The notes beneath the pieces were generated by a model, which did no database searches, was not told the DNA's origin, and saw only the letters and a program-made list of their open reading frames with translations. From contig JADYZV010000181.1 in assembly GCA_020852965.1 (NCBI GenBank), positions 1 through 64,000 on the forward strand: a DNA stretch of 64,000 bases, in the 5' to 3' direction. This document shows, in pieces, positions 1 through 64,000 of this stretch (the first letter of the stretch is position 1; every line of letters starts with the position of its first letter). Position numbers and translations under genes: made by a program. Source of the DNA: Pirellulaceae bacterium. Its GTDB lineage: Bacteria; Planctomycetota; Planctomycetia; Pirellulales; Pirellulaceae.

Positions 1-120
1 AACGTCCTTGCTGACGCTGCGGGTTACGATTGCATAGCAGACTGTTTTTTGCTCGTATGACGTAAACCTATTCGCTATCATCGTTTACTTCGTTTTCTCG
101 CAGACTCATGAATAATCCGG

Positions 121-152
121 GTTAAACCGCGCCAGCGCTGACGCGGTTAAAC
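121..152. repeat. GC-rich hairpin repeat in the left intergenic space
   Basis: An inverted repeat has arms AACCGCG (125-131) and CGCGGTT (142-148) around the loop CCAGCGCTGA. A related string, TTTAACCGCGCTAGCGCT, occurs near 6853-6872, so this looks like one copy of a dispersed intergenic repeat. It could also act as a hairpin in RNA, but no T-tract follows. The rest of 1-272 shows no credible gene. Confidence 0.45.
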
Positions 153-183
153 AGAAACTCTCTCCGGTAGCATTCACGCGTGC

Positions 184-237
184 CCGCCGAGTTGCATCTG
201 CCAACGTAGCTCGGCGGTCCCCCGCCGAATTGCATTT
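184..237. repeat. CGGCGGTCC-type intergenic repeat
   Basis: The string GTAGCTCGGCGGTCCCCCG (206-224), followed by CCGAATTGCAT, is preceded by GCCGAGTTGCAT near 187-198, so the segment is partly self-repeating. It resembles the cluster of GTAGCACGGTGGTCC units at 62356-62520 and probably belongs to the same family. Confidence 0.4.
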
Positions 238-272
238 CCCGTCACGGTATCTGCTACTTTGGGATCTTAGCG

Positions 273-995
273 CTACGACTTGTCTGCTTTGCGAGTACCG
301 CTGAAGTCGATTTCGCCAGAATCGCCATTGACGCTATATTCGAGATTCCCTTTGAGTTTCGAACCGTAGGGACGTCCTTTGAATTCAACGTGCAGTTTGG
401 CACCTTCGTAATCCGAATCGATCTGGAATTGCAAGTGGTTGTTCTTGAGCTCCAGTTCCTTGGCTTCGATGGTCTTACCGTCTGGGCTAGCATAGGTGCC
501 TGTAAGCTTTCCATCCGTCTTAACCAACGTCAAAACTGGCTTCAACGTCTGTCCATCTGGAGTGTCAATGCGCAGGTCCCAGGCACCGAGCACATCGGAC
601 ACTTCGACTGAACGCTTGGCGTCCCACGGGAAATCCCTCGAGCCCTCCTCCGACTTGGCGACCAACGTACCTTGGATCGCATCGCCGTCCTGCTTCCCCG
701 TGAAGTGAACCGCGATGTCGCGATCCAGCTTGAGGTTGATCACAAAGGAGATATCCTTTCCCTCGATTTTCCCTTCCTCGACCTTTAGGTTTCTGTCGTT
801 GGCTGATAGCGTGCCGGTCAGCTTCCCGTCTTTGCCCGCTTCCAGCTTCAATTCGTTCTTGACCGTTTGTCCATCCATGTCGAAGTCCCAGCGCCAAGTA
901 CCGCTCGGGTCGGCTCGCTTTTCCTGAGCGACTGCCGCGAGTGAGAGGGAAGCAACTAAGGAGAGTCCGCAAGCCCATAGAGCCATCGTTCGCAT
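273..995 (-). CDS. Secreted hypothetical protein with two similar beta-rich halves
   Basis: A 240-residue protein with a clear Sec signal peptide: MRTMALWACGLSLVASLSLA, then cleavage probably after AVAQ. The mature part contains a pattern repeated twice: 'GTWRWDFDMDGQTVKNELKL...GKLTGTL' and 'GAWDLRIDTPDGQTLKPVLTL...GKLTGTY'. This suggests two related beta-sandwich or lipocalin-like modules of about 95 residues. The start at 995 is chosen because an AAAGG motif sits about 10 bases upstream and the signal peptide begins there. An upstream in-frame start would add 49 residues that do not resemble a leader. Function is unknown; export to the periplasm is inferred. It is divergent from the polysaccharide genes that follow. 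Confidence 0.8.
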   Translation of the reverse strand: MRTMALWACGLSLVASLSLAAVAQEKRADPSGTWRWDFDMDGQTVKNELKLEAGKDGKLTGTLSANDRNLKVEEGKIEGKDISFVINLKLDRDIAVHFTGKQDGDAIQGTLVAKSEEGSRDFPWDAKRSVEVSDVLGAWDLRIDTPDGQTLKPVLTLVKTDGKLTGTYASPDGKTIEAKELELKNNHLQFQIDSDYEGAKLHVEFKGRPYGSKLKGNLEYSVNGDSGEIDFSGTRKADKS

Positions 996-1229
996 TGTAG
1001 TTAACCTTTGTGTAAAAAACTGAGGTGGAAACCGAAGGTGGTCCAGTATAATGCAATCGTTGCAAAAGGGAGCTAGCGAGCTACCGAGCGATACACAGCA
1101 AGCAAAACCGGGCCCAACGCATTGCAAAATCGCGGGTCCCAACTAGACTCGAATCCACGGGCACTCGCCAACGGGTGGTACGCAACAGCTCGATCCTCAA
1201 ACGAATTAGAGTCGAAAAGTCCAGCGCAC

Positions 1230-2546
1230 ATGAAAATCGCCGTATTCGGTTTGGGGTACGTAGGGAGCGTCTCCGCTGCCTGCTTGGCCAACGATGGTCA
1301 TGACGTCATCGGGGTCGACGTCCAACAAGACAAGGTGGACGCGATCAACGCGGGCAAGTCATTGGTCTCGGAACCGGGATTGGCCGAACTGGTGGCCGAG
1401 CTGGCGAAGTCGAAAAAGCTACGCGCCACGACTTGTAGCCGCGAAGCGGTTCAGGCGAGCGACATGAGTCTGATCTGCGTCGGTACTCCGAGCAACGACA
1501 ACGGTAGCTTGAAACTCCATTACGTTGAATCGGTTGCCAAGGAGATCGGTGCCGCGCTGGCTGACTTCCCCGGCTATCACGTAGTATGCGTTCGCAGTAC
1601 AGTGCTCCCTGGCACGACGGAAGACTTCGTCGCGCCAATCCTTGAAAAGGCCTCGGGAAAAAAGCGTGGCCAAGATTTTGGGTTGTGCATGAATCCTGAA
1701 TTTCTGCGCGAAGGGGTGGCCATCGCCGACTATCGCGAACCGAGCCAAATTGTGATGGGCCAGTTCGACGAACGCAGTGGCCGGACGGCCATGAGTATGT
1801 ACGAAGGGATCGAAGCCACGCGCGTCCACAGCGATATTAAAACGGCCGAGTCGGTCAAATACGTGTGCAATACCTTTCACGCCCTCAAAGTCGCCTTTGC
1901 TAACGAGATCGGTAATATCTGCAAAGCTCACGATGTCGACGGACAAGATGTCATGCGGATTTTCTGTAACGATCGTCGCTTGAACATCTCCGACAAATAC
2001 CTCAGTCCAGGCTTTGCCTTCGGCGGTTCGTGCTTGCCCAAAGACTGTCGGGCGTTGATCTATCGCGCCCAGGAACGCGACGTCGAAACACCTTTGCTAC
2101 GTTCGATCATGGAAAGCAATCAATTGCAGATCGCGCGCGGTATTCGCATGATCGAGCAATCGGGGAAAAAAAAGATTGGCATACTCGGCTTGAGTTTCAA
2201 AGCCAGTACCGACGACGTGCGCGAAAGCCCGGTCATTCCAATGGTCGAAACGCTCGTAGGCCGTGGTTATGACGTTTCCATCTACGATCCCTGCGTCAAG
2301 CCCGAGGAGATCTTTGGTGCCAACGAGCTCTTTCTGCGTGGAGCGCTGCCACATTTTGCTAAGCTCATGCGGACCGACGTCGCAAGCCTGATGGCCGAAT
2401 CGGAGGTTGTCGTCATCACCAACGGCAGCAAGGAATTCAATGGCCTCGTCGATGCGACGGCTGGAGACAAGGTGGTCATCGATCTGCATGGGCTCGCCAA
2501 GAACGAAAACGGAAAACATGGAAACTACCAAGGTATCTGCTGGTAA
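1230..2546 (+). CDS. algD: GDP-mannose 6-dehydrogenase (UDPGDH/AlgD family)
   Basis: A 438-residue NAD-dependent nucleotide-sugar dehydrogenase that would oxidise GDP-mannose to GDP-mannuronate in the cytoplasm. The N-terminus has the Rossmann motif GLGYVG (residues 7-12). The middle has NPEFLREG. The catalytic motif GGSCLPKD places Cys at residue 268, the position of the active-site Cys in Pseudomonas AlgD. The C-terminal domain carries GLSFKASTDDVRESP. Length matches AlgD (about 436). The close relative UDP-glucose dehydrogenase cannot be fully excluded, but Cys268 and the 'REPSQIVMG' context favour GDP-mannose. The ATG at 1230 starts directly at the Rossmann fold. The gene overlaps the next one by 29 bases, so the three genes 1230-4839 are probably one operon for a uronate-containing exopolysaccharide. 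Confidence 0.88.
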   Translation: MKIAVFGLGYVGSVSAACLANDGHDVIGVDVQQDKVDAINAGKSLVSEPGLAELVAELAKSKKLRATTCSREAVQASDMSLICVGTPSNDNGSLKLHYVESVAKEIGAALADFPGYHVVCVRSTVLPGTTEDFVAPILEKASGKKRGQDFGLCMNPEFLREGVAIADYREPSQIVMGQFDERSGRTAMSMYEGIEATRVHSDIKTAESVKYVCNTFHALKVAFANEIGNICKAHDVDGQDVMRIFCNDRRLNISDKYLSPGFAFGGSCLPKDCRALIYRAQERDVETPLLRSIMESNQLQIARGIRMIEQSGKKKIGILGLSFKASTDDVRESPVIPMVETLVGRGYDVSIYDPCVKPEEIFGANELFLRGALPHFAKLMRTDVASLMAESEVVVITNGSKEFNGLVDATAGDKVVIDLHGLAKNENGKHGNYQGICW

Positions 2547-3732
2547 GCGGATCTTGATGCTGCTGGAGAATAGTTGTTACCCCGGAGACATTCGCGTGCT
2601 GCGTGAAGCATTGTCTTTGGTCGAGTTTGGCTATCAGGTAACCGTCATCGCCCCGTGCGGAAAGAAAGAAACGTGGTATGAACTCGATCAAGGAGTTCAC
2701 GTCTACCGCTATCCACGCCCGAGGGAAGGCGAGAGCGGCTTGGGCTACATTTGGGAGTACAGTGTCTCGATCTTCTGGACGTTTTGGCTGAGTCTATGGG
2801 TACTTGTGCGTCGCGGTTTCGATGTGATCCACTCGCACAGCCCCCCCGACCTGTATGTGTTGATCGCGATGTGCTATTGGCCACTCGGCAAGAAGTTCGT
2901 CTTCGATCACCACGACATATCTCCTGAGATGTACATCGCTCGCTTTCACGGCAAGGGCAATCCGTGGATCGTCAAGGCGCTGACCTTCTTTGAAGGCCTG
3001 TCGTGCCGTTACGCCACACATGTTATTACGGTCAATGAATCTTATAAAGATCTCGTACTGCAGCGGCACAAGATTCCCGAATCGAAAATCACAGTGGTTC
3101 GCAATGGCCCCAGTTTCGACCGTTTGTACTTGGTAGAGCCCGACGCCAAGATCATAGCCCGAGGACAGACGGTGCTCGGCTATGTCGGCGTCATGGGGTT
3201 TCAAGACGGAATCGATTCATTGATTCGCGCGTTGCACAGGCTGAAGTTTGAATTGGGCCGTAACGACTTTTACTGCATCTTGATCGGCAAAGGTTCTTCG
3301 CTCGAAAGCTTGAAGAGCTTGACGAAAGAACTGCAGCTCGAAGAGAACGTTCTGTTCACTGGATTTGTCTCGCACGAGGACTTGCTCAAGTATCTTTCGA
3401 CGAGTGATATCTGCATTGCACCCGACCCGTTTAATCCATTCAATGATCGTTCGACCATGATCAAAGTTATGGAGTACATGACGCTTTCCAAGCCGATCGT
3501 AGCCTACCGTCTGATCGAGCATCAGGTGACCGCGCAGGCTGCAGCATTGTACGCCGATGTCAACGATGAGCTCGATTTTGCGCGAAAGATCGAGGAGCTG
3601 ATGAACGCTCCCGAGCTTCGGCATGAAATGGGAGCCATCGGTCGCAAACGTGTCGAAGATGTGTTGGCTTGGCCACACCAGGAAGGCCATTTGCGCAGCG
3701 TCTACGCGACGGTCTTTGGCCAAAGGCCCTAG
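2518..3732 (+). CDS. GT4-family glycosyltransferase
   Basis: A 404-residue GT-B glycosyltransferase, expected to transfer a sugar from a nucleotide-sugar donor to a growing lipid-linked glycan. The N-terminal domain begins with KRILMLLENSCYPGDIR, typical of GT4 acceptor domains. The C-terminal donor domain has GYVGVMGFQDGIDSLIRAL, GFVSHEDLLKYL and an acidic MIKVMEYM...SKPIVAY segment. Start 2518 keeps the first strand complete; it overlaps the end of the dehydrogenase by 29 bases. An alternative start lies at 2557. Donor and acceptor cannot be read from sequence. A role in the same exopolysaccharide pathway follows from context. Confidence 0.85.
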   Translation: METTKVSAGKRILMLLENSCYPGDIRVLREALSLVEFGYQVTVIAPCGKKETWYELDQGVHVYRYPRPREGESGLGYIWEYSVSIFWTFWLSLWVLVRRGFDVIHSHSPPDLYVLIAMCYWPLGKKFVFDHHDISPEMYIARFHGKGNPWIVKALTFFEGLSCRYATHVITVNESYKDLVLQRHKIPESKITVVRNGPSFDRLYLVEPDAKIIARGQTVLGYVGVMGFQDGIDSLIRALHRLKFELGRNDFYCILIGKGSSLESLKSLTKELQLEENVLFTGFVSHEDLLKYLSTSDICIAPDPFNPFNDRSTMIKVMEYMTLSKPIVAYRLIEHQVTAQAAALYADVNDELDFARKIEELMNAPELRHEMGAIGRKRVEDVLAWPHQEGHLRSVYATVFGQRP

Positions 3733-3735
3733 TCG

Positions 3736-4839
3736 ATGGAAAAACAACCGCAATTGAAAACATCCCCTTCGCCGCAGCATCTCGAGCTACGGTTTGCTTT
3801 TGCCGGACGAATAGGGGATGTGCTGCGAGAGTGTTTTTATGAAGATGCGAGCCATTGGCGTTTGTCGACTAGTTTTCGAATCTATTATCTTTTGCGTCGC
3901 TGGATTCCGCTGGTGCTTCGCCAACGCATGCAGCAGAGTCGCAATCGCACGCTGCCGGTTGGCGACGACTGGTATCGCCAGCATAGTTTCCTAGGTCGTT
4001 GGGCAACCGCATTGGAAGAAGATGTGCAATGCGGTCCCGCACCACTCATTCACCCCTGGCCCGACGGATCTAGCCACTCCGCAATAGTTACCCATGACAT
4101 CGAGACGCGTGAAGGCGTGGCGCGTGTCGACCGCTTGGCCAGCCTTGAAGAAAACCTCGGCATTCGCTCGGCCTGGTACTTTGTCCCCGCAAGATACAAG
4201 CTTGACCGAGGATTGCTCGACGACCTGCGTGCGCGCGGACATGAGGTAGGCGTGCATGGCTACAGTCACGACGGTCAGTTGTTTTCATCGAAGCGCCGAT
4301 TTCGACAACGGGCAATCAAGATCAACGCCATCGGTCGCGATTGGCAGGCTGTTGGTTTTCGCGCGCCGATGATGCATCGCGAGCTGAGTTGGATGCAGGC
4401 GCTCGAGTTTGACTACGATACGAGTTGCTTTGACATCGATCCCTTCCAAGCCATGCCCGGCGGCGTGGGAGGCGTGTGGCCCTTTATGGTCGGTCGCTTG
4501 GTGGAACTTCCTTGCACGTTACCTCAAGACCACACCCTATTTGTGACTTTGCAGCAACAGTCGACTGACGTGTGGCGCGACAAGCTCGGGTTGATCCGGC
4601 AATTGCATGGTATGGCCATGTGCATTATTCATCCCGACTACCTGTCGACCGCCAAGCGCTGGGAGCTATACCGCGAGCTGCTCGAGTTGATGCTATCGGC
4701 CGACGGCGCCTGGCACTGCTTGCCTCATCAAGCCGCGACTTGGTGGCGGCAGCGCGATCAATCGCAAATCGTTGGTACTATTATTGAAGGTCCCGCACAG
4801 CCTCGCGGTAGAATCGTGTCGTTAACGGATATGTTCTGA
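3736..4839 (+). CDS. Polysaccharide deacetylase (NodB-like) family protein
   Basis: A 367-residue protein with a NodB-like core. The segment VTHDIET (near residue 120) corresponds to the first metal-binding motif, and EVGVHGYSHDG (near residue 172) has the H-x-Y-x-H pattern of the second. The later GFRAPMMH motif is typical of carbohydrate esterase family 4 relatives. It would remove N- or O-acetyl groups from a glycan. No signal peptide is visible, so it acts in the cytoplasm or is exported with partners. It starts three bases after the GT4 stop codon, which argues for co-transcription. Polysaccharide deacetylases of this sort accompany exosortase/EPS loci in other bacteria; that link is inference here. 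Confidence 0.8.
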   Translation: MEKQPQLKTSPSPQHLELRFAFAGRIGDVLRECFYEDASHWRLSTSFRIYYLLRRWIPLVLRQRMQQSRNRTLPVGDDWYRQHSFLGRWATALEEDVQCGPAPLIHPWPDGSSHSAIVTHDIETREGVARVDRLASLEENLGIRSAWYFVPARYKLDRGLLDDLRARGHEVGVHGYSHDGQLFSSKRRFRQRAIKINAIGRDWQAVGFRAPMMHRELSWMQALEFDYDTSCFDIDPFQAMPGGVGGVWPFMVGRLVELPCTLPQDHTLFVTLQQQSTDVWRDKLGLIRQLHGMAMCIIHPDYLSTAKRWELYRELLELMLSADGAWHCLPHQAATWWRQRDQSQIVGTIIEGPAQPRGRIVSLTDMF

Positions 4840-4946
4840 ATCACTTTCCGTTCATCCATACCGCGACCTGAGCGAATTTGTAGGCTTGGATGGATGCTTC
4901 GCCTGTGGCGCGCTACAATGTGAAGATCGCAAACAAGGGTCGACCA

Positions 4947-5132
4947 ATGATCATGGATCAGGCCTTTTTCAACATCGAATTCCTGCCAAAAGACAACTGT
5001 AGTTACTGTGACATAGCACCCGCTTGGAAAAACATCCAATGGTTTCGCGAAATCAAGGAGCACGCAGAGCAAGGAGATGTGGCAGGCTGTCAAGGCATGG
5101 AAAAAGTCTACGCAGCGATGCAGCCTGTTTGA
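4947..5132 (+). CDS. Small hypothetical protein with a CxxC motif
   Basis: A possible 61-residue protein starting MIMDQAFFNIEFLPKDN, with CSYCD near residue 22 and a mixed charged helix after it. AAGGG lies about 7 bases before the ATG, a good ribosome binding site. An upstream ATG (4890) would add 19 residues without such a site. The amino-acid composition looks like a real soluble protein rather than noise, but no family was recognised. It ends 31 bases before the convergent oxidoreductase gene. Confidence 0.4.
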   Translation: MIMDQAFFNIEFLPKDNCSYCDIAPAWKNIQWFREIKEHAEQGDVAGCQGMEKVYAAMQPV

Positions 5133-5163
5133 CCAGGCAGACACACGTCTACTCTCGTTCTCG

Positions 5164-6609
5164 CTAATCGATTTCGGGCACCACGTAGGGCGCTCGATAT
5201 TGGCGTTTGAGCAATGGATTTGCTTTGTCAGCTCCCGCGCCACTGAATTTCGCGTCGTCGACATCGAACTCGAGCATTGGGCTGAGGGACAATTGCGTCA
5301 TGGGGACATCGTGCGCAGCGAGGTGAACTTTCATTTCCTCGCGTAGCGCGCCCCACTCTGGGACCTGCTTGGCTAGCTCTTCGGCCGCATCGGTCGAGTA
5401 TTGGTCGCCAGCTTGGAAGGCAATGTTGGCCAGATTGCACCAGCCGGTGGAATAATTCCCCATTTCGACATCGGTATTTAGTGCGCTCGCGTCACGGCTA
5501 CGGACGCAATCGATGAAGTTCTGTTGATGTATGCGGTTGCCACTGTTCCCCTTGAATTCGCGAATCACTTTATTGTCCTTGTCGTAGGCGACGGCTCGGC
5601 CGCGTTGACCTTCGAAGCGTCCTCCTTCACAGTAGGCGATGTAACCGCTACCCGGACCAGGGTGCTCGGCCGAGCGTGTCTGCTCATCCTTACTCGCGGT
5701 CAGATTTGAGAGGCCGATCACGGTTGGGATCTCCCCCGTATCAAAATAGACGAAATGCACATTGGGCGTATTTCCAGCGTCGTTCCATGCGACCCGACCA
5801 CCGGCGGCCATGATTCGTGAAGGGAGCGTGACCTTATCTTGGAACACATTGTTGCGCGCGTCATCCAATACGTGTACGCCCCAGTTTCCCATTTCGCCCG
5901 AGCCCGTGTTGTAATCCCAATGCCAGTCGTATTGCAGATTGTCACGGAAGATCGGTTTATCTTGAGCTGGCCCCAGCCACACATCGTAGTCGATCGACTT
6001 GTCGATCTTCAGTGGTTCGCTCCGTTTGCCAATCGCTGCTCGGACGCCATAGCGATTGACGCGACAACTGAGAATTTTTCCTAGGCCCTGTTCCTCGTGC
6101 AAGAACTTCTTAATTTCAGCTTGCATAGGATCGGAGCGTTGTTGCGTACCGACTTGGCAAATGCGCTGGTACTTGCGCGCGGCTTTGACCGTTTGATCAC
6201 CTTCCCACTGCGAATGAGATAAGGGTTTTTCGACATAGACATCCTTCCCAGCTTGCATGGCCCAGATCGAGGCCAGGCAGTGCCAATGATTGCAGGTGGC
6301 CACGACGACCGCGTCGATCTCCTGGTTGTCCAGCAACTCTCGCACATCGGAATACGTTTTGGCTTTCGGGAAAATGCGACTCTTGTCGTAGACCCGTCCT
6401 CCATCAGGGTCGCATAGTGCGGCGACCGCCACGCCCGCCGTTTCGCTGTAGACTCGCATGTGCCCTCCAGCACGTCCTCCGCAGCTTACGAAACCGAGGC
6501 GGATTTCATCATTGGCCATGGCCCGGGCGGGCGAACTTGGAAAGGTCCATACCGCACTGGCAGCCGCAGCAGTTCCCAAAAGTGCTCTTCGATTCAGTTG
6601 GCGTGTCAT
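5164..6609 (-). CDS. Gfo/Idh/MocA-family oxidoreductase, Tat-exported
   Basis: A 481-residue NAD(P)-dependent sugar oxidoreductase-like protein. The N-terminus MTRQLNRRALLGTAAAAS has a twin-arginine signal, so it should be exported folded. The Rossmann segment is IRLGFVSCGGRAGGHM. The signature VEKPLSHS (E-K-P) follows 'ATCNHWHCLASIWAMQAGKDVY'. This 'NHWH' subgroup is greatly expanded in planctomycetes and is usually placed in degradation of complex carbohydrates; the substrate is not known. The start at 6609 begins at the twin-arginine leader. Further upstream in-frame sequence is not leader-like. It is divergent from a sulfatase gene, which fits a role in processing sulfated sugars. Confidence 0.9.
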   Translation of the reverse strand: MTRQLNRRALLGTAAAASAVWTFPSSPARAMANDEIRLGFVSCGGRAGGHMRVYSETAGVAVAALCDPDGGRVYDKSRIFPKAKTYSDVRELLDNQEIDAVVVATCNHWHCLASIWAMQAGKDVYVEKPLSHSQWEGDQTVKAARKYQRICQVGTQQRSDPMQAEIKKFLHEEQGLGKILSCRVNRYGVRAAIGKRSEPLKIDKSIDYDVWLGPAQDKPIFRDNLQYDWHWDYNTGSGEMGNWGVHVLDDARNNVFQDKVTLPSRIMAAGGRVAWNDAGNTPNVHFVYFDTGEIPTVIGLSNLTASKDEQTRSAEHPGPGSGYIAYCEGGRFEGQRGRAVAYDKDNKVIREFKGNSGNRIHQQNFIDCVRSRDASALNTDVEMGNYSTGWCNLANIAFQAGDQYSTDAAEELAKQVPEWGALREEMKVHLAAHDVPMTQLSLSPMLEFDVDDAKFSGAGADKANPLLKRQYRAPYVVPEID

Positions 6610-6966
6610 GGGTTGGTCTCGTTGTATTTTGAGTTGGTGATTCCGGCGAGTATTCTGGTGTTTGAGTGCCGACTGCGAAAACCTGCTTGATCGAGCTGTC
6701 GATCCACAGCAGCCCAATTCTACTCTGTTGCTGCATGGCTTGCATGGGCTTGAAACGCCACTAGCTGCAGCCTTGAATATACGCGAAAAGCGCTCGCGCG
6801 GTTCAACAGACCAGCTCTCCGGCCGCGAGAAATGGTTGCCGAAGAATGTTTTTGTTTAACCGCGCTAGCGCTTCTTCGCACATAATTCTTGCAATACAAT
6901 AGGATCGCAGCCCATGCCTATCCCGCATGGTGTTTGCTACAAGCCAATTCCAGGAGTGCAATCGCG
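6610..6966. other. Divergent intergenic region between oxidoreductase and sulfatase
   Basis: This stretch of about 357 bases should contain both outward promoters. One recognisable repeat, TTTAACCGCGCTAGCGCT near 6853-6872, matches the hairpin at 121-152. Short open frames here have no ribosome binding site or protein-like composition. Nothing else was seen. Confidence 0.5.
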
Positions 6967-8370
6967 ATGAAACAACTTCTACTGTTCACTCTGCTGAGCG
7001 CACTATTAGTTCACGCTGCCTGGGGCGCCACGCCCCCGAATATCGTCTTGATTTTCGCGGATGATCTGGGGTGGAAGGATGTCGGTTATCAAGGGAGCGA
7101 GTTCAACGAGACACCGAACATCGATCGACTGGCGCGGCAGGGGATGGTCTTCACTTCCGGATACGCAGCGGCAGGGAATTGCGCCCCCAGCCGCGCGTGT
7201 TTGTTGTCAGGCAACTACACGCCACGCCATCATGTATTCGCAGTGAGTTCTACCGACCGCGGCCCCAAGCACGAACAGCGGCTGGTTCCCATCCCCAATC
7301 GCAGCGGCTTAGCTGAGAGCAACGTCACGATCGCTGATGCGCTCAAGTCGGCCGGCTACGCCACGGGGATTTTCGGCAAGTGGCATTTGGACGGACCCAA
7401 TGGAGCTCTACCCAGCCAACAGGGCTTTGACACGGTCTTCGAATCGAAAGGCGGATGGGGGGAGAGCGAGCCCGACAATCCGAAGCGGGTATATTCGTTG
7501 ACCGAGGCTGCCTGTCAGTTCATGGAGCAGCACCGCGATCGCCCCTTTTTCGTCTACCTGCCGCACTACGCGATCCATACCAAGTTGCAAGCTCGGCCAG
7601 CGACTTTGGAAAAGTTTAAAGCTAAACCGAGCAAAGCAGAGCATCCATCGCCACTGTATGCCGCCTGCACCTACGATTTGGACGACAGTATCGGGCGTCT
7701 GCTAGAGAAGCTCACCGAACTGGGATTGGACGACAATACGCTAGTGGTCTTCACTAGTGACAATGGTGCGACGCAACAGTCGCCGCAAGAGCCACTGCGC
7801 GGTAACAAGGGGGGCTACTATGAAGGAGGAATTCGCGAGCCGTGGATCGTGCGCTGGCCGGGTATCACGCAACCCGGTAGTCAGTGTGATGTACCCGTGA
7901 TCAACCAGGACTTGTTCCCCACATTTCTGGCTGCTGCTGGAGTAGCCGTTCCCGAAGGAAAGGTGCTCGACGGCGAGAGTTTAATACCGCTGCTCAAAGG
8001 CACAGCTAGCTTGCAGCGCAAGTCGATTTTTTGGCACTTTCCAGGCTATCTCAATACACCGGTGATCCGTGGACGCGAGCTGGATGTGCGGACTGGTTTT
8101 CGCTCGCGGCCCGTGAGCGTCATTCGCCAAGGTGATTGGAAATTACATCTCTATCTGGAGGAGTGGGTGCTCGATGGTGGACGTGAAAAAATCGCCTCCA
8201 ATGGAGCTGTAGAACTTTATAACCTACAGCAAGACATTGGCGAGCACGATAACTTGGCCAACAGCCATACCGACAAGCGAGACAAATTGCTCGACGACCT
8301 ATTGGCTTGGCATCAGTCGGTCGCTGCTCCGATACCCAGCCAGCCCAATCCTAACTACGCACCTAACTAA
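6967..8370 (+). CDS. Secreted type I sulfatase
   Basis: A 467-residue sulfatase with signal peptide MKQLLLFTLLSALLVHAAWG. The metal-binding start is NIVLIFADDLGWKDVG. The formylglycine motif is NCAPSRACLLSG, with Cys at residue 72 (C-x-P-S-R) as the residue converted to formylglycine by a maturase not present in this window. GKWHLDG and FTSDNGAT supply further active-site residues. It would hydrolyse sulfate esters of algal or host glycans in the periplasm or outside. Start 6967 is chosen because the signal peptide begins there. The neighbour is a divergent Gfo/Idh/MocA gene. The substrate cannot be predicted. Confidence 0.92.
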   Translation: MKQLLLFTLLSALLVHAAWGATPPNIVLIFADDLGWKDVGYQGSEFNETPNIDRLARQGMVFTSGYAAAGNCAPSRACLLSGNYTPRHHVFAVSSTDRGPKHEQRLVPIPNRSGLAESNVTIADALKSAGYATGIFGKWHLDGPNGALPSQQGFDTVFESKGGWGESEPDNPKRVYSLTEAACQFMEQHRDRPFFVYLPHYAIHTKLQARPATLEKFKAKPSKAEHPSPLYAACTYDLDDSIGRLLEKLTELGLDDNTLVVFTSDNGATQQSPQEPLRGNKGGYYEGGIREPWIVRWPGITQPGSQCDVPVINQDLFPTFLAAAGVAVPEGKVLDGESLIPLLKGTASLQRKSIFWHFPGYLNTPVIRGRELDVRTGFRSRPVSVIRQGDWKLHLYLEEWVLDGGREKIASNGAVELYNLQQDIGEHDNLANSHTDKRDKLLDDLLAWHQSVAAPIPSQPNPNYAPN

Positions 8371-8377
8371 TCTATGC

Positions 8378-8458
8378 AGTGGACGAGGTTACGAGTCCTT
8401 TTGCCCGTAGTGGACGAGGTTACGAGTCCCTATGATTCGATACGCGTCAGGGACTCGC
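8378..8458. repeat. Dispersed repeat GTGGACGAGGTTACGAGTCC, two direct copies plus inverted arm
   Basis: The 20-mer GTGGACGAGGTTACGAGTCC occurs at 8379-8398 and 8410-8429. CAGGGACTCG near 8448-8457 is complementary to its 3' end and can fold back over a loop of about 20 bases. Matching units lie at 18500-18585, 38983-39045 and, diverged, 47640-47659. Confidence 0.7.
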
Positions 8459-8970
8459 AAACATCGTACCGAGAATAGGTGTTCGAACATTGCGACTGTA
8501 AGGCAGTTCCTTTCTGGAAGGAATCCGTCGAACGGAAATCGTCTACTACCGAGTCGACGCAAATTGTTTAGCGCCTAGCCGGAGTGGCCGGTGGATTGGG
8601 AGTGATTCTACTACGGAGAGTTGGCTCGATGCGGTAGCGACAGGATCAGCGCGGGTGTACCGGCCAAGTAGGCGCAGGCAGGAGCGGAGTTGATTGCACC
8701 TAGCCACGAGACGATGCGCAAGAGGGTTTGGGGAGTGTGGTTGGCAGCCGCAGGTGAGATTATTGGTTAGCTGCCGCAGGTGCCGTCGCCTGCGCAGGCT
8801 GCGAAAGTGAGTTGGTTTCTGCTGTGGTTCGTCAGAGCCCACCTGCTGACCAGCTCGCATTGCGCTCCAGCAGCCTGCTACGGCTCGGCGTTAAACAATT
8901 CCACCGAGAGTGAACATCGAAGCGAGCAGCGTCGAAAATTCGCATGGTCACTGTTGCCCCTTTCGATTTC

Positions 8971-9022
<52 letters not shown>

Positions 9023-9043
9023 AATTGAAGAGGATGGTGGTGT

Positions 9044-9859
9044 TCAGCGAGGGGTGTCCGAAAATGTGCGAAGGTAGGAAGCGCATAGGATACCGGTGGC
9101 GACACCCGCGTTGAGCGATTCGGCACCGGAACTCTGGGGGCCGCGAGGTATGCTGATCCAACCATTTAGCAGTTCCCCTACGGCGGAACGAATTCCGTGA
9201 CTTTCACTGCCAATGACCAGCAGCGTGTCGGCCGGCCAGTTGTAATGCAACCCATCGCTGCCACCGCTAATGCAAGTACCCAGTATCGTTAGCTGTGGAT
9301 GTTCGGAGCGCAGCGAGGCGAGCGGACGGGTGCGCGCCGCGACTCGCAGGAATGCCCCCATGCTGGCTTGGACGACTTTGGGATTGTATAAGTCGACGCA
9401 GTCTTCTGACGTGTAGAGTCGGGTCACGCCAAACCAATCGGCGATGCGCCAAATGGTTCCCACGTTGCCCGGGTCGCGCAGGCCATCCAAGTACAGCCCA
9501 AGACCGCTAGCTGGCGCATCGCTGGCCGCGTCCGGGAGGGCATCTTCTTCTAGGGGAGGCATGTCGAGCAATGCCAGGACGCTGGGGGGAGAATCCAACG
9601 AACTGATCGACGCGATCGCTTGCTGGTCGCAACAGTAGATACGGTCGGCGACTTGCGAACGCCATGCGTCGGATTGACTATGGAAATAGTCCGCTGTGCA
9701 AATCAGATACCGCAGCCCCGAGGTGGCCGCGTTCACAGCTTCAGCAGCTATCGTTTCACCTTCGACCAGAAACTGTCGTTGTTCGTGTCGGTGCTTTTTC
9801 TTGCTCAACGAACGTAGGTGCTTGACTTGATTTCGAGTCAGCGCGGGTGGAAGTGTCAA
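9044..9859 (-). CDS. TrmH/SpoU-family RNA 2'-O-methyltransferase
   Basis: A 271-residue SPOUT methyltransferase using SAM to methylate a ribose in tRNA or rRNA. The N-terminal substrate-binding domain starts LTRNQVKHLRSLSKKKHRHE, followed by FLVEGE. The catalytic domain holds the three SPOUT motifs: RDPGNVGTIWRIADWFGV, LVIGSESHGI and IPRGPQSSGAESLNAGVA (with the SLN-x-x-x-A knot). The modified nucleotide cannot be told from sequence; RlmB-like 23S or a tRNA target are both possible. It is a single gene, with repeats downstream. Confidence 0.9.
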   Translation of the reverse strand: MTLPPALTRNQVKHLRSLSKKKHRHEQRQFLVEGETIAAEAVNAATSGLRYLICTADYFHSQSDAWRSQVADRIYCCDQQAIASISSLDSPPSVLALLDMPPLEEDALPDAASDAPASGLGLYLDGLRDPGNVGTIWRIADWFGVTRLYTSEDCVDLYNPKVVQASMGAFLRVAARTRPLASLRSEHPQLTILGTCISGGSDGLHYNWPADTLLVIGSESHGIRSAVGELLNGWISIPRGPQSSGAESLNAGVATGILCASYLRTFSDTPR

Positions 9860-10056
9860 TGGTCTCTCGTGGATGGGGCCGTTTGGAATTTGTTAACTTT
9901 GTTTGATGGGCACGTTTGATATGTAATAATGGCTAGACTAATTGGGCAACACCACTTTGAACAATAGGATGGACTGCATGCCTGATTTAATACCCTATGG
10001 TAGTTGCTGCCTCCGCCGACGACAGCCGACTAGTTTTCAGTTCGTTAAAGCGAAGC

Positions 10057-10533
10057 ATGAACCAGAGCAAGTTCCTTAGAAGACTGTTGATAGCCGGTGT
10101 GTTGTTGCTCGTCGCCATAGTATTCACTCTTGCCCGCCGGGCGGACACTTTAGCCAAACAGAGCTCGCTAGTAACAGGAGTAACGAAATCCACTGATGGT
10201 TTCAGCTTGGTAGGGACCTGGATTGGAGATTCCGACAATGTGTTGAATCTACGCAGTGACGGCACAATGCGCGCAGCCGACCGAGGTGATAGCGTTGACA
10301 AGGTACAGTATTACGAATGGAACGTTGAGCAAAATGCGTTTGAGTTGGTCTATGCACCTCGAAAAAAAAGAGCGGTTGACTGGTTAGGCAGCGCTGTACT
10401 AGGCATGAAGTACACACGAGATCGCTACGAGGTCAGGTGGATCGATGCGGACACAGTGGAATTCACTAATGCGGAATCGAAAACCTTCATTCTGAAAAGG
10501 TGTAGCGACGCGACCGTTCAGAATGCTCCTTAA
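10057..10533 (+). CDS. Hypothetical protein with one N-terminal membrane anchor
   Basis: About 158 residues. A basic N-terminus (MNQSKFLRR) is followed by a hydrophobic segment LLIAGVLLLVAIVFTLA, then a soluble domain beginning DGFSLVGTWIGDSDNVLNLRSDG. That pattern resembles lipocalin-like or 'META/copper resistance' style small beta domains that start with GTW, but no family can be named with confidence. An upstream in-frame ATG exists at 9997; 10057 is preferred because the anchor then starts close to the N-terminus. The protein is probably anchored in the inner membrane facing the periplasm. Confidence 0.6.
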   Translation: MNQSKFLRRLLIAGVLLLVAIVFTLARRADTLAKQSSLVTGVTKSTDGFSLVGTWIGDSDNVLNLRSDGTMRAADRGDSVDKVQYYEWNVEQNAFELVYAPRKKRAVDWLGSAVLGMKYTRDRYEVRWIDADTVEFTNAESKTFILKRCSDATVQNAP

Positions 10534-10625
10534 TAAGAATACATGGAGACGAGCAATGTCGCCTTCTGCAATACCAACAGATTCATCTGACAAGCCAGCT
10601 TAAGAATGGTCATTTAGATAGAAGC

Positions 10626-10643
10626 TCGTGAACGGTTACGATT
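10626..10643. repeat. Copy of the GTGAACGGTTACGATTT repeat end
   Basis: TCGTGAACGGTTACGATTT matches the right terminal repeat of the MITE-like element at 40998-41013 with one difference, and is the inverse of GTAACCGTTCACGA at 40684 and GTAACCGTTCAC at 63831. Only this end is visible here, so it is a solo or decayed copy. Confidence 0.55.
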
Positions 10644-10742
10644 TGTTTCTGCCAGACTAACGGCGACGGTTTACTTTGGAAGCCGACACGGTTTAGAATG
10701 GGTTTTCAAAACCCAACAGACCTCTATAACCAAGTATTGAAT

Positions 10743-11882
10743 ATGATAAGAACACTGAGTCTTGGTTTGCTCTTGCTGGTCCTCCCCTGCTCTTTACTAA
10801 CAGCCCAGGAGAAGAAACCGAAAACGGCAAAGCTCGATCCGGCCATGGATGTCAATCGAGCCGCCAAAGCGGGTCTCGATTGGTACGACGTGACCAGCTG
10901 GGGGGTCGAAGGTCGCATACTGCCCGAGCAACCGCGCGAGCGCTGGTTCGATCGCTTGCCCAGTTCGGCACAGGGGCAAGTCACCTCGAACGTGTGGAAC
11001 CTCAGCCGCGATAGCTCGGGGATGATGGTCCGCTTTCGAACCGATTCCCCTTCGATTCACGTACACTATCAATTGATGGACGGCAACTTAGCGATGCCGC
11101 ACATGCCGGCCACCGGAGTCAGCGGTGTCGATTTGTATGCTCGCGATAGCGATGGACGCTGGCGGTGGGTTCAGGTTGCGCGACCCGCCCAGCAGGAGGT
11201 GATGGCGGAATTAATCACTGGCTTGGCACCAGGCGAGCGCGAATACGCGATGTATCTTCCGCTTTACAATGGCGTCGAGAGCCTGAGTGTCGGTGTCGAA
11301 AAGGGGGCGAAGTTCGAGGGACTTGCCCCGCGTGACAAACCGATTGTGTTCTACGGCACAAGTATCACGCATGGTGCCTGTGCCAGCCGACCTGGGATGG
11401 TGCATACCGCGATATTGGGACGCTGGTTCGATCGCCCCGTCGTCAACTTGGGGTTCTCCGGCAATGGCCGCATGGATGAAGCGGTGGGGGACTACATGCT
11501 TCAGATCGATGCCGCTGCCTTTGTGATCGATTGTTTGCCTAACATGCAACCATCCCAGGTCACGGAAAAGTGTGTTCCGCTGGTACAGCAACTGCGTGCC
11601 GCTCAACCCGATGTGCCGATTGTGTTGGTCGAGGATCGCCGCAACACGAACGATTGGATCACACCTGCCAGGCAGCAGTTTCATACGGAGAATCACGCTG
11701 CGTTGCGCGCGGCCTATGAGACGCTACTGACGCAGGGAGTCAGAAACTTGTTTTACATCCCGGGTGATCACCTCTACGGCGACGACGGCGACGGTGCTAC
11801 CGATGGTTCGCACGCCAGCGATCTCGGGTTCATGCGTCAAGCAGAGGTTTTTGAACCGGTGCTGAGGGAAGCGTTGAAGTGA
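10743..11882 (+). CDS. Secreted SGNH-type esterase with GxDLY domain
   Basis: A 379-residue protein with signal peptide MIRTLSLGLLLLVLPCSLLTAQ. The N-terminal beta-sandwich contains VSGVDLYARD (residues 127-135), matching the GxDLY signature of SGNH hydrolase N-terminal domains. The hydrolase part has FYGTSITHGA with the nucleophile Ser at residue 207, the oxyanion block NLGFSGNGRMDE, and the C-terminal DGSHASDLG giving catalytic Asp and His. It would cleave ester groups such as acetyl from carbohydrates outside the cytoplasm. Start 10743 is where the signal peptide begins. The last 53 bases overlap the convergent PEP-CTERM gene. Confidence 0.85.
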   Translation: MIRTLSLGLLLLVLPCSLLTAQEKKPKTAKLDPAMDVNRAAKAGLDWYDVTSWGVEGRILPEQPRERWFDRLPSSAQGQVTSNVWNLSRDSSGMMVRFRTDSPSIHVHYQLMDGNLAMPHMPATGVSGVDLYARDSDGRWRWVQVARPAQQEVMAELITGLAPGEREYAMYLPLYNGVESLSVGVEKGAKFEGLAPRDKPIVFYGTSITHGACASRPGMVHTAILGRWFDRPVVNLGFSGNGRMDEAVGDYMLQIDAAAFVIDCLPNMQPSQVTEKCVPLVQQLRAAQPDVPIVLVEDRRNTNDWITPARQQFHTENHAALRAAYETLLTQGVRNLFYIPGDHLYGDDGDGATDGSHASDLGFMRQAEVFEPVLREALK

Positions 11883-12528
11883 ATTGGGGTTTCCGTCTTC
11901 CTAGAAAGACGAATACCGAAAGACCAACGAGGGCCAACGAAGAAGGTTCTGGTACGGCGGCAACACGAACATGATCCAGCATCGCATCGAAGCCACCTCC
12001 GCCCGATTGCGCGTCCGAAAAATCGGAAAAGCGAAGTGTTGATGTTGTGCCGGAAGCGGTAAAGTCGAATTGAAATGGAGAATAAACACTTGGGGAGTCG
12101 GTGGAATTCGGCTCACCTGTTGACGGTGTCGCATCCGAGACGAGTTGATTGAGAATTTGTGAGCCCCCGAATCCAGTTCCGTCGAACACGTCCACTTGTA
12201 ATCGCGCTACTTCATTGGGCTGATTTATCGAATACTTCCCGAAGTCAAATGAGAGGCGGTAACTCGTGTCCGCAATCGTTGCAAACGACTGGGAAATCGC
12301 GCCGTTGGAGGGGACGTTTCCGATGCTGAAGGCGAGCGCATTTGTTCCATCGGTCTCGCCTTGCGATGAGCTAACTGCAAGGTTGCCCGTCGCTGTCCAG
12401 TTGTCTGGCAAACCGCCGGTCGCATTTTCGAAGCTTCCATTCAGAATCAATTCGGCAGATGCTGTCTTCAGGGAAACGGAACTTTCAATGATGATCAGTG
12501 CGGCGAAGCAGCAAAGTAAGCGCGTCAT
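11830..12528 (-). CDS. PEP-CTERM sorting-domain protein
   Basis: A 232-residue exported protein. It has an N-terminal signal (MTRLLCCFAALIIIESSVSLKT), a beta-sandwich starting ELILNGSFENATGGLPDNW (carbohydrate-binding-like fold), and the sorting tag VPEPSSLALVGLSVFVFLGR followed by RK. PEP-CTERM tags are processed by an exosortase; none lies in this window. A further 18 or so residues follow the basic stop-transfer, longer than usual, because the frame reads into the opposite strand of the SGNH esterase gene before reaching TGA. The partner CPBP and FemAB genes at 21-23 kb belong to families often linked with exosortases. Confidence 0.85.
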   Translation of the reverse strand: MTRLLCCFAALIIIESSVSLKTASAELILNGSFENATGGLPDNWTATGNLAVSSSQGETDGTNALAFSIGNVPSNGAISQSFATIADTSYRLSFDFGKYSINQPNEVARLQVDVFDGTGFGGSQILNQLVSDATPSTGEPNSTDSPSVYSPFQFDFTASGTTSTLRFSDFSDAQSGGGGFDAMLDHVRVAAVPEPSSLALVGLSVFVFLGRRKPQFTSTLPSAPVQKPLLDA

Positions 12529-12842
12529 GGTGGTGAATCTCCGAGAATTCTTGGGACTTGTGTAGGGCCGTTGGTGGTCTCTATTGCTTGGTAGTTATGA
12601 AACGTGAAGCCAATGATCCTCGGACGCTCCGTGGACAATCGACTGCGATCGACACCACCCAATAATACTACCTGCGATTGCGCGAAGCAAGCGATTTCTG
12701 CAGTGTTCTAGAAAAGGGCTTAACCGAGGATGTGGGGGGGAAACCGCACTTCGAGTACCGTGCGGTTGGTTTTCGAGAGTTTCGATCTTAAATCGAAGTG
12801 AGCAATCGCGGCGGGCACGAAAGCGATTGACCAGCGGAGCGG
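12529..12842. other. Intergenic region with one short hairpin
   Basis: About 314 bases between two minus-strand genes. The only structure seen is AACCGCAC (12742-12749) and GTGCGGTT (12760-12767), an 8-base stem with a 10-base loop, next to a G-tract. It may end transcription of the membrane protein gene upstream on the minus strand, but there is no clear T-run. Confidence 0.4.
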
Positions 12843-14513
12843 TCAGCGACTATCTCGGGAAGGACTACTTTTTTCCAGCACTTGCACGCCGTTCGCTTCA
12901 AGGCTTAGTCGTTCGGCTGGGCTGAATTGACCTGGGGTGATGACAATCTTCTCGGCTATTCCTAACGCACGGACGACTTCAGCCGTGATACGCGTACCCG
13001 ATATATTTAGTTGTTCGAGTTGTGCCCCGTCCAAATGCGCTAGGCCGGCGTCAGAGACAGCCGTGTGCGATAGATCGCACCGTTCCAAGGGCATGAGGTG
13101 CTTTACGTGAACGAGTGTGTCGTCTGTGACACCAGATCTACTGAGATCGAGTTGTTTGACTCGATAGGTCCAACTGGCAAAGCACTCACCTGTAAATTGC
13201 GGTGCGGACAAATTCAATTGATTTAAGTGCATCTTGTTACACTGGGCCAACGCTTGCTCGCTGATCTGCGTCCCGCTCAAATCGAGACTAATCAATCGAG
13301 GAGTGTTCAGTTTGGGCAGTATCGCATCGGTGACTTGGGAATCAGCCAGAGAGAGCGTTTGAACGCTGGAAAGATCGATGTCGTGTAGATCTGCGTCGGT
13401 CATCTCGGGCCAAGCGATCAACGACAATAGTTGGCGATTTTGCACGACGATCGAACCACCACTGGCACTAGCCTGTCGCGAAAGTTTGGCTAAGGCTTGG
13501 TCTTGCTGCCGTCGCGCTAACTCGACGCTCGCTACGGGAATATTGGCGACCGCTGCTACGACGAGTAATCCGCCTGCTAACGCGCGCGTCGAGTAGGTGG
13601 CAGACACATGCGAAGGATTCGTGGGACGGTTATCGGTGAATACCTCAATCGGTTTCTTGCGTCGCTCGCCCAGCTTGTAGCCGCTGATTCGGAACATCAG
13701 CAATCCGCCTAGCAGTGTGGCCATCAAGGCTCCTGTAAAAGCCATGACAGGGACTACCTCCCATTTAAACATCGGTGAGCTGCCATTCCAAAAGCTAGCC
13801 ACGTAGACCGCCATGACCGCCAAGCCGATAGCAACCAGCCACAGCGAACCCAAGGATACAGTCAGTCGGTATCGACCACGAATACGGAACACAACCCAAC
13901 ACGTTGGCACGATCAAGATGGCAGTCACTGCGCCCAAGCACAGACAGCCTTCGGCTAGATAGGGCCAGTAGTCCCACACCTCAACCTCCCAAACGACCGC
14001 TGGGATACGCGCTAAGATAAACGCGGCGGCGACCACCGTGGTGACTAGGAATAGGTCTTCGATACCGGCAGTTCGGTTCGTCGCAGCGGACGTTGGATAT
14101 TGTTCACCTGGGTTGGAAACGAAACGCCAGACGCGCCACTGCCGCAAGAGGCTCAGCGGTAGACAGGCTGCGATAAGCAAACTGGGAATGGCAGCCACGC
14201 TCACAAGTTCGTTTGTGTCAAATGCGCGCACTTCACCGGAAGCAAGCATCGAAAAAGCGAACGCGGCTAATCCAACTAGTGTGAGTGTGAGCCCAATGCA
14301 AAGTCCTTCGATCCAAGTTCTCCCGGCAAGTCCTGTGATGGCAACGGCTAGTAGAATCTGTCCCCACCAAATTCCTACCACCGCGCCGAGAACCGCCCAG
14401 TAGATAAAAGTGTTGGAGAGTAAACGTAGCGCAAAAACGCTGAGCCCGTCAAAAACCAAAAATGCCCCAATGGTCACTAGCAGCGGCCAGCGTCGCACTA
14501 TCCAGTCGAGCAT
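12843..14513 (-). CDS. Polytopic membrane protein with C-terminal leucine-rich repeats
   Basis: A 556-residue protein of unknown function. The first 270 or so residues contain about eight hydrophobic segments (for example LLVTIGAFLVFDGLSVFALR and ILLAVAITGLAG). A cytosolic linker with KLGERRKKPIEV follows, then another hydrophobic stretch near residue 315 (ALAGGLLVVAAVANIPVA). The last 190 residues carry leucine-rich repeats of about 23 residues: LISLDLSGTQISEQAL, VKQLDLSRSGVTDDTL, ERCDLSHTAVSDAGL, EQLNISGTRITAEVV. LRR segments of this 'L-x-L-S-x-T-x-I/V-S/T' form are common in planctomycete proteins. A membrane platform with a protein-binding LRR face is inferred. Confidence 0.75.
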   Translation of the reverse strand: MLDWIVRRWPLLVTIGAFLVFDGLSVFALRLLSNTFIYWAVLGAVVGIWWGQILLAVAITGLAGRTWIEGLCIGLTLTLVGLAAFAFSMLASGEVRAFDTNELVSVAAIPSLLIAACLPLSLLRQWRVWRFVSNPGEQYPTSAATNRTAGIEDLFLVTTVVAAAFILARIPAVVWEVEVWDYWPYLAEGCLCLGAVTAILIVPTCWVVFRIRGRYRLTVSLGSLWLVAIGLAVMAVYVASFWNGSSPMFKWEVVPVMAFTGALMATLLGGLLMFRISGYKLGERRKKPIEVFTDNRPTNPSHVSATYSTRALAGGLLVVAAVANIPVASVELARRQQDQALAKLSRQASASGGSIVVQNRQLLSLIAWPEMTDADLHDIDLSSVQTLSLADSQVTDAILPKLNTPRLISLDLSGTQISEQALAQCNKMHLNQLNLSAPQFTGECFASWTYRVKQLDLSRSGVTDDTLVHVKHLMPLERCDLSHTAVSDAGLAHLDGAQLEQLNISGTRITAEVVRALGIAEKIVITPGQFSPAERLSLEANGVQVLEKSSPSRDSR

Positions 14514-14568
14514 GCATGCAGTCCTGAGTGACGGTGAAAGCGGAATAGGGCAGCCAAACGAAACCCGA

Positions 14569-15954
14569 CTAATTCCTTAGATTCACTCGCGCATAGCTCA
14601 GTGTCGTGGGGCTTGCGGCGTGTAGGCCGAGCATTTCCAGGGTCCACGATGGCGGCGAGCCGGCTCGCGCCGTGGTCGTAAAGAAGCTCGTAAACGGTTG
14701 CTCCAAGGGAAGTCGCACAGGAGGGCCGAAGCTACCGTCCTGCAGAACTTCGACGATACGATTCTCATTGACGCGACGACCCTCTGGGTCGCTACCCGAG
14801 GCTAGGTGGACCACAAAAAGTCGGTTATCTGGTGTAGCATGGAAGCGGCCAGCAGAACCAACAATTCCTGGCATCCCCTCTTCGACTTCGAGAATCGAGC
14901 TGCGGTTCATTACTTTGCCTTGGCGGATCACCGCATAGTTTAGCGACTCGCTCTGCTGAGCGTCAGGGTAGAACTTTTCCCGCAATCGTTCGTCGATCGC
15001 TCGTTCACTCCACAGCAGATGTACGTCGCCGTTTTCCGCCAGCCACAAGTCACCTGGGGAGAGTCTGCCGCCGGTTTGCTCGCGACTGGCAATCTCGACC
15101 CACTCGGCAAACGGCTGCTGGGTAACGTCCGGCGTCCAGGTATAAAACAGCCTTCGGAAATCGTAGTCCCATTTTTGGCCGGTCAATTCTAGTTTGAATT
15201 GGCGGAATGCCGGATTGGGCTCGACCACATCGCTCACTCCGAAGAAGTGAACGGCACGGCCGCGCAGAGCGACGTTGGGATAGCAAATCCGAATCGGTTT
15301 GGGGGTCTCGTACTCAGCCCCCCATGGCCACTTGAGTTGTCCCTGCGCGCTCCACTGGCCGGAGCGATCGCGAAAGGTCCACTCGGCATGGGTGTACCCA
15401 ATGTTCTGAAATAGGATCAGCTCTCCGTCGCTTCCGTCGGCGGCAAAGCTGCGATAGGAGTGCTCTGTAAAAGCGGGCGAGCCGAGCCAGACCGGGTTTA
15501 AGGGGATGGGCGGTGCGCTCAGGTCGCCGGAATCGAACTGCAATACGTTCGGCTGCGCTGGGCCAGCGTATTCTCCTGGGGCGAGCGTGGGATTGGTGGA
15601 GAGGAAGACGCGGCCATCGTCGAAGGCGGCCAGGGGCGACGGTTCGCGAGTCAGACCGGTATCGTCCAGTCGAACTTGGCGCCAGCCGTCGTCACCTCGC
15701 GTAAAGAGCATCCAGCGACAGTTATTCAGCGGCTTAACGTCGGGCACCGTCTGCAGCCCGGAGACAAACACCGCATCTCCCGAACGCACGATACAAGTCG
15801 AGCCAGAACACCACATCGGGCCGGCACCATTGTCCGCAGCGGTGTGTGTGTAAACATCCTCTTCCAACTCGACCTGTGGCGCAAGCTCAGCTGCGGAGGT
15901 AAACGTCGAGAGAACGCTGAGCCCTGACATCAAGGTGATAAATGCATATTTCAT
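14569..15954 (-). CDS. Secreted beta-propeller-like hypothetical protein
   Basis: A 461-residue protein with signal peptide MKYAFITLMSGLSVLSTFTSAAEL. The mature chain is rich in Trp, Tyr, Asp and Gly and has spaced blade-like segments (GDAVFVSGLQ, GDDGWRQVRL, DGRVFLSTN, DGELILFQNIGYTH, ENGDVHLLWSE, NRLFVVHLASG). This is consistent with a BNR/sialidase-type propeller. No catalytic motif was recognised, so binding or hydrolysis of glycans cannot be decided. It is followed on the same strand by the LRR membrane protein gene 55 bases away. Confidence 0.75.
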   Translation of the reverse strand: MKYAFITLMSGLSVLSTFTSAAELAPQVELEEDVYTHTAADNGAGPMWCSGSTCIVRSGDAVFVSGLQTVPDVKPLNNCRWMLFTRGDDGWRQVRLDDTGLTREPSPLAAFDDGRVFLSTNPTLAPGEYAGPAQPNVLQFDSGDLSAPPIPLNPVWLGSPAFTEHSYRSFAADGSDGELILFQNIGYTHAEWTFRDRSGQWSAQGQLKWPWGAEYETPKPIRICYPNVALRGRAVHFFGVSDVVEPNPAFRQFKLELTGQKWDYDFRRLFYTWTPDVTQQPFAEWVEIASREQTGGRLSPGDLWLAENGDVHLLWSERAIDERLREKFYPDAQQSESLNYAVIRQGKVMNRSSILEVEEGMPGIVGSAGRFHATPDNRLFVVHLASGSDPEGRRVNENRIVEVLQDGSFGPPVRLPLEQPFTSFFTTTARAGSPPSWTLEMLGLHAASPTTLSYARVNLRN

Positions 15955-16363
15955 CGTTGGTAAACCTCCGGAAATGTGTTTCGATTCTGACGAAAAGCCC
16001 GCTGGAGCACGAGTTTAATCACTATGGAGAAAGCAGGCCTTGCAATGCTGATTCCTCGGCCGACCAGTTGGCGCTCAAGCGCATTGTACTAGCAGTGTCA
16101 CGGTGGTAGTGCATGGAGTGCTTTAAATCGATGGGATGTGCGAGTACAATCGGAGCCTAGTCAAGCGCAGTTGCACACGAATTTCGCAATTTGGTTGTGG
16201 ATCGCTCCGCCCGTTCATGTTTTTTGCGGCTGGCAAATCGGTAGTGTCAATATCACGAGTGACGTGAAAACAACGGATTGACGGAGTGATCAGCGACTTT
16301 CCCTGAACTGTTACGTAAGTACTTCACGATCGCTTATATTGCCCCCAATTGGAGACCACACTC
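15955..16363. other. Divergent intergenic region, no gene seen
   Basis: About 409 bases between divergent genes. It should contain promoters for both, but no sequence could be assigned with confidence. No repeat family was recognised. Confidence 0.4.
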
Positions 16364-17314
16364 ATGACGATGCAACTTGATCGACGTTTCTTTTTAACTG
16401 CGGCTGGCCTGGCGGCTTCTGGATTGGCGCTCAGTGGCCAAGCCGGGGCCGAGGATGCGAAGCCGCAGGCGTTTGACATTTCCCTAGCGCAATGGTCGCT
16501 TAATCGCCAGTTCTTCGCGTTCTTGGGGCGCGGCCGAGGAGACGTGGATCGCAAGCTCGATCCAAAAGATTTTGCCACGATCGCCAAGGAGGAGTTCGAT
16601 ATCAACGGCATTGAATATGTCAATCAATTTTACCTTGAAGCGGTCAAACATCCGGGCTACGTAGCGGAACTAAAGCAGAGAGCCGCCGATGCCGGAGTGA
16701 CCAACGTGTTGATCATGTGCGATGGCGAAGGAAAGTTGGGGGACCCCGATTTGAAGAATCGCGTCACCGCAGTGCGCAATCACATCAAGTGGCTGGAATG
16801 GGCCGCCGAGTTGGGCTGCCATTCGATTCGGGTCAACGCGGCCTCCAGCGGTTCGTACGAAGAGCAGTTGAAGTTGGCCGCAGATGGTCTGCGACGCTTA
16901 TGTGAAATTGGAGATACCTACGGCATCAACGTGATCGTCGAGAATCACGGTGGGCTATCGAGCCACGGTCGCTGGTTGGCGACGGTCATGCAAATGGTCG
17001 ATAATCCACGCTGCGGTACACTTCCCGATTTTGGCAATTTCATTGTCGAACGCGGTGACGTACCTCTTGAATACGACCGTTACTTGGGGACTTCAGAATT
17101 GATGCCCTGGGCCAAAGGGGTGAGCGCCAAGAGCCATGCCTTTGATGATCAAGGGAACGAAACGTCGACCGACTTCGAAAAGATGATGAAGATCGTTCTT
17201 GGGAGCGGCTATAAGGGTTGGGTTGGGATCGAGTACGAAGGTCAAAGCGATTCGTTCGAGGGAATCAAGAAAACCAAGGCCTTGCTCGAAAGCGTACGCA
17301 CGAAATTGACTTAA
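16364..17314 (+). CDS. Tat-exported sugar phosphate isomerase/epimerase-like protein
   Basis: A 316-residue TIM-barrel protein of the xylose isomerase-like superfamily. The leader MTMQLDRRFFLTAAGLAASG has a twin-arginine motif. The barrel includes FDISLAQWSLN, GIEYVNQF, SIRVNAASSG, INVIVENHGGLSSHG (metal ligand Glu in VENH) and GWVGIEYEGQ. GGAG at 16351-16354 lies 9 bases before the ATG at 16364, which decides the start over the upstream ATG at 16349. In planctomycetes such proteins occur beside Gfo/Idh/MocA enzymes and act on unusual sugars. The substrate is unknown. Confidence 0.87.
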   Translation: MTMQLDRRFFLTAAGLAASGLALSGQAGAEDAKPQAFDISLAQWSLNRQFFAFLGRGRGDVDRKLDPKDFATIAKEEFDINGIEYVNQFYLEAVKHPGYVAELKQRAADAGVTNVLIMCDGEGKLGDPDLKNRVTAVRNHIKWLEWAAELGCHSIRVNAASSGSYEEQLKLAADGLRRLCEIGDTYGINVIVENHGGLSSHGRWLATVMQMVDNPRCGTLPDFGNFIVERGDVPLEYDRYLGTSELMPWAKGVSAKSHAFDDQGNETSTDFEKMMKIVLGSGYKGWVGIEYEGQSDSFEGIKKTKALLESVRTKLT

Positions 17315-17431
17315 CGAATACCGTGGCGCATCGGGACGCTCGCGCTCAATGGGACGTGGGAACGCTGCCAATAATCACTCGCTTCGGTCTGCCGTAACTC
17401 GCGGTACTCGTTACGAGCCTACAAGGAAGTC

Positions 17432-18460
17432 TTATTGCAGTTGCCGCATGACCTCGCGGACGATGTTGTCGATGAAGTCGTCCGAGGGAGCGGAGCTGAG
17501 TTGCACTTGGCCAAGGGACTGGTCTGGCTCGAGAGCTGGTGCAATTTCGGGAAGCCATTGGGAGAGTTCGCTGAGGATTTGCGATAGTTGCTTCTGGGTC
17601 TGTTGTGCGCTGGCAATCTGCTCAAGGGAGAGTGGTTGCCGGCTTTGTCCCAGGTCCCAGCCGCGCGTCAGCGCGCCGCGACGGAAACCTTCGGGGAACT
17701 CTGGCTGGCTAACCATGGCGTCGAACAGCGGCAACAGGCGGTACTGCAACTGCATGGCGCGGTCCCACTGCCCACGTGTCGAAGCTTCATAAATTGCGCG
17801 TGTCAGCTCGGGAACTACGCCACTGCTGGCATTCGTGCCGCCATTACAGCCGATCATGAACATTGGGGCGAGCGCGGCATCCCAGCCAGTTAAGAACGAG
17901 AAATCAGGACGCAAGGGACGTACGGCGGCGATCATACGCATCATGTGTGGAATGTCCCCCGAGCTATCCTTGATGCCGACGACGCGCGGGCAATCGAGCG
18001 CCAGCCGACGGACTGTTGCCACGTCGATCGGTGAAGCGAACATGGGGATATTGTATAGCGTGACATCGACCGAAACGTGGTCGGCGATCTCCTTGAAGTA
18101 CTGATAGACCGCTTCGGGCCCGAGTTTGTAGTAGAACGGTGCGACGATCGCGACCGCGCGGACTCCCATCGCACCGTATGTTTCGCAAGCGTCGATCGTC
18201 TCGCGCACGTTGGCCTCGGCCGCTCCGGCTAAAATAGGCACGCGTCCCGCCACGTGTTGACAGAGTATTTCGATGATACGGCGTCGCTCTGGGGCAGTAA
18301 ATCGAGTGAATTCGCCAGTCGACCCGTTGGGATATAGGCCATGTACCCCACGTTCGATGAGCCAATCGACGTATCCGCACAATTTGTCTTCGTCGACCCG
18401 CCCACGAGCGTCGATGGGGGTTATGTTGGGAGTATAAATACCGTTCATCGGCTGAGTCAT
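17432..18460 (-). CDS. DapA/NanA-family pyruvate aldolase
   Basis: A 342-residue class I aldolase of the dihydrodipicolinate synthase/N-acetylneuraminate lyase superfamily. GSTGE at 46-50 binds the pyruvate carboxylate, Tyr136 lies in TLYNIP, and Lys164 in [10 protein letters not shown] forms the Schiff base; spacing matches E. coli DapA (Tyr133, Lys161). The C-terminal 50 residues extend past the normal length and look helical. The true DapA, a sialate-type lyase, and a keto-deoxy sugar aldolase are all possible. The start at 18460 begins at the barrel. The in-frame extension upstream runs through an intergenic repeat and is not coding. Confidence 0.85.
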
Positions 18461-18496
18461 GTTGAACCTGTGGGGTCGCTGGATATCGGATTGCCA

Positions 18497-18585
18497 GTAG
18501 TGGACGAGGTTACGAGTCCTGGTAGTGGACGAGGTTACGAGTCCGGATACACACCGAATCCAACGGACTCGTAGCCACATCCACT
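18497..18585. repeat. Dispersed repeat GTGGACGAGGTTACGAGTCC, two direct copies plus inverted copy
   Basis: The 20-mer occurs at 18500-18519 and 18525-18544. An inverted, diverged arm GGACTCGTAGCCACATCCAC lies at 18565-18584. The intervening loop CGGATACACACCGAATCCAA resembles loops at the 8.4 kb and 39.0 kb copies. It lies between the divergent DapA-family and GT-C genes. Confidence 0.72.
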
Positions 18586-18664
18586 GCGCCATGCCTCAGG
18601 CTACACTCCCTAAACAGTTTAATCCTAATCCCTTCCCTGTAACGCCCAGGTCGCGAGTTTTTTG

Positions 18665-20896
18665 ATGCCTAAGCTAAATTCGCAAGTGGATAATCGATTC
18701 AGTCGACAGACGTTGCCCCTGTGGGGCCTGGTGTTGGTCGGTTGGATCGTCTCGTTGGGGTTGTTTTTCAGCCAGCCTTCTCTGTTGGGATTGACCGACG
18801 AACTGGGGCAGCCAATGGGGCGTTTGGTCGACTTAATGCAAGTACTTCTCGTGGACCAAGTGGCCGCTGGGATGGTGGCTCATGGTCGAATGGAGCCAGG
18901 ATTTGCCGATCGTTGGCCACTGCTGCTGGGGCTGTTCGGCTGGATGCTGACGGCGGGCTGGGTCGGACTACCACTGTTGCTGCGATCGAGTTTAACCGCG
19001 AGTATCAGCCGTTTGGAAAGTGGGGTGTTAGCGGTCTTGGCTGGCGCAGCGATACTCTCCACGGTAACTTTAGGAGTCGGATTGGCCGGTGAGCTAAGCA
19101 GTCGCTGGCCGCTGCTGCTCGCATTTGCTGCATTGGTCGTTGGAGCAGGCGGACTAACGATGGTTCAGCTTCGCCGCGGAGTCACTCTTTCGGTCGGAGA
19201 CGTTCGGATACGGAGAAGCAGCTCCGCAGACCTTAACCGCCCTACAAGCCAACTGGGAGTTTGGCTCGGGCGATTGCTGCCCGTGGCCACTATCTTGATC
19301 GCCACATTGACGCTGCTGGGTTGCCTGATGCCACCTTGGGAATTCGACGTGGTCGAGTATCACTTGCAGGCTCCCAAGGAATTCGTGCAAACGGGAGTGA
19401 TCGGCTTTGTCCCGCACAATATTTATGCGAACATGCCGCTGGGGGCCGAGCTGCATTCGTTGGCAGCCATGGTGCTCGTGGGTGGCAGCCAGGGCTGGTG
19501 GTGGGGGGGGCTGATTGGCAAGTCGATTACTGGGAGTTTTTCGCTGCTGGCAGCCGCTTTGCTGGGAGGCTTTGTTGCGCGAAAGTTCGGTGCGTGGAGC
19601 GGTTGGGTGGCGGCGGCTTTGCTGTTGGCGGCACCCGGCAGTGCCCACGTTTCGATGGCGGGACTGATCGACATGGTGTTGGCTGCCTACCTGCTGGCCG
19701 CCGCCGTGGTGACCACCTTGCTTTGGCCGCAATTGCGCTCGGGGACGGCGCGCTGGAGTGACGGACTATTGATAGGTTTGTTGGCCGGTGCTGCTGCGGC
19801 CTGCAAGTACACGGGGCTGTTGTTTGTGGTGCTGCCGATCGTTGTGGCCGTATTGTTGGCGTTGATCAAGTCGAGACGTAAGCCGTTTGCATTGAAGATA
19901 GTTGCCGGTGGCTTTGTTGGTTTGGCCCTTACGTGTTTACCGTGGTATGCCAAGAATTTATGGTGGACGGGCAATCCATTTTTTCCACTGGCGACAAGCC
20001 TGTTCGGTTCGAGCGGGTTGAGCGTTGAACAGCTTGCACAGTGGCAACATGCCCATCACGTGCCGAGTGTAGCAGGAGGAAGCCGGTATGGGCTAATTGC
20101 GCTGTGGGAGGCGGGGTTGCAAATCTTGCTGCGCAGCAACTTCCTGCCACCTACGCTGGTATTCTTGTCGATTTGTGGTGTGGCCGTAGTGTGGAGCAAG
20201 CCGGCCGGCATGACGGCCAAATGGTATCGTGGCTGGCTATATTTATTGATCTGGGTCGGTCTCGTATGGTGGCTCGGGACGCACCGCATCGATCGCTTTT
20301 GGTTGCCCGCTCTACCGCTCGCATGCGGCTTGGCTGCGGTGGGAGCCAGCTGGATCGCCCGTCGCCTGTCGCTCAGCCTGGCCACTATCATGGTATTGCT
20401 GAGTTTGTTTTATGGCGGTTTTATCATCGCCTCGGGGGCGATCGGCGACAATCGTTTCTTTGTTAGCCTGTCTGCCCTGCGCGGCGACTCGGGGAGCGAC
20501 GATTCACCGGGAAGGCTGGCTTCGGTCATCGGCTGGGCCAATGAGACACTCGACGGACCTGACCAGCGATTGTTGCTCATCGGTGAGGCCAAGGCCTATG
20601 ACTTTCGCATGCCCATCATCTATTCGACTTGTTTTGACCGCAGCCCTGCCGAGGCATGGTTACTGAACCAAGAGCCCCAGCAACAGCGCGAGAGCTTGGC
20701 GCAGGCTGGGGTGACGCACGTACTGATCAACTGGAATGAACTGGCCCGCTACCGTAGCCCTGGCAACTATGGCTTTAGCGCTTGGCCACAGCGGGAAGAT
20801 ATTGAACGGCTCGTGTCAGATCGAGTCTTGAGACCACTCGATTCGCCCTTTGCTGCACAGAATGTAGAGGTGTTCGAAGTGGTTTCGCCCAACTAA
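18665..20896 (+). CDS. GT-C type membrane glycosyltransferase (ArnT/PMT-like)
   Basis: A 743-residue polytopic protein with at least ten hydrophobic segments. After the third to fifth helices a periplasmic loop PPWEFDVVEYHLQAPKEF carries the acidic D-x-x-E-Y-H pattern of GT-C enzymes, which use polyprenyl-phosphate sugars as donors. The last 150 residues form a soluble periplasmic domain. It would add a sugar to a glycan or protein on the outer face of the inner membrane. A TTG lies immediately before the ATG; the ATG at 18665 is used. It begins a plus-strand run of surface-glycan genes. Confidence 0.75.
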   Translation: MPKLNSQVDNRFSRQTLPLWGLVLVGWIVSLGLFFSQPSLLGLTDELGQPMGRLVDLMQVLLVDQVAAGMVAHGRMEPGFADRWPLLLGLFGWMLTAGWVGLPLLLRSSLTASISRLESGVLAVLAGAAILSTVTLGVGLAGELSSRWPLLLAFAALVVGAGGLTMVQLRRGVTLSVGDVRIRRSSSADLNRPTSQLGVWLGRLLPVATILIATLTLLGCLMPPWEFDVVEYHLQAPKEFVQTGVIGFVPHNIYANMPLGAELHSLAAMVLVGGSQGWWWGGLIGKSITGSFSLLAAALLGGFVARKFGAWSGWVAAALLLAAPGSAHVSMAGLIDMVLAAYLLAAAVVTTLLWPQLRSGTARWSDGLLIGLLAGAAAACKYTGLLFVVLPIVVAVLLALIKSRRKPFALKIVAGGFVGLALTCLPWYAKNLWWTGNPFFPLATSLFGSSGLSVEQLAQWQHAHHVPSVAGGSRYGLIALWEAGLQILLRSNFLPPTLVFLSICGVAVVWSKPAGMTAKWYRGWLYLLIWVGLVWWLGTHRIDRFWLPALPLACGLAAVGASWIARRLSLSLATIMVLLSLFYGGFIIASGAIGDNRFFVSLSALRGDSGSDDSPGRLASVIGWANETLDGPDQRLLLIGEAKAYDFRMPIIYSTCFDRSPAEAWLLNQEPQQQRESLAQAGVTHVLINWNELARYRSPGNYGFSAWPQREDIERLVSDRVLRPLDSPFAAQNVEVFEVVSPN

Positions 20897-20902
20897 TCGG
20901 TC

Positions 20903-20953
20903 GGTAAAGGGGGTCAGGAGCCAATTAGGTAATTGGCTCCTGACCCCTTTACC
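20903..20953. repeat. Near-perfect palindrome after the GT-C gene
   Basis: The left arm 20903-20926 and right arm 20931-20953 (core GGTCAGGAGCCAATT / AATTGGCTCCTGACC) pair over 23 bases with one bulged G and a 4-base loop. Palindromes of the GGTCAGGAG class are widespread in bacterial genomes as REP-like elements. It may also terminate transcription. Confidence 0.8.
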
Positions 20954-21004
20954 CGCCCCGCTCTACCCGCTTTACCCAACCACTAACCGAGTGATGATTC
21001 GCCT

Positions 21005-21670
21005 GTGACTCAAGCCTACGTGATTCCGTTTGTGCTCTATCTGTTTGGAACGAGTTTTCTGGCGAGGTTCGGCGATGCGTGGTATCCGTTGCTGTACGGT
21101 GGGCTGGTACTGGGGATGTTGGTCTATTTGGTATGGCTGCTCGTCGGCAAGCCGATTTTGCGACCCCACTGGCGCGTGTTGCCTGCGGTTGCTGTGGGCC
21201 TGATGGGGATCGGATTGTGGATTGGGCTAGCCAGCTTGCATGTGGAAGAGCAGTTCGCACAGTGGTTGCCAGCTTGGTTGCGGCCTGAGCCAAGAGTGGC
21301 TTACAATCCGCTGGAGCATTTGTCGGGAGCGAGCGCTTGGGCGTTCATTTCGATGCGGTTGTTGGGAATAGCCGTGGTTGTGCCGCTGGCGGAAGAGTTG
21401 TTTTGGCGTGGTTTTCTGCTGCGTTGGCTGATCGACCCCGAGTGGGAACGCGTGCCACTGGGAGAGTTTACGCTTTCCTCCTGCCTGACGGTCACATTGA
21501 TGTTTACGCTGGCCCACCCGGAATGGCTGGCGGCGGCAGTCTACTGTCTGCTAATCAACGGCTTGCTCTACTGGAAGAAGGATCTGTGGTTGTGTGTGGT
21601 GGCTCATGGGGTCAGCAACTTGGTATTGGCCTTGTATGTGTTGATCACTGGGGCGTGGTGGCTGTGGTAG
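21005..21670 (+). CDS. CPBP-family intramembrane protease (CAAX protease-related)
   Basis: A 221-residue protein with six or so membrane helices. Motifs: EE at 130-131 followed by xxxR135 (EELFWRGF), His171 in FTLAHPEW, and His201 in AHGVSN. This is the complete ABI/CPBP set. Members in this size class include the 'CAAX prenyl protease-related' proteins that accompany exosortase systems; the PEP-CTERM protein at 11.8 kb makes this plausible. The start is a GTG. It lies 108 bases after the GT-C gene, with a palindrome between. Confidence 0.85.
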   Translation: MTQAYVIPFVLYLFGTSFLARFGDAWYPLLYGGLVLGMLVYLVWLLVGKPILRPHWRVLPAVAVGLMGIGLWIGLASLHVEEQFAQWLPAWLRPEPRVAYNPLEHLSGASAWAFISMRLLGIAVVVPLAEELFWRGFLLRWLIDPEWERVPLGEFTLSSCLTVTLMFTLAHPEWLAAAVYCLLINGLLYWKKDLWLCVVAHGVSNLVLALYVLITGAWWLW

Positions 21671-21799
21671 GCTGGTAACATTAGAAAGCGTGGCTAACAC
21701 CCAAGCAGCCAATCCTAAAAACTGAGCTATGACAAACGATTAGAATGGGTATTTGGGGAATAACTTGCTATTCTCGGAACCGTCGAGGGACTAAGCTGG

Positions 21800-22912
21800 A
21801 TGGACCCGCATCTTGTTTGTCGTCATGTGATTACTTCGCCGCATATGTTGATGTCAGCCCGTAAATATCGGTTTGAACTGGTCGATTCGGACCATGAACA
21901 GTGGGATGCGTATGTGCAACAGCATCCCAGCGGTTCGATATTTCATACTCGTGCGATGATACGCGCTTTTGCCTCGGTTGGAAGCGTTAGCCCCCGAGCC
22001 ATGGCGGCCATCGATGAGTCGGGGAGCATTGTGGCGCTGCTGGTTAGTTGTCATGTGAAGACGCTGCGCGATTTCTCTTCGCTCTCGTCGCGGGCAGTTC
22101 ACTATGCGGAGCCGTTGTGCGATGCGACGCCCAAGGGAGTGGCCGCCTTGCAGAATTTGCTCACACAACATGACGCGCAGATGCGCGACCAAGCGCTACT
22201 TTGCGAAGTGCGCTCCATTTGCGAACCGGGCCACGAGCGCGACGCGCTGCTGCATTGTGGCTACGATCATCGCGACTATATCAATTATATCGTCGAGCTC
22301 GATGCATCGACTGACGAACTTTTCAGTCGCATCAATAAAAACATGCGACAAAAAATTCGCAGTACTTTGCGCAAGGATATCGAACTACGTGACGACAACA
22401 GCGTGGCTGGTGTTGGGCGACTCTATCGTTTGCTTCAATCTAGTTATGGGCGTGCTCGCGTACCCCTATTGGGACGCGAAATGTTCGAGGCCACGCTCGA
22501 GCACTTGCCGCCTGGGAGCCTACGCATTCGCACGGCATTTGACGGCGATAAACCGATCGCAGCCATCGTGTCACTGCTTTATGGTGGCCGAGTCTTTTCG
22601 TGGTACGGCGGCACGCTGCGTTTACCTGCCCTATCTCCATTTGCTTGTTTAGTTTGGGATGATATTCGATGGGGATGCGAAAACGGTTTTCACGTGTACG
22701 ACTTCGGTGGCGCCGGTTGGCCTCACGAAGATTATGGCCCGAGAAAATTCAAAGCCAGTTTTGGTAGCAAGGAAGTGCGGTATGGACGCTATCTACTGAC
22801 CTACTCCAAGCTCCGTTTGCGATTGGCAGCATTTGCCTACAGTGTCTCACGTCGACTGGGCGCTTGGTCAGGCTCCTCGATTCAGGAGGCCAACCATGAC
22901 ACGAAAGAGTGA
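21800..22912 (+). CDS. FemAB/GNAT-like peptidyl or acyl transferase
   Basis: About 370 residues. The segment INKNMRQKIRSTLRKDIELR and the C-terminal SWYGGTLR...LVWDDIRWGCENGFHVYDFGGAGWPHEDYGPRKFKASFG are typical of FemAB-like double GNAT proteins (HxxYDFGG and FKxxFG). These enzymes move aminoacyl or other acyl groups onto cell-wall or surface glycans; a PEP-CTERM-associated subgroup exists. Starts at 21845 and 21851 are also possible and may be better, since the protein fold begins at RKYRFELVD. It overlaps the next gene by 17 bases, so the two are co-translated. Confidence 0.78.
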   Translation: MDPHLVCRHVITSPHMLMSARKYRFELVDSDHEQWDAYVQQHPSGSIFHTRAMIRAFASVGSVSPRAMAAIDESGSIVALLVSCHVKTLRDFSSLSSRAVHYAEPLCDATPKGVAALQNLLTQHDAQMRDQALLCEVRSICEPGHERDALLHCGYDHRDYINYIVELDASTDELFSRINKNMRQKIRSTLRKDIELRDDNSVAGVGRLYRLLQSSYGRARVPLLGREMFEATLEHLPPGSLRIRTAFDGDKPIAAIVSLLYGGRVFSWYGGTLRLPALSPFACLVWDDIRWGCENGFHVYDFGGAGWPHEDYGPRKFKASFGSKEVRYGRYLLTYSKLRLRLAAFAYSVSRRLGAWSGSSIQEANHDTKE

Positions 22913-24083
22913 TTCCACTTTGGTCGAACGTGCGCCGTTGGATACCGTGGGTTCGTCGTCTAGCAGGCCGGCGAAAGTTGTATTTGAGCGTGAGCGACTA
23001 CGCCGTCACCGTGGAAGCCATCGCCGCGCATGGTGCTTTCGTCTGGCCGCAGTCGGCAGCGCCTTGCTCGGTGCCTTGCTGGTGGCTGAGCTCGCGTTGC
23101 GGTTGTTGGTTGTGCAGGAAGGTAAACGACTGGCCACCTACGATGCCGAACTGGGCTGGCGTGGCCGCCCTAACGGAACTGGAGTCTACGCCCGGTCTGA
23201 GGACAAAATCTGGACGCCCTTTCGCTACAACTCGCTGGGCTTTCGCGATAACGATGTGCTTCCCAAGGTAAGCGATGGCAAGCGCTTACTGATCTTAGGG
23301 GATTCGTTTGTCGAGAGTCTAGAAATTGATTTTCCGCAAACGTTTGGAGCACAAATTGAGAAGTCAATTCAGAATCGCGCCCCACACTGGGATGTGGCCC
23401 TCATCGGCTCGCAAGGCTATTCCACCTCGCAAGAGCTGATCGCTTTTCGCAAGTATCGTTCGCTGGTCGAACCCGACGTGGTGGTGCTCTGTTTCTATTG
23501 TGGCAATGATTTCCAGGACAACCTAAGGCAGCGTTTCGCCTACTTGGATGCGGACCAACATTTGGTACTCCCCGCTAGCCAAGCACCATCGTGGATGCAC
23601 CAGGCGCGGCGATTGCAACGCTGGGTGTACGAAACCTCGCACGTCGTCTACCTCCTGAAGAATACCATCGAAGGCCTTACTAACGTCCAGCTAGCTCCCG
23701 AGTCGAAAACTACCGTAGAACAAAGCGAAGAGTATCAGCTAGACATTACCCAGAAATTAATCGTCCAGTTGCAGCGTGAAGTGATCGAATCGGGTGCGAG
23801 ATTGGGAATCGCGTGCATTCCAGCCCGCGATGACCTGTTGGCGGGAGACACATCGAAAGTCGATTGGTTGATCGACTTGTGTACGGTCCATCAGATTCCT
23901 TACGTCGACCTATCGGCCCAACTTGCACTCGAACACTTTTTCAAAGTCGACTTTCACTTGAACGCGGCTGGCCATCAGGTCGTCGCACAGACGCTCGAGG
24001 CATTTGTGTTTGCCCCGCAGCTTGCGGGGCACGAATGGGGCGACATACCAGCCACCTCGAATCAAGCCGCATGGAGTCAATAG
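22896..24083 (+). CDS. Membrane-anchored SGNH hydrolase or O-acyltransferase-like protein
   Basis: A 395-residue protein. A basic N-terminal region is followed by a membrane segment near 49-73 (RLAAVGSALLGALLVAELAL), then a periplasmic SGNH domain. GDSFVES puts the nucleophile at Ser137, GSQGYSTSQE gives the Gly block, CFYCGNDFQDN the Asn block, and DFHLNAAGH the catalytic Asp and His. Similar domains deacetylate or transfer acetyl groups on exopolysaccharides. GGAGG at 22885-22889 lies 6 bases before the ATG at 22896, which fixes the start inside the end of the FemAB-like gene. Confidence 0.82.
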   Translation: MTRKSDSTLVERAPLDTVGSSSSRPAKVVFERERLRRHRGSHRRAWCFRLAAVGSALLGALLVAELALRLLVVQEGKRLATYDAELGWRGRPNGTGVYARSEDKIWTPFRYNSLGFRDNDVLPKVSDGKRLLILGDSFVESLEIDFPQTFGAQIEKSIQNRAPHWDVALIGSQGYSTSQELIAFRKYRSLVEPDVVVLCFYCGNDFQDNLRQRFAYLDADQHLVLPASQAPSWMHQARRLQRWVYETSHVVYLLKNTIEGLTNVQLAPESKTTVEQSEEYQLDITQKLIVQLQREVIESGARLGIACIPARDDLLAGDTSKVDWLIDLCTVHQIPYVDLSAQLALEHFFKVDFHLNAAGHQVVAQTLEAFVFAPQLAGHEWGDIPATSNQAAWSQ

Positions 24084-24087
24084 ATCG

Positions 24088-24912
24088 ATGCGCGTGGCCA
24101 TGTTGACCAATTTGACAGCGCGTGCAAGTTTGCCTGTTTTGCAGAGATTGGCTACGAGCACTGAGATCGAATTGGTACACGTCTACTTCTTCGACACAGT
24201 CACCTCCAGCCGCAAGCGACCACTGTCCATATTGCACCAATTCGGTTGGAAAAAAATTGTGAGCAAGGTCGGACAATCCATGCTGGGCAAGCTTCGGACC
24301 ATGTTTGGCCGGCGGTTTGGGGGTACCTGGCTGGCGCCACGCTCCACCTACGAAGGAGCCGTATTCGGGCAATTGCCATGGTCGATTACTGCGGATATCA
24401 ACAGTACCGCCACGCGCGAGCATCTGCGCCAGTTCGACGCCGATGTGCTGCTGGTGTGCGTTTGCAAGAACATTCTGAAGTCCGACGTATTGCAGCTCGC
24501 ACGTCCGAAATGCATCAATATACATCCATCGTTACTTCCCAATTATCGTGGCCCTACTCCTACGTTCTGGATGCTCTACCATGGCGAGAGCCAAACGGGT
24601 TATACCATTCACTGCATGACCGAAAAGATAGACCAGGGAGAGACTTTGGCACAGCGGCCGCTACCACTGGACCGTCAGAAATCGGAGCCTATGATTGAAT
24701 TGCAAGTTTTCACGGCGGCGGCCTCCGTCCTAGAAGAAACGTTGCTGAAATTCAATAGGCGAGGTTTCGCGAGCATAGCGACCGAGGCACCCCAAGGAGG
24801 CGTCGCCGTCCGTTCGGATACGGCGCATGTGGCGACCGGTAGCTACCATACCTACCCCACCCCGGCCGATCGCCGCGAATTGAAGAAACGCTTGATGAAA
24901 CGTCTGCGCTGA
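24088..24912 (+). CDS. Formyltransferase-family protein
   Basis: A 274-residue protein of the methionyl-tRNA/GART formyltransferase fold. The catalytic triad is Asn144-x-His146 in INIHPSLLPNYRGPTP and Asp182 in TEKIDQGETL, with the same 36-residue His-Asp spacing as Fmt. The C-terminal OB domain of Fmt is missing. Such short forms usually formylate amino sugars or act on small substrates with 10-formyl-tetrahydrofolate. It starts 4 bases after the SGNH stop, in one transcript with it and FemAB. N-formylation of a surface glycan is the favoured reading. Confidence 0.85.
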   Translation: MRVAMLTNLTARASLPVLQRLATSTEIELVHVYFFDTVTSSRKRPLSILHQFGWKKIVSKVGQSMLGKLRTMFGRRFGGTWLAPRSTYEGAVFGQLPWSITADINSTATREHLRQFDADVLLVCVCKNILKSDVLQLARPKCINIHPSLLPNYRGPTPTFWMLYHGESQTGYTIHCMTEKIDQGETLAQRPLPLDRQKSEPMIELQVFTAAASVLEETLLKFNRRGFASIATEAPQGGVAVRSDTAHVATGSYHTYPTPADRRELKKRLMKRLR

Positions 24913-25003
24913 GAATTGACCAAGTGACAAACCGTCCGATCCCCAGTGAGCTTGCCTAACTGGTGAATAAGTTTTGGTGGTAGAGCGAGCCCATCGAGCA
25001 CAT

Positions 25004-25050
25004 GTTTTCCCGCCGCATCGCCGCTTCAGGCGGCGATGCGGCGGGAAAAC
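25004..25050. terminator. Strong 20-base hairpin between the formyltransferase and PKS genes
   Basis: Arms 25004-25023 (GTTTTCCCGCCGCATCGCCG) and 25031-25050 are exact reverse complements around a 7-base loop. The arm ends in T-rich/A-rich sequence on both sides, so it could stop transcription in both directions. It may equally be a dispersed palindromic repeat. Confidence 0.55.
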
Positions 25051-25110
25051 CATGTCGAGGACGCAAGACGCACTATCTACAACACTTCGCTTCCTGCCAG
25101 ACAAGCTGGC

Positions 25111-25166
25111 GAGGGGAGCGGGGAGCGGGGAGCGGGGAGCGGGGAGCGGGGAGTTGGGAGTTGGGA
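25111..25166. repeat. Heptanucleotide tandem repeat GGGGAGC
   Basis: Five to six units of GGGGAGC run into the variant TTGGGAG about 135 bases before the PKS start. Such a tract can change length by slippage and could alter promoter spacing. Confidence 0.75.
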
Positions 25167-25301
25167 AAAGCTTAGTGCGGGGTACGCTCTCGATTCGGCC
25201 AGATCGATGATAATTTGACAGGTCGACTACAATGGAGACTGTCGTGGCAGGCAATTGAATTGCCCGCTTTCTGGTCCCTGCCCCGTTTTTGCATTGCCTG
25301 C

Positions 25302-28300
25302 ATGACTTTAGACACTTCTTCAACCGGCTCCAGTGTGGTGATCGCTGCGACGTTTACTGCCGAGCCGATTGCGCCCCCTCTTTTGTCGTGGTGGCGCTGG
25401 TTAGAATCATCGGCCAGCTTGCATTTTGCTCCCTATGATCAAGTTTTCCAACAACTGCTCGATCCCCACAGTCTACTGTCGGCCAATCGAGCAGGAACGA
25501 ATATCCTGCTGGTTCGCATCGAGGATTGGTGTCAAACGGAGCGATTCGCAGAGGCGCCTCGGCGCGGCGAAGAGTTCCTCAAAGCCGTAGAGCATTTCAC
25601 TACCGTTTCCGGTGTTTCTGCTCTCTCAAGTGGCCAGTTGCTGGTCTGCTTTTGTCCGAGCAGTACAGCGCTGGATTCGAGCACTCGAGCGTCGTTGGCG
25701 TCGATCGAATCAGAGCTTATCGCCGGCCTGACCAAGCTACCTCACGTCATGCCGATCGCTTCCTACGAGGCGTCCCAACTCTATCCGGTCAGCGAGGTCG
25801 AGGACAGCGTAGCCAAACGAGCCGGACAGATCCCATACACGCAGGCCTACTACACCGCCCTCGCCAGCCTGTTGGCTCGTCGCCTGTTTGCTCTCCGGCG
25901 AAGACCCGCCAAAGTTATCGCACTCGATTGCGATCAAACGCTATGGGATGGTGTATGTGGCGAGGTTGGCTGGCGCGGTGTGGCCGTCTCCCAAGAACGG
26001 CGAGCCCTGCAGCGCTCATTGCTGCAACTGCGCGACATGGGTTATCTTCTCTGTTTATGCAGCAAGAATAGTGCCGAAGATGCGTGGCAAGTATTCGAGC
26101 AACATCCCGATATGTTGTTGCGACGTGAGCATTTTACGGCAGTGCGATTGAACTGGTCCACCAAGTCGCAGAGCCTGCGTGAGTTGGCCGAACAATTGAA
26201 TTTGGGACTCGATAGCTTCGTCTTCATCGATGACAATCCGCTCGAATGCGCCGAAGTCCGCGCCCACCTCCCACAGGTGTTGACACTGCAGCTTCCCGAG
26301 TCGAGCGGCTCAGGTGATGCGGCTGGAGTAGGTGGCATCGCGAATTTCTTGCAACATGTGTGGGCTCTAGACCGCTCGAACGTGACGGACGAAGATCGCC
26401 AGCGCGCCGAAAGGTACACGCAAGATGTGCACCGCAGCGAAGCGCGCGAGCAGGTCGTATCGCTCGAACAGTTCTTGTCCGAACTGAATCTACAAGTCAA
26501 TTTCCTGCCATTGAGCGAAGAGCGGATCGAGCGCGGAGCCCAGTTGACCGAGCGCACCAACCAGTTCAACTTCACGACCCGACGTCGCACGGCCGCGGAA
26601 CTGCGACAATGGTGCGTCGGGTCTCAGGCTGGCGCATTTATGGTCGATGCCTCAGATAGATTTGGCCATTATGGATTGGTCGGTCTTGTGCTGTATGAGC
26701 TTGAGGACGCAACCCTGCGCGTCGATAGTCTGATGCTCAGTTGCCGAGCGCTGGGACGACGCATCGAGTTGCACGTATTGAGTGAACTATGTCGCGTGGC
26801 CCAGCAGCACGACTGTCTCCACATTGAACTGCCATTGATCGAAACAGACAAAAACCAACCCGCTCAAGACTTCGCCGAGCGAACGCTGGGAGCTTTTCGC
26901 GACAGCTCGCAATTGCGTGCGACAACTGAAGGCACCAGGCTCTACTGCATGACTGCCGAACAATTGGCAACGGCCGTACAGGAGTCGCGACAACTCTCGG
27001 TAGACGAGTATCCGCCGACAATCGGTAGCGAGCATGCGAACAACCGTGGCAGCAAGAATGAAAGTACCGACCTCGTCAACATGACACAGGAGTGCTGGCC
27101 TTGGGAGTTGTGCCAACGCATAGCTACCGATTGGAGCAGCGTCGACAAGGTATTGCGAAAAATCGATGACGAAGCTCGTGCCAGACCAGAGCTCGATGAG
27201 GCCTACTCACCACCGCAGACTGAGATCGAGCGACAAGTGGTCGAACTGTGCCAGTCGGTGTTGAACGTCGTGCCAGTGGGAATTCACGATGGTTTGAAAT
27301 CGCTGGGAGCCAGCTCGCTGCATATCGTGCAAATCTATAGTCGGCTCGAACAAACCTTTCATGCGGGCTTGAGCATTACCGATCTTTTCGCATTGTCGAC
27401 GGTAGCCGCGATCATCGAACTCATTGAGAAAACGAAATCGGCTCCGGCAGCCAGTGGTCGAGATTCGCAAACGAAATCGCAAGCCAACAAACAGCCGCAT
27501 TCACAATCCGTAGGCTCCCCAGACAATGGCATTGCGATTATCGGCATGGCTGGGCGGTTTCCTGGAGCGGCCAATGTGCGTGAATTATGGTCGAATATTA
27601 CAGCCGGTGTTTGCAGCATCGTCGATATCCCCGACGTGGATTTGAACCTTCCCCAGGACAGTCCACTGCGCAACAATGCAAATTTAGTGCGCAAGTCGGC
27701 GTCCGTGGAAGATGCAGACAAGTTCGATGCTAAGTTCTTTGGTATTTTTCCCAAGGAAGCCACGCTCTTGGATCCGCAGCATCGCCTGCTATTGGAAAAC
27801 TGCTGGCATGCGATCGAAGACGCAGGATACAATGTCGACACGATCGATGTTCCGGTCGGTGTGTTTGCTGGTTGCTACATGGACACCTACATGCTGGCCA
27901 GTCTTGCGCTGAGTCCCAAGTGGCTGGAGAGCTTGGCCAATGCCTTTCATGGAGGCGATCTGCTGACTGAGCTGGGCAATGATAAGGATTACTTGGCCAC
28001 GCGCGTCTCCTTTTTACTCAATCTGCGCGGACCAGCCATCACGGTCCAGACCGCTTGCTCTACTTCGCTGGTGGCGATCGCGCAAGCTTGCCAGAGCTTA
28101 GTCAGTGGACAATGCGATATGGCGTTGGCTGGTGGAGCGACCTTGAAGCTGCCGCAAAATCGAGGCTACTTGTATACCGAAGGTGGCATGGTTTCGCCCG
28201 ATGGAGTTTGCCGAGCCTTTGATGCTCGGGCGCGAGGCACGGTGTTTGGCGAAGGCTGTGGAGTGGTGCTGCTCAAGCGAGTCGACGATGCGCTGGCCGA

Positions 28301-30455
28301 TGGGGATGACATTTACGCGGTCATCAAAGGTTGGGGCCTGAACAACGATGGACGCACCAAATTGAGCTACACAGCACCCAGCGTCGAAGGGCAAGCGGGG
28401 GCCATCGCGATGGCCCACCGCATGGCTGGTATCGAGGCTGATAGCATTACGCTCATCGAGGCCCACGGCACAGGCACTTCACTAGGTGATCCGATCGAGA
28501 TTGAATCGCTATCGCGAGTCTTTCGTCAAACAACTGACAAGCGGCAGTACTGCGCCATCGGCTCACTCAAAACGAACGTCGGCCACTTGGACGTTGCCGC
28601 CGGAGTTGCGGGGCTGATTAAAGCAAGCCTTGCACTGCGCAATCGTGTGCTGCCGCCGAGCCTCAATTATGAACAGCCCAATCCAAATATCGACTTTGAG
28701 TCGAGTCCGTTTTTTGTCAACACGCAACTGCGCGATTGGGAAGCACCTTTTCCTCGATGCGCCGGATTGAGTTCGTTTGGTGTTGGCGGAACCAATGCGC
28801 ACGTAGTGATCGAGGAAGCTCCCCCTCTGGCCGTGTCACCAGCCGCGACGACTCCTCAGACCGCTCCGCAGTTGATATTGCTCTCAGCTCGCTCCGCCGC
28901 CGCGCTCGAAGCGCAGCGACTGGCGCTTGTGCAGCACTTGCAGGACCATCCCCAGCTCGATATGGCAGACGTGGCATTCACTCTGCAAACCGGCCGCAAG
29001 ACATTCAACTACAGTTTGGCCGCAGTCGTCAATGACTTAACACAAGCCATAGAGGTCTTGCGTGAAAAGCCGCCACAACAGGTATTCGAGCAGCGACAGG
29101 TACGACGCGGGAAATCAGTCGTGTTCATGTTTCCAGGACAGGGCTCGCAGCATCTCGACATGGCGCGCGATCTGTACGATAGCGATTCGATCTTTCGTGA
29201 AGCATTCGATCGATGCAGTGAGTTGTTATTGGCTCACCTGGGCTGCGACTTGCGCGAGATGGTGTTTCTAGCAGCGACGGACTCGACCGAATCAGCCACT
29301 GAACGACTCAATCAAACTTCGGTGGCGCAAGCAGCGTTATTTACTGTCAGCTACGCCTTAGCTAAGCGTTTGCGGGCCGACGGCGTGGTGCCCAGCCGCA
29401 TGATCGGCCATAGTGTGGGCGAGTTTGTGGCGGCTTGCCTGGCTGGCGTTTTTTCACTCGAGGAGGCGCTGCGTTTAATAGCTTTCCGTGCGATGCGTAT
29501 GCAGCAAATGCCAACCGGCAGCATGCTGGCCGTGCGCATGACCGAAGCCGAAACGCTGGAAGAACTGCCGAACGAATTGTCTCTGGCGGCCATCAATGGC
29601 CCGCAATTGTGCGTGGTCTCAGGGCCGACCTCCGCCGTGGAGCAGTGGCAGCAGAAATTGGAGGCTGCAGAAGTCATCTCTCGAAGACTGCATACCTCGC
29701 ACGCCTTCCACTCGGCGATGATGGATCCCGTAGTCGAGCCGTTTGCCGAACAACTGCGTGGGGTAGCATTGCAAACTCCCCAGATTCCGATCGTTTCCAC
29801 GGTCACTGGCCAGCCGCTGACCGATGCCCAGGCGGTCGACCCCAACTACTGGGCGCGGCATTTGCGTGAGACAGTCCGTTTTACTGACGCGTTAGCGGCC
29901 ATTACTACCGATTCGGACGCCGTTCTGTTAGAAGTTGGTCCAGGGCAGACGCTGAGTACTCTGGCGCGACAACACCCAGGTCGCAACGGTGAACAATCAG
30001 TACTTGCCACATTACCGCACGCCAAGCAATCGAGCTCGGCCCGCGAGCATCTCTTGTTGGCACTCGGTCGCTTGTGGCAGGCAGGAGTCGATGTAGACTG
30101 GAAGAGTCGGTTTGGGGATCAACACCACCGCCGTCGGCTGCACCTGCCCGTGTACCCCTTTGAGCGTTTGCGGTATTGGCTGGAACCAGAGCGGAAGAGT
30201 GAAGTCGGCGGCGATGAAATCGATAACGAGTTTGCAGTATCCGGGCCGGTCCCAGCATCGTTCGACGCTCCGGCCGAATCCTTGCCAGAGCGTACGCCTC
30301 CAGCGGTGGGCGAAAGCGCGGGGTGCGTGGCCGAGGGGAAAATCGGCGGAGAACCACCAAGCTACCTTGAAGCGGAGTGGGATGAGTTGACTCGGCGAGT
30401 GATTCAGCAACAACTGCAGCTAATGCAGCAACAATTGCAAGCTTGGCGTTCCTAG
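25302..30455 (+). CDS. FkbH-ACP-KS-AT polyketide synthase
   Basis: A 1717-residue modular enzyme. Residues 1-560 form an FkbH unit: HAD motif ALDCDQTLWDG with Asp209 and Asp211, and a C-terminal half with LTERTNQFNFTTRRRTAAEL; FkbH proteins dephosphorylate 1,3-bisphosphoglycerate and load glyceryl onto a carrier. Residues about 630-710 are a carrier domain with Ser672 in LGASSL. The KS starts near 742, has Cys919 in TACSTS, and retains EAHGTGT and NVGHLD. The AT (about 1270-1590) has Ser1371 in GHSVGE and HAFH at 1467-1470, pointing to malonyl-CoA. No KR, DH, ER or MT is present. A Gln-rich amphipathic tail (QQQLQLMQQQLQAW) looks like a docking helix. Start 25302 begins just before IAATFTAEPI, typical of FkbH. 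It is followed 26 bases later by its partner gene. Confidence 0.92.
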   Translation: MTLDTSSTGSSVVIAATFTAEPIAPPLLSWWRWLESSASLHFAPYDQVFQQLLDPHSLLSANRAGTNILLVRIEDWCQTERFAEAPRRGEEFLKAVEHFTTVSGVSALSSGQLLVCFCPSSTALDSSTRASLASIESELIAGLTKLPHVMPIASYEASQLYPVSEVEDSVAKRAGQIPYTQAYYTALASLLARRLFALRRRPAKVIALDCDQTLWDGVCGEVGWRGVAVSQERRALQRSLLQLRDMGYLLCLCSKNSAEDAWQVFEQHPDMLLRREHFTAVRLNWSTKSQSLRELAEQLNLGLDSFVFIDDNPLECAEVRAHLPQVLTLQLPESSGSGDAAGVGGIANFLQHVWALDRSNVTDEDRQRAERYTQDVHRSEAREQVVSLEQFLSELNLQVNFLPLSEERIERGAQLTERTNQFNFTTRRRTAAELRQWCVGSQAGAFMVDASDRFGHYGLVGLVLYELEDATLRVDSLMLSCRALGRRIELHVLSELCRVAQQHDCLHIELPLIETDKNQPAQDFAERTLGAFRDSSQLRATTEGTRLYCMTAEQLATAVQESRQLSVDEYPPTIGSEHANNRGSKNESTDLVNMTQECWPWELCQRIATDWSSVDKVLRKIDDEARARPELDEAYSPPQTEIERQVVELCQSVLNVVPVGIHDGLKSLGASSLHIVQIYSRLEQTFHAGLSITDLFALSTVAAIIELIEKTKSAPAASGRDSQTKSQANKQPHSQSVGSPDNGIAIIGMAGRFPGAANVRELWSNITAGVCSIVDIPDVDLNLPQDSPLRNNANLVRKSASVEDADKFDAKFFGIFPKEATLLDPQHRLLLENCWHAIEDAGYNVDTIDVPVGVFAGCYMDTYMLASLALSPKWLESLANAFHGGDLLTELGNDKDYLATRVSFLLNLRGPAITVQTACSTSLVAIAQACQSLVSGQCDMALAGGATLKLPQNRGYLYTEGGMVSPDGVCRAFDARARGTVFGEGCGVVLLKRVDDALADGDDIYAVIKGWGLNNDGRTKLSYTAPSVEGQAGAIAMAHRMAGIEADSITLIEAHGTGTSLGDPIEIESLSRVFRQTTDKRQYCAIGSLKTNVGHLDVAAGVAGLIKASLALRNRVLPPSLNYEQPNPNIDFESSPFFVNTQLRDWEAPFPRCAGLSSFGVGGTNAHVVIEEAPPLAVSPAATTPQTAPQLILLSARSAAALEAQRLALVQHLQDHPQLDMADVAFTLQTGRKTFNYSLAAVVNDLTQAIEVLREKPPQQVFEQRQVRRGKSVVFMFPGQGSQHLDMARDLYDSDSIFREAFDRCSELLLAHLGCDLREMVFLAATDSTESATERLNQTSVAQAALFTVSYALAKRLRADGVVPSRMIGHSVGEFVAACLAGVFSLEEALRLIAFRAMRMQQMPTGSMLAVRMTEAETLEELPNELSLAAINGPQLCVVSGPTSAVEQWQQKLEAAEVISRRLHTSHAFHSAMMDPVVEPFAEQLRGVALQTPQIPIVSTVTGQPLTDAQAVDPNYWARHLRETVRFTDALAAITTDSDAVLLEVGPGQTLSTLARQHPGRNGEQSVLATLPHAKQSSSAREHLLLALGRLWQAGVDVDWKSRFGDQHHRRRLHLPVYPFERLRYWLEPERKSEVGGDEIDNEFAVSGPVPASFDAPAESLPERTPPAVGESAGCVAEGKIGGEPPSYLEAEWDELTRRVIQQQLQLMQQQLQAWRS

Positions 30456-30481
30456 AGTTTAGCCACACGAGTTACAGTGAC

Positions 30482-33400
30482 ATGACGCACGAATTGAACC
30501 CAGCCGCCGAAGAGGCGCTTGCCAAAATTCTCCACGATGCTTCAGGTTTCGATCTGCGTGAGCTCGATCGTCGTGCGTCGTTTGCGGAGCTTGGGTTTGA
30601 TTCGCTATTCTTGATCCAGTTCACGCAGAAGATCAAAAATAAGTTAAGAGTGAAAGTAACTTTTCGGCAATTGATCGAAGAGCTCCCCACGCTCGATGCG
30701 TTGATTCAATTTGTTGGGAGCCACACGGCCGCTTCTGCACTTGGTGCGAGCACTGCTGCGACGACGACGGTTGTCGTTGCCGCCAGCGCAGATCAGGCCA
30801 CGCCGGCGGCTGAGCCGACGCCAACGCCTGTAGCCCTTATGCCGACAGTCGCCGCTAGCGCACGCGTCCCGCCTAGTGAGCCGGTGCCAACCAACTCAGA
30901 CGTTGTGCCCCAACCCCTCATGTCGCAGCAACACTCGCTGCAGCCAGGCGCGCAGCCGCAAACTGCTGCTCCGCTGTTTGCCTCTGCGACCTCGGAACCG
31001 CCACGAGTGAAGAACGCTCGTGACCTGTCGGCTTTGGAACAGATCATCACGCAGCAGAACCAGTTGATGTCCATGCAGCTTCAATTGCTCAGTGGCAGAG
31101 GCATGGCGGCGGGCGCTACCCCAGCGATGACACCCTTGACACCGACGACGTCTGCACCGACAACGTCAACATCGACGACGTCAACACCGACGACTGGCGT
31201 TGAATCGCAAGCAACATCGGCATCGGCAGCAAGTGGAGCCCATTCGGCTATGGCCCCAGTTGCTCCAATTGCTGCGAGCCCAACACTCAAACCAAGATTC
31301 GAGCGGTTTGGGCCGTACAAACCGGTTCTCAAGTCCCCCACGGGTGGACTGACTGATCAGCAGCAGCAAAGCCTCGGTCGCTTTATCGAGCGGTTTATCA
31401 CCAGGACTCAACGGTCGCGCGCGCACGCTCAAAAGCATCGTCCTCATTTCGCCGATCCACGCGGCGTGGCAGGCTATCGCCGCGTATGGAAATCGATCGT
31501 TTACCAAATCAGCGTCGAGCGATCGGGCGGTTCCAAGCTGTGGGACATTGATGGCAACGAGTACATCGACATCGCGATGGGCTTCGGCCTGAATCTGTTC
31601 GGCCACTCTCCCGACTTTGTAACAACCGCGCTGCACGAGCAATTGGAGCGTGGTGTCGAAGTTGGTCCGCAGTCACCATTGGCAGGAGAAGTGGCCGAGT
31701 TATTATGTGATTTCTCGCGCAAGGATCGCGTGACGTTTTGCAACACCGGCTCGGAAGCGGTGATGGCGGCCATGCGTTTGGCGCGCACGGTAACGGGCAA
31801 ATCGAAGATAGTGTATTTCAACAAGGACTATCACGGCAATTTTGAAGAGGTATTGTTGCGATCGAACCATATGGGCAATCAGCGGCGGACGCAGCCCGCT
31901 GCTCCTGGCGTACCGCAATCCTTCGCCGACAATTCGATCGTGCTCGACTATGGTTCTCCCGAAGCTTTGCAGGCGATTCGCGACAATGCCGATGAGATCG
32001 CAGCGGTGTTGGTCGAGCCGGTGCAGAGCGCCGATCCGTTCAACAAGCCACGCGAATTCTTGCACGAAATTCGTCAAATCACGCACGAGCATGACATTGC
32101 TTTGATTATGGACGAGGTTATCACCGGCTTTCGCGCCGCACAGGGAGGCGCGCAGGAGTGGTTCGGTGTTTGGGGAGATATGTCGACCTATGGCAAAGTG
32201 CTCGGGGGAGGCTTACCCATCGGAGCGCTCGCCGGTTCGGCACAATTCATGGACGCGCTCGACGGGGGCGATTGGAAATACGAAGATGATTCCGAGCCGA
32301 CGGCCGACATGACGTTCTTTGCCGGAACTTTTGTGCGTCATCCCTTGGCGATCACTGCCGCGCATCAAGTGCTGATGAAGGTCAAGGAAGAAGGCCCCGA
32401 GCTGCAGGAAAATCTCTCGCGCAAGACGAGCTACCTAGTCGATGAGCTCAATCGATTTTTTACCGAAGAGTCATTCCCATTCCGGGTAGCTCAGTTCACC
32501 TCGCTCTTTCGCTTTATGTTTCCACCCGATCTCGAGTATGCCGATCTACTCTATTTCCACCTGCTCGAACGAGGCATTTTCACGCGTGGCTGGGGGGACA
32601 ACTGCTTTCTATCGACGGCTCATTCCGACGCGGACGTCCAGCGGATTATCGAAGCGGTCAGGTCGAGCTGCTTGGAGATCCGTAGCGGAGGCTTCATGCC
32701 CCAAGCCGACGCGGTGCCTGCCAGCTCGCATTCGCCGAGCTCAAACACCCCTGCCCACAACACTCTGAAGGCGGAATCGGCAGCTCAGCCAACGATGCAA
32801 CCGTCGCAACAGTCGCAACCGTCGTCGGGCCATGCGATTCAGCCTGTTTGTGATAGCAGTCAAGTCAGCGCAGCGCAGACAAACCTGCCCACTACGCATC
32901 CGCGCTCGGACGCATCGCATCCACACGGACTAGAGCACGTTTCGGCGCGAAGTGCAAACTTGGATCATGCCGACCGCATATCGACCGTGGAGGAGATTCA
33001 AGAAGGAGGGGATTTGCCTCCGCTGTTTTGCATGCCCGCCGCCGATGGTCTGTCGCTGGTCTACCACGATTTGGCCGAAGAGCTGGGGGAAGAGCAACCC
33101 ATCTACGGGCTGACCTCGCCGGGCGTGTATGGCGAAGAGATTCCACTGACGATCGAAGAGATGGCGCGACGTTTTATCGAGGACATTCGGGAACAGTTTC
33201 CGCACGGTCCCTATTTGTTATTGGGTTACTGTTCGGGAGGGACCATCGCCTTTGAAGCGGCCCAGCAATTGGTAAGCGCCGGCGAGCGGGTGGCATTGGT
33301 TGCTGGTATAGAAACCTACGACTGGGGCACGGCTCAGTCGTCGCGTCCCACGCCACTGATCAAAGCCTACTACCATCTGCAACGGCTCGAATTCCACATA

Positions 33401-33895
33401 CGCAATTTTATGTTGCTCAAGATGAGCGATCAGTGGGCTTTTTTGAAATCCAAGCTCAATCGCGTGCGGGCGCGCACGAAGAACTGGCGCGGCATGTTGG
33501 CGAGTTTGTTTTCGAAACAGAAGGCGATCTCCGCTGCGGGGGCCGTCAACATGCACGAACTATGGCGGCTGCACGACGCTCAAGCCGACCGCTATCGCCC
33601 GAAACCCTATCCCGGCAAGCTACTGCTGATTCGCCCGAAGAAGGACTATCGCAGCTACATAGGCAAAGAGGATCTGGTAGCCACCGCTGGAGTGCAAATA
33701 GTTCGCGTTCCCGCCTTTCCCGCCGGCTTGATGACCCCTCCCTACGTGTCGCAGGTTGCCAAGCTGATAAGAGAAGCGATTCGCGAAGGGCTTGCCAGCC
33801 CCACTAGCGGGCAGCGGGCCGAGCCAGCGCGACGCATGGAAACCAGCCCCGATCGTCATCTAAGTAGCCAGCAAATTCCCGCCGCATTGGTGTGA
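30482..33895 (+). CDS. ACP-aminotransferase-thioesterase polyketide synthase module
   Basis: An 1137-residue protein. Residues 5-85 are an ACP with Ser41 in LGFDSL. A long Pro/Ala/Thr-rich linker follows, ending in a Gln-rich helix (LEQIITQQNQLMSMQLQLL). Residues about 310-735 are a class III, PLP-dependent aminotransferase like glutamate-1-semialdehyde mutase and the AMT of mycosubtilin: TGSEAVMAA, DEVITGF and Lys572 in YGKVLGGGLP. A second low-complexity linker leads to a C-terminal alpha/beta-hydrolase thioesterase (about 840-1105). Its nucleophile elbow reads GYCSGG, with Cys917 where Ser is usual, and no His is seen in the expected place near 1080. The preferred ATG at 30482 lies 26 bases after the upstream stop. 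Confidence 0.9.
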   Translation: MTHELNPAAEEALAKILHDASGFDLRELDRRASFAELGFDSLFLIQFTQKIKNKLRVKVTFRQLIEELPTLDALIQFVGSHTAASALGASTAATTTVVVAASADQATPAAEPTPTPVALMPTVAASARVPPSEPVPTNSDVVPQPLMSQQHSLQPGAQPQTAAPLFASATSEPPRVKNARDLSALEQIITQQNQLMSMQLQLLSGRGMAAGATPAMTPLTPTTSAPTTSTSTTSTPTTGVESQATSASAASGAHSAMAPVAPIAASPTLKPRFERFGPYKPVLKSPTGGLTDQQQQSLGRFIERFITRTQRSRAHAQKHRPHFADPRGVAGYRRVWKSIVYQISVERSGGSKLWDIDGNEYIDIAMGFGLNLFGHSPDFVTTALHEQLERGVEVGPQSPLAGEVAELLCDFSRKDRVTFCNTGSEAVMAAMRLARTVTGKSKIVYFNKDYHGNFEEVLLRSNHMGNQRRTQPAAPGVPQSFADNSIVLDYGSPEALQAIRDNADEIAAVLVEPVQSADPFNKPREFLHEIRQITHEHDIALIMDEVITGFRAAQGGAQEWFGVWGDMSTYGKVLGGGLPIGALAGSAQFMDALDGGDWKYEDDSEPTADMTFFAGTFVRHPLAITAAHQVLMKVKEEGPELQENLSRKTSYLVDELNRFFTEESFPFRVAQFTSLFRFMFPPDLEYADLLYFHLLERGIFTRGWGDNCFLSTAHSDADVQRIIEAVRSSCLEIRSGGFMPQADAVPASSHSPSSNTPAHNTLKAESAAQPTMQPSQQSQPSSGHAIQPVCDSSQVSAAQTNLPTTHPRSDASHPHGLEHVSARSANLDHADRISTVEEIQEGGDLPPLFCMPAADGLSLVYHDLAEELGEEQPIYGLTSPGVYGEEIPLTIEEMARRFIEDIREQFPHGPYLLLGYCSGGTIAFEAAQQLVSAGERVALVAGIETYDWGTAQSSRPTPLIKAYYHLQRLEFHIRNFMLLKMSDQWAFLKSKLNRVRARTKNWRGMLASLFSKQKAISAAGAVNMHELWRLHDAQADRYRPKPYPGKLLLIRPKKDYRSYIGKEDLVATAGVQIVRVPAFPAGLMTPPYVSQVAKLIREAIREGLASPTSGQRAEPARRMETSPDRHLSSQQIPAALV

Positions 33896-34347
33896 GCGTT
33901 CGGGGAAAATGGAAGCGGTTGGTTGACAAGGGGCACAAGCATCATGGATGTGCAATGAAGTAGCGCCGTTCGGTTAGTCCCAGATTATTCATGAGTGATT
34001 AAAACGAGGTGTGTCGTACCCTCCCGTGTGCGCTCGGTGTACCACACATCCCGATTTTGCATCGGCCCCTTGCCAGCTTGTCTGGCGTGAGCCAAGTTTT
34101 AGGAATAGAAATAGAACACGACGAAAACAACCCAGCCTTCTCACTTCTCCACTCGCCCACATCACAGGTGGCGAGCGATTGGAAAAGTGGGAGCGTTGGT
34201 GAGGACCTCGATTTACATTCAAAACTCGTTCACCGAGCGAGGCAAGCTCGCTGGGGTCTTCATGTTACGCTCGTCGAAGAGCAGAACTGTTTACCCACGT
34301 TAGCGCTCGGTGCGCAAACAGCCGGTGCGTCCAACCTCTTCGTCCTC
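33896..34347. other. Intergenic region downstream of the PKS pair
   Basis: About 450 bases without a credible gene. GCCAGCTTGTCTGGC at 34072-34086 is the reverse complement of the 15-mer at 25096-25110 on the other side of the PKS pair. A second GGCAAGCTCGCT motif lies near 34240. Open frames here are Ser/His/Pro-rich and lack start signals. Confidence 0.5.
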
Positions 34348-35805
34348 TTAGACTTGAGCCGCTGTGGGGATTTCAAAGCCGGGTCGATTGGTATCTTTGA
34401 GTAACACATTGGCCGCCTGCGCGTGCTCGCCGGTGTGCTGCTCGGTTTGTGGATCAAAGGTCAGCCAGGGCCCCAGCGTGTAGTGATTACCATCTTGAGG
34501 AATCCCCACACCATCCGCCATGACCTCATGCAGGCGACCAAAATGTTCTGCCGCATCGGCGTTATCGCCAAACTTGCCAGCTTGCTCGTTGAATGGCACT
34601 TGTTCACCCAAGCGATAGGAATTGTTCATCAAGTGCCCCAGTACACAACCGTAATGCGCATCGTGCACATTGCCATTAGCCATGTTTGGATCACCAGCGC
34701 GGCAGGCGGCGACGAAGGCAGCCCAATTCCCTCCCGGAGTCACCGGTCCATCTTCGACCTCGACCTTTTCACCATCGGAGCTCCCCTTGGAATAGTACTT
34801 GCCACCCACAATCCGACCACCATCCTCAAAGTAGTATTCGTTTTCAACCTGCCTTTGGTAGTTGTCATAGTTGACGTTCCTAACATTGAAAAAGACCTGT
34901 TGACCATTGGGATATTCGGCTAGCGCGAACATCGTGTTGGGCGTTTCCCCCTGATCGTTCCACTGGAAGCGTCCACCGATGGCCATGGCGCGAACGGGAT
35001 GTGTTTGATCGGGGTCGATGGCCCACCGCGCGATGTCGAGCTGGTGCGTCCCCTGGTTGTTCAGATCGCCGTTGCCGGTCTTCCAGAACCAGTGCCAATC
35101 GTAGTGGACATAGTTCGCATGAAACTCCTTGATGTCTGCTGGACCGCGCCACAGATTCCAGTCCAGGTAGGCTGGCGGTTCGGAAATCGGTTCAATGCCA
35201 ATCGAACCACGGGGTTTACAACAGTAGCCATATGAGATCTTCAACCGTCCGAATTTGCCCGCATGTATGGCAGCGTGTAGACCGGCAATCTGCGCACTGC
35301 TTCGGCTTTGAGTCCCGTGCTGAATGACGACGCCGTATTTTTTCTGCGCTTCGACACAAATCCGTCCTTCTCTCACATCGTGACTCATCGGCTTTTCCAC
35401 GTAAACGTGTTTGCCAGCTTGTGCGGCCCAAATCGTGATCAACGAATGCCAATGATTGGGGGTGGCTATCGAGATGGCATCGAGCGATTTATCCTCCAGA
35501 GCTGTCCGCACATCGGCAGTACCACGCGGTTTCGATTTGCCATTCGAGATCCCCTCGACCAACTTTTGCGTACTCTCCAGCACCGTTTGATCGGGGTCGA
35601 TAACCCATGCGATTTCGACATTGGGCTGTCCGAGCCAGCCATCGATGTGGTTCTTGCCACGACCATTGAGTCCCGCTACTGCGATTCGCAAGCGATCGTT
35701 GGCCCCTTTCACTTGACCCGACGCGCGCGTACCAGCCAGTATGAGCGATCCACCGGCGGCGACGGAGGTTGCCAGGAAATTACGACGCGAAGTGTTGGTC
35801 AGCAT
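34348..35805 (-). CDS. Gfo/Idh/MocA-family oxidoreductase, Tat-exported
   Basis: A 485-residue relative of the enzyme at 5.2-6.6 kb. The leader MLTNTSRRNFLATSVAAGG is a classic twin-arginine signal. The Rossmann part is LRIAVAGLNGRGKNHIDGW, and the substrate part has TPNHWHSLITIWAAQAGKHVYVEKPMSHD with the E-K-P signature. The C-terminal half holds the beta-sheet dimer or substrate domain. It is probably a periplasmic NAD(P)-dependent or NAD-recycling enzyme acting on a sugar derivative; the substrate is unknown. The start at 35805 is the leader start. Confidence 0.9.
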   Translation of the reverse strand: MLTNTSRRNFLATSVAAGGSLILAGTRASGQVKGANDRLRIAVAGLNGRGKNHIDGWLGQPNVEIAWVIDPDQTVLESTQKLVEGISNGKSKPRGTADVRTALEDKSLDAISIATPNHWHSLITIWAAQAGKHVYVEKPMSHDVREGRICVEAQKKYGVVIQHGTQSRSSAQIAGLHAAIHAGKFGRLKISYGYCCKPRGSIGIEPISEPPAYLDWNLWRGPADIKEFHANYVHYDWHWFWKTGNGDLNNQGTHQLDIARWAIDPDQTHPVRAMAIGGRFQWNDQGETPNTMFALAEYPNGQQVFFNVRNVNYDNYQRQVENEYYFEDGGRIVGGKYYSKGSSDGEKVEVEDGPVTPGGNWAAFVAACRAGDPNMANGNVHDAHYGCVLGHLMNNSYRLGEQVPFNEQAGKFGDNADAAEHFGRLHEVMADGVGIPQDGNHYTLGPWLTFDPQTEQHTGEHAQAANVLLKDTNRPGFEIPTAAQV

Positions 35806-36330
35806 GGGTAGGCTCCAGTTTGCAATTTGATAACAGGCGAGTTCGAGTAAGCATACCAAAATCCGTAGTGGCAGAGGTATCCCCTGGCCGACCACACCCC
35901 CTCAGTGGTGGCAATGTTGGCGGGTGTTAGGCGGCGGGACAAAAGACGATTAGTATTCCCCCCATACGACTGAACTTCAGGCCTGCGACAGAAACAAAAC
36001 ATAGAGCGCAGCCCAGGCTGTTCTCGTGTCTCTGTACTTGTGCCTCGGTATCTATACATGGCGCGACCATTGGGGAGGGCCAAAGCGGTGATAAATCCCC
36101 GCACTCCAAAAAAGAGGCCAAAGCGGTGATAAATCCCCGCACTCCACATGATGTCGATATGACATGACTATGTGCGCATCACACATCTTCGAGCGGGTAA
36201 AACGTAGCAAAAAGACTGGTTTTAGGGTTTGGCACGCGGAGTGCGAATACCAGCTAGTACTCGCCTCATCACGCACTGCTCGGAGCGTTCTAACCGATGG
36301 CGAGGCTCAAACTTTTAGGGGGAAAAAACT
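35806..36330. other. Intergenic region with a 31-base direct repeat
   Basis: About 525 bases. Two identical 31-base units lie at 36078-36108 and 36116-36146. Minus-strand frames across them read ECGDLSPLW, a string often seen in spurious annotated proteins made from this repeat. The promoter of the His-rich gene should lie in 36150-36320. Confidence 0.55.
36078..36146. repeat. Two identical 31-base direct repeats
   Basis: Units begin GGCCAAAGCGGTGATAAATC and end CCCGCACTCCA; they are separated by 7 bases (AAAAAGA). The same consensus is known as a frequent intergenic repeat in planctomycetes and related phyla. Confidence 0.8.
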
Positions 36331-36708
36331 ATGATTCGCAATTTACTGTTATCGGCCGCGGCAGCTCTAGGTGCTTTGAGTATGGGAGCCACTGAGGCGA
36401 GTGCTCAGTGGGGGCATCATGGCGGGCATCACGGAGTTCACCACAGTGGGCATCATGGAGTTCAACTTGGAGTTCACCATGGTGGACATCACAGCTCCCA
36501 CTACGGTGGATACCATACCCTACCAAGCTATTCGAGTCTCTACTCGGGTGGGCTAGGATATAATTCTGGTTTCCAAGTGCGTCGTCCAGTGTACCATGAC
36601 ACGACACATTTGGATTACCACGGTCCGAGCTTGCAACGACACGGCCGCCACTTCCATTTTGTGCCTGGTCACTACGACGTACATCGCACGGGACACTTCG
36701 ACTACTGA
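36331..36708 (+). CDS. Secreted His/Gly-rich protein
   Basis: A 125-residue protein. Signal peptide [20 protein letters not shown] is cleaved probably after ASA. The mature chain begins with a repeated [16 protein letters not shown] motif, then Tyr/Ser/Gly-rich and finally a basic region ending [13 protein letters not shown]. About a quarter of the mature residues are His, suggesting metal binding (Zn, Ni, Cu) or a structural surface role. GGGGGAA before the ATG at 36331 is a good ribosome binding site. The stop overlaps the end of the convergent YgiQ gene by 7 bases. Confidence 0.82.
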
Positions 36709-38762
36709 GCGCCTTTGCGACCGGGACGGTAGCCGTCCGAAGAGCGTGAGCGACGCTGTCTCTTGCGTTTCTTGCCGGTTCCAGCAGCGGCGCTGGTGGC
36801 GTCGCTGTTTGATGTGCCTGGGATCGTGTGGACGTACTCACCACGAAAGCGCGCGTTGGCATCTTGCCGACGGCGCTGGACCGCTTCGCGTGGCGGAGCG
36901 GAAGGGATCAAGCAATCGCAGCCATCGCCGATGAGGTCGGTGCGGCCGGCCGACCGCAGTGCATCGCGAACTTCAAAATAGTTCTCGGTCTTAAAGAATT
37001 GCATCAATGCGCGCTGTGTCTTGCGATCGCGCAGCCCCTTGGCAATGAAGACCGGTTTCTTGGTGAACGGATCGAGACCCGTGTAATACATGCAGGTGGC
37101 CACATCCAACGGAGCGGGGATGAAGTCTTGCACTTGATCGGGTTTGTAGCCGTTCTGCTTGAGAAACACGGCCAGGTTAATCATGGCGTCCAGATCGCTG
37201 CCAGGGTGGCTGGCGATAAAGTAGGGTATGAGATACTGCTTTTTCCCAGCCGCTTGAGATTCTTCCTTGAAGACGTCCGCGAAGAATTCGAAATCATCAT
37301 TGGCTGGCTTGCGCATTTTAAAGAGCACGTCGGGATCGACATGCTCGGGAGCAACCTTCAAGTGGCCGCCGACGTGATGCTGTGTCAATTCGCGGATGTA
37401 TTCTGGGCTTTGACGCGCCAAATCCATGCGGATGCCACTGGCGACGAGCACCTTCTTGACCCCGTCGACTTGTCGAGCGGCACGCATCAGCTCAATCACC
37501 GGCTGGTGGTCGACTCCGAGTAGCTTGCAGATCTTGGGGTGAACGCACGATTGTCGGCGACACGTGGCTTCGACTTCAGGCCGCGTGCATTTCATTTGAT
37601 ACATGTTGGCGGTCGGGCCACCGATATCGCTGACGGTTCCTTTGAACTTCTTGTCCTGAGCCATGCTCTCAATTTCACCGACGATGCTCGCCTTACTGCG
37701 CGACTGAATGGCGCGGCCTTGGTGGGCCGTGATAGAACAAAAAGTACAACCACCAAAGCAACCGCGCATGATCGTCACCGAGTCCTTGATCATCTCGAAG
37801 GAGGGTATCGGTTCGCGGTAGCTAGTGTGAGCTTGTCGGGTGTAGGGCAGACCGTAGATGCGATCCATGGCCGCTTCGGAGATGGGGAATTGAGGCGGAT
37901 TGACCACCACGGCTTGATTGCTGTGCCACTGGATCAGACGGCGCGCGTTGTAAGGATTGGTCTCTTGGTGAATGATTCGCGTCGCTTCGGCAAACTGGAG
38001 CTTGTCGGCCAGCACCTCTTCGTAGCTGGGAAGCACAAGTGCGTCGTCCGGCGCGGTCTCGGAGGCACCCAGCGCGTAGGCAACACCGCGCATGTCTCGC
38101 AGCTGCTTGACCGGCTCGCCAGCTTGCAACCGCTGCGCGATTTCGACGATGGCGTTTTCGCCCATGCCGAATACGACTAGGTCAGCTTTGCTGTCGAACA
38201 AGATGCTCTTGCGGACTTTGTCGCTCCAGTAGTCGTAGTGAGCCAGTCGCCGCAGCGACGCTTCGACACCGCCAGCTATGACCGGAACTCCTTTGAACGC
38301 TTCGCGCGCGCGCTGGCAGTAGCTGAGCGTAGCGCGATCGGGACGCAAGCCAATCTTGCCCCCCGGCGAATAGGCGTCGTCGTTGCGGACCTTGCGATTG
38401 GCCGTGTAGTGGTTGATCATCGAGTCCATGTTGCCGGCACTGATGCCGAAGAATAGCTTCGGTCTGCCAAAACGTCGCCAATCATCGCAGGAATGCCAGT
38501 TGGGCTGCGAGATGATTCCCACGCGAAAGCCGGCCGCTTCGAGCACGCGGCCCAGGATGCTCATGGCGAAGCTGGGATGGTCGATGTAGGCATCGCCCGT
38601 AACGATGACCACGTCGAGTTCATCCCAACCGCGCTGGTGGGCTTCTTCCATCGACATCGGCAGCGGCAGCTTGGCGACTTGTCCAGTCGGCCCGCAGGCT
38701 TGTGGTAACGAGGTGAGAAAGCGGTCGGCGGTGGCCGCTTCGCCGAGGACTGGAAGTTGCAT
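36702..38762 (-). CDS. ygiQ: YgiQ-family radical SAM protein (UPF0313)
   Basis: A 686-residue radical SAM enzyme. A cobalamin-binding-like N-terminal domain starts [20 protein letters not shown]. The iron-sulfur motif is [19 protein letters not shown] (CxxxCxxC). The C-terminal part, with [17 protein letters not shown] and [14 protein letters not shown], is the conserved YgiQ domain. The reaction of the family is not established. The ATG at 38762 is chosen over an in-frame TTG at 38813, because the sequence before it is not conserved-looking. The last 30 residues are basic and Arg/Lys-rich. Confidence 0.93.
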
Positions 38763-38982
38763 CGATATAGTGGCCTGAAAGGGAGCGGCGATGGTTTTAG
38801 ATAAAAAAGCCAATGCAGGACGTCTGAGCCCTCAGCCGTAGATCGACTGTGGCAGGTAAGCCCAAGTATAGCCGTTGGGGAGGAAACTGTCGAAGCAAGA
38901 AAACGGTCGCTTAGGGGGCTGTGCTAGCACGGATGGCAAAGCCGGAGCACGGATACTGGGACAGGAATCTGGGTGGGGCTTC

Positions 38983-39045
38983 GTGGACGCGATTGCGAGT
39001 CCCTGAGTGATACCGAATCACAGGGACTCGTAACCTCGTCCACTA
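38983..39045. repeat. Dispersed palindromic repeat, inverted pair
   Basis: CGAGTCCCTGAGTGATACCG leads into CAGGGACTCGTAACCTCGTC; the right arm (about 39022-39045) is the reverse complement of the 20-mer GTGGACGAGGTTACGAGTCC, and the left arm is a diverged forward copy. It lies right after the sulfatase stop codon on the minus strand and could act as a terminator. Confidence 0.72.
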
Positions 39046-39056
39046 CGCGCAATTGG

Positions 39057-40520
39057 CTATTTCTGCAGTTTTCCGGCGGGACGCACTTCGCTGCCAATGA
39101 TCTGATTGAGCGAATCGCCCAACTCGCCACGCATCGAGTCGGCCAGTTTTTGTAGTCGCGCTACCACCTCTGGATGCTCGGCGGCGACATTTCGAGTTTC
39201 GCCCACGTCTTCGTCCAGGTTGTATAGCTCAAGGGCACACTCGAGTTGCTGATAGGGGCCGGGCATGCCGTCGCGCCCCGGCTTGCCCTTCAGGCTGCGG
39301 TAGGAGTGGGGAAAGTGCAGCTTCCAGGGGCCGCTGCGGACGGCGTGAAGTTCGTTGCTCCAAAAATAGTAGAAGGCTTCGTGCGGGCTTATCGCATCGG
39401 GTTGTCCCGACAGCAGCGGCCATATATCACGTCCATCAATTTTCTTCACAGGCAGTTCAGCTCCAGCCAGTTTAGCCAGCGTGGGCAGGACATCGATCGT
39501 GCTGGTCAGCGCGTCGCAGATCGTTCCCGATTCTATGTGACTCGGCCAATAGGCTATCGTTGGCTCGCGAATCCCACCTTCAAACGCGGTCCCCTTCCCT
39601 TCGCGAAGCGGTGCGGCTGAGCCGGCATGATTGCCATAAGAAAGCCAAGGTCCATTGTCGGAGGTGAATAGGACCAATGTGTTTTCGGAAAGGCCCAGCT
39701 CGCGGAGCGTCTTGAGGATCTCGCCTGCACTCCAATCGATCTCGGCAATGACATCGGTGAACAATCCTTTACCTGTTACGCCCGCGAATCCGTCTGAGGT
39801 AAAAAGCGGGACGTGGGGCATACTGTAAGGGACATAGAGGAAGAATGGCTGAGCTTGATGGCGCTCGATGAAATCGATTGCATGCTCCGTCGCCCAGCGC
39901 GTTAAATTCGTTTGCTCTTCAGCGGTGATGTTGTCATCGATCATTTGATCGCCTTCGAAAAGTGGCAGCCGCGGAAAGTGTTTTGCTGTCGGGTGACTTG
40001 GCCACATATCATTCGAGTAGGGAAGTCCGTGGTATTCATCAAAGCCATGATGGGTGGGCAGCCCCTGGTCGCGGTCCCCCAAATGCCATTTTCCGAAGAT
40101 GGCCGTCGCATAGCCTTGCGGCTTGAGCACTTCGGCAATCGTCTGTTCATCGGGATTGAGACAGGTTGTGCTGCCGGGGCCAAGTGCACCGAGAATTCCC
40201 AAACGCACGTTGTAGCAACCGGTGAGAAGCGAACAACGCGATGCACTGCACACCCCCTGCGATGCGTAGAAATTGGTCAGTCGCATGCCTTCATTGGCCA
40301 TGCGATCGAGGTTCGGAGTGACCATCTGCTCACCGCCGAAGCAATGCAAGTCAGCGTAGCCAAGGTCATCCGCAAAGAGGACAACGAAGTTAGGCTTCGG
40401 CGTGCCGGAATGTCTGGGAGCGGCAGTCTCTTGCGCAAATGTCTGCAGTGCGAACGGAGAGAGCGTGCTGAGCAGGAACGCCGCCATGAAAGCGAGTAGT
40501 ATGCGAGGCCTAGAGTGCAT
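39057..40520 (-). CDS. Secreted type I sulfatase
   Basis: A 487-residue sulfatase. Signal peptide MHSRPRILLAFMAAFLLSTL is followed by NFVVLFADDLGYADL (metal Asp pair). The formylglycine motif is GVCSASRCSLLTG with Cys91 (C-x-A-S-R). GKWHLGDRDQGLPTHHGFDEY and FTSDNGPWLSYGNHAGS complete the active site. It would desulfate a carbohydrate in the periplasm or outside. Unlike the 7 kb sulfatase it has the 'GLPYSNDMWP' insert typical of arylsulfatase A-like members. No co-directional partner gene is adjacent. Confidence 0.92.
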   Translation of the reverse strand: MHSRPRILLAFMAAFLLSTLSPFALQTFAQETAAPRHSGTPKPNFVVLFADDLGYADLHCFGGEQMVTPNLDRMANEGMRLTNFYASQGVCSASRCSLLTGCYNVRLGILGALGPGSTTCLNPDEQTIAEVLKPQGYATAIFGKWHLGDRDQGLPTHHGFDEYHGLPYSNDMWPSHPTAKHFPRLPLFEGDQMIDDNITAEEQTNLTRWATEHAIDFIERHQAQPFFLYVPYSMPHVPLFTSDGFAGVTGKGLFTDVIAEIDWSAGEILKTLRELGLSENTLVLFTSDNGPWLSYGNHAGSAAPLREGKGTAFEGGIREPTIAYWPSHIESGTICDALTSTIDVLPTLAKLAGAELPVKKIDGRDIWPLLSGQPDAISPHEAFYYFWSNELHAVRSGPWKLHFPHSYRSLKGKPGRDGMPGPYQQLECALELYNLDEDVGETRNVAAEHPEVVARLQKLADSMRGELGDSLNQIIGSEVRPAGKLQK

Positions 40521-40552
40521 AATTGTGTCCCTGTCTTAGTCGTGCGCCGGCG

Positions 40553-40592
40553 TGGTTGCAAGTGGTTGCAAGTGGTCGCAAGTGGTCGCAAT
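40553..40592. repeat. Ten-base tandem repeat upstream of the sulfatase
   Basis: Four units of TGGTTGCAAG / TGGTCGCAAG lie about 35 bases upstream of the sulfatase start, so they could influence its promoter. Confidence 0.7.
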
Positions 40593-40683
40593 GCTGCTCC
40601 GAGAAAGAATCTTAGCATTGGAATTTGAAATCAAGAATCTGAGATCTCAGACGTCAAATCCCAAGCCTAAGTTTTGATGTTCT

Positions 40684-41010
40684 GTAACCGTTCACGAACT
40701 CGGAGGATTGTGAATTGTATTAACCACGAAACACGCGAAGGACACGAAAAAACTTCCGTTGGTGTTCTTTGTGGCCCAGCACCGAAATAAGGAGATAGAC
40801 TGAAACTGAAATACTGTTCAAGGATTGAAGCTGCAAAACCACGTGAGCATTGTTTGAGGTTTACAATGAGCAATTTGGCCATATATGCGAATCGTCCACC
40901 AAAAACTTTCGGGGATAAATATCGCGGATGCACCAAACCATTTAAGCGTAACAGAGATAGCTATTCGTGTGTTTCGCGGTCAACACACGAACTAATCGTG
41001 AACAGTTACG
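40684..41010. mobile_element. MITE-like element with terminal inverted repeats
   Basis: The left end begins GTAACCGTTCACGAACTCGG and continues to ACCACGAAACACGCGAAGG. The right end, read on the minus strand, begins CGTAACTGTTCACGATTAG and continues to GTTGACCGCGAAACACACG. The ends are therefore imperfect inverted repeats of about 45 bases. The 230 bases between them have no gene. Related ends occur at 10626-10643 and 63831-63890. No transposase is present; mobility would need one elsewhere. Confidence 0.6.
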
Positions 41011-41014
41011 ATTT

Positions 41015-41068
41015 CCTCACACTTCACACTTCACGCCTCACGCCTCACACTTCACGCCTCACACCTCA
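41015..41068. repeat. CACTTCACGCCT-type tandem repeat at the lipoprotein stop codon
   Basis: Repeats of CACTTCAC and GCCTCACGC run up to and include the stop codon of the minus-strand lipoprotein gene. Unit length is irregular (7-8 bases). Confidence 0.6.
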
Positions 41069-41548
41069 ATGGTGATGATGTTCGTGGGCTTCGATCTTGG
41101 CAGTGTGGACGCCCGCGTCGTCGACGATGATCAAGTTCACCTCGGCGGCATCTTTCATGTTGATGTGAGTCATCAATTCTGGGCTGGTGACGGTCCAGCC
41201 GCTGTCGCCGTTGGTCAGCGGGAACTCTTCAGTGGCGTCACCGATTTTGGCAGTGAACTTGGCAGAAACAATACTGGCTGCGTCGAATTCATCGAGGTAG
41301 ACGGTGACGAGGTGTTGGTCATCGTCATGCGTCCACTCGGCATGGCTACCGGTCGGTTCGAGGTGCAACATGTGCCCGCCGTGCGGTCCGACATCTTCGT
41401 GAGCGTGATCGTGACCGGCGTGAGAATCGGTCGTAGCCGCGGTATCCGTGCCGGCTGGATTGGCTGACTTGCTCGATGTGGCCGATGGTTGACATCCCAA
41501 GGAGGCAGCACAGCATAGCGCAAAAACTGAAACGATTCTAATCTTCAT
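41066..41548 (-). CDS. Probable lipoprotein, His-rich, metal-binding-like
   Basis: A 160-residue protein. The leader MKIRIVSVFALCCAASLGC ends in a Cys that fits a lipobox loosely (S-L-G-C). Next comes an acidic and His-rich segment, DSHAGHDHAHEDVGPHGGHM, then a beta-rich domain (HLVTVYLDEFDAASIVSAKF...), and a C-terminal EAHEHHHH. Repeated HxH motifs at both ends suggest binding of zinc, nickel or copper. AAGGAAA upstream of the ATG at 41548 supports the start. Outer-membrane or periplasmic location is inferred. Confidence 0.78.
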   Translation of the reverse strand: MKIRIVSVFALCCAASLGCQPSATSSKSANPAGTDTAATTDSHAGHDHAHEDVGPHGGHMLHLEPTGSHAEWTHDDDQHLVTVYLDEFDAASIVSAKFTAKIGDATEEFPLTNGDSGWTVTSPELMTHINMKDAAEVNLIIVDDAGVHTAKIEAHEHHHH

Positions 41549-41690
41549 TTGTATTTCCTTAGTTATTCCTGCGACGTTGCGTAGTCCCTGTTCTTGACGG
41601 ATCAGGGTGGCGTATGGCAATCAAGATAGCGGATTTTGAAGAAAAAACGAGGCCGGCGGCGAACCGGAAGCTTGCGGTATCAATCAGTAT

Positions 41691-42929
41691 TTAGGGCACC
41701 CAACGTGGGTGGTCAGCCCCAGCGTCTGCGATCCCTGCGGTAATTCTTTGTGGATGCGAACCGTCGCTGTTCATCTTCCAAATTGCTGGTGCCACTCCAG
41801 TAGATGCGCGACAGAACAGTATCTGCTTGCCGTCGGGAGTTGGGCACGCTCGGAAATCCCAAACCGACTCTTGGAATTCGGTCAAAGGGGTAATCGACTT
41901 TGTGGCTGGGTCTAAGAGCGATATTCGAGTTCCGCCGCGAGCTGATTCCGGTTTGTAATCGCGATTGAAGTGATCTAAATCTGGTTTGCCGATACGGTAC
42001 TCCCAAGCGAGGCTGGCATCGGTCGATCGCTGAGGAAAGAGGATTTTCCCGTCGAGCGTCCACGCGGGCACATTGGACCCGCCACCTCGAGTCCTAGGGC
42101 TTCCATAGGTCGCAGCAAACCACATCGCTTGCCCCGTGGTCAAGACTTGATGATCCGAGCCATCGGGCTTGCCAATGCAAACGTCGGCCCAATCGTGCCC
42201 TGGATCAGTTTCATGGGTACAATCGACATACAAGATCCAATTTCCATCGGGTGACCATTGCGTACCAAAGTACAAATGACCTGCTTGGGCCGCGACACAA
42301 ATTCGGTTGGAACCATCTATGTCGGCAGTCCAAACTTGATACCCCTGAGGGCTAGCCAGATGAAACGCAACCCTCGATCGATCGGGACTCAGGCTGAGAC
42401 CGTAAGGTAATCCCTCTCCGGCTTGAGTGAAGGCCCTCGCATCGCTACCGTCCAATCGAACACTAAATATCTGTCCTACGTTATCCTTAACGACCTGTAT
42501 CAGCAGGCGATCATCCGAAAGCAAAAGGGCGGGAGTTATGAATGGCGCAATCCGCTCTTTCGCGCAAATCTCTTCCAACGAATCATCCGCTAAGTTGTAC
42601 AGCCAAAGGTGCGTCGGCGTTTGTGTATAGTATTCCTCAAATGGGCGACCTGGACCGTCGCGTCGAGCTTCCATGCTTAAGACAATGATCCTGCGTCCAT
42701 CACCGAAGGGTAAACAAGTTTGCCAAGTGACCTGATTCGGCTTGTCCCATTCCAAGTACCTGACTTGGGCTTGGCCCTCAGTCCAAAGCCCCGTTCTTCC
42801 GTGCGAGGTAAAAAAGAATTGTGCTGGACGATCTTGCTTTTTGCTTTCGACGGCAGGAGAAATTGCAAAGACGGCCGATGCAATATTCACCACGATCAAA
42901 ACGACGAACAGCTTGTGGACTAGGTGCAT
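41691..42929 (-). CDS. Secreted TolB-like WD40/PD40 propeller protein
   Basis: A 412-residue protein with an N-terminal hydrophobic leader MHLVHKLFVVLIVVNIASAVFA. The body has PD40-type blades: DGRRIIVLSMEARRDG, LSLSPDRSRVAFHLASPQG, QWSPDGNWILYVDC, AWTLDGKILFPQRS and CPTPDGKQILFCRAS. Each has the S/T-P-D-G-x-x-I pattern seen in TolB and dipeptidyl-peptidase IV propellers. There is no C-terminal peptidase domain, so it is a propeller alone, perhaps binding oligosaccharide or protein outside the cytoplasm. No partner gene is adjacent. Confidence 0.82.
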   Translation of the reverse strand: MHLVHKLFVVLIVVNIASAVFAISPAVESKKQDRPAQFFFTSHGRTGLWTEGQAQVRYLEWDKPNQVTWQTCLPFGDGRRIIVLSMEARRDGPGRPFEEYYTQTPTHLWLYNLADDSLEEICAKERIAPFITPALLLSDDRLLIQVVKDNVGQIFSVRLDGSDARAFTQAGEGLPYGLSLSPDRSRVAFHLASPQGYQVWTADIDGSNRICVAAQAGHLYFGTQWSPDGNWILYVDCTHETDPGHDWADVCIGKPDGSDHQVLTTGQAMWFAATYGSPRTRGGGSNVPAWTLDGKILFPQRSTDASLAWEYRIGKPDLDHFNRDYKPESARGGTRISLLDPATKSITPLTEFQESVWDFRACPTPDGKQILFCRASTGVAPAIWKMNSDGSHPQRITAGIADAGADHPRWVP

Positions 42930-43062
42930 CGATAGCCAGTCATGAAGGAGGTTAGGGAGTTGCGCCCATTCGTGCTAATATAATCTTGTTTCTACGGTCT
43001 AATGCTGAACCAATTTTTGGTTGCGTTTCACACTTCGCTCTTTAGTATATAGTTCGACATCC

Positions 43063-44109
43063 ATGAGTTCCCCCGTCCTTAGACGCGTTCTGCATCACCT
43101 AGGCAATCCACTTCTGAAGGGGTCGTTTCGCTCCATGTTATTTCATCTTACGAAATTGCTTACATCCGTGTTGAGCATTCGCTGCCGTGGTGCGGCGATG
43201 GCAACGTTCTTAACGCTTGGCTTGTCGAGCTCACTAGCTCATGCGCAGTTATCGGTGCTGTCTGAGGGAAACAAGCCGGCCCAGTGGAAGGCTTCGCAGG
43301 TAGCAACGCTCAAGCAGCAGTTGGCCGAACCCGAGCTGGCCAGTGAACTTAAGCTCGAATTGCAGTCACAATTGAAATGGCTCTCCGCTTGGGAACCAGG
43401 CAAGCTGAGCGACACCCCTCTGTGGGAGACTGAATCTCAGAAAAAGCCATGGGACGAGCCGTCGCTCGATCCGAATGGGCTCGCTGGCGGGCTGCGTCAG
43501 CGCTTGTTGGGGCCTGAGGCGAGCCCCACAGCGAAAGACACCGCTGAACTAAAAGCGTTGTTGGCCGCGCATGACAACGATTTGGGCGTACGGCAATTGC
43601 ACCTACATTGGCTAGATCAGGCTCAATATCGAAAGGCCTACCCGCAGGAGATTGCCGACGCGGCGGCGAAGGTCTTAGCGCTAATCGATGGTGTGGCAGA
43701 CCCCAACCGAGAAACGGTCAGGGCGCAAGCCTTCACGCTGTATCGTCGTGGTCGTGCGCTCATCTATCGCGAACTTCCCCAGGTGCTCGTGGACAAGCCG
43801 ATGGATGACGCGGAGTCAGTTAAGAACGCGGCAGAGCTGGTGGGAGTCTTTCACCAACTCAAGAAGTTGGTTGCGGAGCCGCGCCCCGAATTTATTCTGC
43901 TCGAAGATCGCATGTTGCGCCGCGATCACTGGAACGGTCGCGCATTGGCACTGCTGGAAGACTTTGGTGGGCAAGTTGCTCCGCACTGGTTCTTGAAAAA
44001 ACGCCGCGATATACTGCGAGACCTAGGCTGGGAGATTCCCGCCAAGGAGGCGGCAGCGATCTACGCTCAAGCCTTTCCAGAAGAGCTGGCCAATGAATCC
44101 AAAGAATAA
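43063..44109 (+). CDS. Hypothetical exported protein, helical
   Basis: Up to 348 residues. A candidate signal region ends TFLTLGLSSSLAHAQLSV; the true start could be 43063, 43135 or 43198, the last giving MATFLTLGLSSSLAHA, a compact signal peptide. The mature part is rich in Leu, Ala, Gln and Lys and looks all-helical: ATLKQQLAEPELASELKLEL, LKALLAAHDNDLGVRQLHLHWL, AELVGVFHQLKKLV. No domain was recognised. The stop lies 10 bases from the end of the convergent small membrane gene. Confidence 0.65.
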   Translation: MSSPVLRRVLHHLGNPLLKGSFRSMLFHLTKLLTSVLSIRCRGAAMATFLTLGLSSSLAHAQLSVLSEGNKPAQWKASQVATLKQQLAEPELASELKLELQSQLKWLSAWEPGKLSDTPLWETESQKKPWDEPSLDPNGLAGGLRQRLLGPEASPTAKDTAELKALLAAHDNDLGVRQLHLHWLDQAQYRKAYPQEIADAAAKVLALIDGVADPNRETVRAQAFTLYRRGRALIYRELPQVLVDKPMDDAESVKNAAELVGVFHQLKKLVAEPRPEFILLEDRMLRRDHWNGRALALLEDFGGQVAPHWFLKKRRDILRDLGWEIPAKEAAAIYAQAFPEELANESKE

Positions 44110-44119
44110 GGTGTAGAGC

Positions 44120-44491
44120 TTAACGCTCACCGCCCATGCGGAGTTGCCGAGCGTCGCGGAAGGCTTCAACCAACCCCCACTGGGCTTCATAACGATGCAG
44201 GTCAGCATAGTCTTGCGCGGCTCGCTCAATCTCGGCAGGAAATGGACCGGAGAGCTTATCACGATGCGAACTCAGCTCGCGAAGCAGTGGCATCGTCACG
44301 CTCCACAGCAGCATGCTCCCCAAGGTGATGAGCGTAAGCCGATTTGCCCAACCTTGCGCGCGGGTCGCGTGTCGCGCTTGCTCCAAAGTGCGCGGGCGCA
44401 AGTCGCTCGACGGGGTGACGTAGTCGCGGGCGGCAAACAACGTGGCTTCCAATTGTTCGAACGATTCAGGACCGTCGGTCACCTTAGACAT
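44120..44491 (-). CDS. Small single-span membrane protein paired with ECF sigma factor
   Basis: A 123-residue protein beginning MSKVTDGPESFEQLEATLFA, with one hydrophobic span (LTLITLGSMLLWSVTMPLL, about 63-81) and a soluble C-terminal part. Its ATG overlaps the stop of the sigma gene in the sequence ATGTCTAA (44491-44484), so the two are translationally coupled. By context it may be an anti-sigma or regulatory partner, but no zinc-binding anti-sigma motif (HxxxCxxC) is present, so the role is open. Confidence 0.7.
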   Translation of the reverse strand: MSKVTDGPESFEQLEATLFAARDYVTPSSDLRPRTLEQARHATRAQGWANRLTLITLGSMLLWSVTMPLLRELSSHRDKLSGPFPAEIERAAQDYADLHRYEAQWGLVEAFRDARQLRMGGER

Positions 44492-45101
44492 CGCCGGCTC
44501 CCTGTTGCCTAGCGGCGCATTCACCGCTTTCGACCATGGGAGCTTGCGGTGCGAGCAGTACGGAGAGCTTCTCCAGCGCATAGCGATAGCGGCTGGTGGC
44601 CGTGGCCGGACTGACAGCCAACACGTCGCCGATCTGAGCAAAAGTGAGCCCCTCCCAAACTTTCAGCACGACCACTTCACTCTGGCGCACGGGAAGTCGG
44701 CGCAGGGCTAACCATACGGCGCGAAAGCTCTCCTCCTGCTCCGCTTGATCGACCGAGGTACGCGTCAGTAAATCGGTCAATCCGACCAGCGTCAATGTAC
44801 GGCGACGGCGGCGAAGGATCACCAATGACTCGTTGCGAACCATTCGCAATAGATAATGCCACGGCTCGTCCGCGCGACTCAGTAGCCTCGGGGCCGAAGC
44901 CACTCGAGCAAGCACCGATTGGACGGCGTCTTCGGCATCGTGTTGATTGCGAGTAATCGTGACCGCCAGGCGTACCAAGCGGGTCGACGTGAGATCGAAC
45001 AATCCCGATAACGCCGCTACCCCCAGTTCGCTCAGCCGATCCGCGCACTGCTGCACCTGCGTAGTAAAAGCATCTGGCTGGAGGGGGGGGGCCTGGCTCA
45101 C
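44484..45101 (-). CDS. ECF-type RNA polymerase sigma factor
   Basis: A 205-residue sigma-70 family protein. Region 2 includes DLTSTRLVRLAVTITRNQHDAEDAVQSVLARV and EPWHYLLRMVRNESL. Region 4 includes LPVRQSEVVVLKVWEGLTFAQIGDVLAVSPATATSRYRYALEKL, a helix-turn-helix that binds the -35 element. The start used is a GTG at 45101. Immediately after it the codons for Ala-Pro-Pro-Leu contain a run of nine C (plus strand G, 45083-45091), which could change length and frame. Length fits planctomycete ECF groups. It is transcribed with the small membrane gene. Confidence 0.85.
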   Translation of the reverse strand: MSQAPPLQPDAFTTQVQQCADRLSELGVAALSGLFDLTSTRLVRLAVTITRNQHDAEDAVQSVLARVASAPRLLSRADEPWHYLLRMVRNESLVILRRRRRTLTLVGLTDLLTRTSVDQAEQEESFRAVWLALRRLPVRQSEVVVLKVWEGLTFAQIGDVLAVSPATATSRYRYALEKLSVLLAPQAPMVESGECAARQQGAGDV

Positions 45102-45604
45102 CTAAGTACCCATCGAAGTGGAATGACCGAAATCGGCTATTGAGCCGACAGGCTTATCATCTACTAGAGCTGATGCTCGAGCCAGCAGGATTCATCTAAT
45201 TTTTCCATAAATTTCGACACCCTAGCTTATCGCCACCACCAGATGGCAGACAACAACGCAATGAGACTAACTCTGTGACCTCTGCGCCTCTGTGTTTCCA
45301 AAACGGAGGGTGATCACCAGCCGGTTGTTTCTCGGCTTCATTCGGCAGGAATTTAAACACAGAGAACACGGAGAACACGGAGATCACCCAGGGTCCTGAT
45401 GGCCTCAGGGCTAAATGTCAGATCATTTGTGCAAAACGGCCGTCGGCTGGCCGAATGAAGCGGCAACTTCATTGCTAGCAGCCATATTGCTCTTGTTGCG
45501 TCTAGCTGGAATTTCTTAGAATCGCCCCGTCAACCGCCGCTCACCGACGTACGGACACTGGCCGCGAATTTTTTGAAACTAAGACTGGTTCAGGAGGAAC
45601 CGCC
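45102..45604. other. Divergent intergenic region with an inverted repeat element
   Basis: About 500 bases between the sigma factor and the foldase gene. It holds the CTCTGTG/CACAGAG element (45271-45390). The foldase ribosome binding site CAGGAGG is at 45591-45597. No gene was seen. Confidence 0.5.
45271..45390. repeat. CTCTGTG...CACAGAG inverted repeat element
   Basis: The left arm CTCTGTGACCTCTGCGCCTC plus TGTGTTT (45271-45297) and right arm AAACACAGAGAACACGGAG (45355-45373, extending to 45387) are imperfect reverse complements around about 55 bases. A second element of the same type lies at 55036-55123. Confidence 0.65.
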
Positions 45605-47452
45605 ATGCGCATTCGACGACCCCACAAGTTGGCTCTCATGCTGCCTGCAACACTGCTCGCGTTGACCGTCAGCCTGAACGGGCTGTGCTTCTCGCAAGAG
45701 AAAAGCGCTCAGCCGAACAATGGCCAACAGCAGCCGACACCTCCCAAGAACCCTATGGAAGCGCTGCCGAAAGTTGTCGCGGTCGTCAACGGCCAAACCA
45801 TCTCGCGAGATCAATTGGGCGATGCCTGTTTGCGACGTTACGGCTCGGTCGTACTCGACAACCTGCTCAACAAACACTTAATTCTGCAAGCCTGTGCGGC
45901 CAAGGGAATCCAGGTAACGCAGGCCGATGTCAATGACGAGATCACGCGAGTATCCCAAAAATTCAGCTTGACCACGACGCTCTTCCTTCAAGCTCTGGAA
46001 GAGGAGCGCGATATCACTCCTGAGCAATATGCCAGCGAGATTGTGTGGCCCATGTTGGCGCTGCGCGCGTTGGCGGCAGACAAAATCCAAGTCTCCAATG
46101 AAGAGATCGATCGTGTAATTCAAAGTGAATATGGCCCCAAAGTACAAGTCCGCATGATTGCGGTCGCCCAAGCCGAGAAGGCTCAGCAGTTATACGCCCA
46201 GGCGACCGCTGCCCCAGAAACATTCCGCCGATTGGCCAAAGAGCAAAGCGACGATGCCGTCAGCGCCAGCGTGGAGGGCTTGCTCCCCCCCATTCGACAC
46301 AATAGCAGCGATGACCAGCTCGAGCGCGTCGCATTCCAACTGCGTCCGAACGAGATCTCACCCGTATTTCAGATCGGCGAAATGCACGTCTTCCTACAAT
46401 GCGTGCGTCACTTCGAGGCGACGCCGCCCAATGCGCAATTTCTGCCCGCGATTCAGCAGCGTATCCATGACCAGTTGCGCGACCAACGCTTGGGGGTAGC
46501 TGCCGACGAAATCTTTGCGACGCTGCAAAAGAACAGCAAAGTGGTCCCTGTGATCGGCAATCCCGATTTGGAAAAGAAGCATCCTGGGGTGGCTGGTTTC
46601 ATCAATGGCCAACCGGTGGCCCGCGATCACTTGGCTTCGCAATGCATCGCTCGACATGGACGCCCGATCCTGCGGGGTGAAATCGATCGCCTGTTGCTTA
46701 CCTCGGAATTGAAAGCGGCCAACAAGACGGTGATTCAACCCGATATCGATGCCGAAATTGCACGCGCCGCTGACTTGGCAGGCTATCTCAACGCCGATGG
46801 AACGCCCAACTCGCAGGCATGGCTCACGGCGATTATGGAAGAGGAAGGAGCCACGCTCGATTTGTATATCGACGATGCGGTGTGGCCGAGCGTAGCACTC
46901 AAGAAATTGGTAGAAGACGGTGTCACCATTACCGAAGATGACTTGCAAAAAGGCTTTGAATCGAATTTTGGTCCCCGGGCTGAAGTGTTGGCAATTGTGC
47001 TGAGCAATCAGCGCACTGCGCAAGATGTCTTTCGCGAGGCGCGAAGCAATAGCACCGAGGATGGCTTTGGCCAGTTGGCGGCCAAGTACTCCGTCGAGCC
47101 GGTATCGCGGAGCAACTTCGGCAAGATTCCGCCGCTGCGCAAGCACGGCGGTCGATCGGCACTCGAAGAAGTTGCCTTTGCACTACACCCTGGAGAAATC
47201 TCGGGTGTGGTCGCCTGGGGTGAACAATATGCGATTTTGTACAAACAGGGCGAAACGACTCCCCTGGTGCAGGATTTCGAAGCGGTGCGCGGTGAAATCC
47301 ACAAAGAGATCATGGAAAAGAAGCTGCGTCTGGCCATGCACGCTCGGCTGACAGCCCTGCACGGTTCTGCACAAATCGACAATTTCCTCGAAGGAACAGC
47401 CCAAGCTGGCAACGTCAAAACCGCTTCGGCCACTGGGCCCGCCGCACGCTAA
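45605..47452 (+). CDS. Tandemly duplicated SurA/PrsA-like peptidyl-prolyl isomerase
   Basis: A 615-residue secreted foldase. Signal peptide MRIRRPHKLALMLPATLLAL is followed by two similar halves. Each has a SurA-N like part ('VVAVVNGQTISRDQLGDACLRRYG' near 58 and 'GVAGFINGQPVARDHLASQCIARHG' near 330) and a parvulin-like part with GLLPPIRHN...LERVAFQLRPNEISPVFQIG and GKIPPLRKHG...LEEVAFALHPGEISGVVAWG. It would help folding of exported proteins. CAGGAGG upstream of the ATG at 45605 is a strong site. The TAA stop belongs to a dispersed repeat. Some catalytic residues of parvulins are not obvious, so chaperone activity may dominate. Confidence 0.85.
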   Translation: MRIRRPHKLALMLPATLLALTVSLNGLCFSQEKSAQPNNGQQQPTPPKNPMEALPKVVAVVNGQTISRDQLGDACLRRYGSVVLDNLLNKHLILQACAAKGIQVTQADVNDEITRVSQKFSLTTTLFLQALEEERDITPEQYASEIVWPMLALRALAADKIQVSNEEIDRVIQSEYGPKVQVRMIAVAQAEKAQQLYAQATAAPETFRRLAKEQSDDAVSASVEGLLPPIRHNSSDDQLERVAFQLRPNEISPVFQIGEMHVFLQCVRHFEATPPNAQFLPAIQQRIHDQLRDQRLGVAADEIFATLQKNSKVVPVIGNPDLEKKHPGVAGFINGQPVARDHLASQCIARHGRPILRGEIDRLLLTSELKAANKTVIQPDIDAEIARAADLAGYLNADGTPNSQAWLTAIMEEEGATLDLYIDDAVWPSVALKKLVEDGVTITEDDLQKGFESNFGPRAEVLAIVLSNQRTAQDVFREARSNSTEDGFGQLAAKYSVEPVSRSNFGKIPPLRKHGGRSALEEVAFALHPGEISGVVAWGEQYAILYKQGETTPLVQDFEAVRGEIHKEIMEKKLRLAMHARLTALHGSAQIDNFLEGTAQAGNVKTASATGPAAR

Positions 47453-47491
47453 TGTGGCCCGACGCTAATGTGGCCCGACGCTCCGCGTCGG
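47450..47491. repeat. TAATGTGGCCCGACGC repeat, two units at the foldase stop codon
   Basis: TAATGTGGCCCGACGC occurs at 47450 and again at 47466, the second continuing into TCCGCGTCGG. The first TAA is the stop codon of the foldase. The unit also occurs at 49754-49845 twice in inverted orientation. Confidence 0.75.
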
Positions 47492-47812
47492 AATCCCCCC
47501 TCCCCCACTTCGCCACCTCAATGCTCCTCAATGCTCCTCATTGCTCCTCATTGCTCCTCATTGCTCCTCATTGCTCGGTCTACTTGAGACCGAGCACCCT
47601 GTCTATGAGTCTTGAGCGGAATGTCGTAGACAAACTGAAGTGGACGAAGCCACGAGTCCTGACCGTCAACCCACGTTTTCGTGAACCTTCCAGTCCGACG
47701 ATCTGTCTCTCGCCCTATGGCTAGAATGCCGATCTCAGGCGACAATGGAGGCAGGTGTTCCGTATTCTAGTCACTCTTCCGTATTGTCGATTTTGTCCGA
47801 GTTGACCTTAAG
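47453..47812. other. Intergenic region with several repeat types
   Basis: About 360 bases. It contains the TAATGTGGCCCGACG units, a 10-base tandem repeat (47521-47576), and a diverged single copy of the GTGGACGAGG repeat (GTGGACGAAGCCACGAGTCC, 47640-47659). No gene was seen. Confidence 0.55.
47521..47576. repeat. Ten-base tandem repeat ATGCTCCTCA/TTGCTCCTCA
   Basis: Two units of ATGCTCCTCA and three of TTGCTCCTCA, then a partial unit. Noncoding. Confidence 0.8.
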
Positions 47813-49099
47813 ATGCTCGATCCAAAAACTCCCGCTTTTGTTCCCAACGATCACCCCGACGAGCCGTTTCGCGTCGAGTACGCCTCGCGCGTGCAGCGAT
47901 TGCCCCCCTATTTGTTCGGGCGCATCAATAACACGCTCTATCAAAAGCGACGGGCTGGGAGCGATGTCATCGACCTGGGAATGGGAAATCCATCCGATCC
48001 GCCCGAGCGGATTGTGATGGAAAAAATGGTCGAGGCGACCTACGATGAGCGCAATCATGGCTATAGCAAGTCGAATGGTCTGCTCAACCTACGCCGCGAA
48101 TTGACCAGTAAGTACTTTCGCAAGTACGGCGTGCGGCTCGACCCAGAGACGGAAGCCATCGTCTGCTTGGGGAGCAAAGAGGGCTTTAGCCACATGTGCT
48201 TGGCGCTAATGGGTCCCGGCGACACGGCCATGATCCCAGCTCCCTATTTTCCCGTTCACATGTACGGGGTCATTCTGGCTGCCGGCAACGTGGTCGCACT
48301 GGAAGTAGCCGACAGCGAAAAGTTCTTGGCCAACATTGCCTATACCTGCCAGCACTTTTATCCGCGCCCCAAGCTGTTGATCATCAACTACCCGCACAAC
48401 CCCTCGACGGTGACGGTCGAGCAGGAGTTCTTTACCGAAGTGGTCAAGCTGGCCAAACGCTATGGCTTTATGGTCATCAGCGACTTTGCCTATTCGGACG
48501 TTGCCTTCGATGGCTACACGCCGCCGAGCTTCTTGGCTTCGCCCGGCGCGATCGACGTCGGCGTCGAATTCACGACGATGAGCAAGGGCTACAACATGGC
48601 CGGCTGGCGCGTCGGCTTTTGCGTCGGCAACCAAGACATGATTCGCGGCCTGGCAACCATCAAAGGCTACTATGACTACGGCATGTTCCAAGCCATCCAG
48701 ATCGCCGCCATCGTTGCCCTACGCGATACCGAAGCGGCTATTGAACGCCAATCGGAGATCTATCAAACGCGACGCGATGCGTTGCTCGACGGATTGCACC
48801 GCATCGGCTGGGAGGCCTCCGTGCCGCGAGCCGGAATGTTTGTGTGGGCCAAGGTTCCCGAGCGATGGCTGGCACGCATGAATACGCTCGACTTCGCCAT
48901 GATGCTGCTCGAACATGGCGATGTCGCGGTCAGTCCCGGTACGGGCTTTGGTCCAACCGGCGAAGGCTATCTACGCATGGCGCTGGTCGAAAACGAAAAT
49001 CGACTGCGCCAAGCTGTGCGAATGATTGCCAAGTGCTTAGAGAAACGCGAAGCCGAGTATAGCTCGACAAGTACGAAGGCTTCGCTGGCGAGCAAGTAG
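47813..49099 (+). CDS. Class I/II aminotransferase (DapL/alanine aminotransferase-like)
   Basis: A 428-residue PLP-dependent aminotransferase of fold type I. The entry [14 protein letters not shown] and the substrate strand [12 protein letters not shown] are typical of LL-diaminopimelate aminotransferase-like and AlaA-like enzymes. NYPHNPST and [12 protein letters not shown] bind PLP. The Schiff-base Lys258 lies in [16 protein letters not shown] distal Arg is in [10 protein letters not shown]. It probably makes alanine, or LL-diaminopimelate for lysine and cell wall. Planctomycetes are thought to use a DapL route. The start at 47813 is an ATG without a strong ribosome binding site. Confidence 0.87.
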
Positions 49100-49180
49100 T
49101 CTGCTATCAACACAAACTCGCCTACAAGCCGATCGCTTTTGAGAATAGATGACTGACGCCAAAACGGCTGAATGCCGCCG

Positions 49181-49576
49181 TTACTCTTGCTCTGGAGTAG
49201 CTGCTGGTTCTTCGGCAACGGCTTCGGCTGTTGGAGCGGCGACAGGTGCTGGCTTGGCTGGCGGTTGGAATTGAGCTGGGCGAGTCTTCATACGATCGCG
49301 AGCTGCCTTTTGCTGCTCGAGGTGAGTCCCCTTCGAACCGTACTTCTTGATCAATACGCTCGCTTTGTCGCTTGGCTGAGCGCCAACGCTCAACCAATAG
49401 TCAACTCGTTCGCCCTTCAACACCACGCGCGCGTCGGTCTCGCGGATCATTGGGTCGTAATAACCGAGCTCCTCAATCACCTTGCCGTCACGCGGCTTGC
49501 GAGAATCGACTGCGCAGAAGCGGAAAAACGGTCGAGCCTTGCGGCCCATCTTCTTCAGGCGGATACGAACTGCCAC
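49181..49576 (-). CDS. rpsP: 30S ribosomal protein S16
   Basis: A 131-residue protein starting MAVRIRLKKMGRKARPFFR, the hallmark S16 N-terminus, then VIEELGYYDP and RVDYWLSVGAQPSDKASVLIKK. The core is about 85 residues; the last 40 form an Ala/Pro/Glu-rich tail (PAKPAPVAAPTAEAV) absent from E. coli S16 but common in planctomycetes. The protein is part of the 30S subunit body. ffh lies upstream on the same strand across 266 bases containing a palindromic repeat. rimM and trmD, usual neighbours, are not downstream here. Confidence 0.97.
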   Translation of the reverse strand: MAVRIRLKKMGRKARPFFRFCAVDSRKPRDGKVIEELGYYDPMIRETDARVVLKGERVDYWLSVGAQPSDKASVLIKKYGSKGTHLEQQKAARDRMKTRPAQFQPPAKPAPVAAPTAEAVAEEPAATPEQE

Positions 49577-49753
49577 ACAAATTCTCCTGGAACGACGATG
49601 ACTTCTAAATTGGACTTTTCAGTTGGTTTGGGCCGGTGACTTGTTTGGGAGAAGTCCGGCGAACTCAAAAGTGTAATGTACGGCCCGAGTCTACGGGAGG
49701 ACCATCAGCGAGAGGAATGCGAAAATGGAGGCAAAAAGTGCTGGAAGCGACTT

Positions 49754-49845
49754 TAATGTGGCTCGACGCTCCGCGTCGTGGGTACTGGGTATTTATGACA
49801 GGAAATGACGTGCTTGAACCGACGGCGGAGCGTCGGGCCACATTA
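49754..49845. repeat. Inverted pair of TAATGTGGC-CGACGC units between ffh and rpsP
   Basis: TAATGTGGCTCGACGCTCCG (49754-49773) faces GGAGCGTCGGGCCACATTA (49827-49845). Together they form a 92-base palindromic element. The outermost TTA at 49843-49845 is the complement of the ffh stop codon TAA, so the element begins exactly at the ffh stop. Confidence 0.75.
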
Positions 49846-51312
49846 TTTCTTGCGTTTTAGCTTGCGCAATTGTCGCTCGCGCTCTTTTTGCATGCGTTGC
49901 TTATCCTTGGTGCTCAGCCGACTTCCGGTCGACTTCTTGGTCTTGATCCCCCCCATAGTTGGGTCGCCCAGCATGCTCTGTTGCATTTGCTGCATCATCT
50001 GCGCACGGTCACGCCCTCCGCCACTGGCCATGGCTTGCATCATAGGTGCCATGATCGAGAACTGTTTGATCAGACCGCTTACCAATGACGGAGCGACTCC
50101 AGCTCCCCTGGAAATACGATTGCGGCGCAGGGTATCGATGGTTTTCGGATTGCGGCGTTCGGTGGGGGTCATCGAGTCGATGATGCCGAGCATTTTTCGC
50201 ATTTCGCCATCGGAATCGGACCCAGCCATAATTTTGCTGACCTCCCCCATACCGGGCATAAGCCCCATCATCTTTTGCATGAGGCCCGGCTTGGCGATCT
50301 TTTCGAGTACCCCACGGAAATCTTCCAAGGTGAATTGTCCCGATGCCATGCGGGCTTCGAGCTGTTCGCGCTCTTTGTCGTCGATGATGCGATGGGCTTC
50401 TTGCGCGACCGCAACGATGTCTCCCATCGACAGAATTCGACTGGCCATCCCTTCGGGACGAAAGACTTCCAGGGCATCCAGGTGCTCCCCCGTTCCGATG
50501 AATTTGATTGGAACCTGCGTCACATGCTTAACGCTTAGCAGAGCACCGCCGCGAGTATCGCCATCGAGCTTGGTCATGATGACCCCGTCGAGCTCGAGCG
50601 TCTGATTGAAAGCCGACGCGCTGTTGACCGCATCCTGCCCAGTCATCCCGTCGACGACCAGGTAGACTTGATCGGGGCCGATCTTCTTATCGATCTCCCC
50701 GAGCTGTTTCATCAGCTCTTCGTCGATCGCCAATCGTCCGGCTGTATCGAGGATTACGACCTGCGCTCCCGCTGCGGTGGCTTGGGCGACGCCATCCCGG
50801 CAGACTTGCACCGGATCGGATTGCCCCGCTTGGCTATAGACTGGCACATCCAACTGCCGTCCGAGTGTATGGAGCTGCTCGATAGCAGCCGGGCGTTGCA
50901 AGTCGGCCGCAACCAGAAACGGCTGAACCTTCTGTTCCTTGAGCAATTGAGCCAGCTTACCGCAGGTGGTCGTTTTGCCGGAGCCCTGCAAGCCGCATAG
51001 CATCAGAATCGTGACCTTGTCCTTACGCAGCGGGATGGACGAGTCGACGGGCCCCAAGATCTCGGTTAACTGCGCGTAGACGATCCGCACCAACTCTTCG
51101 TGCGGCTTGAGCGCCAGCAGCACCTTGCTTCCGAGAGCTTGCTCGGTCACATGCGACATAAAGTCTTGCACGACCGAGTAGCTCACATCGGCTTCCAGCA
51201 TGGCCGTTTCGACCATCTGCAAGCCATCGCGCATGTTCGCCTCGGTTAGCTTGCCTTTGCCCCGGATCGATTTGAAGGCTGCCTGAAGTCCGTCGGACAG
51301 TGATTCGAACAT
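49843..51312 (-). CDS. ffh: Signal recognition particle protein Ffh (SRP54)
   Basis: A 489-residue GTPase that binds signal sequences and SRP RNA for co-translational membrane targeting. The N domain starts MFESLSDGLQAAFKSIRGKG. The G domain has the P-loop GLQGSGKTTTCGKLAQLL, LDTAGRL, and TKLDGDTRGGAL. The C-terminal M domain is Met-rich (LMQKMMGLMPGMGEVSK, and MMQAMASGGGRDRAQMMQQM) with RISRGAG for RNA binding. ATG 51312 is used; an in-frame TTG lies 33 bases upstream. The stop codon coincides with the edge of a palindromic repeat. Confidence 0.97.
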   Translation of the reverse strand: MFESLSDGLQAAFKSIRGKGKLTEANMRDGLQMVETAMLEADVSYSVVQDFMSHVTEQALGSKVLLALKPHEELVRIVYAQLTEILGPVDSSIPLRKDKVTILMLCGLQGSGKTTTCGKLAQLLKEQKVQPFLVAADLQRPAAIEQLHTLGRQLDVPVYSQAGQSDPVQVCRDGVAQATAAGAQVVILDTAGRLAIDEELMKQLGEIDKKIGPDQVYLVVDGMTGQDAVNSASAFNQTLELDGVIMTKLDGDTRGGALLSVKHVTQVPIKFIGTGEHLDALEVFRPEGMASRILSMGDIVAVAQEAHRIIDDKEREQLEARMASGQFTLEDFRGVLEKIAKPGLMQKMMGLMPGMGEVSKIMAGSDSDGEMRKMLGIIDSMTPTERRNPKTIDTLRRNRISRGAGVAPSLVSGLIKQFSIMAPMMQAMASGGGRDRAQMMQQMQQSMLGDPTMGGIKTKKSTGSRLSTKDKQRMQKERERQLRKLKRKK

Positions 51313-51499
51313 AGCGGTTTTTCTAGTAAATTCGGGGGCATACAAGTCGATTAGAGGATTTCGTCATTCTAAAGGGTAAGTGGTCTCGCTGACAATCCTA
51401 TACGTTGAGCTATGCCCCACAGCGGCGTATGATAGAGGGTGAAACGGCTACGAGTTCGGCTTCCAATACCCATCCTCCAATCAACTAGGTCTCTCACCG

Positions 51500-53113
51500 A
51501 TGAAACTTTCTCTCACCATATGCCTTTGGGCTCTACTGTTGCTTTCCGCACCGGTCGGGGCGCAAGTGAAGGACCACATCGCGGCTCTGCAGACCCAATC
51601 GGCCGAATCGAATACGAACATCTGGGGTTACTGGGGGCCGGACCGCGACAAGTACTCGACGTGGACCTCGCACTCCAATCGACTTATCCCAGCCTATACC
51701 TTCGGCCTGACGCTCGATGCGGTCAATGGTGCCAACAGCCTGTACCGCGACGAACCGCGGTTGAGTTCACTGTACGGCCGGCTCCCCAGCTCGACGCTCA
51801 ACGCGGATGCCGAATACTTCGATCAGACCGACATCTATCGATTGCAAAAGCTAGCCGCCGAAGCGGGCAAGAAACGGATTATCCTGTTTGTCTTCGACGG
51901 CATGGACTGGCAGACCACGCGGGCTGCGGCGATCGCCAAATCGCGGCAAGTGGGCTATGACGAGGGTCGTGGCAGTGGATTGCATTTCCAAGATTATCGC
52001 GGTACCACAACCGACTTTGGCTTTTTCGTCACCAGCCCACACAACTCTGGGACGTCCCGCAATGTAGACCGGCAAATCGTCACCAGTCCGGGTGGAAAAG
52101 TACCTGGTGGCTACGATGTGTCGCGCGGTGGCCCTACCCCTTGGCAAACCACTGACGATCTGCCCTATCCGATTGGCAAAAGTGAAACGGACCCGCACGC
52201 CTACACCGACTCAGCCGCTTCAGCCACGTCACTCTGTTCTGGCATCAAAACCTACAACGATGCCGTCAACGTCGATTTTTCTGGACGGGAAGTACTACCG
52301 ATCGCCCGCACTTTGCAAGCCGATGGTTATGCGATTGGAGTCGTGACCAGTGTGCAGATCAGTCACGCCACCCCAGCTTGCGCATACGCCAACAACGTCG
52401 ACCGCAATGACTACCAAGACCTGACTCGTGACCTGCTTGGCATACCTTCCGTATTTCATCCCGGAGGCTTACCTGGAGTCGACGTACTCATCGGTGCCGG
52501 TTGGGGTGAAACCGCCGACAAAGATGGCAGTCAAGGGGAAAACTTTGTACCGGGCAACCGCTATGTGAGCGACGATGATCTTGCGCAAGCGTCGGTCGAC
52601 TCGGGCGGCAAGTACGTCGTAGCCCAGCGCACCCCAGGCGAGCCTGGAAGCGAGGTCCTGGCCACAGCGGTCCAACAGGCGATCGAAGGCAAACATCGCT
52701 TGTTCGGTTATTTTGGCATCACCGGTGGCCACCTCCCCTATCGCACTGCCGACGGCGACTACGCACCAGTGCAGAGCGTCGGCAATCCCAATACGGCCAA
52801 GCCCGAGGTCTACTCGCCCGAAGACTTGCGTGAAAACGTCACCTTGTCCGATATGGCCTTAGCCGCCATCGAAGTGCTCGACGCGCAGTCGCAGCGCTGG
52901 TGGTTGATGGTTGAAGCGGGAGATGTCGACTGGGCCAACCATTCCAACAACATTGACAATTCGATCGGTGCTGTGATCAGTGGCGACGACGCCTTCAAAA
53001 GCGTGACCGAGTGGATCGAGCAACATGGCGGCTGGGACGATACCGCACTGATTCTAACCGCTGACCACGGCCACTATCTCAACATCGACAAACCAGAAAT
53101 GTTGGCGCATTAA
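51500..53113 (+). CDS. Secreted alkaline phosphatase (PhoA family)
   Basis: A 537-residue metal-dependent phosphatase. Signal peptide MKLSLTICLWALLLLSAPVG. Motif IILFVFDGMDW gives the first metal Asp. The nucleophile is Ser238 in DSAASATSLCSGIKTYND (as Ser102 of E. coli PhoA). TSVQISHATPACAYANN, VEAGDVDWANHSNN and LTADHGHYL supply Zn and Mg ligands. It releases phosphate from monoesters outside the cytoplasm. The start at 51500 begins at the signal peptide. The gene ends 14 bases from a convergent oxidoreductase gene; no Pho box was looked for reliably. Confidence 0.92.
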   Translation: MKLSLTICLWALLLLSAPVGAQVKDHIAALQTQSAESNTNIWGYWGPDRDKYSTWTSHSNRLIPAYTFGLTLDAVNGANSLYRDEPRLSSLYGRLPSSTLNADAEYFDQTDIYRLQKLAAEAGKKRIILFVFDGMDWQTTRAAAIAKSRQVGYDEGRGSGLHFQDYRGTTTDFGFFVTSPHNSGTSRNVDRQIVTSPGGKVPGGYDVSRGGPTPWQTTDDLPYPIGKSETDPHAYTDSAASATSLCSGIKTYNDAVNVDFSGREVLPIARTLQADGYAIGVVTSVQISHATPACAYANNVDRNDYQDLTRDLLGIPSVFHPGGLPGVDVLIGAGWGETADKDGSQGENFVPGNRYVSDDDLAQASVDSGGKYVVAQRTPGEPGSEVLATAVQQAIEGKHRLFGYFGITGGHLPYRTADGDYAPVQSVGNPNTAKPEVYSPEDLRENVTLSDMALAAIEVLDAQSQRWWLMVEAGDVDWANHSNNIDNSIGAVISGDDAFKSVTEWIEQHGGWDDTALILTADHGHYLNIDKPEMLAH

Positions 53114-53127
53114 ATTCTTGTAGGCTC

Positions 53128-54912
53128 TTACGGATTTGGCCAAGACATCTCCACACCTTGGTCGGTGAGCACTCGCTGAAAATCGGGCAGTAGCTGACTG
53201 CGCACCTCGCGCGGTAGGCATTTCTGCTCGATGGCGAAACTGGCCAACGCACCTGCCGCTTCTCCAATACCCCACTCGACCGGATGAAGGCGATAACAGC
53301 CACTGGTCAAGTGCGTGGTGCCGATGTTCTTACAAGCCGGTAGCAAGTTATCCAAACGCACGGGCAACAGCGCCCCCAGCGGGATTTGAAAGGAGGCTGT
53401 TTGAAAGTCGATGTAATTGTCTCCACGACTGCTCGGATGTAGATCGATGGAATAGCTGCCAACACCGACCGAGTCGGCGAATTGAGCAGCACGAACTTCC
53501 GCCGCAGGTTTACCGGTGATCTGGCTGAGTTGCTCGCGCCCGACGTGTTCTTCCAAAATCGTGAACTCCGCCTCAATGCGCCGCGACTCGCGGACGTATG
53601 GCATTTTGGCCAAGCCATCCTCGGTTCCCATCAAGTCGGGACGCAAACGCAAACCAGGAAAGCCGGCACCGCCATCGCGCCTTGGCACCTCAGTCTGCAA
53701 CCAATACAACAGCGAGAGGCTGAGCTGCTTTGCGCGATCGATGTGCTCAGCCACTTTCAAAGCCGCTTCGCGAGCCGTTAGCCCCGCCGCTGACGAGCTG
53801 GCTGCGTGGTGGTTCGTTGCCAAGTGGGTATCTTGAATTAGATTCCCCAGCAAGTAATCGTTCTGCGGCCAGTTGATCAAGCTAATATCACCAGCGAAAT
53901 GTCCAGGCTCGAACAGGCTACGATCGATGATACGGCGATAAATCCATAGATTCAGAGTACCGCCGACGGGGGCACCGGTCGGGTCGAAGCCCAATTCCTT
54001 CGGTTGACTACTGCGCGGCTGCGTGTAGGTCAAATCGAGCAGCTTGCCGGGCCAAGGGGGTGTCAACTGCGGCACGAAATCACGCCAGAACGAGTAGTCG
54101 CGAGGCCTTTCTATGGTATGGTCGCCGCCTGCCACATGTTCGGCGGCAAAACACATCGTGAAGGCTTGCTGATTGCCCGGATCCGCCTTTTCGGCAGCAT
54201 GCAGCTCGTTGGTTTGACTGCGGGATTCAGCCCCCGTGATCCACTCAGCTCCGGCCAGCGGCAGGACGTCGCCCAATTCCGTAGCGTCGATGAAATAGTC
54301 TCCGCTGAGCACCTGTGACTCGCCGCTACGCAGCGACTGGACCGTCACCGCCCGCACCCGCTTACCATCGACGTCTGCCGCTTGGATGCGGTGCTCGCGC
54401 AGTATTTGCAATTGCCCGCTAGCGGCATACGGAGCCAGCCAATCCTCCAACACGGCCAGTGCGACCGTCGGTTCGCAGCACAGTCGCGAGACGCTGCCAT
54501 TGCCTGGATTCAAGAGCGCATTGTCTCTGGCCGCTGGGACTAGCGGATAATGGTTGCGATAGTAGTCGCGAATTCGTGTGCGAAGTTCTCGATACGAGCG
54601 ATTGGCACCGTGCGATTCAATCCAACGGTGTTCGTCCGGCGGCACTCCTTGGCTCGTCAATTGGCCGCCGATCCAATCGGTCTCCTCCGTCATGATCACT
54701 CGTCGCCCCGCGCGCAGCGCAGCCAATGCCGCCGAGCAGCCTCCCAGGCCGCCTCCCACAATCACGATATCGGCCGACAATTCGCTTTGTGCAAACGCAC
54801 AGTGCGCGTGCCCTACCAGCCCAGCCAACGAGAGCGTCGAGATAAATGTGCGCCGACTGCTCGTCACGGCCGGACCGTGCGCCGCATCGGTTCCACTTGT
54901 GTTAGTCTTCAT
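53128..54912 (-). CDS. Tat-exported FAD-dependent oxidoreductase
   Basis: A 594-residue flavoprotein. Leader region TSSRRTFISTLSLAGLVG is a twin-arginine signal set back about 18 residues from the start. The FAD-binding site is ADIVIVGGGLGGCSAALAAL followed by GRRVIMTEETDWIGGQLTSQG, the pattern of the 'FAD-dependent oxidoreductase' family common in planctomycetes next to carbohydrate genes. GDYFIDATELGDVLPLAG is the second FAD contact. The substrate is unknown. The ATG at 54912 is used rather than the TTG six bases upstream. Confidence 0.87.
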   Translation of the reverse strand: MKTNTSGTDAAHGPAVTSSRRTFISTLSLAGLVGHAHCAFAQSELSADIVIVGGGLGGCSAALAALRAGRRVIMTEETDWIGGQLTSQGVPPDEHRWIESHGANRSYRELRTRIRDYYRNHYPLVPAARDNALLNPGNGSVSRLCCEPTVALAVLEDWLAPYAASGQLQILREHRIQAADVDGKRVRAVTVQSLRSGESQVLSGDYFIDATELGDVLPLAGAEWITGAESRSQTNELHAAEKADPGNQQAFTMCFAAEHVAGGDHTIERPRDYSFWRDFVPQLTPPWPGKLLDLTYTQPRSSQPKELGFDPTGAPVGGTLNLWIYRRIIDRSLFEPGHFAGDISLINWPQNDYLLGNLIQDTHLATNHHAASSSAAGLTAREAALKVAEHIDRAKQLSLSLLYWLQTEVPRRDGGAGFPGLRLRPDLMGTEDGLAKMPYVRESRRIEAEFTILEEHVGREQLSQITGKPAAEVRAAQFADSVGVGSYSIDLHPSSRGDNYIDFQTASFQIPLGALLPVRLDNLLPACKNIGTTHLTSGCYRLHPVEWGIGEAAGALASFAIEQKCLPREVRSQLLPDFQRVLTDQGVEMSWPNP

Positions 54913-55035
54913 TGTCAATCTACTGTTTCAAAAATGTAGGACTGATGATAGTGTTCGCCCAATTTAGTCCCCGAACGAACCTAAATCAAATCCTTGATGA
55001 ATCACGGCACCACCCGTTGAACGCAATTAGGACAC

Positions 55036-55123
55036 TCTATGGTCTCTGTGCCTCCGTGTTTCAGAATCGTGCCAAGAGACTTCCGTCTTTTTGATAAACA
55101 CAGAGACGCAGAGTTCACAGAGG
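55036..55123. repeat. CTCTGTG...CACAGAG inverted repeat element, second copy
   Basis: CTCTGTGCCTCCGTGTTT (55044-55061) and AAACACAGAGACGCAGAG (55097-55114), extending to TTCACAGAGG, are imperfect reverse complements with about 35 bases between. This matches the arrangement at 45271-45390. Confidence 0.65.
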
Positions 55124-55254
55124 AACATTATTTCACATTCGCCGACATGGATTGCCCAAATCTCTTTTGAGCACTCGCGAAATTCAAAACGACTCTATTT
55201 CATTCTACTACTTTTGGGCAGCGCGCTGTGTTAGAATATGCGACTCGATTAGCG

Positions 55255-55357
55255 TCGTGCGGAAAATTAGCGAGATAGGCTTCCAGCCTGTCGTGCCGAA
55301 AATAACAGGCTGGAAGCCTACTCCACTTTCCAAGACCGGCGGTTATTTTCCGCACGA
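55255..55357. repeat. Nested palindrome with two perfect stems
   Basis: The outer arms TCGTGCGGAAAAT (55255-55267) and ATTTTCCGCACGA (55345-55357) are exact reverse complements. The inner arms TAGGCTTCCAGCCTGT (55276-55291) and ACAGGCTGGAAGCCTA (55305-55320) are also exact, with a 13-base loop. It is a compound hairpin of about 103 bases, perhaps a small mobile palindrome. Confidence 0.8.
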
Positions 55358-55405
55358 TACTTACGTTAATATTCCTTCAGCATTGTGCAGTACGAGCACG
55401 CCCTT

Positions 55406-55834
55406 ATGTCCAGCGAAAACCCTTACCTGCCACCAGCCTCGACCTCGCTCGGCTCGAGCATGCCCATACCGCAAGCCAAAGAACGTCTGCGGCGCATCGC
55501 CAACGCCCAGCGACAGGTCAATTTGGCCTTGCTGCTCTACATCGCGATCTTTCCCGTTAGTTTCGGACTAGGCGCAGTTGGAGGCGGCGCACCGTGGGCA
55601 GCACTATTACTTAGTTTCTTTGCTTTGGCCGTCATCATCATGGGCGCCATCTCAGTTTACAAACTAGCCGCCGTCTTTCGTGGCAAAGTCGTGGCAGTAA
55701 TCTATGTGATAGGTTTGCTCGTCCCACTGCTGGGACTTCTACTTTTGCTATCGATCAGCAGTAAAGCGACCAAGGAGCTTCGCGCGGCCGGAATCAAAGT
55801 TGGGCTGCTAGGTGCCAACCCCAGTGACATTTGA
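55406..55834 (+). CDS. Small membrane protein, three spans
   Basis: A 142-residue protein. A soluble N-terminal part (MSSENPYLPPASTSLGSS...AKERLRRIANAQRQ) precedes three hydrophobic segments: LALLLYIAIFPVSFGLGAVG, WAALLLSFFALAVIIMGAI and VVAVIYVIGLLVPLLGLLLLL. The C-terminal part (SSKATKELRAAGIKVGLLG) is typical of small planctomycete proteins beginning 'NPY..P'. The start at 55406 is an ATG; a GTG 21 bases upstream is possible. Function unknown. Confidence 0.75.
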   Translation: MSSENPYLPPASTSLGSSMPIPQAKERLRRIANAQRQVNLALLLYIAIFPVSFGLGAVGGGAPWAALLLSFFALAVIIMGAISVYKLAAVFRGKVVAVIYVIGLLVPLLGLLLLLSISSKATKELRAAGIKVGLLGANPSDI

Positions 55835-55962
55835 AGTTGCGATTTTTCGTTTCATTGGGCCGCTCCCTGAGGGTGGAGAAGCGCGCTCGCGGATGACGAT
55901 CTATCCACAAAACTTTAACTCCGGTGGCACGAGGCCACTGGGGCCGGAGAGAAAATCCAAGT

Positions 55963-58900
55963 CTAGCGCGTCGGCGGATTGGCTTCGCGAACAACGGCAC
56001 CGAGCTTTTCGTCGAGCACCAATATCGCGAGCCGCTGAGTATTATCCAGGTCGGAAGTGCTGAGCGATGTGTAGTCAAAATTGCCATTCAAGTCGGTGTA
56101 GCCATCTTTGAAGAATCGCACCGAGCCGTCTTGGTGACGCGCGAAGACTTTCACATAAGCGGCAGATACCGGCAACCTGCCAGACTGACTGAGCACTTGC
56201 AGGCGACCAGCAGGCTCGGCGAGACTCACGAGCAGCGAACTAGCGGTGAGCCAAGTGCTACGCGAGATACCGGCGGCGGTCACCTCTACCAACACGTTGC
56301 GATTGCGCATCGCTTCGGGTAGCTCCAATGCCGACACGGAGTCGCTGGCATCGAGCTTTACTGTTTCACTCAGGTTGGGCCGGATCGCTGGGACTTGATC
56401 ACTCGCCTGCGATACAAACGGATTGCGACTAAACAACAGCTCGATATCCATCAAGTAGTAGTTGACTTGCACCGCGTCCAAATTGCGGTAGCGTAGCGAG
56501 ACGCTACCATCGCGGACTTCCAAATCCAAGGCGACCGCCGCTGCGGCTTGTGCCGCCATTTGCTGCTCGCGCGCGTCGGTCAGTAGTCCTTGCTCCTGTG
56601 TGTTGCTGGCTGGTGGCCCCGACGATGGTCCCGCGCCACTACCGGCCAATAGTCGCGAATGTTGGTCGACTTGCTGCCGAATCTGCGAGAACATTTCTGC
56701 CCATCGCGGCACTGGGTATTCGGCATACTGATTCGCAATCTTAGCGGCGCGATCGACCTGGCCACGATAGAAATCGAGGTAGGCATCAAAATAGTCGTAC
56801 TGCAAGTGTGTGGCCAACGGCTCTTTTTCAACTTGACCGAACCAGGTCAACGCCTCTTCAATGCGATTTTGCAAAAGCAGATAGTAGCACAACTGCAAAC
56901 GCTGGTCGTTAGTGACTCGGGGTTGATGCGCGATGACGTCCAGCAGCGCCGTGTACTGGCGGTGCAAACTGGGATTGAGAATCACCGGCTCGCGACCCAA
57001 GCGATGGATGCGCGCGACAACCAGCGGCTTGTAGTCCAAGTGCTCGTAGCTCATCTGCTGCCGAGGATCGATGTCGACCAACGGGCTCGCGAAAGTCGAT
57101 CCGAGACGAGCGATAAAGTCCGGACGGTGGTAGAGCAACTCCGCGATACCGTCGCGATCATTGTGGGCAACCGCATAGGCCCAAAGATTCGGCTCATAGC
57201 GTCCGCTGGCTGCTAGCAATTCGGTGACTTGTGAGTAGAAGGCTTGATGCTTCAACCGAAAGGCGATGCGCGACAGGTCGATCCGTTCCAAGTTGGCGGT
57301 TTGCAAGAACTCGAGGACTTGCGCGTCGGTCCCCCAATCGGCGATGTAATTCCACGTCGTCTGGTCGACCGACTCGGGCTCATCCAGCACACGATGCTTG
57401 GCGGCGGCCGTGTCGGCGATGTGACTCTCTTCGGCACTGATCTGCGCACCGTAGTGAGCGAATTCACCGGCGGCGGGGAAGTAAAACACGTATTGAACTT
57501 GGCTGGTGCTGTACGGAGCTAGTTCGACCGGCGTGCTTCGAGTCAGTTTACTCCCAGCCAGTGGCAGAGAGCCGGCGGGCAACTGAGTCAACACCTGCAC
57601 GCGTTGTTTTTCACTCGTCGGATTGGTAACGACCACGTTGGCGCGGTAGGGGATGCCACGCAGCAAGGGATTGTTGCCCAACGGGCGATTGCTCTCCTGG
57701 TCGGTATTGGGATTGGCCAAGTAGATGTCTTGCCCAACCAAAATTGTTTTTTGTTCTTGGACCTCGGTCGTCGGTTCGATACTTTCGAGGAACACGACCG
57801 TGGCGGCTTCGCTTTCGAGCACCAGTTGTTCGTTCTCGACAGCGATCGTCGACCTGGGACGTGCCAGTGGCAAGTCGATGACGGCCAGAGCGCAGAGAGC
57901 TTCATTGAGCGAGCCTGTGGGCAGGTCTAGGTCATGAGGTAAGAATCGCTTCCCGCCGCTTGTTAAGAACTCTTGCCAAAACGCGTTGGGTGGCACGAGC
58001 TCGGCGGATTGATCGTTCAGACGCACGTGGTAGTACTGCGTTTCGGCCCACTCACGCGTCTTGTCCAAACTGCGGTAGAAGCCATCTATTTCTTTTCCAG
58101 CTAGCCCGAGCCGATCAGCACTGAAGGATTCGTGAGCCATTTCAGCTTTTTGTTTATCGGCTGCATCTCCCCCCCTTGCCTTCCGGCCCATCGCTCGCGA
58201 GCGACGCAGCTCGGTCACGCCGTCGGCCATCGATTGACGTGGAGCGCCCCCCATCGCGGCATCGAACTCAGGCAGGCTTTCCGCTTGCATGGCATAGCCC
58301 TGAGCCGCTTCAAAGTAGAGGTTCTCCGACGCTCCACCACCGGCAGCCAGCGCCGAACCACGCAGTGCGACCTCAAAGCGTTGTTGTCGAGCGGTGGGTG
58401 ATAGTGGGTGAGCCTGTAAGAATTCGTCCAACCAGCGCTTCGTACCAGCTTGTCGCGAATCGATGCGCTCGGCCAGCAAGATGCGTTCGAGTGTGTTGAG
58501 TCGCTGCGTGCGCCACAGCGGTTCGTACTCCGCCAGCGATTCTCCTAACAGCCAACGATCGACCAATTGTTTGTCGAGCTTATTAGCCAACAATGGTTTT
58601 ACCACGCGATCAAAGAAGGGGCGATCGTGATGGTAGAGGAAGAAATCGAGTTCGTGACAAGCCATTTCGTTGTAGTGCGTCCGGCGCTGCTCGTCTGACA
58701 ACGTGTTCCAACTTCCTACGAAGCGGAATTTTTCCCATTCGGGATTTCCTAGCAGCGTGCTATACAATTGAAACACATCGGCGACAGTCGAGTAGGCTTG
58801 TAGCCGACGCGTGCGCGGGTCGCCGAGCTTCTTTTTCTCCCCAGCCGAGAGCAATTCAACTTTTTGTACTTGTGACAAATGCACGTCGGGCGAGAACGCT

Positions 58901-61900
58901 TCGCGCAATCGCAGATCGCGTACTGGCAATGCACCGACGTCTTGTTGAACGCTGCGGGAATCGGTCGAGGTCGGATGCACAACCACGACCGCAATGCTAT
59001 TGCAACCTTGCAGCTTATCGACCGACACGCTGAATCGTCCGTCGACTACCGTCTGATTGGCCAGTAGCACTTGTCCCTTTGCCAAGAAATCAAAACTCTT
59101 CCAACCGGAGCGTTCTCCGCGAACCATCCCTTCGGCTTCAGCCTGCATTGCTGACATGGGAGAAGGTGGGGCGGCCGAGCGAGGCATGGCGTCGCCAGCG
59201 GCTGCATCCTGCCGTTCGTTTTCCGTGACCGAAACTTCCCATGGCAGAATCAATACACTCGGTTGCGACAATAGATTGCCCGGATACTTCTTGGCATGTT
59301 GACGTTCGAGGATGTAACTATAATCTTCGTCCAAACGCAGCGACTCGACGTAGTGACTCAGATCGGCGGGGAGCGTTTGCGCGGCGAGCGGCAGATGGGG
59401 CAATTGTAATTGTTGACCGCGGGATGCGCTCGGCAGCAGCCCATTGGCGATCACGTGGACTCGCGTCATGTCGTCGCTACCGTCGACACGCACGACAAGC
59501 TGTCCGTCCACGATCGCGGCTTGTCGGATTACTACGCGCTGCGCGGGCGATGCTTGAAGCAGACGGTTTTTAGCGGCGACCCAATGATCACGGCGCTCGG
59601 CCGAACCAACGGCGATACGCACGTGTTGTCCCGATTCGTAGTCATGCAACAGGTAGTCGCCCGGCTGGAGCGCGGCGATGCGTAGTGCACCATCGATAAC
59701 TGTGAGGCTCTCGTTCAAGTTGGCGCTGGGCACACCACGACGCACTTCGACCAAGGAGAATTGCTCGCGTGGCGCAGTCGCTTTACCCAATGGCAATTCG
59801 AACGTGTCGTTGATGCCGAGCTGAACTGTGGCAGGCCAATTGCGATGAAAACGTTCGAGCGAGAAACTCGCTGGCTGGATATCGCTGGCTGACACCGTCA
59901 CTTGGGTCACATTGTCGAGAGCGCCTAAATCGACTTCCCCGTCGGCATTGGTCGCTAAGGTATAGTTGCTCGGGCCGTTGAGCTGTCGCAGCTTGAGGGT
60001 CAGCGAGACTGGCAAGCGGGCGATCGGTTCTCCATTGCGTCCCAGCGCTAGCAAGCGATAGCCGTCAGTTGTTTCTCGCAAGAAGAAATCGCCGATTTGG
60101 GCTGAGGCTTGGATGCCGTTGCACTGCAGCCCATAATTGATGCTAACCGTGTCGCGCTCGTTGCGACTGCGATTGAGCACGCGCCCGCTGAGTGTCATGG
60201 ACAACTGAGCCAAGCGTTGTGGTACCAAGAACGAGTGCACCCATTCGTCACCATCATCCAAGTCGAGCGACTCGACGACTTGGGTCGAGCTAACTCCGTC
60301 CGCGTCGGTGGCCACGATTGACAATTGAGCTTGCTCCAACAGCTTGAGGCTGATCGGCCGTCCGTTGCAAGTCAATCGGGCGCGAATGGCCAGGCTGGCT
60401 TGGGCGCCGGCCACAAGCGATTGGCGATCGACCAGGAAGCCAGCTTGCAATTCGTAGGCTTCGCTGTGATGGGTGATGAGCAGCGGCGATGCGAAGTCAC
60501 CGATGACCAACAGCACTTGGCGCGATACGGTCTGCTCGGAGTATGGCACAATGATCCGACCTTGATCGTCGGGCAGGAATTTCCGACCTTCGAGCTCCAG
60601 ATGCGAGGTTGGGAGCTTGCTCCCTGTTTCGTCGATGATTTCAAAGACTTGACCGGCATCGCCCAGCCGTTCCAGCGCGATCAAACGCCCCTTATGGATC
60701 AATGCTCGCGAGCGCTGGCCGCCGCCAAGCAGGTCGACGACCCACGAACCACGACCGACAAACTCGGGGAAATCGATCTTCTCCGTGTGTCGTCGCTGGG
60801 CAGGTTGAGAAAAGGTGAGTTGTCGTTGTTGATTGGGGACCAAGCCATCCAGATCGATGTCGGTTCCCAACGGCTGAGTGTGATTGCGATAGTAGTTGAG
60901 CAGATTGATCTCGTAGATTTTTACCAGCAATTGCTCGACGTTCTTCAAGTCGACTTGCAGGCTAACCACATCGTCCACGGCAAACCGGTGCGGGTTGTAC
61001 GGAGCGAAACGCAGTTCAACGCGTTCGCGCAGTTCCTTTTGTTCGGCTGGAGTCAGCTTGCCATACCATGTCGCGTCTTCGCCAAGGCCGTACAGAATTT
61101 TGGTCTGTGCAAAAACGTGCTCGAGGTATTCTCGCTGAAGGTAGGGAGCGAAATCATTGACGCTATTGTCCGTCTGGAAGAAGTGTTCCAAATAGCGGAT
61201 CACCAGATCGCTGTCGTCTCCCATGGCGGGCAGCGGAACTTGTGGCTGCATGGCATAGTTGAGCTGAACGAGCGCGTTGCCGAGATTAATTAACTTCTTG
61301 GGTTCGTAGTAGACAGCCGATCGCGGAAGCTTCAGATATTCGACGAAACGAGCGCGATCAAATTTGTTTTCACTCAGATCGAGCCGCAGCAAGTTGCCCA
61401 CGACGAGCGCTTTGAAACTGTTCTGCGATGGAGGTAGGCGCTTGGCCCAAGCGTGCAGACGATCGAGGTAGGTTCGCAATTCTAATTTGTCGCTGAGGGA
61501 GGCCCCTTCGGGCGGAGCCAGTCGCGCGGTAACGGCACGGACGAAGTTGTCGTTCTCCAGCAGTTGTGGAAGCAGTTTTTCGAGCTGTTCGAGCTGCGCG
61601 AGAGTCAACATATTATGTAGGCCGCACCAGCCAAAGCCAGCCGAGTCTTTCAGCGCGAGTTCTTTGGCGATGGCTTCCACGGTGCCGGGTAGGTCCGCGC
61701 GATCGAGTCGCGAGAGCAACCCACGCAACTGGACGACGTTCAGCTCGCGTTGGAGCAGCAGCCCAAGAGCGCTGTTATCGAGCTGCGATAAACTGGGGTC
61801 CTGGGCCAGCGCTTGGTCGATGAGTTGTTTGAGCTCGATCTGTGCATTGTCGAACTTGTTTGATAGCGTCGCTGCGCGATCTCGGGAGGGCGGAGCATGG

Positions 61901-62274
61901 CCCAGTTGCAGTCCTAGCTCACGTGTCAAATAGGCAAGCGTCTGCTGCGGGTGGGTGGCGTATTCGAGCAATTCCTGCCGCGCGAACATGTCGTTGACCG
62001 GCTGGGTATTGCCAAACTTCGTCCGCCAAGCTTCGAGCACGCTCCGCGCCTCGGCGACTTCACCCGTCGTCTGATGGTGCAGCGCGGTGTAGTAGAAATA
62101 GTCCTCGGTCCCAGGGATCAATTGTTCGAGCAATGGCCGCCGATCGGTGGCCGTCGCAAATTTCTCGATAAAGCCGATCGCTTGTTGTCCGCGCACGTAG
62201 TTACCTCCCTGCCCCACTGTTCCTACGACTAAGATTAAAAGAGCTAGGACTATCTTAAAGCGCAATTGCCACAT
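55963..62274 (-). CDS. Giant secreted multidomain protein (macroglobulin-like, tentative)
   Basis: A 2103-residue protein with a signal segment MWQLRFKIVLALLILVVGTV. The first 400 or so residues look helical and TPR-like. The middle (about 430-1100) holds beta-rich, Ig/macroglobulin-like modules (DVVSLQVDLKNVEQLLVKIY, VDRQSLVAGAQASLAIRARL, LPVSLTLKLRQLNGPSNYTL). Further on comes a helical part and an Ala/Gly-poor region around 1400-1560, then NVVVTNPTSEKQRVQVLTQL, another beta domain, and helical repeats near 1750-1880. No thioester Cys-Gly/Leu-Glu-Gln motif was found, so a true alpha-2-macroglobulin trap is unlikely; a relative without thioester is possible. It lies alone, upstream of a repeat cluster and serC. 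Confidence 0.75.
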   Translation of the reverse strand: MWQLRFKIVLALLILVVGTVGQGGNYVRGQQAIGFIEKFATATDRRPLLEQLIPGTEDYFYYTALHHQTTGEVAEARSVLEAWRTKFGNTQPVNDMFARQELLEYATHPQQTLAYLTRELGLQLGHAPPSRDRAATLSNKFDNAQIELKQLIDQALAQDPSLSQLDNSALGLLLQRELNVVQLRGLLSRLDRADLPGTVEAIAKELALKDSAGFGWCGLHNMLTLAQLEQLEKLLPQLLENDNFVRAVTARLAPPEGASLSDKLELRTYLDRLHAWAKRLPPSQNSFKALVVGNLLRLDLSENKFDRARFVEYLKLPRSAVYYEPKKLINLGNALVQLNYAMQPQVPLPAMGDDSDLVIRYLEHFFQTDNSVNDFAPYLQREYLEHVFAQTKILYGLGEDATWYGKLTPAEQKELRERVELRFAPYNPHRFAVDDVVSLQVDLKNVEQLLVKIYEINLLNYYRNHTQPLGTDIDLDGLVPNQQRQLTFSQPAQRRHTEKIDFPEFVGRGSWVVDLLGGGQRSRALIHKGRLIALERLGDAGQVFEIIDETGSKLPTSHLELEGRKFLPDDQGRIIVPYSEQTVSRQVLLVIGDFASPLLITHHSEAYELQAGFLVDRQSLVAGAQASLAIRARLTCNGRPISLKLLEQAQLSIVATDADGVSSTQVVESLDLDDGDEWVHSFLVPQRLAQLSMTLSGRVLNRSRNERDTVSINYGLQCNGIQASAQIGDFFLRETTDGYRLLALGRNGEPIARLPVSLTLKLRQLNGPSNYTLATNADGEVDLGALDNVTQVTVSASDIQPASFSLERFHRNWPATVQLGINDTFELPLGKATAPREQFSLVEVRRGVPSANLNESLTVIDGALRIAALQPGDYLLHDYESGQHVRIAVGSAERRDHWVAAKNRLLQASPAQRVVIRQAAIVDGQLVVRVDGSDDMTRVHVIANGLLPSASRGQQLQLPHLPLAAQTLPADLSHYVESLRLDEDYSYILERQHAKKYPGNLLSQPSVLILPWEVSVTENERQDAAAGDAMPRSAAPPSPMSAMQAEAEGMVRGERSGWKSFDFLAKGQVLLANQTVVDGRFSVSVDKLQGCNSIAVVVVHPTSTDSRSVQQDVGALPVRDLRLREAFSPDVHLSQVQKVELLSAGEKKKLGDPRTRRLQAYSTVADVFQLYSTLLGNPEWEKFRFVGSWNTLSDEQRRTHYNEMACHELDFFLYHHDRPFFDRVVKPLLANKLDKQLVDRWLLGESLAEYEPLWRTQRLNTLERILLAERIDSRQAGTKRWLDEFLQAHPLSPTARQQRFEVALRGSALAAGGGASENLYFEAAQGYAMQAESLPEFDAAMGGAPRQSMADGVTELRRSRAMGRKARGGDAADKQKAEMAHESFSADRLGLAGKEIDGFYRSLDKTREWAETQYYHVRLNDQSAELVPPNAFWQEFLTSGGKRFLPHDLDLPTGSLNEALCALAVIDLPLARPRSTIAVENEQLVLESEAATVVFLESIEPTTEVQEQKTILVGQDIYLANPNTDQESNRPLGNNPLLRGIPYRANVVVTNPTSEKQRVQVLTQLPAGSLPLAGSKLTRSTPVELAPYSTSQVQYVFYFPAAGEFAHYGAQISAEESHIADTAAAKHRVLDEPESVDQTTWNYIADWGTDAQVLEFLQTANLERIDLSRIAFRLKHQAFYSQVTELLAASGRYEPNLWAYAVAHNDRDGIAELLYHRPDFIARLGSTFASPLVDIDPRQQMSYEHLDYKPLVVARIHRLGREPVILNPSLHRQYTALLDVIAHQPRVTNDQRLQLCYYLLLQNRIEEALTWFGQVEKEPLATHLQYDYFDAYLDFYRGQVDRAAKIANQYAEYPVPRWAEMFSQIRQQVDQHSRLLAGSGAGPSSGPPASNTQEQGLLTDAREQQMAAQAAAAVALDLEVRDGSVSLRYRNLDAVQVNYYLMDIELLFSRNPFVSQASDQVPAIRPNLSETVKLDASDSVSALELPEAMRNRNVLVEVTAAGISRSTWLTASSLLVSLAEPAGRLQVLSQSGRLPVSAAYVKVFARHQDGSVRFFKDGYTDLNGNFDYTSLSTSDLDNTQRLAILVLDEKLGAVVREANPPTR

Positions 62275-62712
62275 TTGGGTTCCCTACGAGACTAAACGAC
62301 AAGTTGACTTCACAGGAGGCTAGACGCAGCATTCGGCTTGCCAGTTCCCAAATACCGTAGCACGGTGGTCCCCACGGTGACATATCCGTAGCACGGTGGT
62401 CCCTACCCTAAGGCACCCGTAGCACGGTGTTCCCCCACCGTGAGGTAAGTCGCCGCACGTTTCGGCGGGGACCACAGTGCGACGAAATCTGTAAGTTTCG
62501 GTGGAGACCACCGAGCTACCTTACCGCAAGCGTAGCACACGAATGTACTCGGAATCCGTGCCGAGCTCGCCAAACCGGTCAAAACGCCACTTGCGCTTTC
62601 AGACTGACCGTTCTTCCGTGCTTTCGAGTTCGCTCGTAAAATGGCGGGCTGTTTGGCGAGGTCATTGGTGATTTTGCTCTAAAACTCTGGTTTTTTCTAG
62701 GAATTCAGGCTC
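62275..62712. other. Divergent intergenic region with clustered repeats
   Basis: About 438 bases between the giant gene and serC, mostly occupied by the CACGGTGGTCC repeat cluster. No gene was seen. Both promoters must lie at its edges. Confidence 0.5.
62356..62520. repeat. Cluster of CGTAGCACGGTGGTCC units in both orientations
   Basis: Three forward units begin CGTAGCACGGTG at about 62356, 62387 and 62418. Two inverted units follow: TTCGGCGGGGACCACAGTGC (from 62461) and TTCGGTGGAGACCACCGAGC (from 62497). Each unit contains its own short inverted arms (ACGGTGG / CCACCGT). A related unit lies at 205-237. Confidence 0.72.
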
Positions 62713-63822
62713 ATGGCAGCTCAAGTGGCCCAGGAACGCGTCATTAACTTCTCTCCAGGTCCAGCCGTTTTGCCCGTGCCTGTTTTGGAGCGAGTTCGCG
62801 ACGAAATGCTGTGTTTGCCAGGTGCGGGTGCGTCGATCTTGGAAGTTTCCCACCGTTCGAGCGACTTTATCGCCGTCCAAAATCAAGCCGAAGCCCGTTT
62901 GCGACGACTATTAGGCGTGGGCGACGAGCACGAAATCCTCTTCCTCCAAGGGGGAGCTCGACTGCAGTTCTCGATGATTCCCATCAATCTACTGCGCGGC
63001 CGCAGCCAAGCGGCCCAGTACGTGCTAACCGGAACTTGGGGCAAGACGGCGGTGGAGGAAGCTAAAAAAGAAGGCCCGGTCGAAGTGATTTTCGATGCCA
63101 AACCATCGAATTACGACCACCTCCCCTCTGCCACGGAGCTATCCATCAACCCTCAAGCCTCGTACGTGCACATCACCAGCAACGAGACGATTCAAGGGGT
63201 ACAATTCCCCGGCGACCTCGATACCGGCACGGCTCCACTGGTTTGCGATTCGTCGAGCGATTTTATGTATCGCCCGTATGACATCAGCCGCTACGGATTG
63301 ATGTATGCCTGCGCTCAAAAGAATGCGGGGCCGGCCGGTGTGACCGTAGTCATCGTCAAGAAGGAACTACTCGATCGCGCGGACGAGAATTTGCCTGGTT
63401 ACTTGCGGTACAAGAATCATGCCGACGCCAACTCGATGTGGAATACACCTCCGACGTTTGCGATCTACGTTTTGGGCTTGGTGGCTGAGTGGTTGGAAGA
63501 GACCATCGGTGGACTCGATAAGATGCACGCCTTGAACCAGCGCAAGGCCAAGCTGCTCTACGATGTGCTGGACGAATTCCCCGAGCTTTATATTGGCCAC
63601 GCGCGCAAGGAGGATCGCTCACTGATGAATGTCACCTTCCGTTTTTCCAGCGAAGCTGCCGAGAAAGAGTTTCTTCAAGGGGCCGCCAGTCAGAGCATGG
63701 ATAACCTCAAGGGGCATCGCAGCGTCGGTGGCATCCGCGCCAGTATTTACAATGCCATGCCGATTGACAACGTGCAAGCTCTAGCCAGCTACATGCGCGA
63801 TTTCGCGCAAGTGCAAGCCTAA
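62713..63822 (+). CDS. serC: Phosphoserine aminotransferase
   Basis: A 369-residue class V aminotransferase converting 3-phosphohydroxypyruvate and glutamate to phosphoserine and 2-oxoglutarate, in serine (and pyridoxine) synthesis. The N-terminus NFSPGPAVLPVPVLE and SILEVSHRSSDF are diagnostic. FLQGGARLQFSMIPINLL, HITSNETIQGVQF and CDSSSDFMYRPYDISRYGLMYACAQKNAGPAG follow, broken here only for description; Lys203 binds PLP. The C-terminal GHRSVGGIRASIYNAMP is also conserved. Length matches the family (about 360). The ATG at 62713 begins just before the conserved start. Confidence 0.96.
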   Translation: MAAQVAQERVINFSPGPAVLPVPVLERVRDEMLCLPGAGASILEVSHRSSDFIAVQNQAEARLRRLLGVGDEHEILFLQGGARLQFSMIPINLLRGRSQAAQYVLTGTWGKTAVEEAKKEGPVEVIFDAKPSNYDHLPSATELSINPQASYVHITSNETIQGVQFPGDLDTGTAPLVCDSSSDFMYRPYDISRYGLMYACAQKNAGPAGVTVVIVKKELLDRADENLPGYLRYKNHADANSMWNTPPTFAIYVLGLVAEWLEETIGGLDKMHALNQRKAKLLYDVLDEFPELYIGHARKEDRSLMNVTFRFSSEAAEKEFLQGAASQSMDNLKGHRSVGGIRASIYNAMPIDNVQALASYMRDFAQVQA

Positions 63823-63830
63823 ACCGATTT

Positions 63831-63890
63831 GTAACCGTTCACCGGTTAGTTCGTTTGTTGACCACGAAAAACACGAAGAACACGAAAATC
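63831..63890. repeat. Left end of a MITE-like element, truncated by the window or decayed
   Basis: GTAACCGTTCACCGGTTAGT followed by TCGTTTGTTGACCACGAAAA and ACACGAAGAACACGAA matches the end of the 40684-41010 element (right end read on the minus strand). It starts 9 bases after the serC stop. The other end is not visible before 64000. Confidence 0.55.
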
Positions 63891-64000
63891 TGGCTCTGTC
63901 TTTCTTTAAATTATTTTTTAATTGTTTAGTGCACTTCACGATTTCATCCTCAAAATCTTTTAGTGGACGATTCGTTCATACTTGCGCTTTGTAAACCTCG

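Follow-up and report, generated by a model that had tools for sequence, protein, structure and literature searches.

A Pirellulaceae polyketide synthase pair as a possible accessory module for surface polysaccharide

What does a polyketide synthase (PKS) of only two proteins make, and what does its product serve? The question is raised by a gene pair in the window, by which we mean the whole 64,000-nucleotide stretch analyzed (on contig C181 of its genome). Our preferred reading, to which we give a probability of about 0.4, is that the two proteins form an accessory module which supplies a Pirellulaceae surface polysaccharide with 3-amino-4,5-dihydroxypentanoyl units; we infer the chemistry, the acceptor and the attachment to the polymer.

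The gene pair and its predicted chemistry

The line is confirmed as two genes on the forward strand, FkbH-ACP-KS-AT (25302-30455) followed by ACP-AMT-TE-like (30482-33895), where KS, AT, AMT and TE denote ketosynthase, acyltransferase, aminotransferase and thioesterase. Protein 1 has 1717 aa from the ATG at 25302 or 1746 aa from the TTG at 25215, where its ORF opens, and protein 2 has 1137 aa from the ATG at 30482 or 1150 aa from the TTG at 30443. With the ATG starts, from which residues of both proteins are numbered here, a 26-base spacer separates the ORFs; with the earliest starts they overlap by 13 bases. Pfam and NCBIfam profiles matched FkbH (TIGR01686, 297 bits), PP-binding (36), ketoacyl-synt (241) and its C-terminal part (139) and Acyl_transf_1 (181) in protein 1, and PP-binding (39), Aminotran_3 (191) and Thioesterase (79) in protein 2, which bears out the domain order proposed in the first-pass annotation; every core residue that it had numbered (Asp209/Asp211, Cys919, Ser1371 with HAFH, Ser41 and Lys572) was present in a motif check. 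A Pfam profile search detected no KR, DH or ER domain in the two proteins. Chance is ruled out by the E-values and by the relatives, among which G143 (record L021) has this pair as well, its domains sharing 43-74% identity with the window's. The pair is parted from the upstream genes by a 389-base gap holding a strong inverted repeat; Rfam and tRNA searches gave no matches.

The FkbH domain (25908-26888, +) scores 297.4 bits against a curated TIGR01686 cut-off of 146.65, and it has the HAD-type DxD (Asp209/Asp211) and the conserved cysteine motifs LCSKN and LSCRALGR, invariant in 10/10 aligned FkbH domains, so that its family assignment stands. A cysteine has a role in FkbH domains. It is the single FkbH of the whole source genome, and its place in protein 1 fits a loading domain. 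Of the genomes in which the KS-AT protein lacks a loading domain, seven were searched for FkbH (G005, G020, G145, G193, G195, G196 and G197) and none has it, which rules out its supply in trans in those seven; the start unit thus appears to follow the architecture. Nor was it found in the genomes of G177 or G008, the latter 84% complete. Since FkbH stands at the head of the PKS, glyceryl is probably the start unit.

ACP1 (27234-27425, +; PF00550, Ser672) precedes the ketosynthase (27528-28673, +; PF00109 and PF02801, Cys919/His1055/His1095) and the acyltransferase (29121-30089, +; PF00698). A HAFH motif marks acyltransferases of the malonyl type. Both this motif (at 1467) and GHSxG (GHSVGE with Ser1371) were found, as had been claimed, and by motif the acyltransferase is assigned to the malonyl type. 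Protein 2 begins with ACP2 (30515-30715, +; PF00550, Ser41); two phosphopantetheinyl-transferase matches above cut-off are present.

The aminotransferase (31505-32602, +; PF00202, Lys572) has as its best structure match the mycosubtilin synthase AMT (PDB 6kfm, E 6.8e-134; next family 2e-58). It scored 450 bits against the MycA AMT and 201 against the best glutamate-1-semialdehyde aminomutase, about 249 apart, and 449 above any chance level. A quick-search tree grouped it with four NRPS-type rows on a branch with support 94, below the 95 line, and its dN/dS was saturated and gave no value. The proposed mycosubtilin-like assignment holds, and fusion behind an ACP fits a carrier-bound beta-keto substrate.

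The best reading of the chemistry from these domains is glyceryl plus malonyl, amination and no reduction. FkbH would take glycerate from 1,3-bisphosphoglycerate and load glyceryl on ACP1; the acyltransferase would place one malonyl unit on ACP2 of the second protein, and the ketosynthase would condense the two. The AMT would then transaminate the unreduced 3-oxo chain to 3-amino-4,5-dihydroxypentanoyl-ACP2, whose acyl group corresponds to a 3-amino-2,3-dideoxypentonic acid and is hence sugar-acid-like.

Relatives and polysaccharide genes

A core AMT clade (66-78% identical) occurs in 21/241 genomes of the family, window included. An isolated novel minimal pathway is thereby ruled out: the set, for which the first-pass annotation knew no described pathway, belongs to a family found in planctomycetes that has at least four variants, and the suggested search for homologous pairs in other planctomycetes yielded G143. 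The starter differs among relatives (FkbH, ligase or none; the G177 variant begins with an acyl-ligase-like domain), as does the terminus (a TE alone, or one preceded by an NRPS module). The tree of the terminal domain conflicts with that of the AMT. The full minimal architecture was confirmed in the window and G143 only; G008 was left out because that genome, whose contig is cut, has no FkbH, and the contigs of G144 and G011 end before the PKS terminus. In 6/7 NRPS variants the A-domain code is DILQLG(M/L)(I/V)W, read at nine positions with the tenth letter added by script. We take this code to be that for glycine, and the chain end of these relatives is probably glycyl.

Other genes annotated in the window, all on the forward strand, are the following: a UDP-sugar dehydrogenase (1122-2546), a GT4-type glycosyltransferase (2407-3732), a polysaccharide deacetylase-like gene (3736-4839), a membrane protein with a PMT_2 match that is weak and below cut-off (18662-20896), a CAAX-protease-related protein (21005-21670; TIGR03008 pepcterm_CAAX, 111.7 against a cut-off of 81.05), a FemAB-like N-acyltransferase recognized by profile and possibly amide-forming (21800-22912), an SGNH/AlgX-like protein (22833-24083, start uncertain, both matches below cut-off) and a formyltransferase-fold protein recognized by profile (24004-24912, start uncertain), which has no counterpart among the annotated ORFs of the relatives' loci. 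Matches to the XrtA-family models of FemAB, deacetylase and glycosyltransferase fall below the NCBIfam cut-offs. No exosortase lies near the PKS, the three matches in the genome being on contigs C155 and C117, and an exosortase cluster proper was dropped as an explanation. The exopolysaccharide (EPS) cluster of this genome that best resembles the one in G005 is on another contig, C46. The window's first base is also the first of its contig, and C46 was the best candidate for a direct neighbor of that end, but it was rejected, its PKS-free EPS cluster lying at 8-28 kb of 164 kb.

A relative of the deacetylase is present in 21/21 PKS-core genomes (G104 counted by a contig-end fragment) against 18/220 others, counts not corrected for kinship; within genus g1 the figures are 6/6 and 2/9. 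It lies on the same contig and at most 25 kb from the PKS in 11/21, at about 1.2 kb or less in nine, and at 20 kb in the window. An AlphaFold model of it was unusable (pLDDT 35) and was set aside.

EPS-type genes (at least 35% identity) were found near 10/20 relatives' loci, over stretches of 5.8 to 63 kb, against 0/20 control windows of 20 kb each, one of which had a 33% match and ten of which came from G020, G196 and G197, themselves without a strict match near the PKS. The window was left out of this test, matching by construction since queries came from it (its glycosyltransferase was masked by an overlap filter); G005, source of 8/13 queries, was counted, as window-derived queries match there too. 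The ten relatives with no such gene nearby comprise five on contigs shorter than 20 kb, three of one genus, G143 and G101. Clusters that hold Wzx, Wzy, tyrosine-autokinase, glycosyltransferase or amidotransferase genes contain or adjoin the PKS of G005, G186, G193, G195 and G145.

The terminal domain and the fate of the chain

The last domain (32966-33802, +) had been called a thioesterase. The PF00975 match and the alpha/beta-hydrolase fold uphold this (model pLDDT 79.9, with TE domains as best PDB matches), but the canonical Ser-Asp-His triad is not present: Cys917 (GYCSGG) stands for the nucleophilic serine, Pro1080 for the catalytic histidine and Glu944 for the usual aspartate, while Asp1055 lies past the next strand, three residues beyond model strand 219-224. 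In an alignment of 20 rows (18 close relatives including the window, three of them nearly identical and of one genus, plus L168 and L028) the cysteine was present in 20/20 and the canonical histidine missing in 20/20, L028 having one a residue further on; G002, G011 and G144 have cut contigs with no TE on them. Asp1055 is kept in the 11 AMT-TE rows and not in the seven NRPS-type rows. Among 24 TE rows outside the group (L040 cut, L089 doubtfully aligned), 20 have serine and four cysteine, and 22 keep the histidine, including three of the cysteine type. A phmmer alignment to AB3403 also pairs proline with histidine, in a segment that is not significant (E 3.5e4) and was set aside. Between the window and G143 the domain has dN 0.34 and dS 2.4, near saturation, a ratio of about 0.14 that indicates constraint. 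Since serine and histidine are missing, and the cysteine-without-histidine state is common to all 18 close relatives, simple hydrolysis is doubtful and transfer or ring closure likelier. Another histidine of the fold, for example the one in the conserved FHxxN of the lid, could make the triad complete again.

On our preferred reading, the domain would receive the chain as a thioester and pass it on without hydrolysis. The likeliest acceptor would be an amino group that the linked polysaccharide deacetylase unmasks, with the FemAB-like protein possibly helping. The intact domains and motifs, the AMT subfamily, the deacetylase co-occurrence, the EPS-gene linkage and the terminal-domain constraint favor it; it is weakened by the 20 kb to the window's deacetylase, by the 389-base gap, by the siting of the G005-like EPS cluster on another contig, by the half of the relatives without EPS genes in the strict test, by the missing exosortase and mostly sub-threshold XrtA-family matches, and by the chance that another histidine serves the terminal domain. 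More tentatively, and with the odds well against it, the PKS-made sugar-like beta-amino acid might be joined covalently to exopolysaccharide by a Cys-dependent, His-free TE-like transferase, the swapping of start (FkbH, ligase or none) and end cassettes (TE or probably-glycine NRPS-TE) diversifying the polymer.

The best surviving alternative, which we nevertheless think unlikely, is a diffusible natural product: the terminal domain would hydrolyze, 3-amino-4,5-dihydroxypentanoic acid or its gamma-lactone would be secreted, and the EPS neighbors would be incidental. The two-gene unit does have its own upstream gap, G143, of the same architecture, and G020, G196 and G197 have no EPS-type gene nearby in the strict test, and Cys thioesterases are described in PMC11298585 (SulM, ObiF1 and AB3403). 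Against it stand the histidine lost in all 18 aligned close relatives, the deacetylase in every PKS-core genome, adjacent in nine, and the fact that the Pfam scan, which covered a subset of the window's ORFs, yielded neither a transporter nor a resistance gene.

Ring closure by the terminal domain, to a beta-lactam through the 3-amine (4-(1,2-dihydroxyethyl)azetidin-2-one) or to a gamma-lactone through the 4-hydroxyl, is improbable in our view. The domain would be offered a beta-amino thioester, and Cys917 and Asp1055, the latter kept in the 11 AMT-TE rows and not in the seven NRPS-type rows, resemble the cysteine and the aspartate after strand beta7 that PMC11298585 gives for the SulM (beta-lactam) and ObiF1 (beta-lactone) TEs. 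However, these enzymes retain a histidine after beta8, where the window has Pro1080, the Gln-Cys-Asn of SulM reads Tyr-Cys-Ser here, and by the same text some proofreading TEs also have an aspartate in the position of the beta7 one. Moreover, the NRPS-module relatives share the cysteine-without-histidine state despite their probably glycyl chain end, and the model is unsure directly past Asp1055 (pLDDT <50 at fragment residues 229-235).

We rate lower still a dead terminal domain, with another enzyme, the FemAB-like protein or an amidotransferase, taking the chain from ACP2. The lost histidine would fit, and in G193 and G178 a FemAB-like gene directly adjoins the PKS genes or overlaps them, while in the window one lies 2.4 kb upstream of the pair; the cysteine, the acidic residues and the overall sequence are nonetheless conserved under constraint. 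An RkpA-like lipid-anchor or lipopeptide precursor for a capsule, for which PKS-like genes in capsule clusters offer precedent and the acyl-ligase-like start of G177 a hint, is very improbable, since a chain begun by FkbH and extended once, on a line that lacks reductive domains, would be a short polar unit and not a lipid.

Significance and comparison with known systems

If our preferred reading is true, polyketide chemistry is a source of surface-polysaccharide building blocks; in the literature searched we found no paper pairing FkbH with exosortase or with O-antigen. The family also offers a two-protein system for studying a TE-like domain that works without the catalytic histidine, and gives genome miners reason not to call such loci antibiotic clusters straight away.

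MycA-type AMT modules make a beta-amino acyl chain. The window shares with mycosubtilin/iturin synthases the ACP-AMT after a KS, its AMT being nearest 6kfm/6kfr/6kfu, but its line starts with FkbH where MycA starts with an acyl ligase, its AT shares a protein with the KS, and the TE-like domain ends the line at once with no peptide module. FkbH domains, according to PMC7489565 and PMC8949500, form glyceryl-ACP for tetronates and methoxymalonate and occur in the vioprolide and cystomanamide lines; the window's domain agrees with such loading domains in family match, DxD and cysteine motifs, but heads a PKS, and no hydroxymalonate-forming dehydrogenases were recognized in the pair. From SulM and ObiF1 the TE-like domain differs in having no histidine after beta8, and from SulM also in having no Gln-Cys-Asn, while sharing the position of the cysteine nucleophile and having, in its model, an aspartate that may correspond to the one after beta7.

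With XrtA/PEP-CTERM EPS clusters the window has in common the CAAX-related protein, matched above cut-off, FemAB-like and deacetylase-like proteins and XrtA-like glycosyltransferases, and the relatives' loci add amidotransferases; it differs in having no nearby exosortase, and most matches are below cut-off. To our knowledge a PKS is not among the known parts of such clusters. Rhizobial RkpA, a PKS/FAS-like protein encoded with capsule genes, has been proposed to make a lipid, the precursor of an anchor or lipopeptide; it is not known to have an FkbH or AMT. The window resembles it in encoding a PKS-like protein together with capsule-type genes, and differs in its FkbH and AMT.

A two-gene assembly line and its predicted product

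The two polyketide synthase (PKS) genes of the window lie on the same strand. Profile searches found FkbH, PP-binding, ketosynthase (KS) and acyltransferase (AT) domains in protein 1 (25302-30455), and PP-binding, class-III aminotransferase (AMT) and thioesterase (TE) domains in protein 2 (30482-33895), confirming the order FkbH-ACP-KS-AT then ACP-AMT-TE proposed in the first-pass annotation; all residue numbers given there hold, counting from the ATG starts. No KR, DH, ER or methyltransferase profile matched either protein. A 15-base tandem repeat (31139-31194) encodes a Thr/Ser-rich linker between ACP2 and the AMT.

The FkbH domain scores well over its family cut-off, all 10 aligned domains (the window's among them) share its DxD, LCSKN and LSCRALGR motifs without change, and BF1531 (3slr, E 1.5e-25) is the sole solved chain that it matches. 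It is the only FkbH found in the source genome. Among 13 genomes searched, FkbH was present in four (G000, G143, G178 and G186), each time within the PKS; it was not found in the other nine, seven of which have a KS-AT protein without a loading domain, while G177 has a ligase-like head in its place and the PKS contig of G008 is cut. The mycosubtilin-type assignment of the AMT passed a direct test, since a search against solved chains gave about 450 bits to mycosubtilin synthase (6kfm, 6kfu) and 201 to the second-ranking family, the glutamate-1-semialdehyde aminomutases.

From these families, the most likely route would start with FkbH placing glyceryl on ACP1 and the AT loading one malonyl unit onto ACP2; the KS would condense the two without reduction, and transamination would yield 3-amino-4,5-dihydroxypentanoyl-ACP2. 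The chemistry first proposed for the pair (glyceryl plus malonyl, amination, no reduction) is plausible. As a 3-amino-2,3-dideoxypentonic acid, the predicted unit would be sugar-like.

Genes preceding the pair on its strand encode a membrane protein that matches PMT weakly, a CAAX-related protein scoring over the TIGR03008 cut-off, and FemAB-like, SGNH-type and formyltransferase-fold proteins. A 389-base gap separates them from the PKS and contains an inverted repeat with 21-base arms (25004-25050, after the formyltransferase gene; single copy in the window); just upstream of the PKS, the heptamer GGGGAGC is repeated 5.9 times with no mismatch (25113-25153). A GFO/IDH/MocA oxidoreductase gene follows the pair on the opposite strand. 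Elsewhere in the window are a PEP-CTERM protein resembling choice-of-anchor C (11830-12528), the exosortase matches of this genome being on other contigs, and a 2103-aa ORF (55963-62274) with zero Pfam matches at E <= 0.001.

Relatives and probable exchange of protein ends

Homologous pairs do occur in other planctomycetes. At E <= 1e-110, an AMT match was present in 40 of 241 genomes of the family: 21, the window counted in, form a close clade (66-78% identical), and the remaining 19 show 42-49% identity. Searching 84,980 species genomes by peptide patterns, a method that may miss members, placed seven close-clade loci (L021-L027) among the best 80 of 572, all with planctomycete titles; several are the same records as family genomes. 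In an AMT tree of 98 rows from a quick search, the window falls in a clade of 21 planctomycete rows (SH-aLRT 100), one per genome.

The window's architecture is shared by G143. In G178, G176, G186, G187, G104 and G001, FkbH-ACP-KS-AT is accompanied by ACP-AMT-C-A-PCP-TE; grouped with these are G101 (cut before the start) and G002 (cut at both ends). A KS-AT without FkbH accompanies ACP-AMT-TE in G020, G196, G197, G195, G193, G005 and G145, and G008, a genome without FkbH, has the same end. G177 combines an acyl-ligase-like head with AMT-TE; in G144 and G011 FkbH is present and the contig is cut before the terminus. Six of seven NRPS-type relatives carry the nine-letter A-domain code DILQLG(M/L)(I/V)W, which we take to specify glycine; G176 deviates. 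In a more distant AMT group of the same family, L167, L169 and L171 (also L106 and L107) read A-ACP-KS-AT-ACP-AMT; in the first three a C-A protein follows, its code being the same one that probably specifies glycine; L107 encodes its AMT as a separate ORF. The KS-AT gene of G145 is read as two overlapping ORFs (L163:13090-16033) and L025 is comparably split into FkbH-ACP-KS and AT; these could be assembly errors or genuine splits.

The AMT tree joins the window to a sister group of four NRPS-type rows (SH-aLRT 94) and pairs G143 with G144 (97), joined next by the NRPS-type G101 (100). The TE tree, in contrast, places 11 AMT-TE domains in one clade (100/100), with window and G143 paired (100/99), and seven NRPS-type domains in another (100/99); a long-branch warning concerns its outgroup part and leaves this split untouched. 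Because the two trees conflict, protein ends were probably swapped between lineages.

Linkage to polysaccharide genes

Genes for a UDP-sugar dehydrogenase, a glycosyltransferase and a deacetylase lie at 1122-4839. The last could be identified, by profile, as a polysaccharide deacetylase, because a profile built from nine members retrieves 3rxz, a solved deacetylase, at E 5.6e-11, and Polysacc_deac_1 is matched at E <= 0.1 by seven of the nine (window gene 0.0016, below the Pfam cut-off). It is single-copy in 39 of 241 genomes (E <= 1e-40), comprising 21/21 with the PKS core (G104 having a fragment), versus 18/220 others (Fisher p 7e-20, kinship ignored); within genus g1 it occurs in 6/6 with the core and 2/9 without. 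It lies at most 25 kb from the PKS on the same contig in 11 of 21 genomes, and within about 1.2 kb in nine (G001, G005, G176, G177, G178, G186, G187, G193, G195); in G020, G196 and G197, whose genomes are closed, the distance is 0.5 to 1.1 Mb. The FemAB-like gene occurs in 23 of 241 genomes, including 14 of the 21. Since no core occurs without the deacetylase among the 241 genomes and the deacetylase is frequent alone, the PKS is suggested to be an accessory of a deacetylase-bearing polysaccharide system.

Thirteen exopolysaccharide (EPS)-type queries (E <= 1e-15, at least 35% identity) matched at 10 of 20 relatives' loci and in none of 20 arbitrary control stretches of 20 kb drawn from eight of these genomes (one with a 33% match), the relatives' stretches often being longer than the controls. 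The 42-49% AMT group gave matches at one of seven loci, and none was seen near L167, L169, L171, L106 or L107. The ten relatives' loci lacking a match are five contigs under 20 kb, G020, G196 and G197 (one genus), G101 and G143, the last mattering because its architecture is the window's. G020 has Wzy_C and autokinase genes about 3-9 kb from the PKS, beyond reach of the queries. The source genome's own EPS cluster (L118, G000:C46:8001-28000) has autokinase, Wzx-like, glycosyltransferase and amidotransferase genes and no PKS; its amidotransferase is 69% identical to one near the PKS of G005. Amidotransferases in the relatives' clusters agree with a Sphingomonas exopolysaccharide study, which lists an exosortase-associated amidotransferase among colony-morphology insertions (PMC11340318).

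A cysteine terminal domain compared with known systems

The thioesterase reading of the last domain stands as to fold: the PDB chains that best match a model (mean pLDDT 79.9) are thioesterases of NRPS and PKS systems. It fails at the catalytic residues, the nucleophile column being Cys and the His column Pro in 20/20 aligned rows (an outside row, L028, has His one residue later). In fragment numbering, the model puts the Cys at the turn following strand 83-88, Glu944 directly beyond strand 109-115, Asp1055 three residues beyond strand 219-224, the model being unsure at 229-235, and Pro1080 four residues beyond strand 243-248. The fetched loci contain 24 further TE domains, of which 20 have Ser and 22 have His; the Cys-type outgroups L063, L071 and L091 keep His. 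Cys combined with His loss is thus, on this alignment, a mark of the aligned group.

We infer an acyl-Cys intermediate that would be handed to an acceptor or ring-closed rather than simply hydrolysed. The deacetylase could release the amino group accepting the chain, with the Cys domain as transferase; we hold this polysaccharide reading tentatively (probability roughly 0.4). Hydrolysis to a free metabolite sits poorly with the replaced residues; we consider it unlikely. Cyclisation to a beta-lactam or a lactone would use the same acyl-Cys and seems more doubtful still. Less probable again is a dead domain whose chain another enzyme removes: His is lost, but dN of 0.34 against dS of 2.4 (window versus G143) indicates constraint, not decay.

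Our literature search, which covered few subscription journals and so does not prove absence, returned no paper combining FkbH with exosortase or with O-antigen, and none joining FkbH, glyceryl, aminotransferase and polyketide. A 2025 review of secondary metabolites in planctomycetes names just one targeted study of a predicted cluster so far, on a type III PKS cluster (PMC12078418). The SulM paper (PMC11298585) describes the nucleophile, Asp positions I and II and the His at the sites where the model has the Cys, Glu944, Asp1055 and Pro1080, respectively. PKS-AMT lines are known; what is new is the present variant and its setting, and the greater interest lies in the terminal domain with Cys and no His, together with the polysaccharide linkage.
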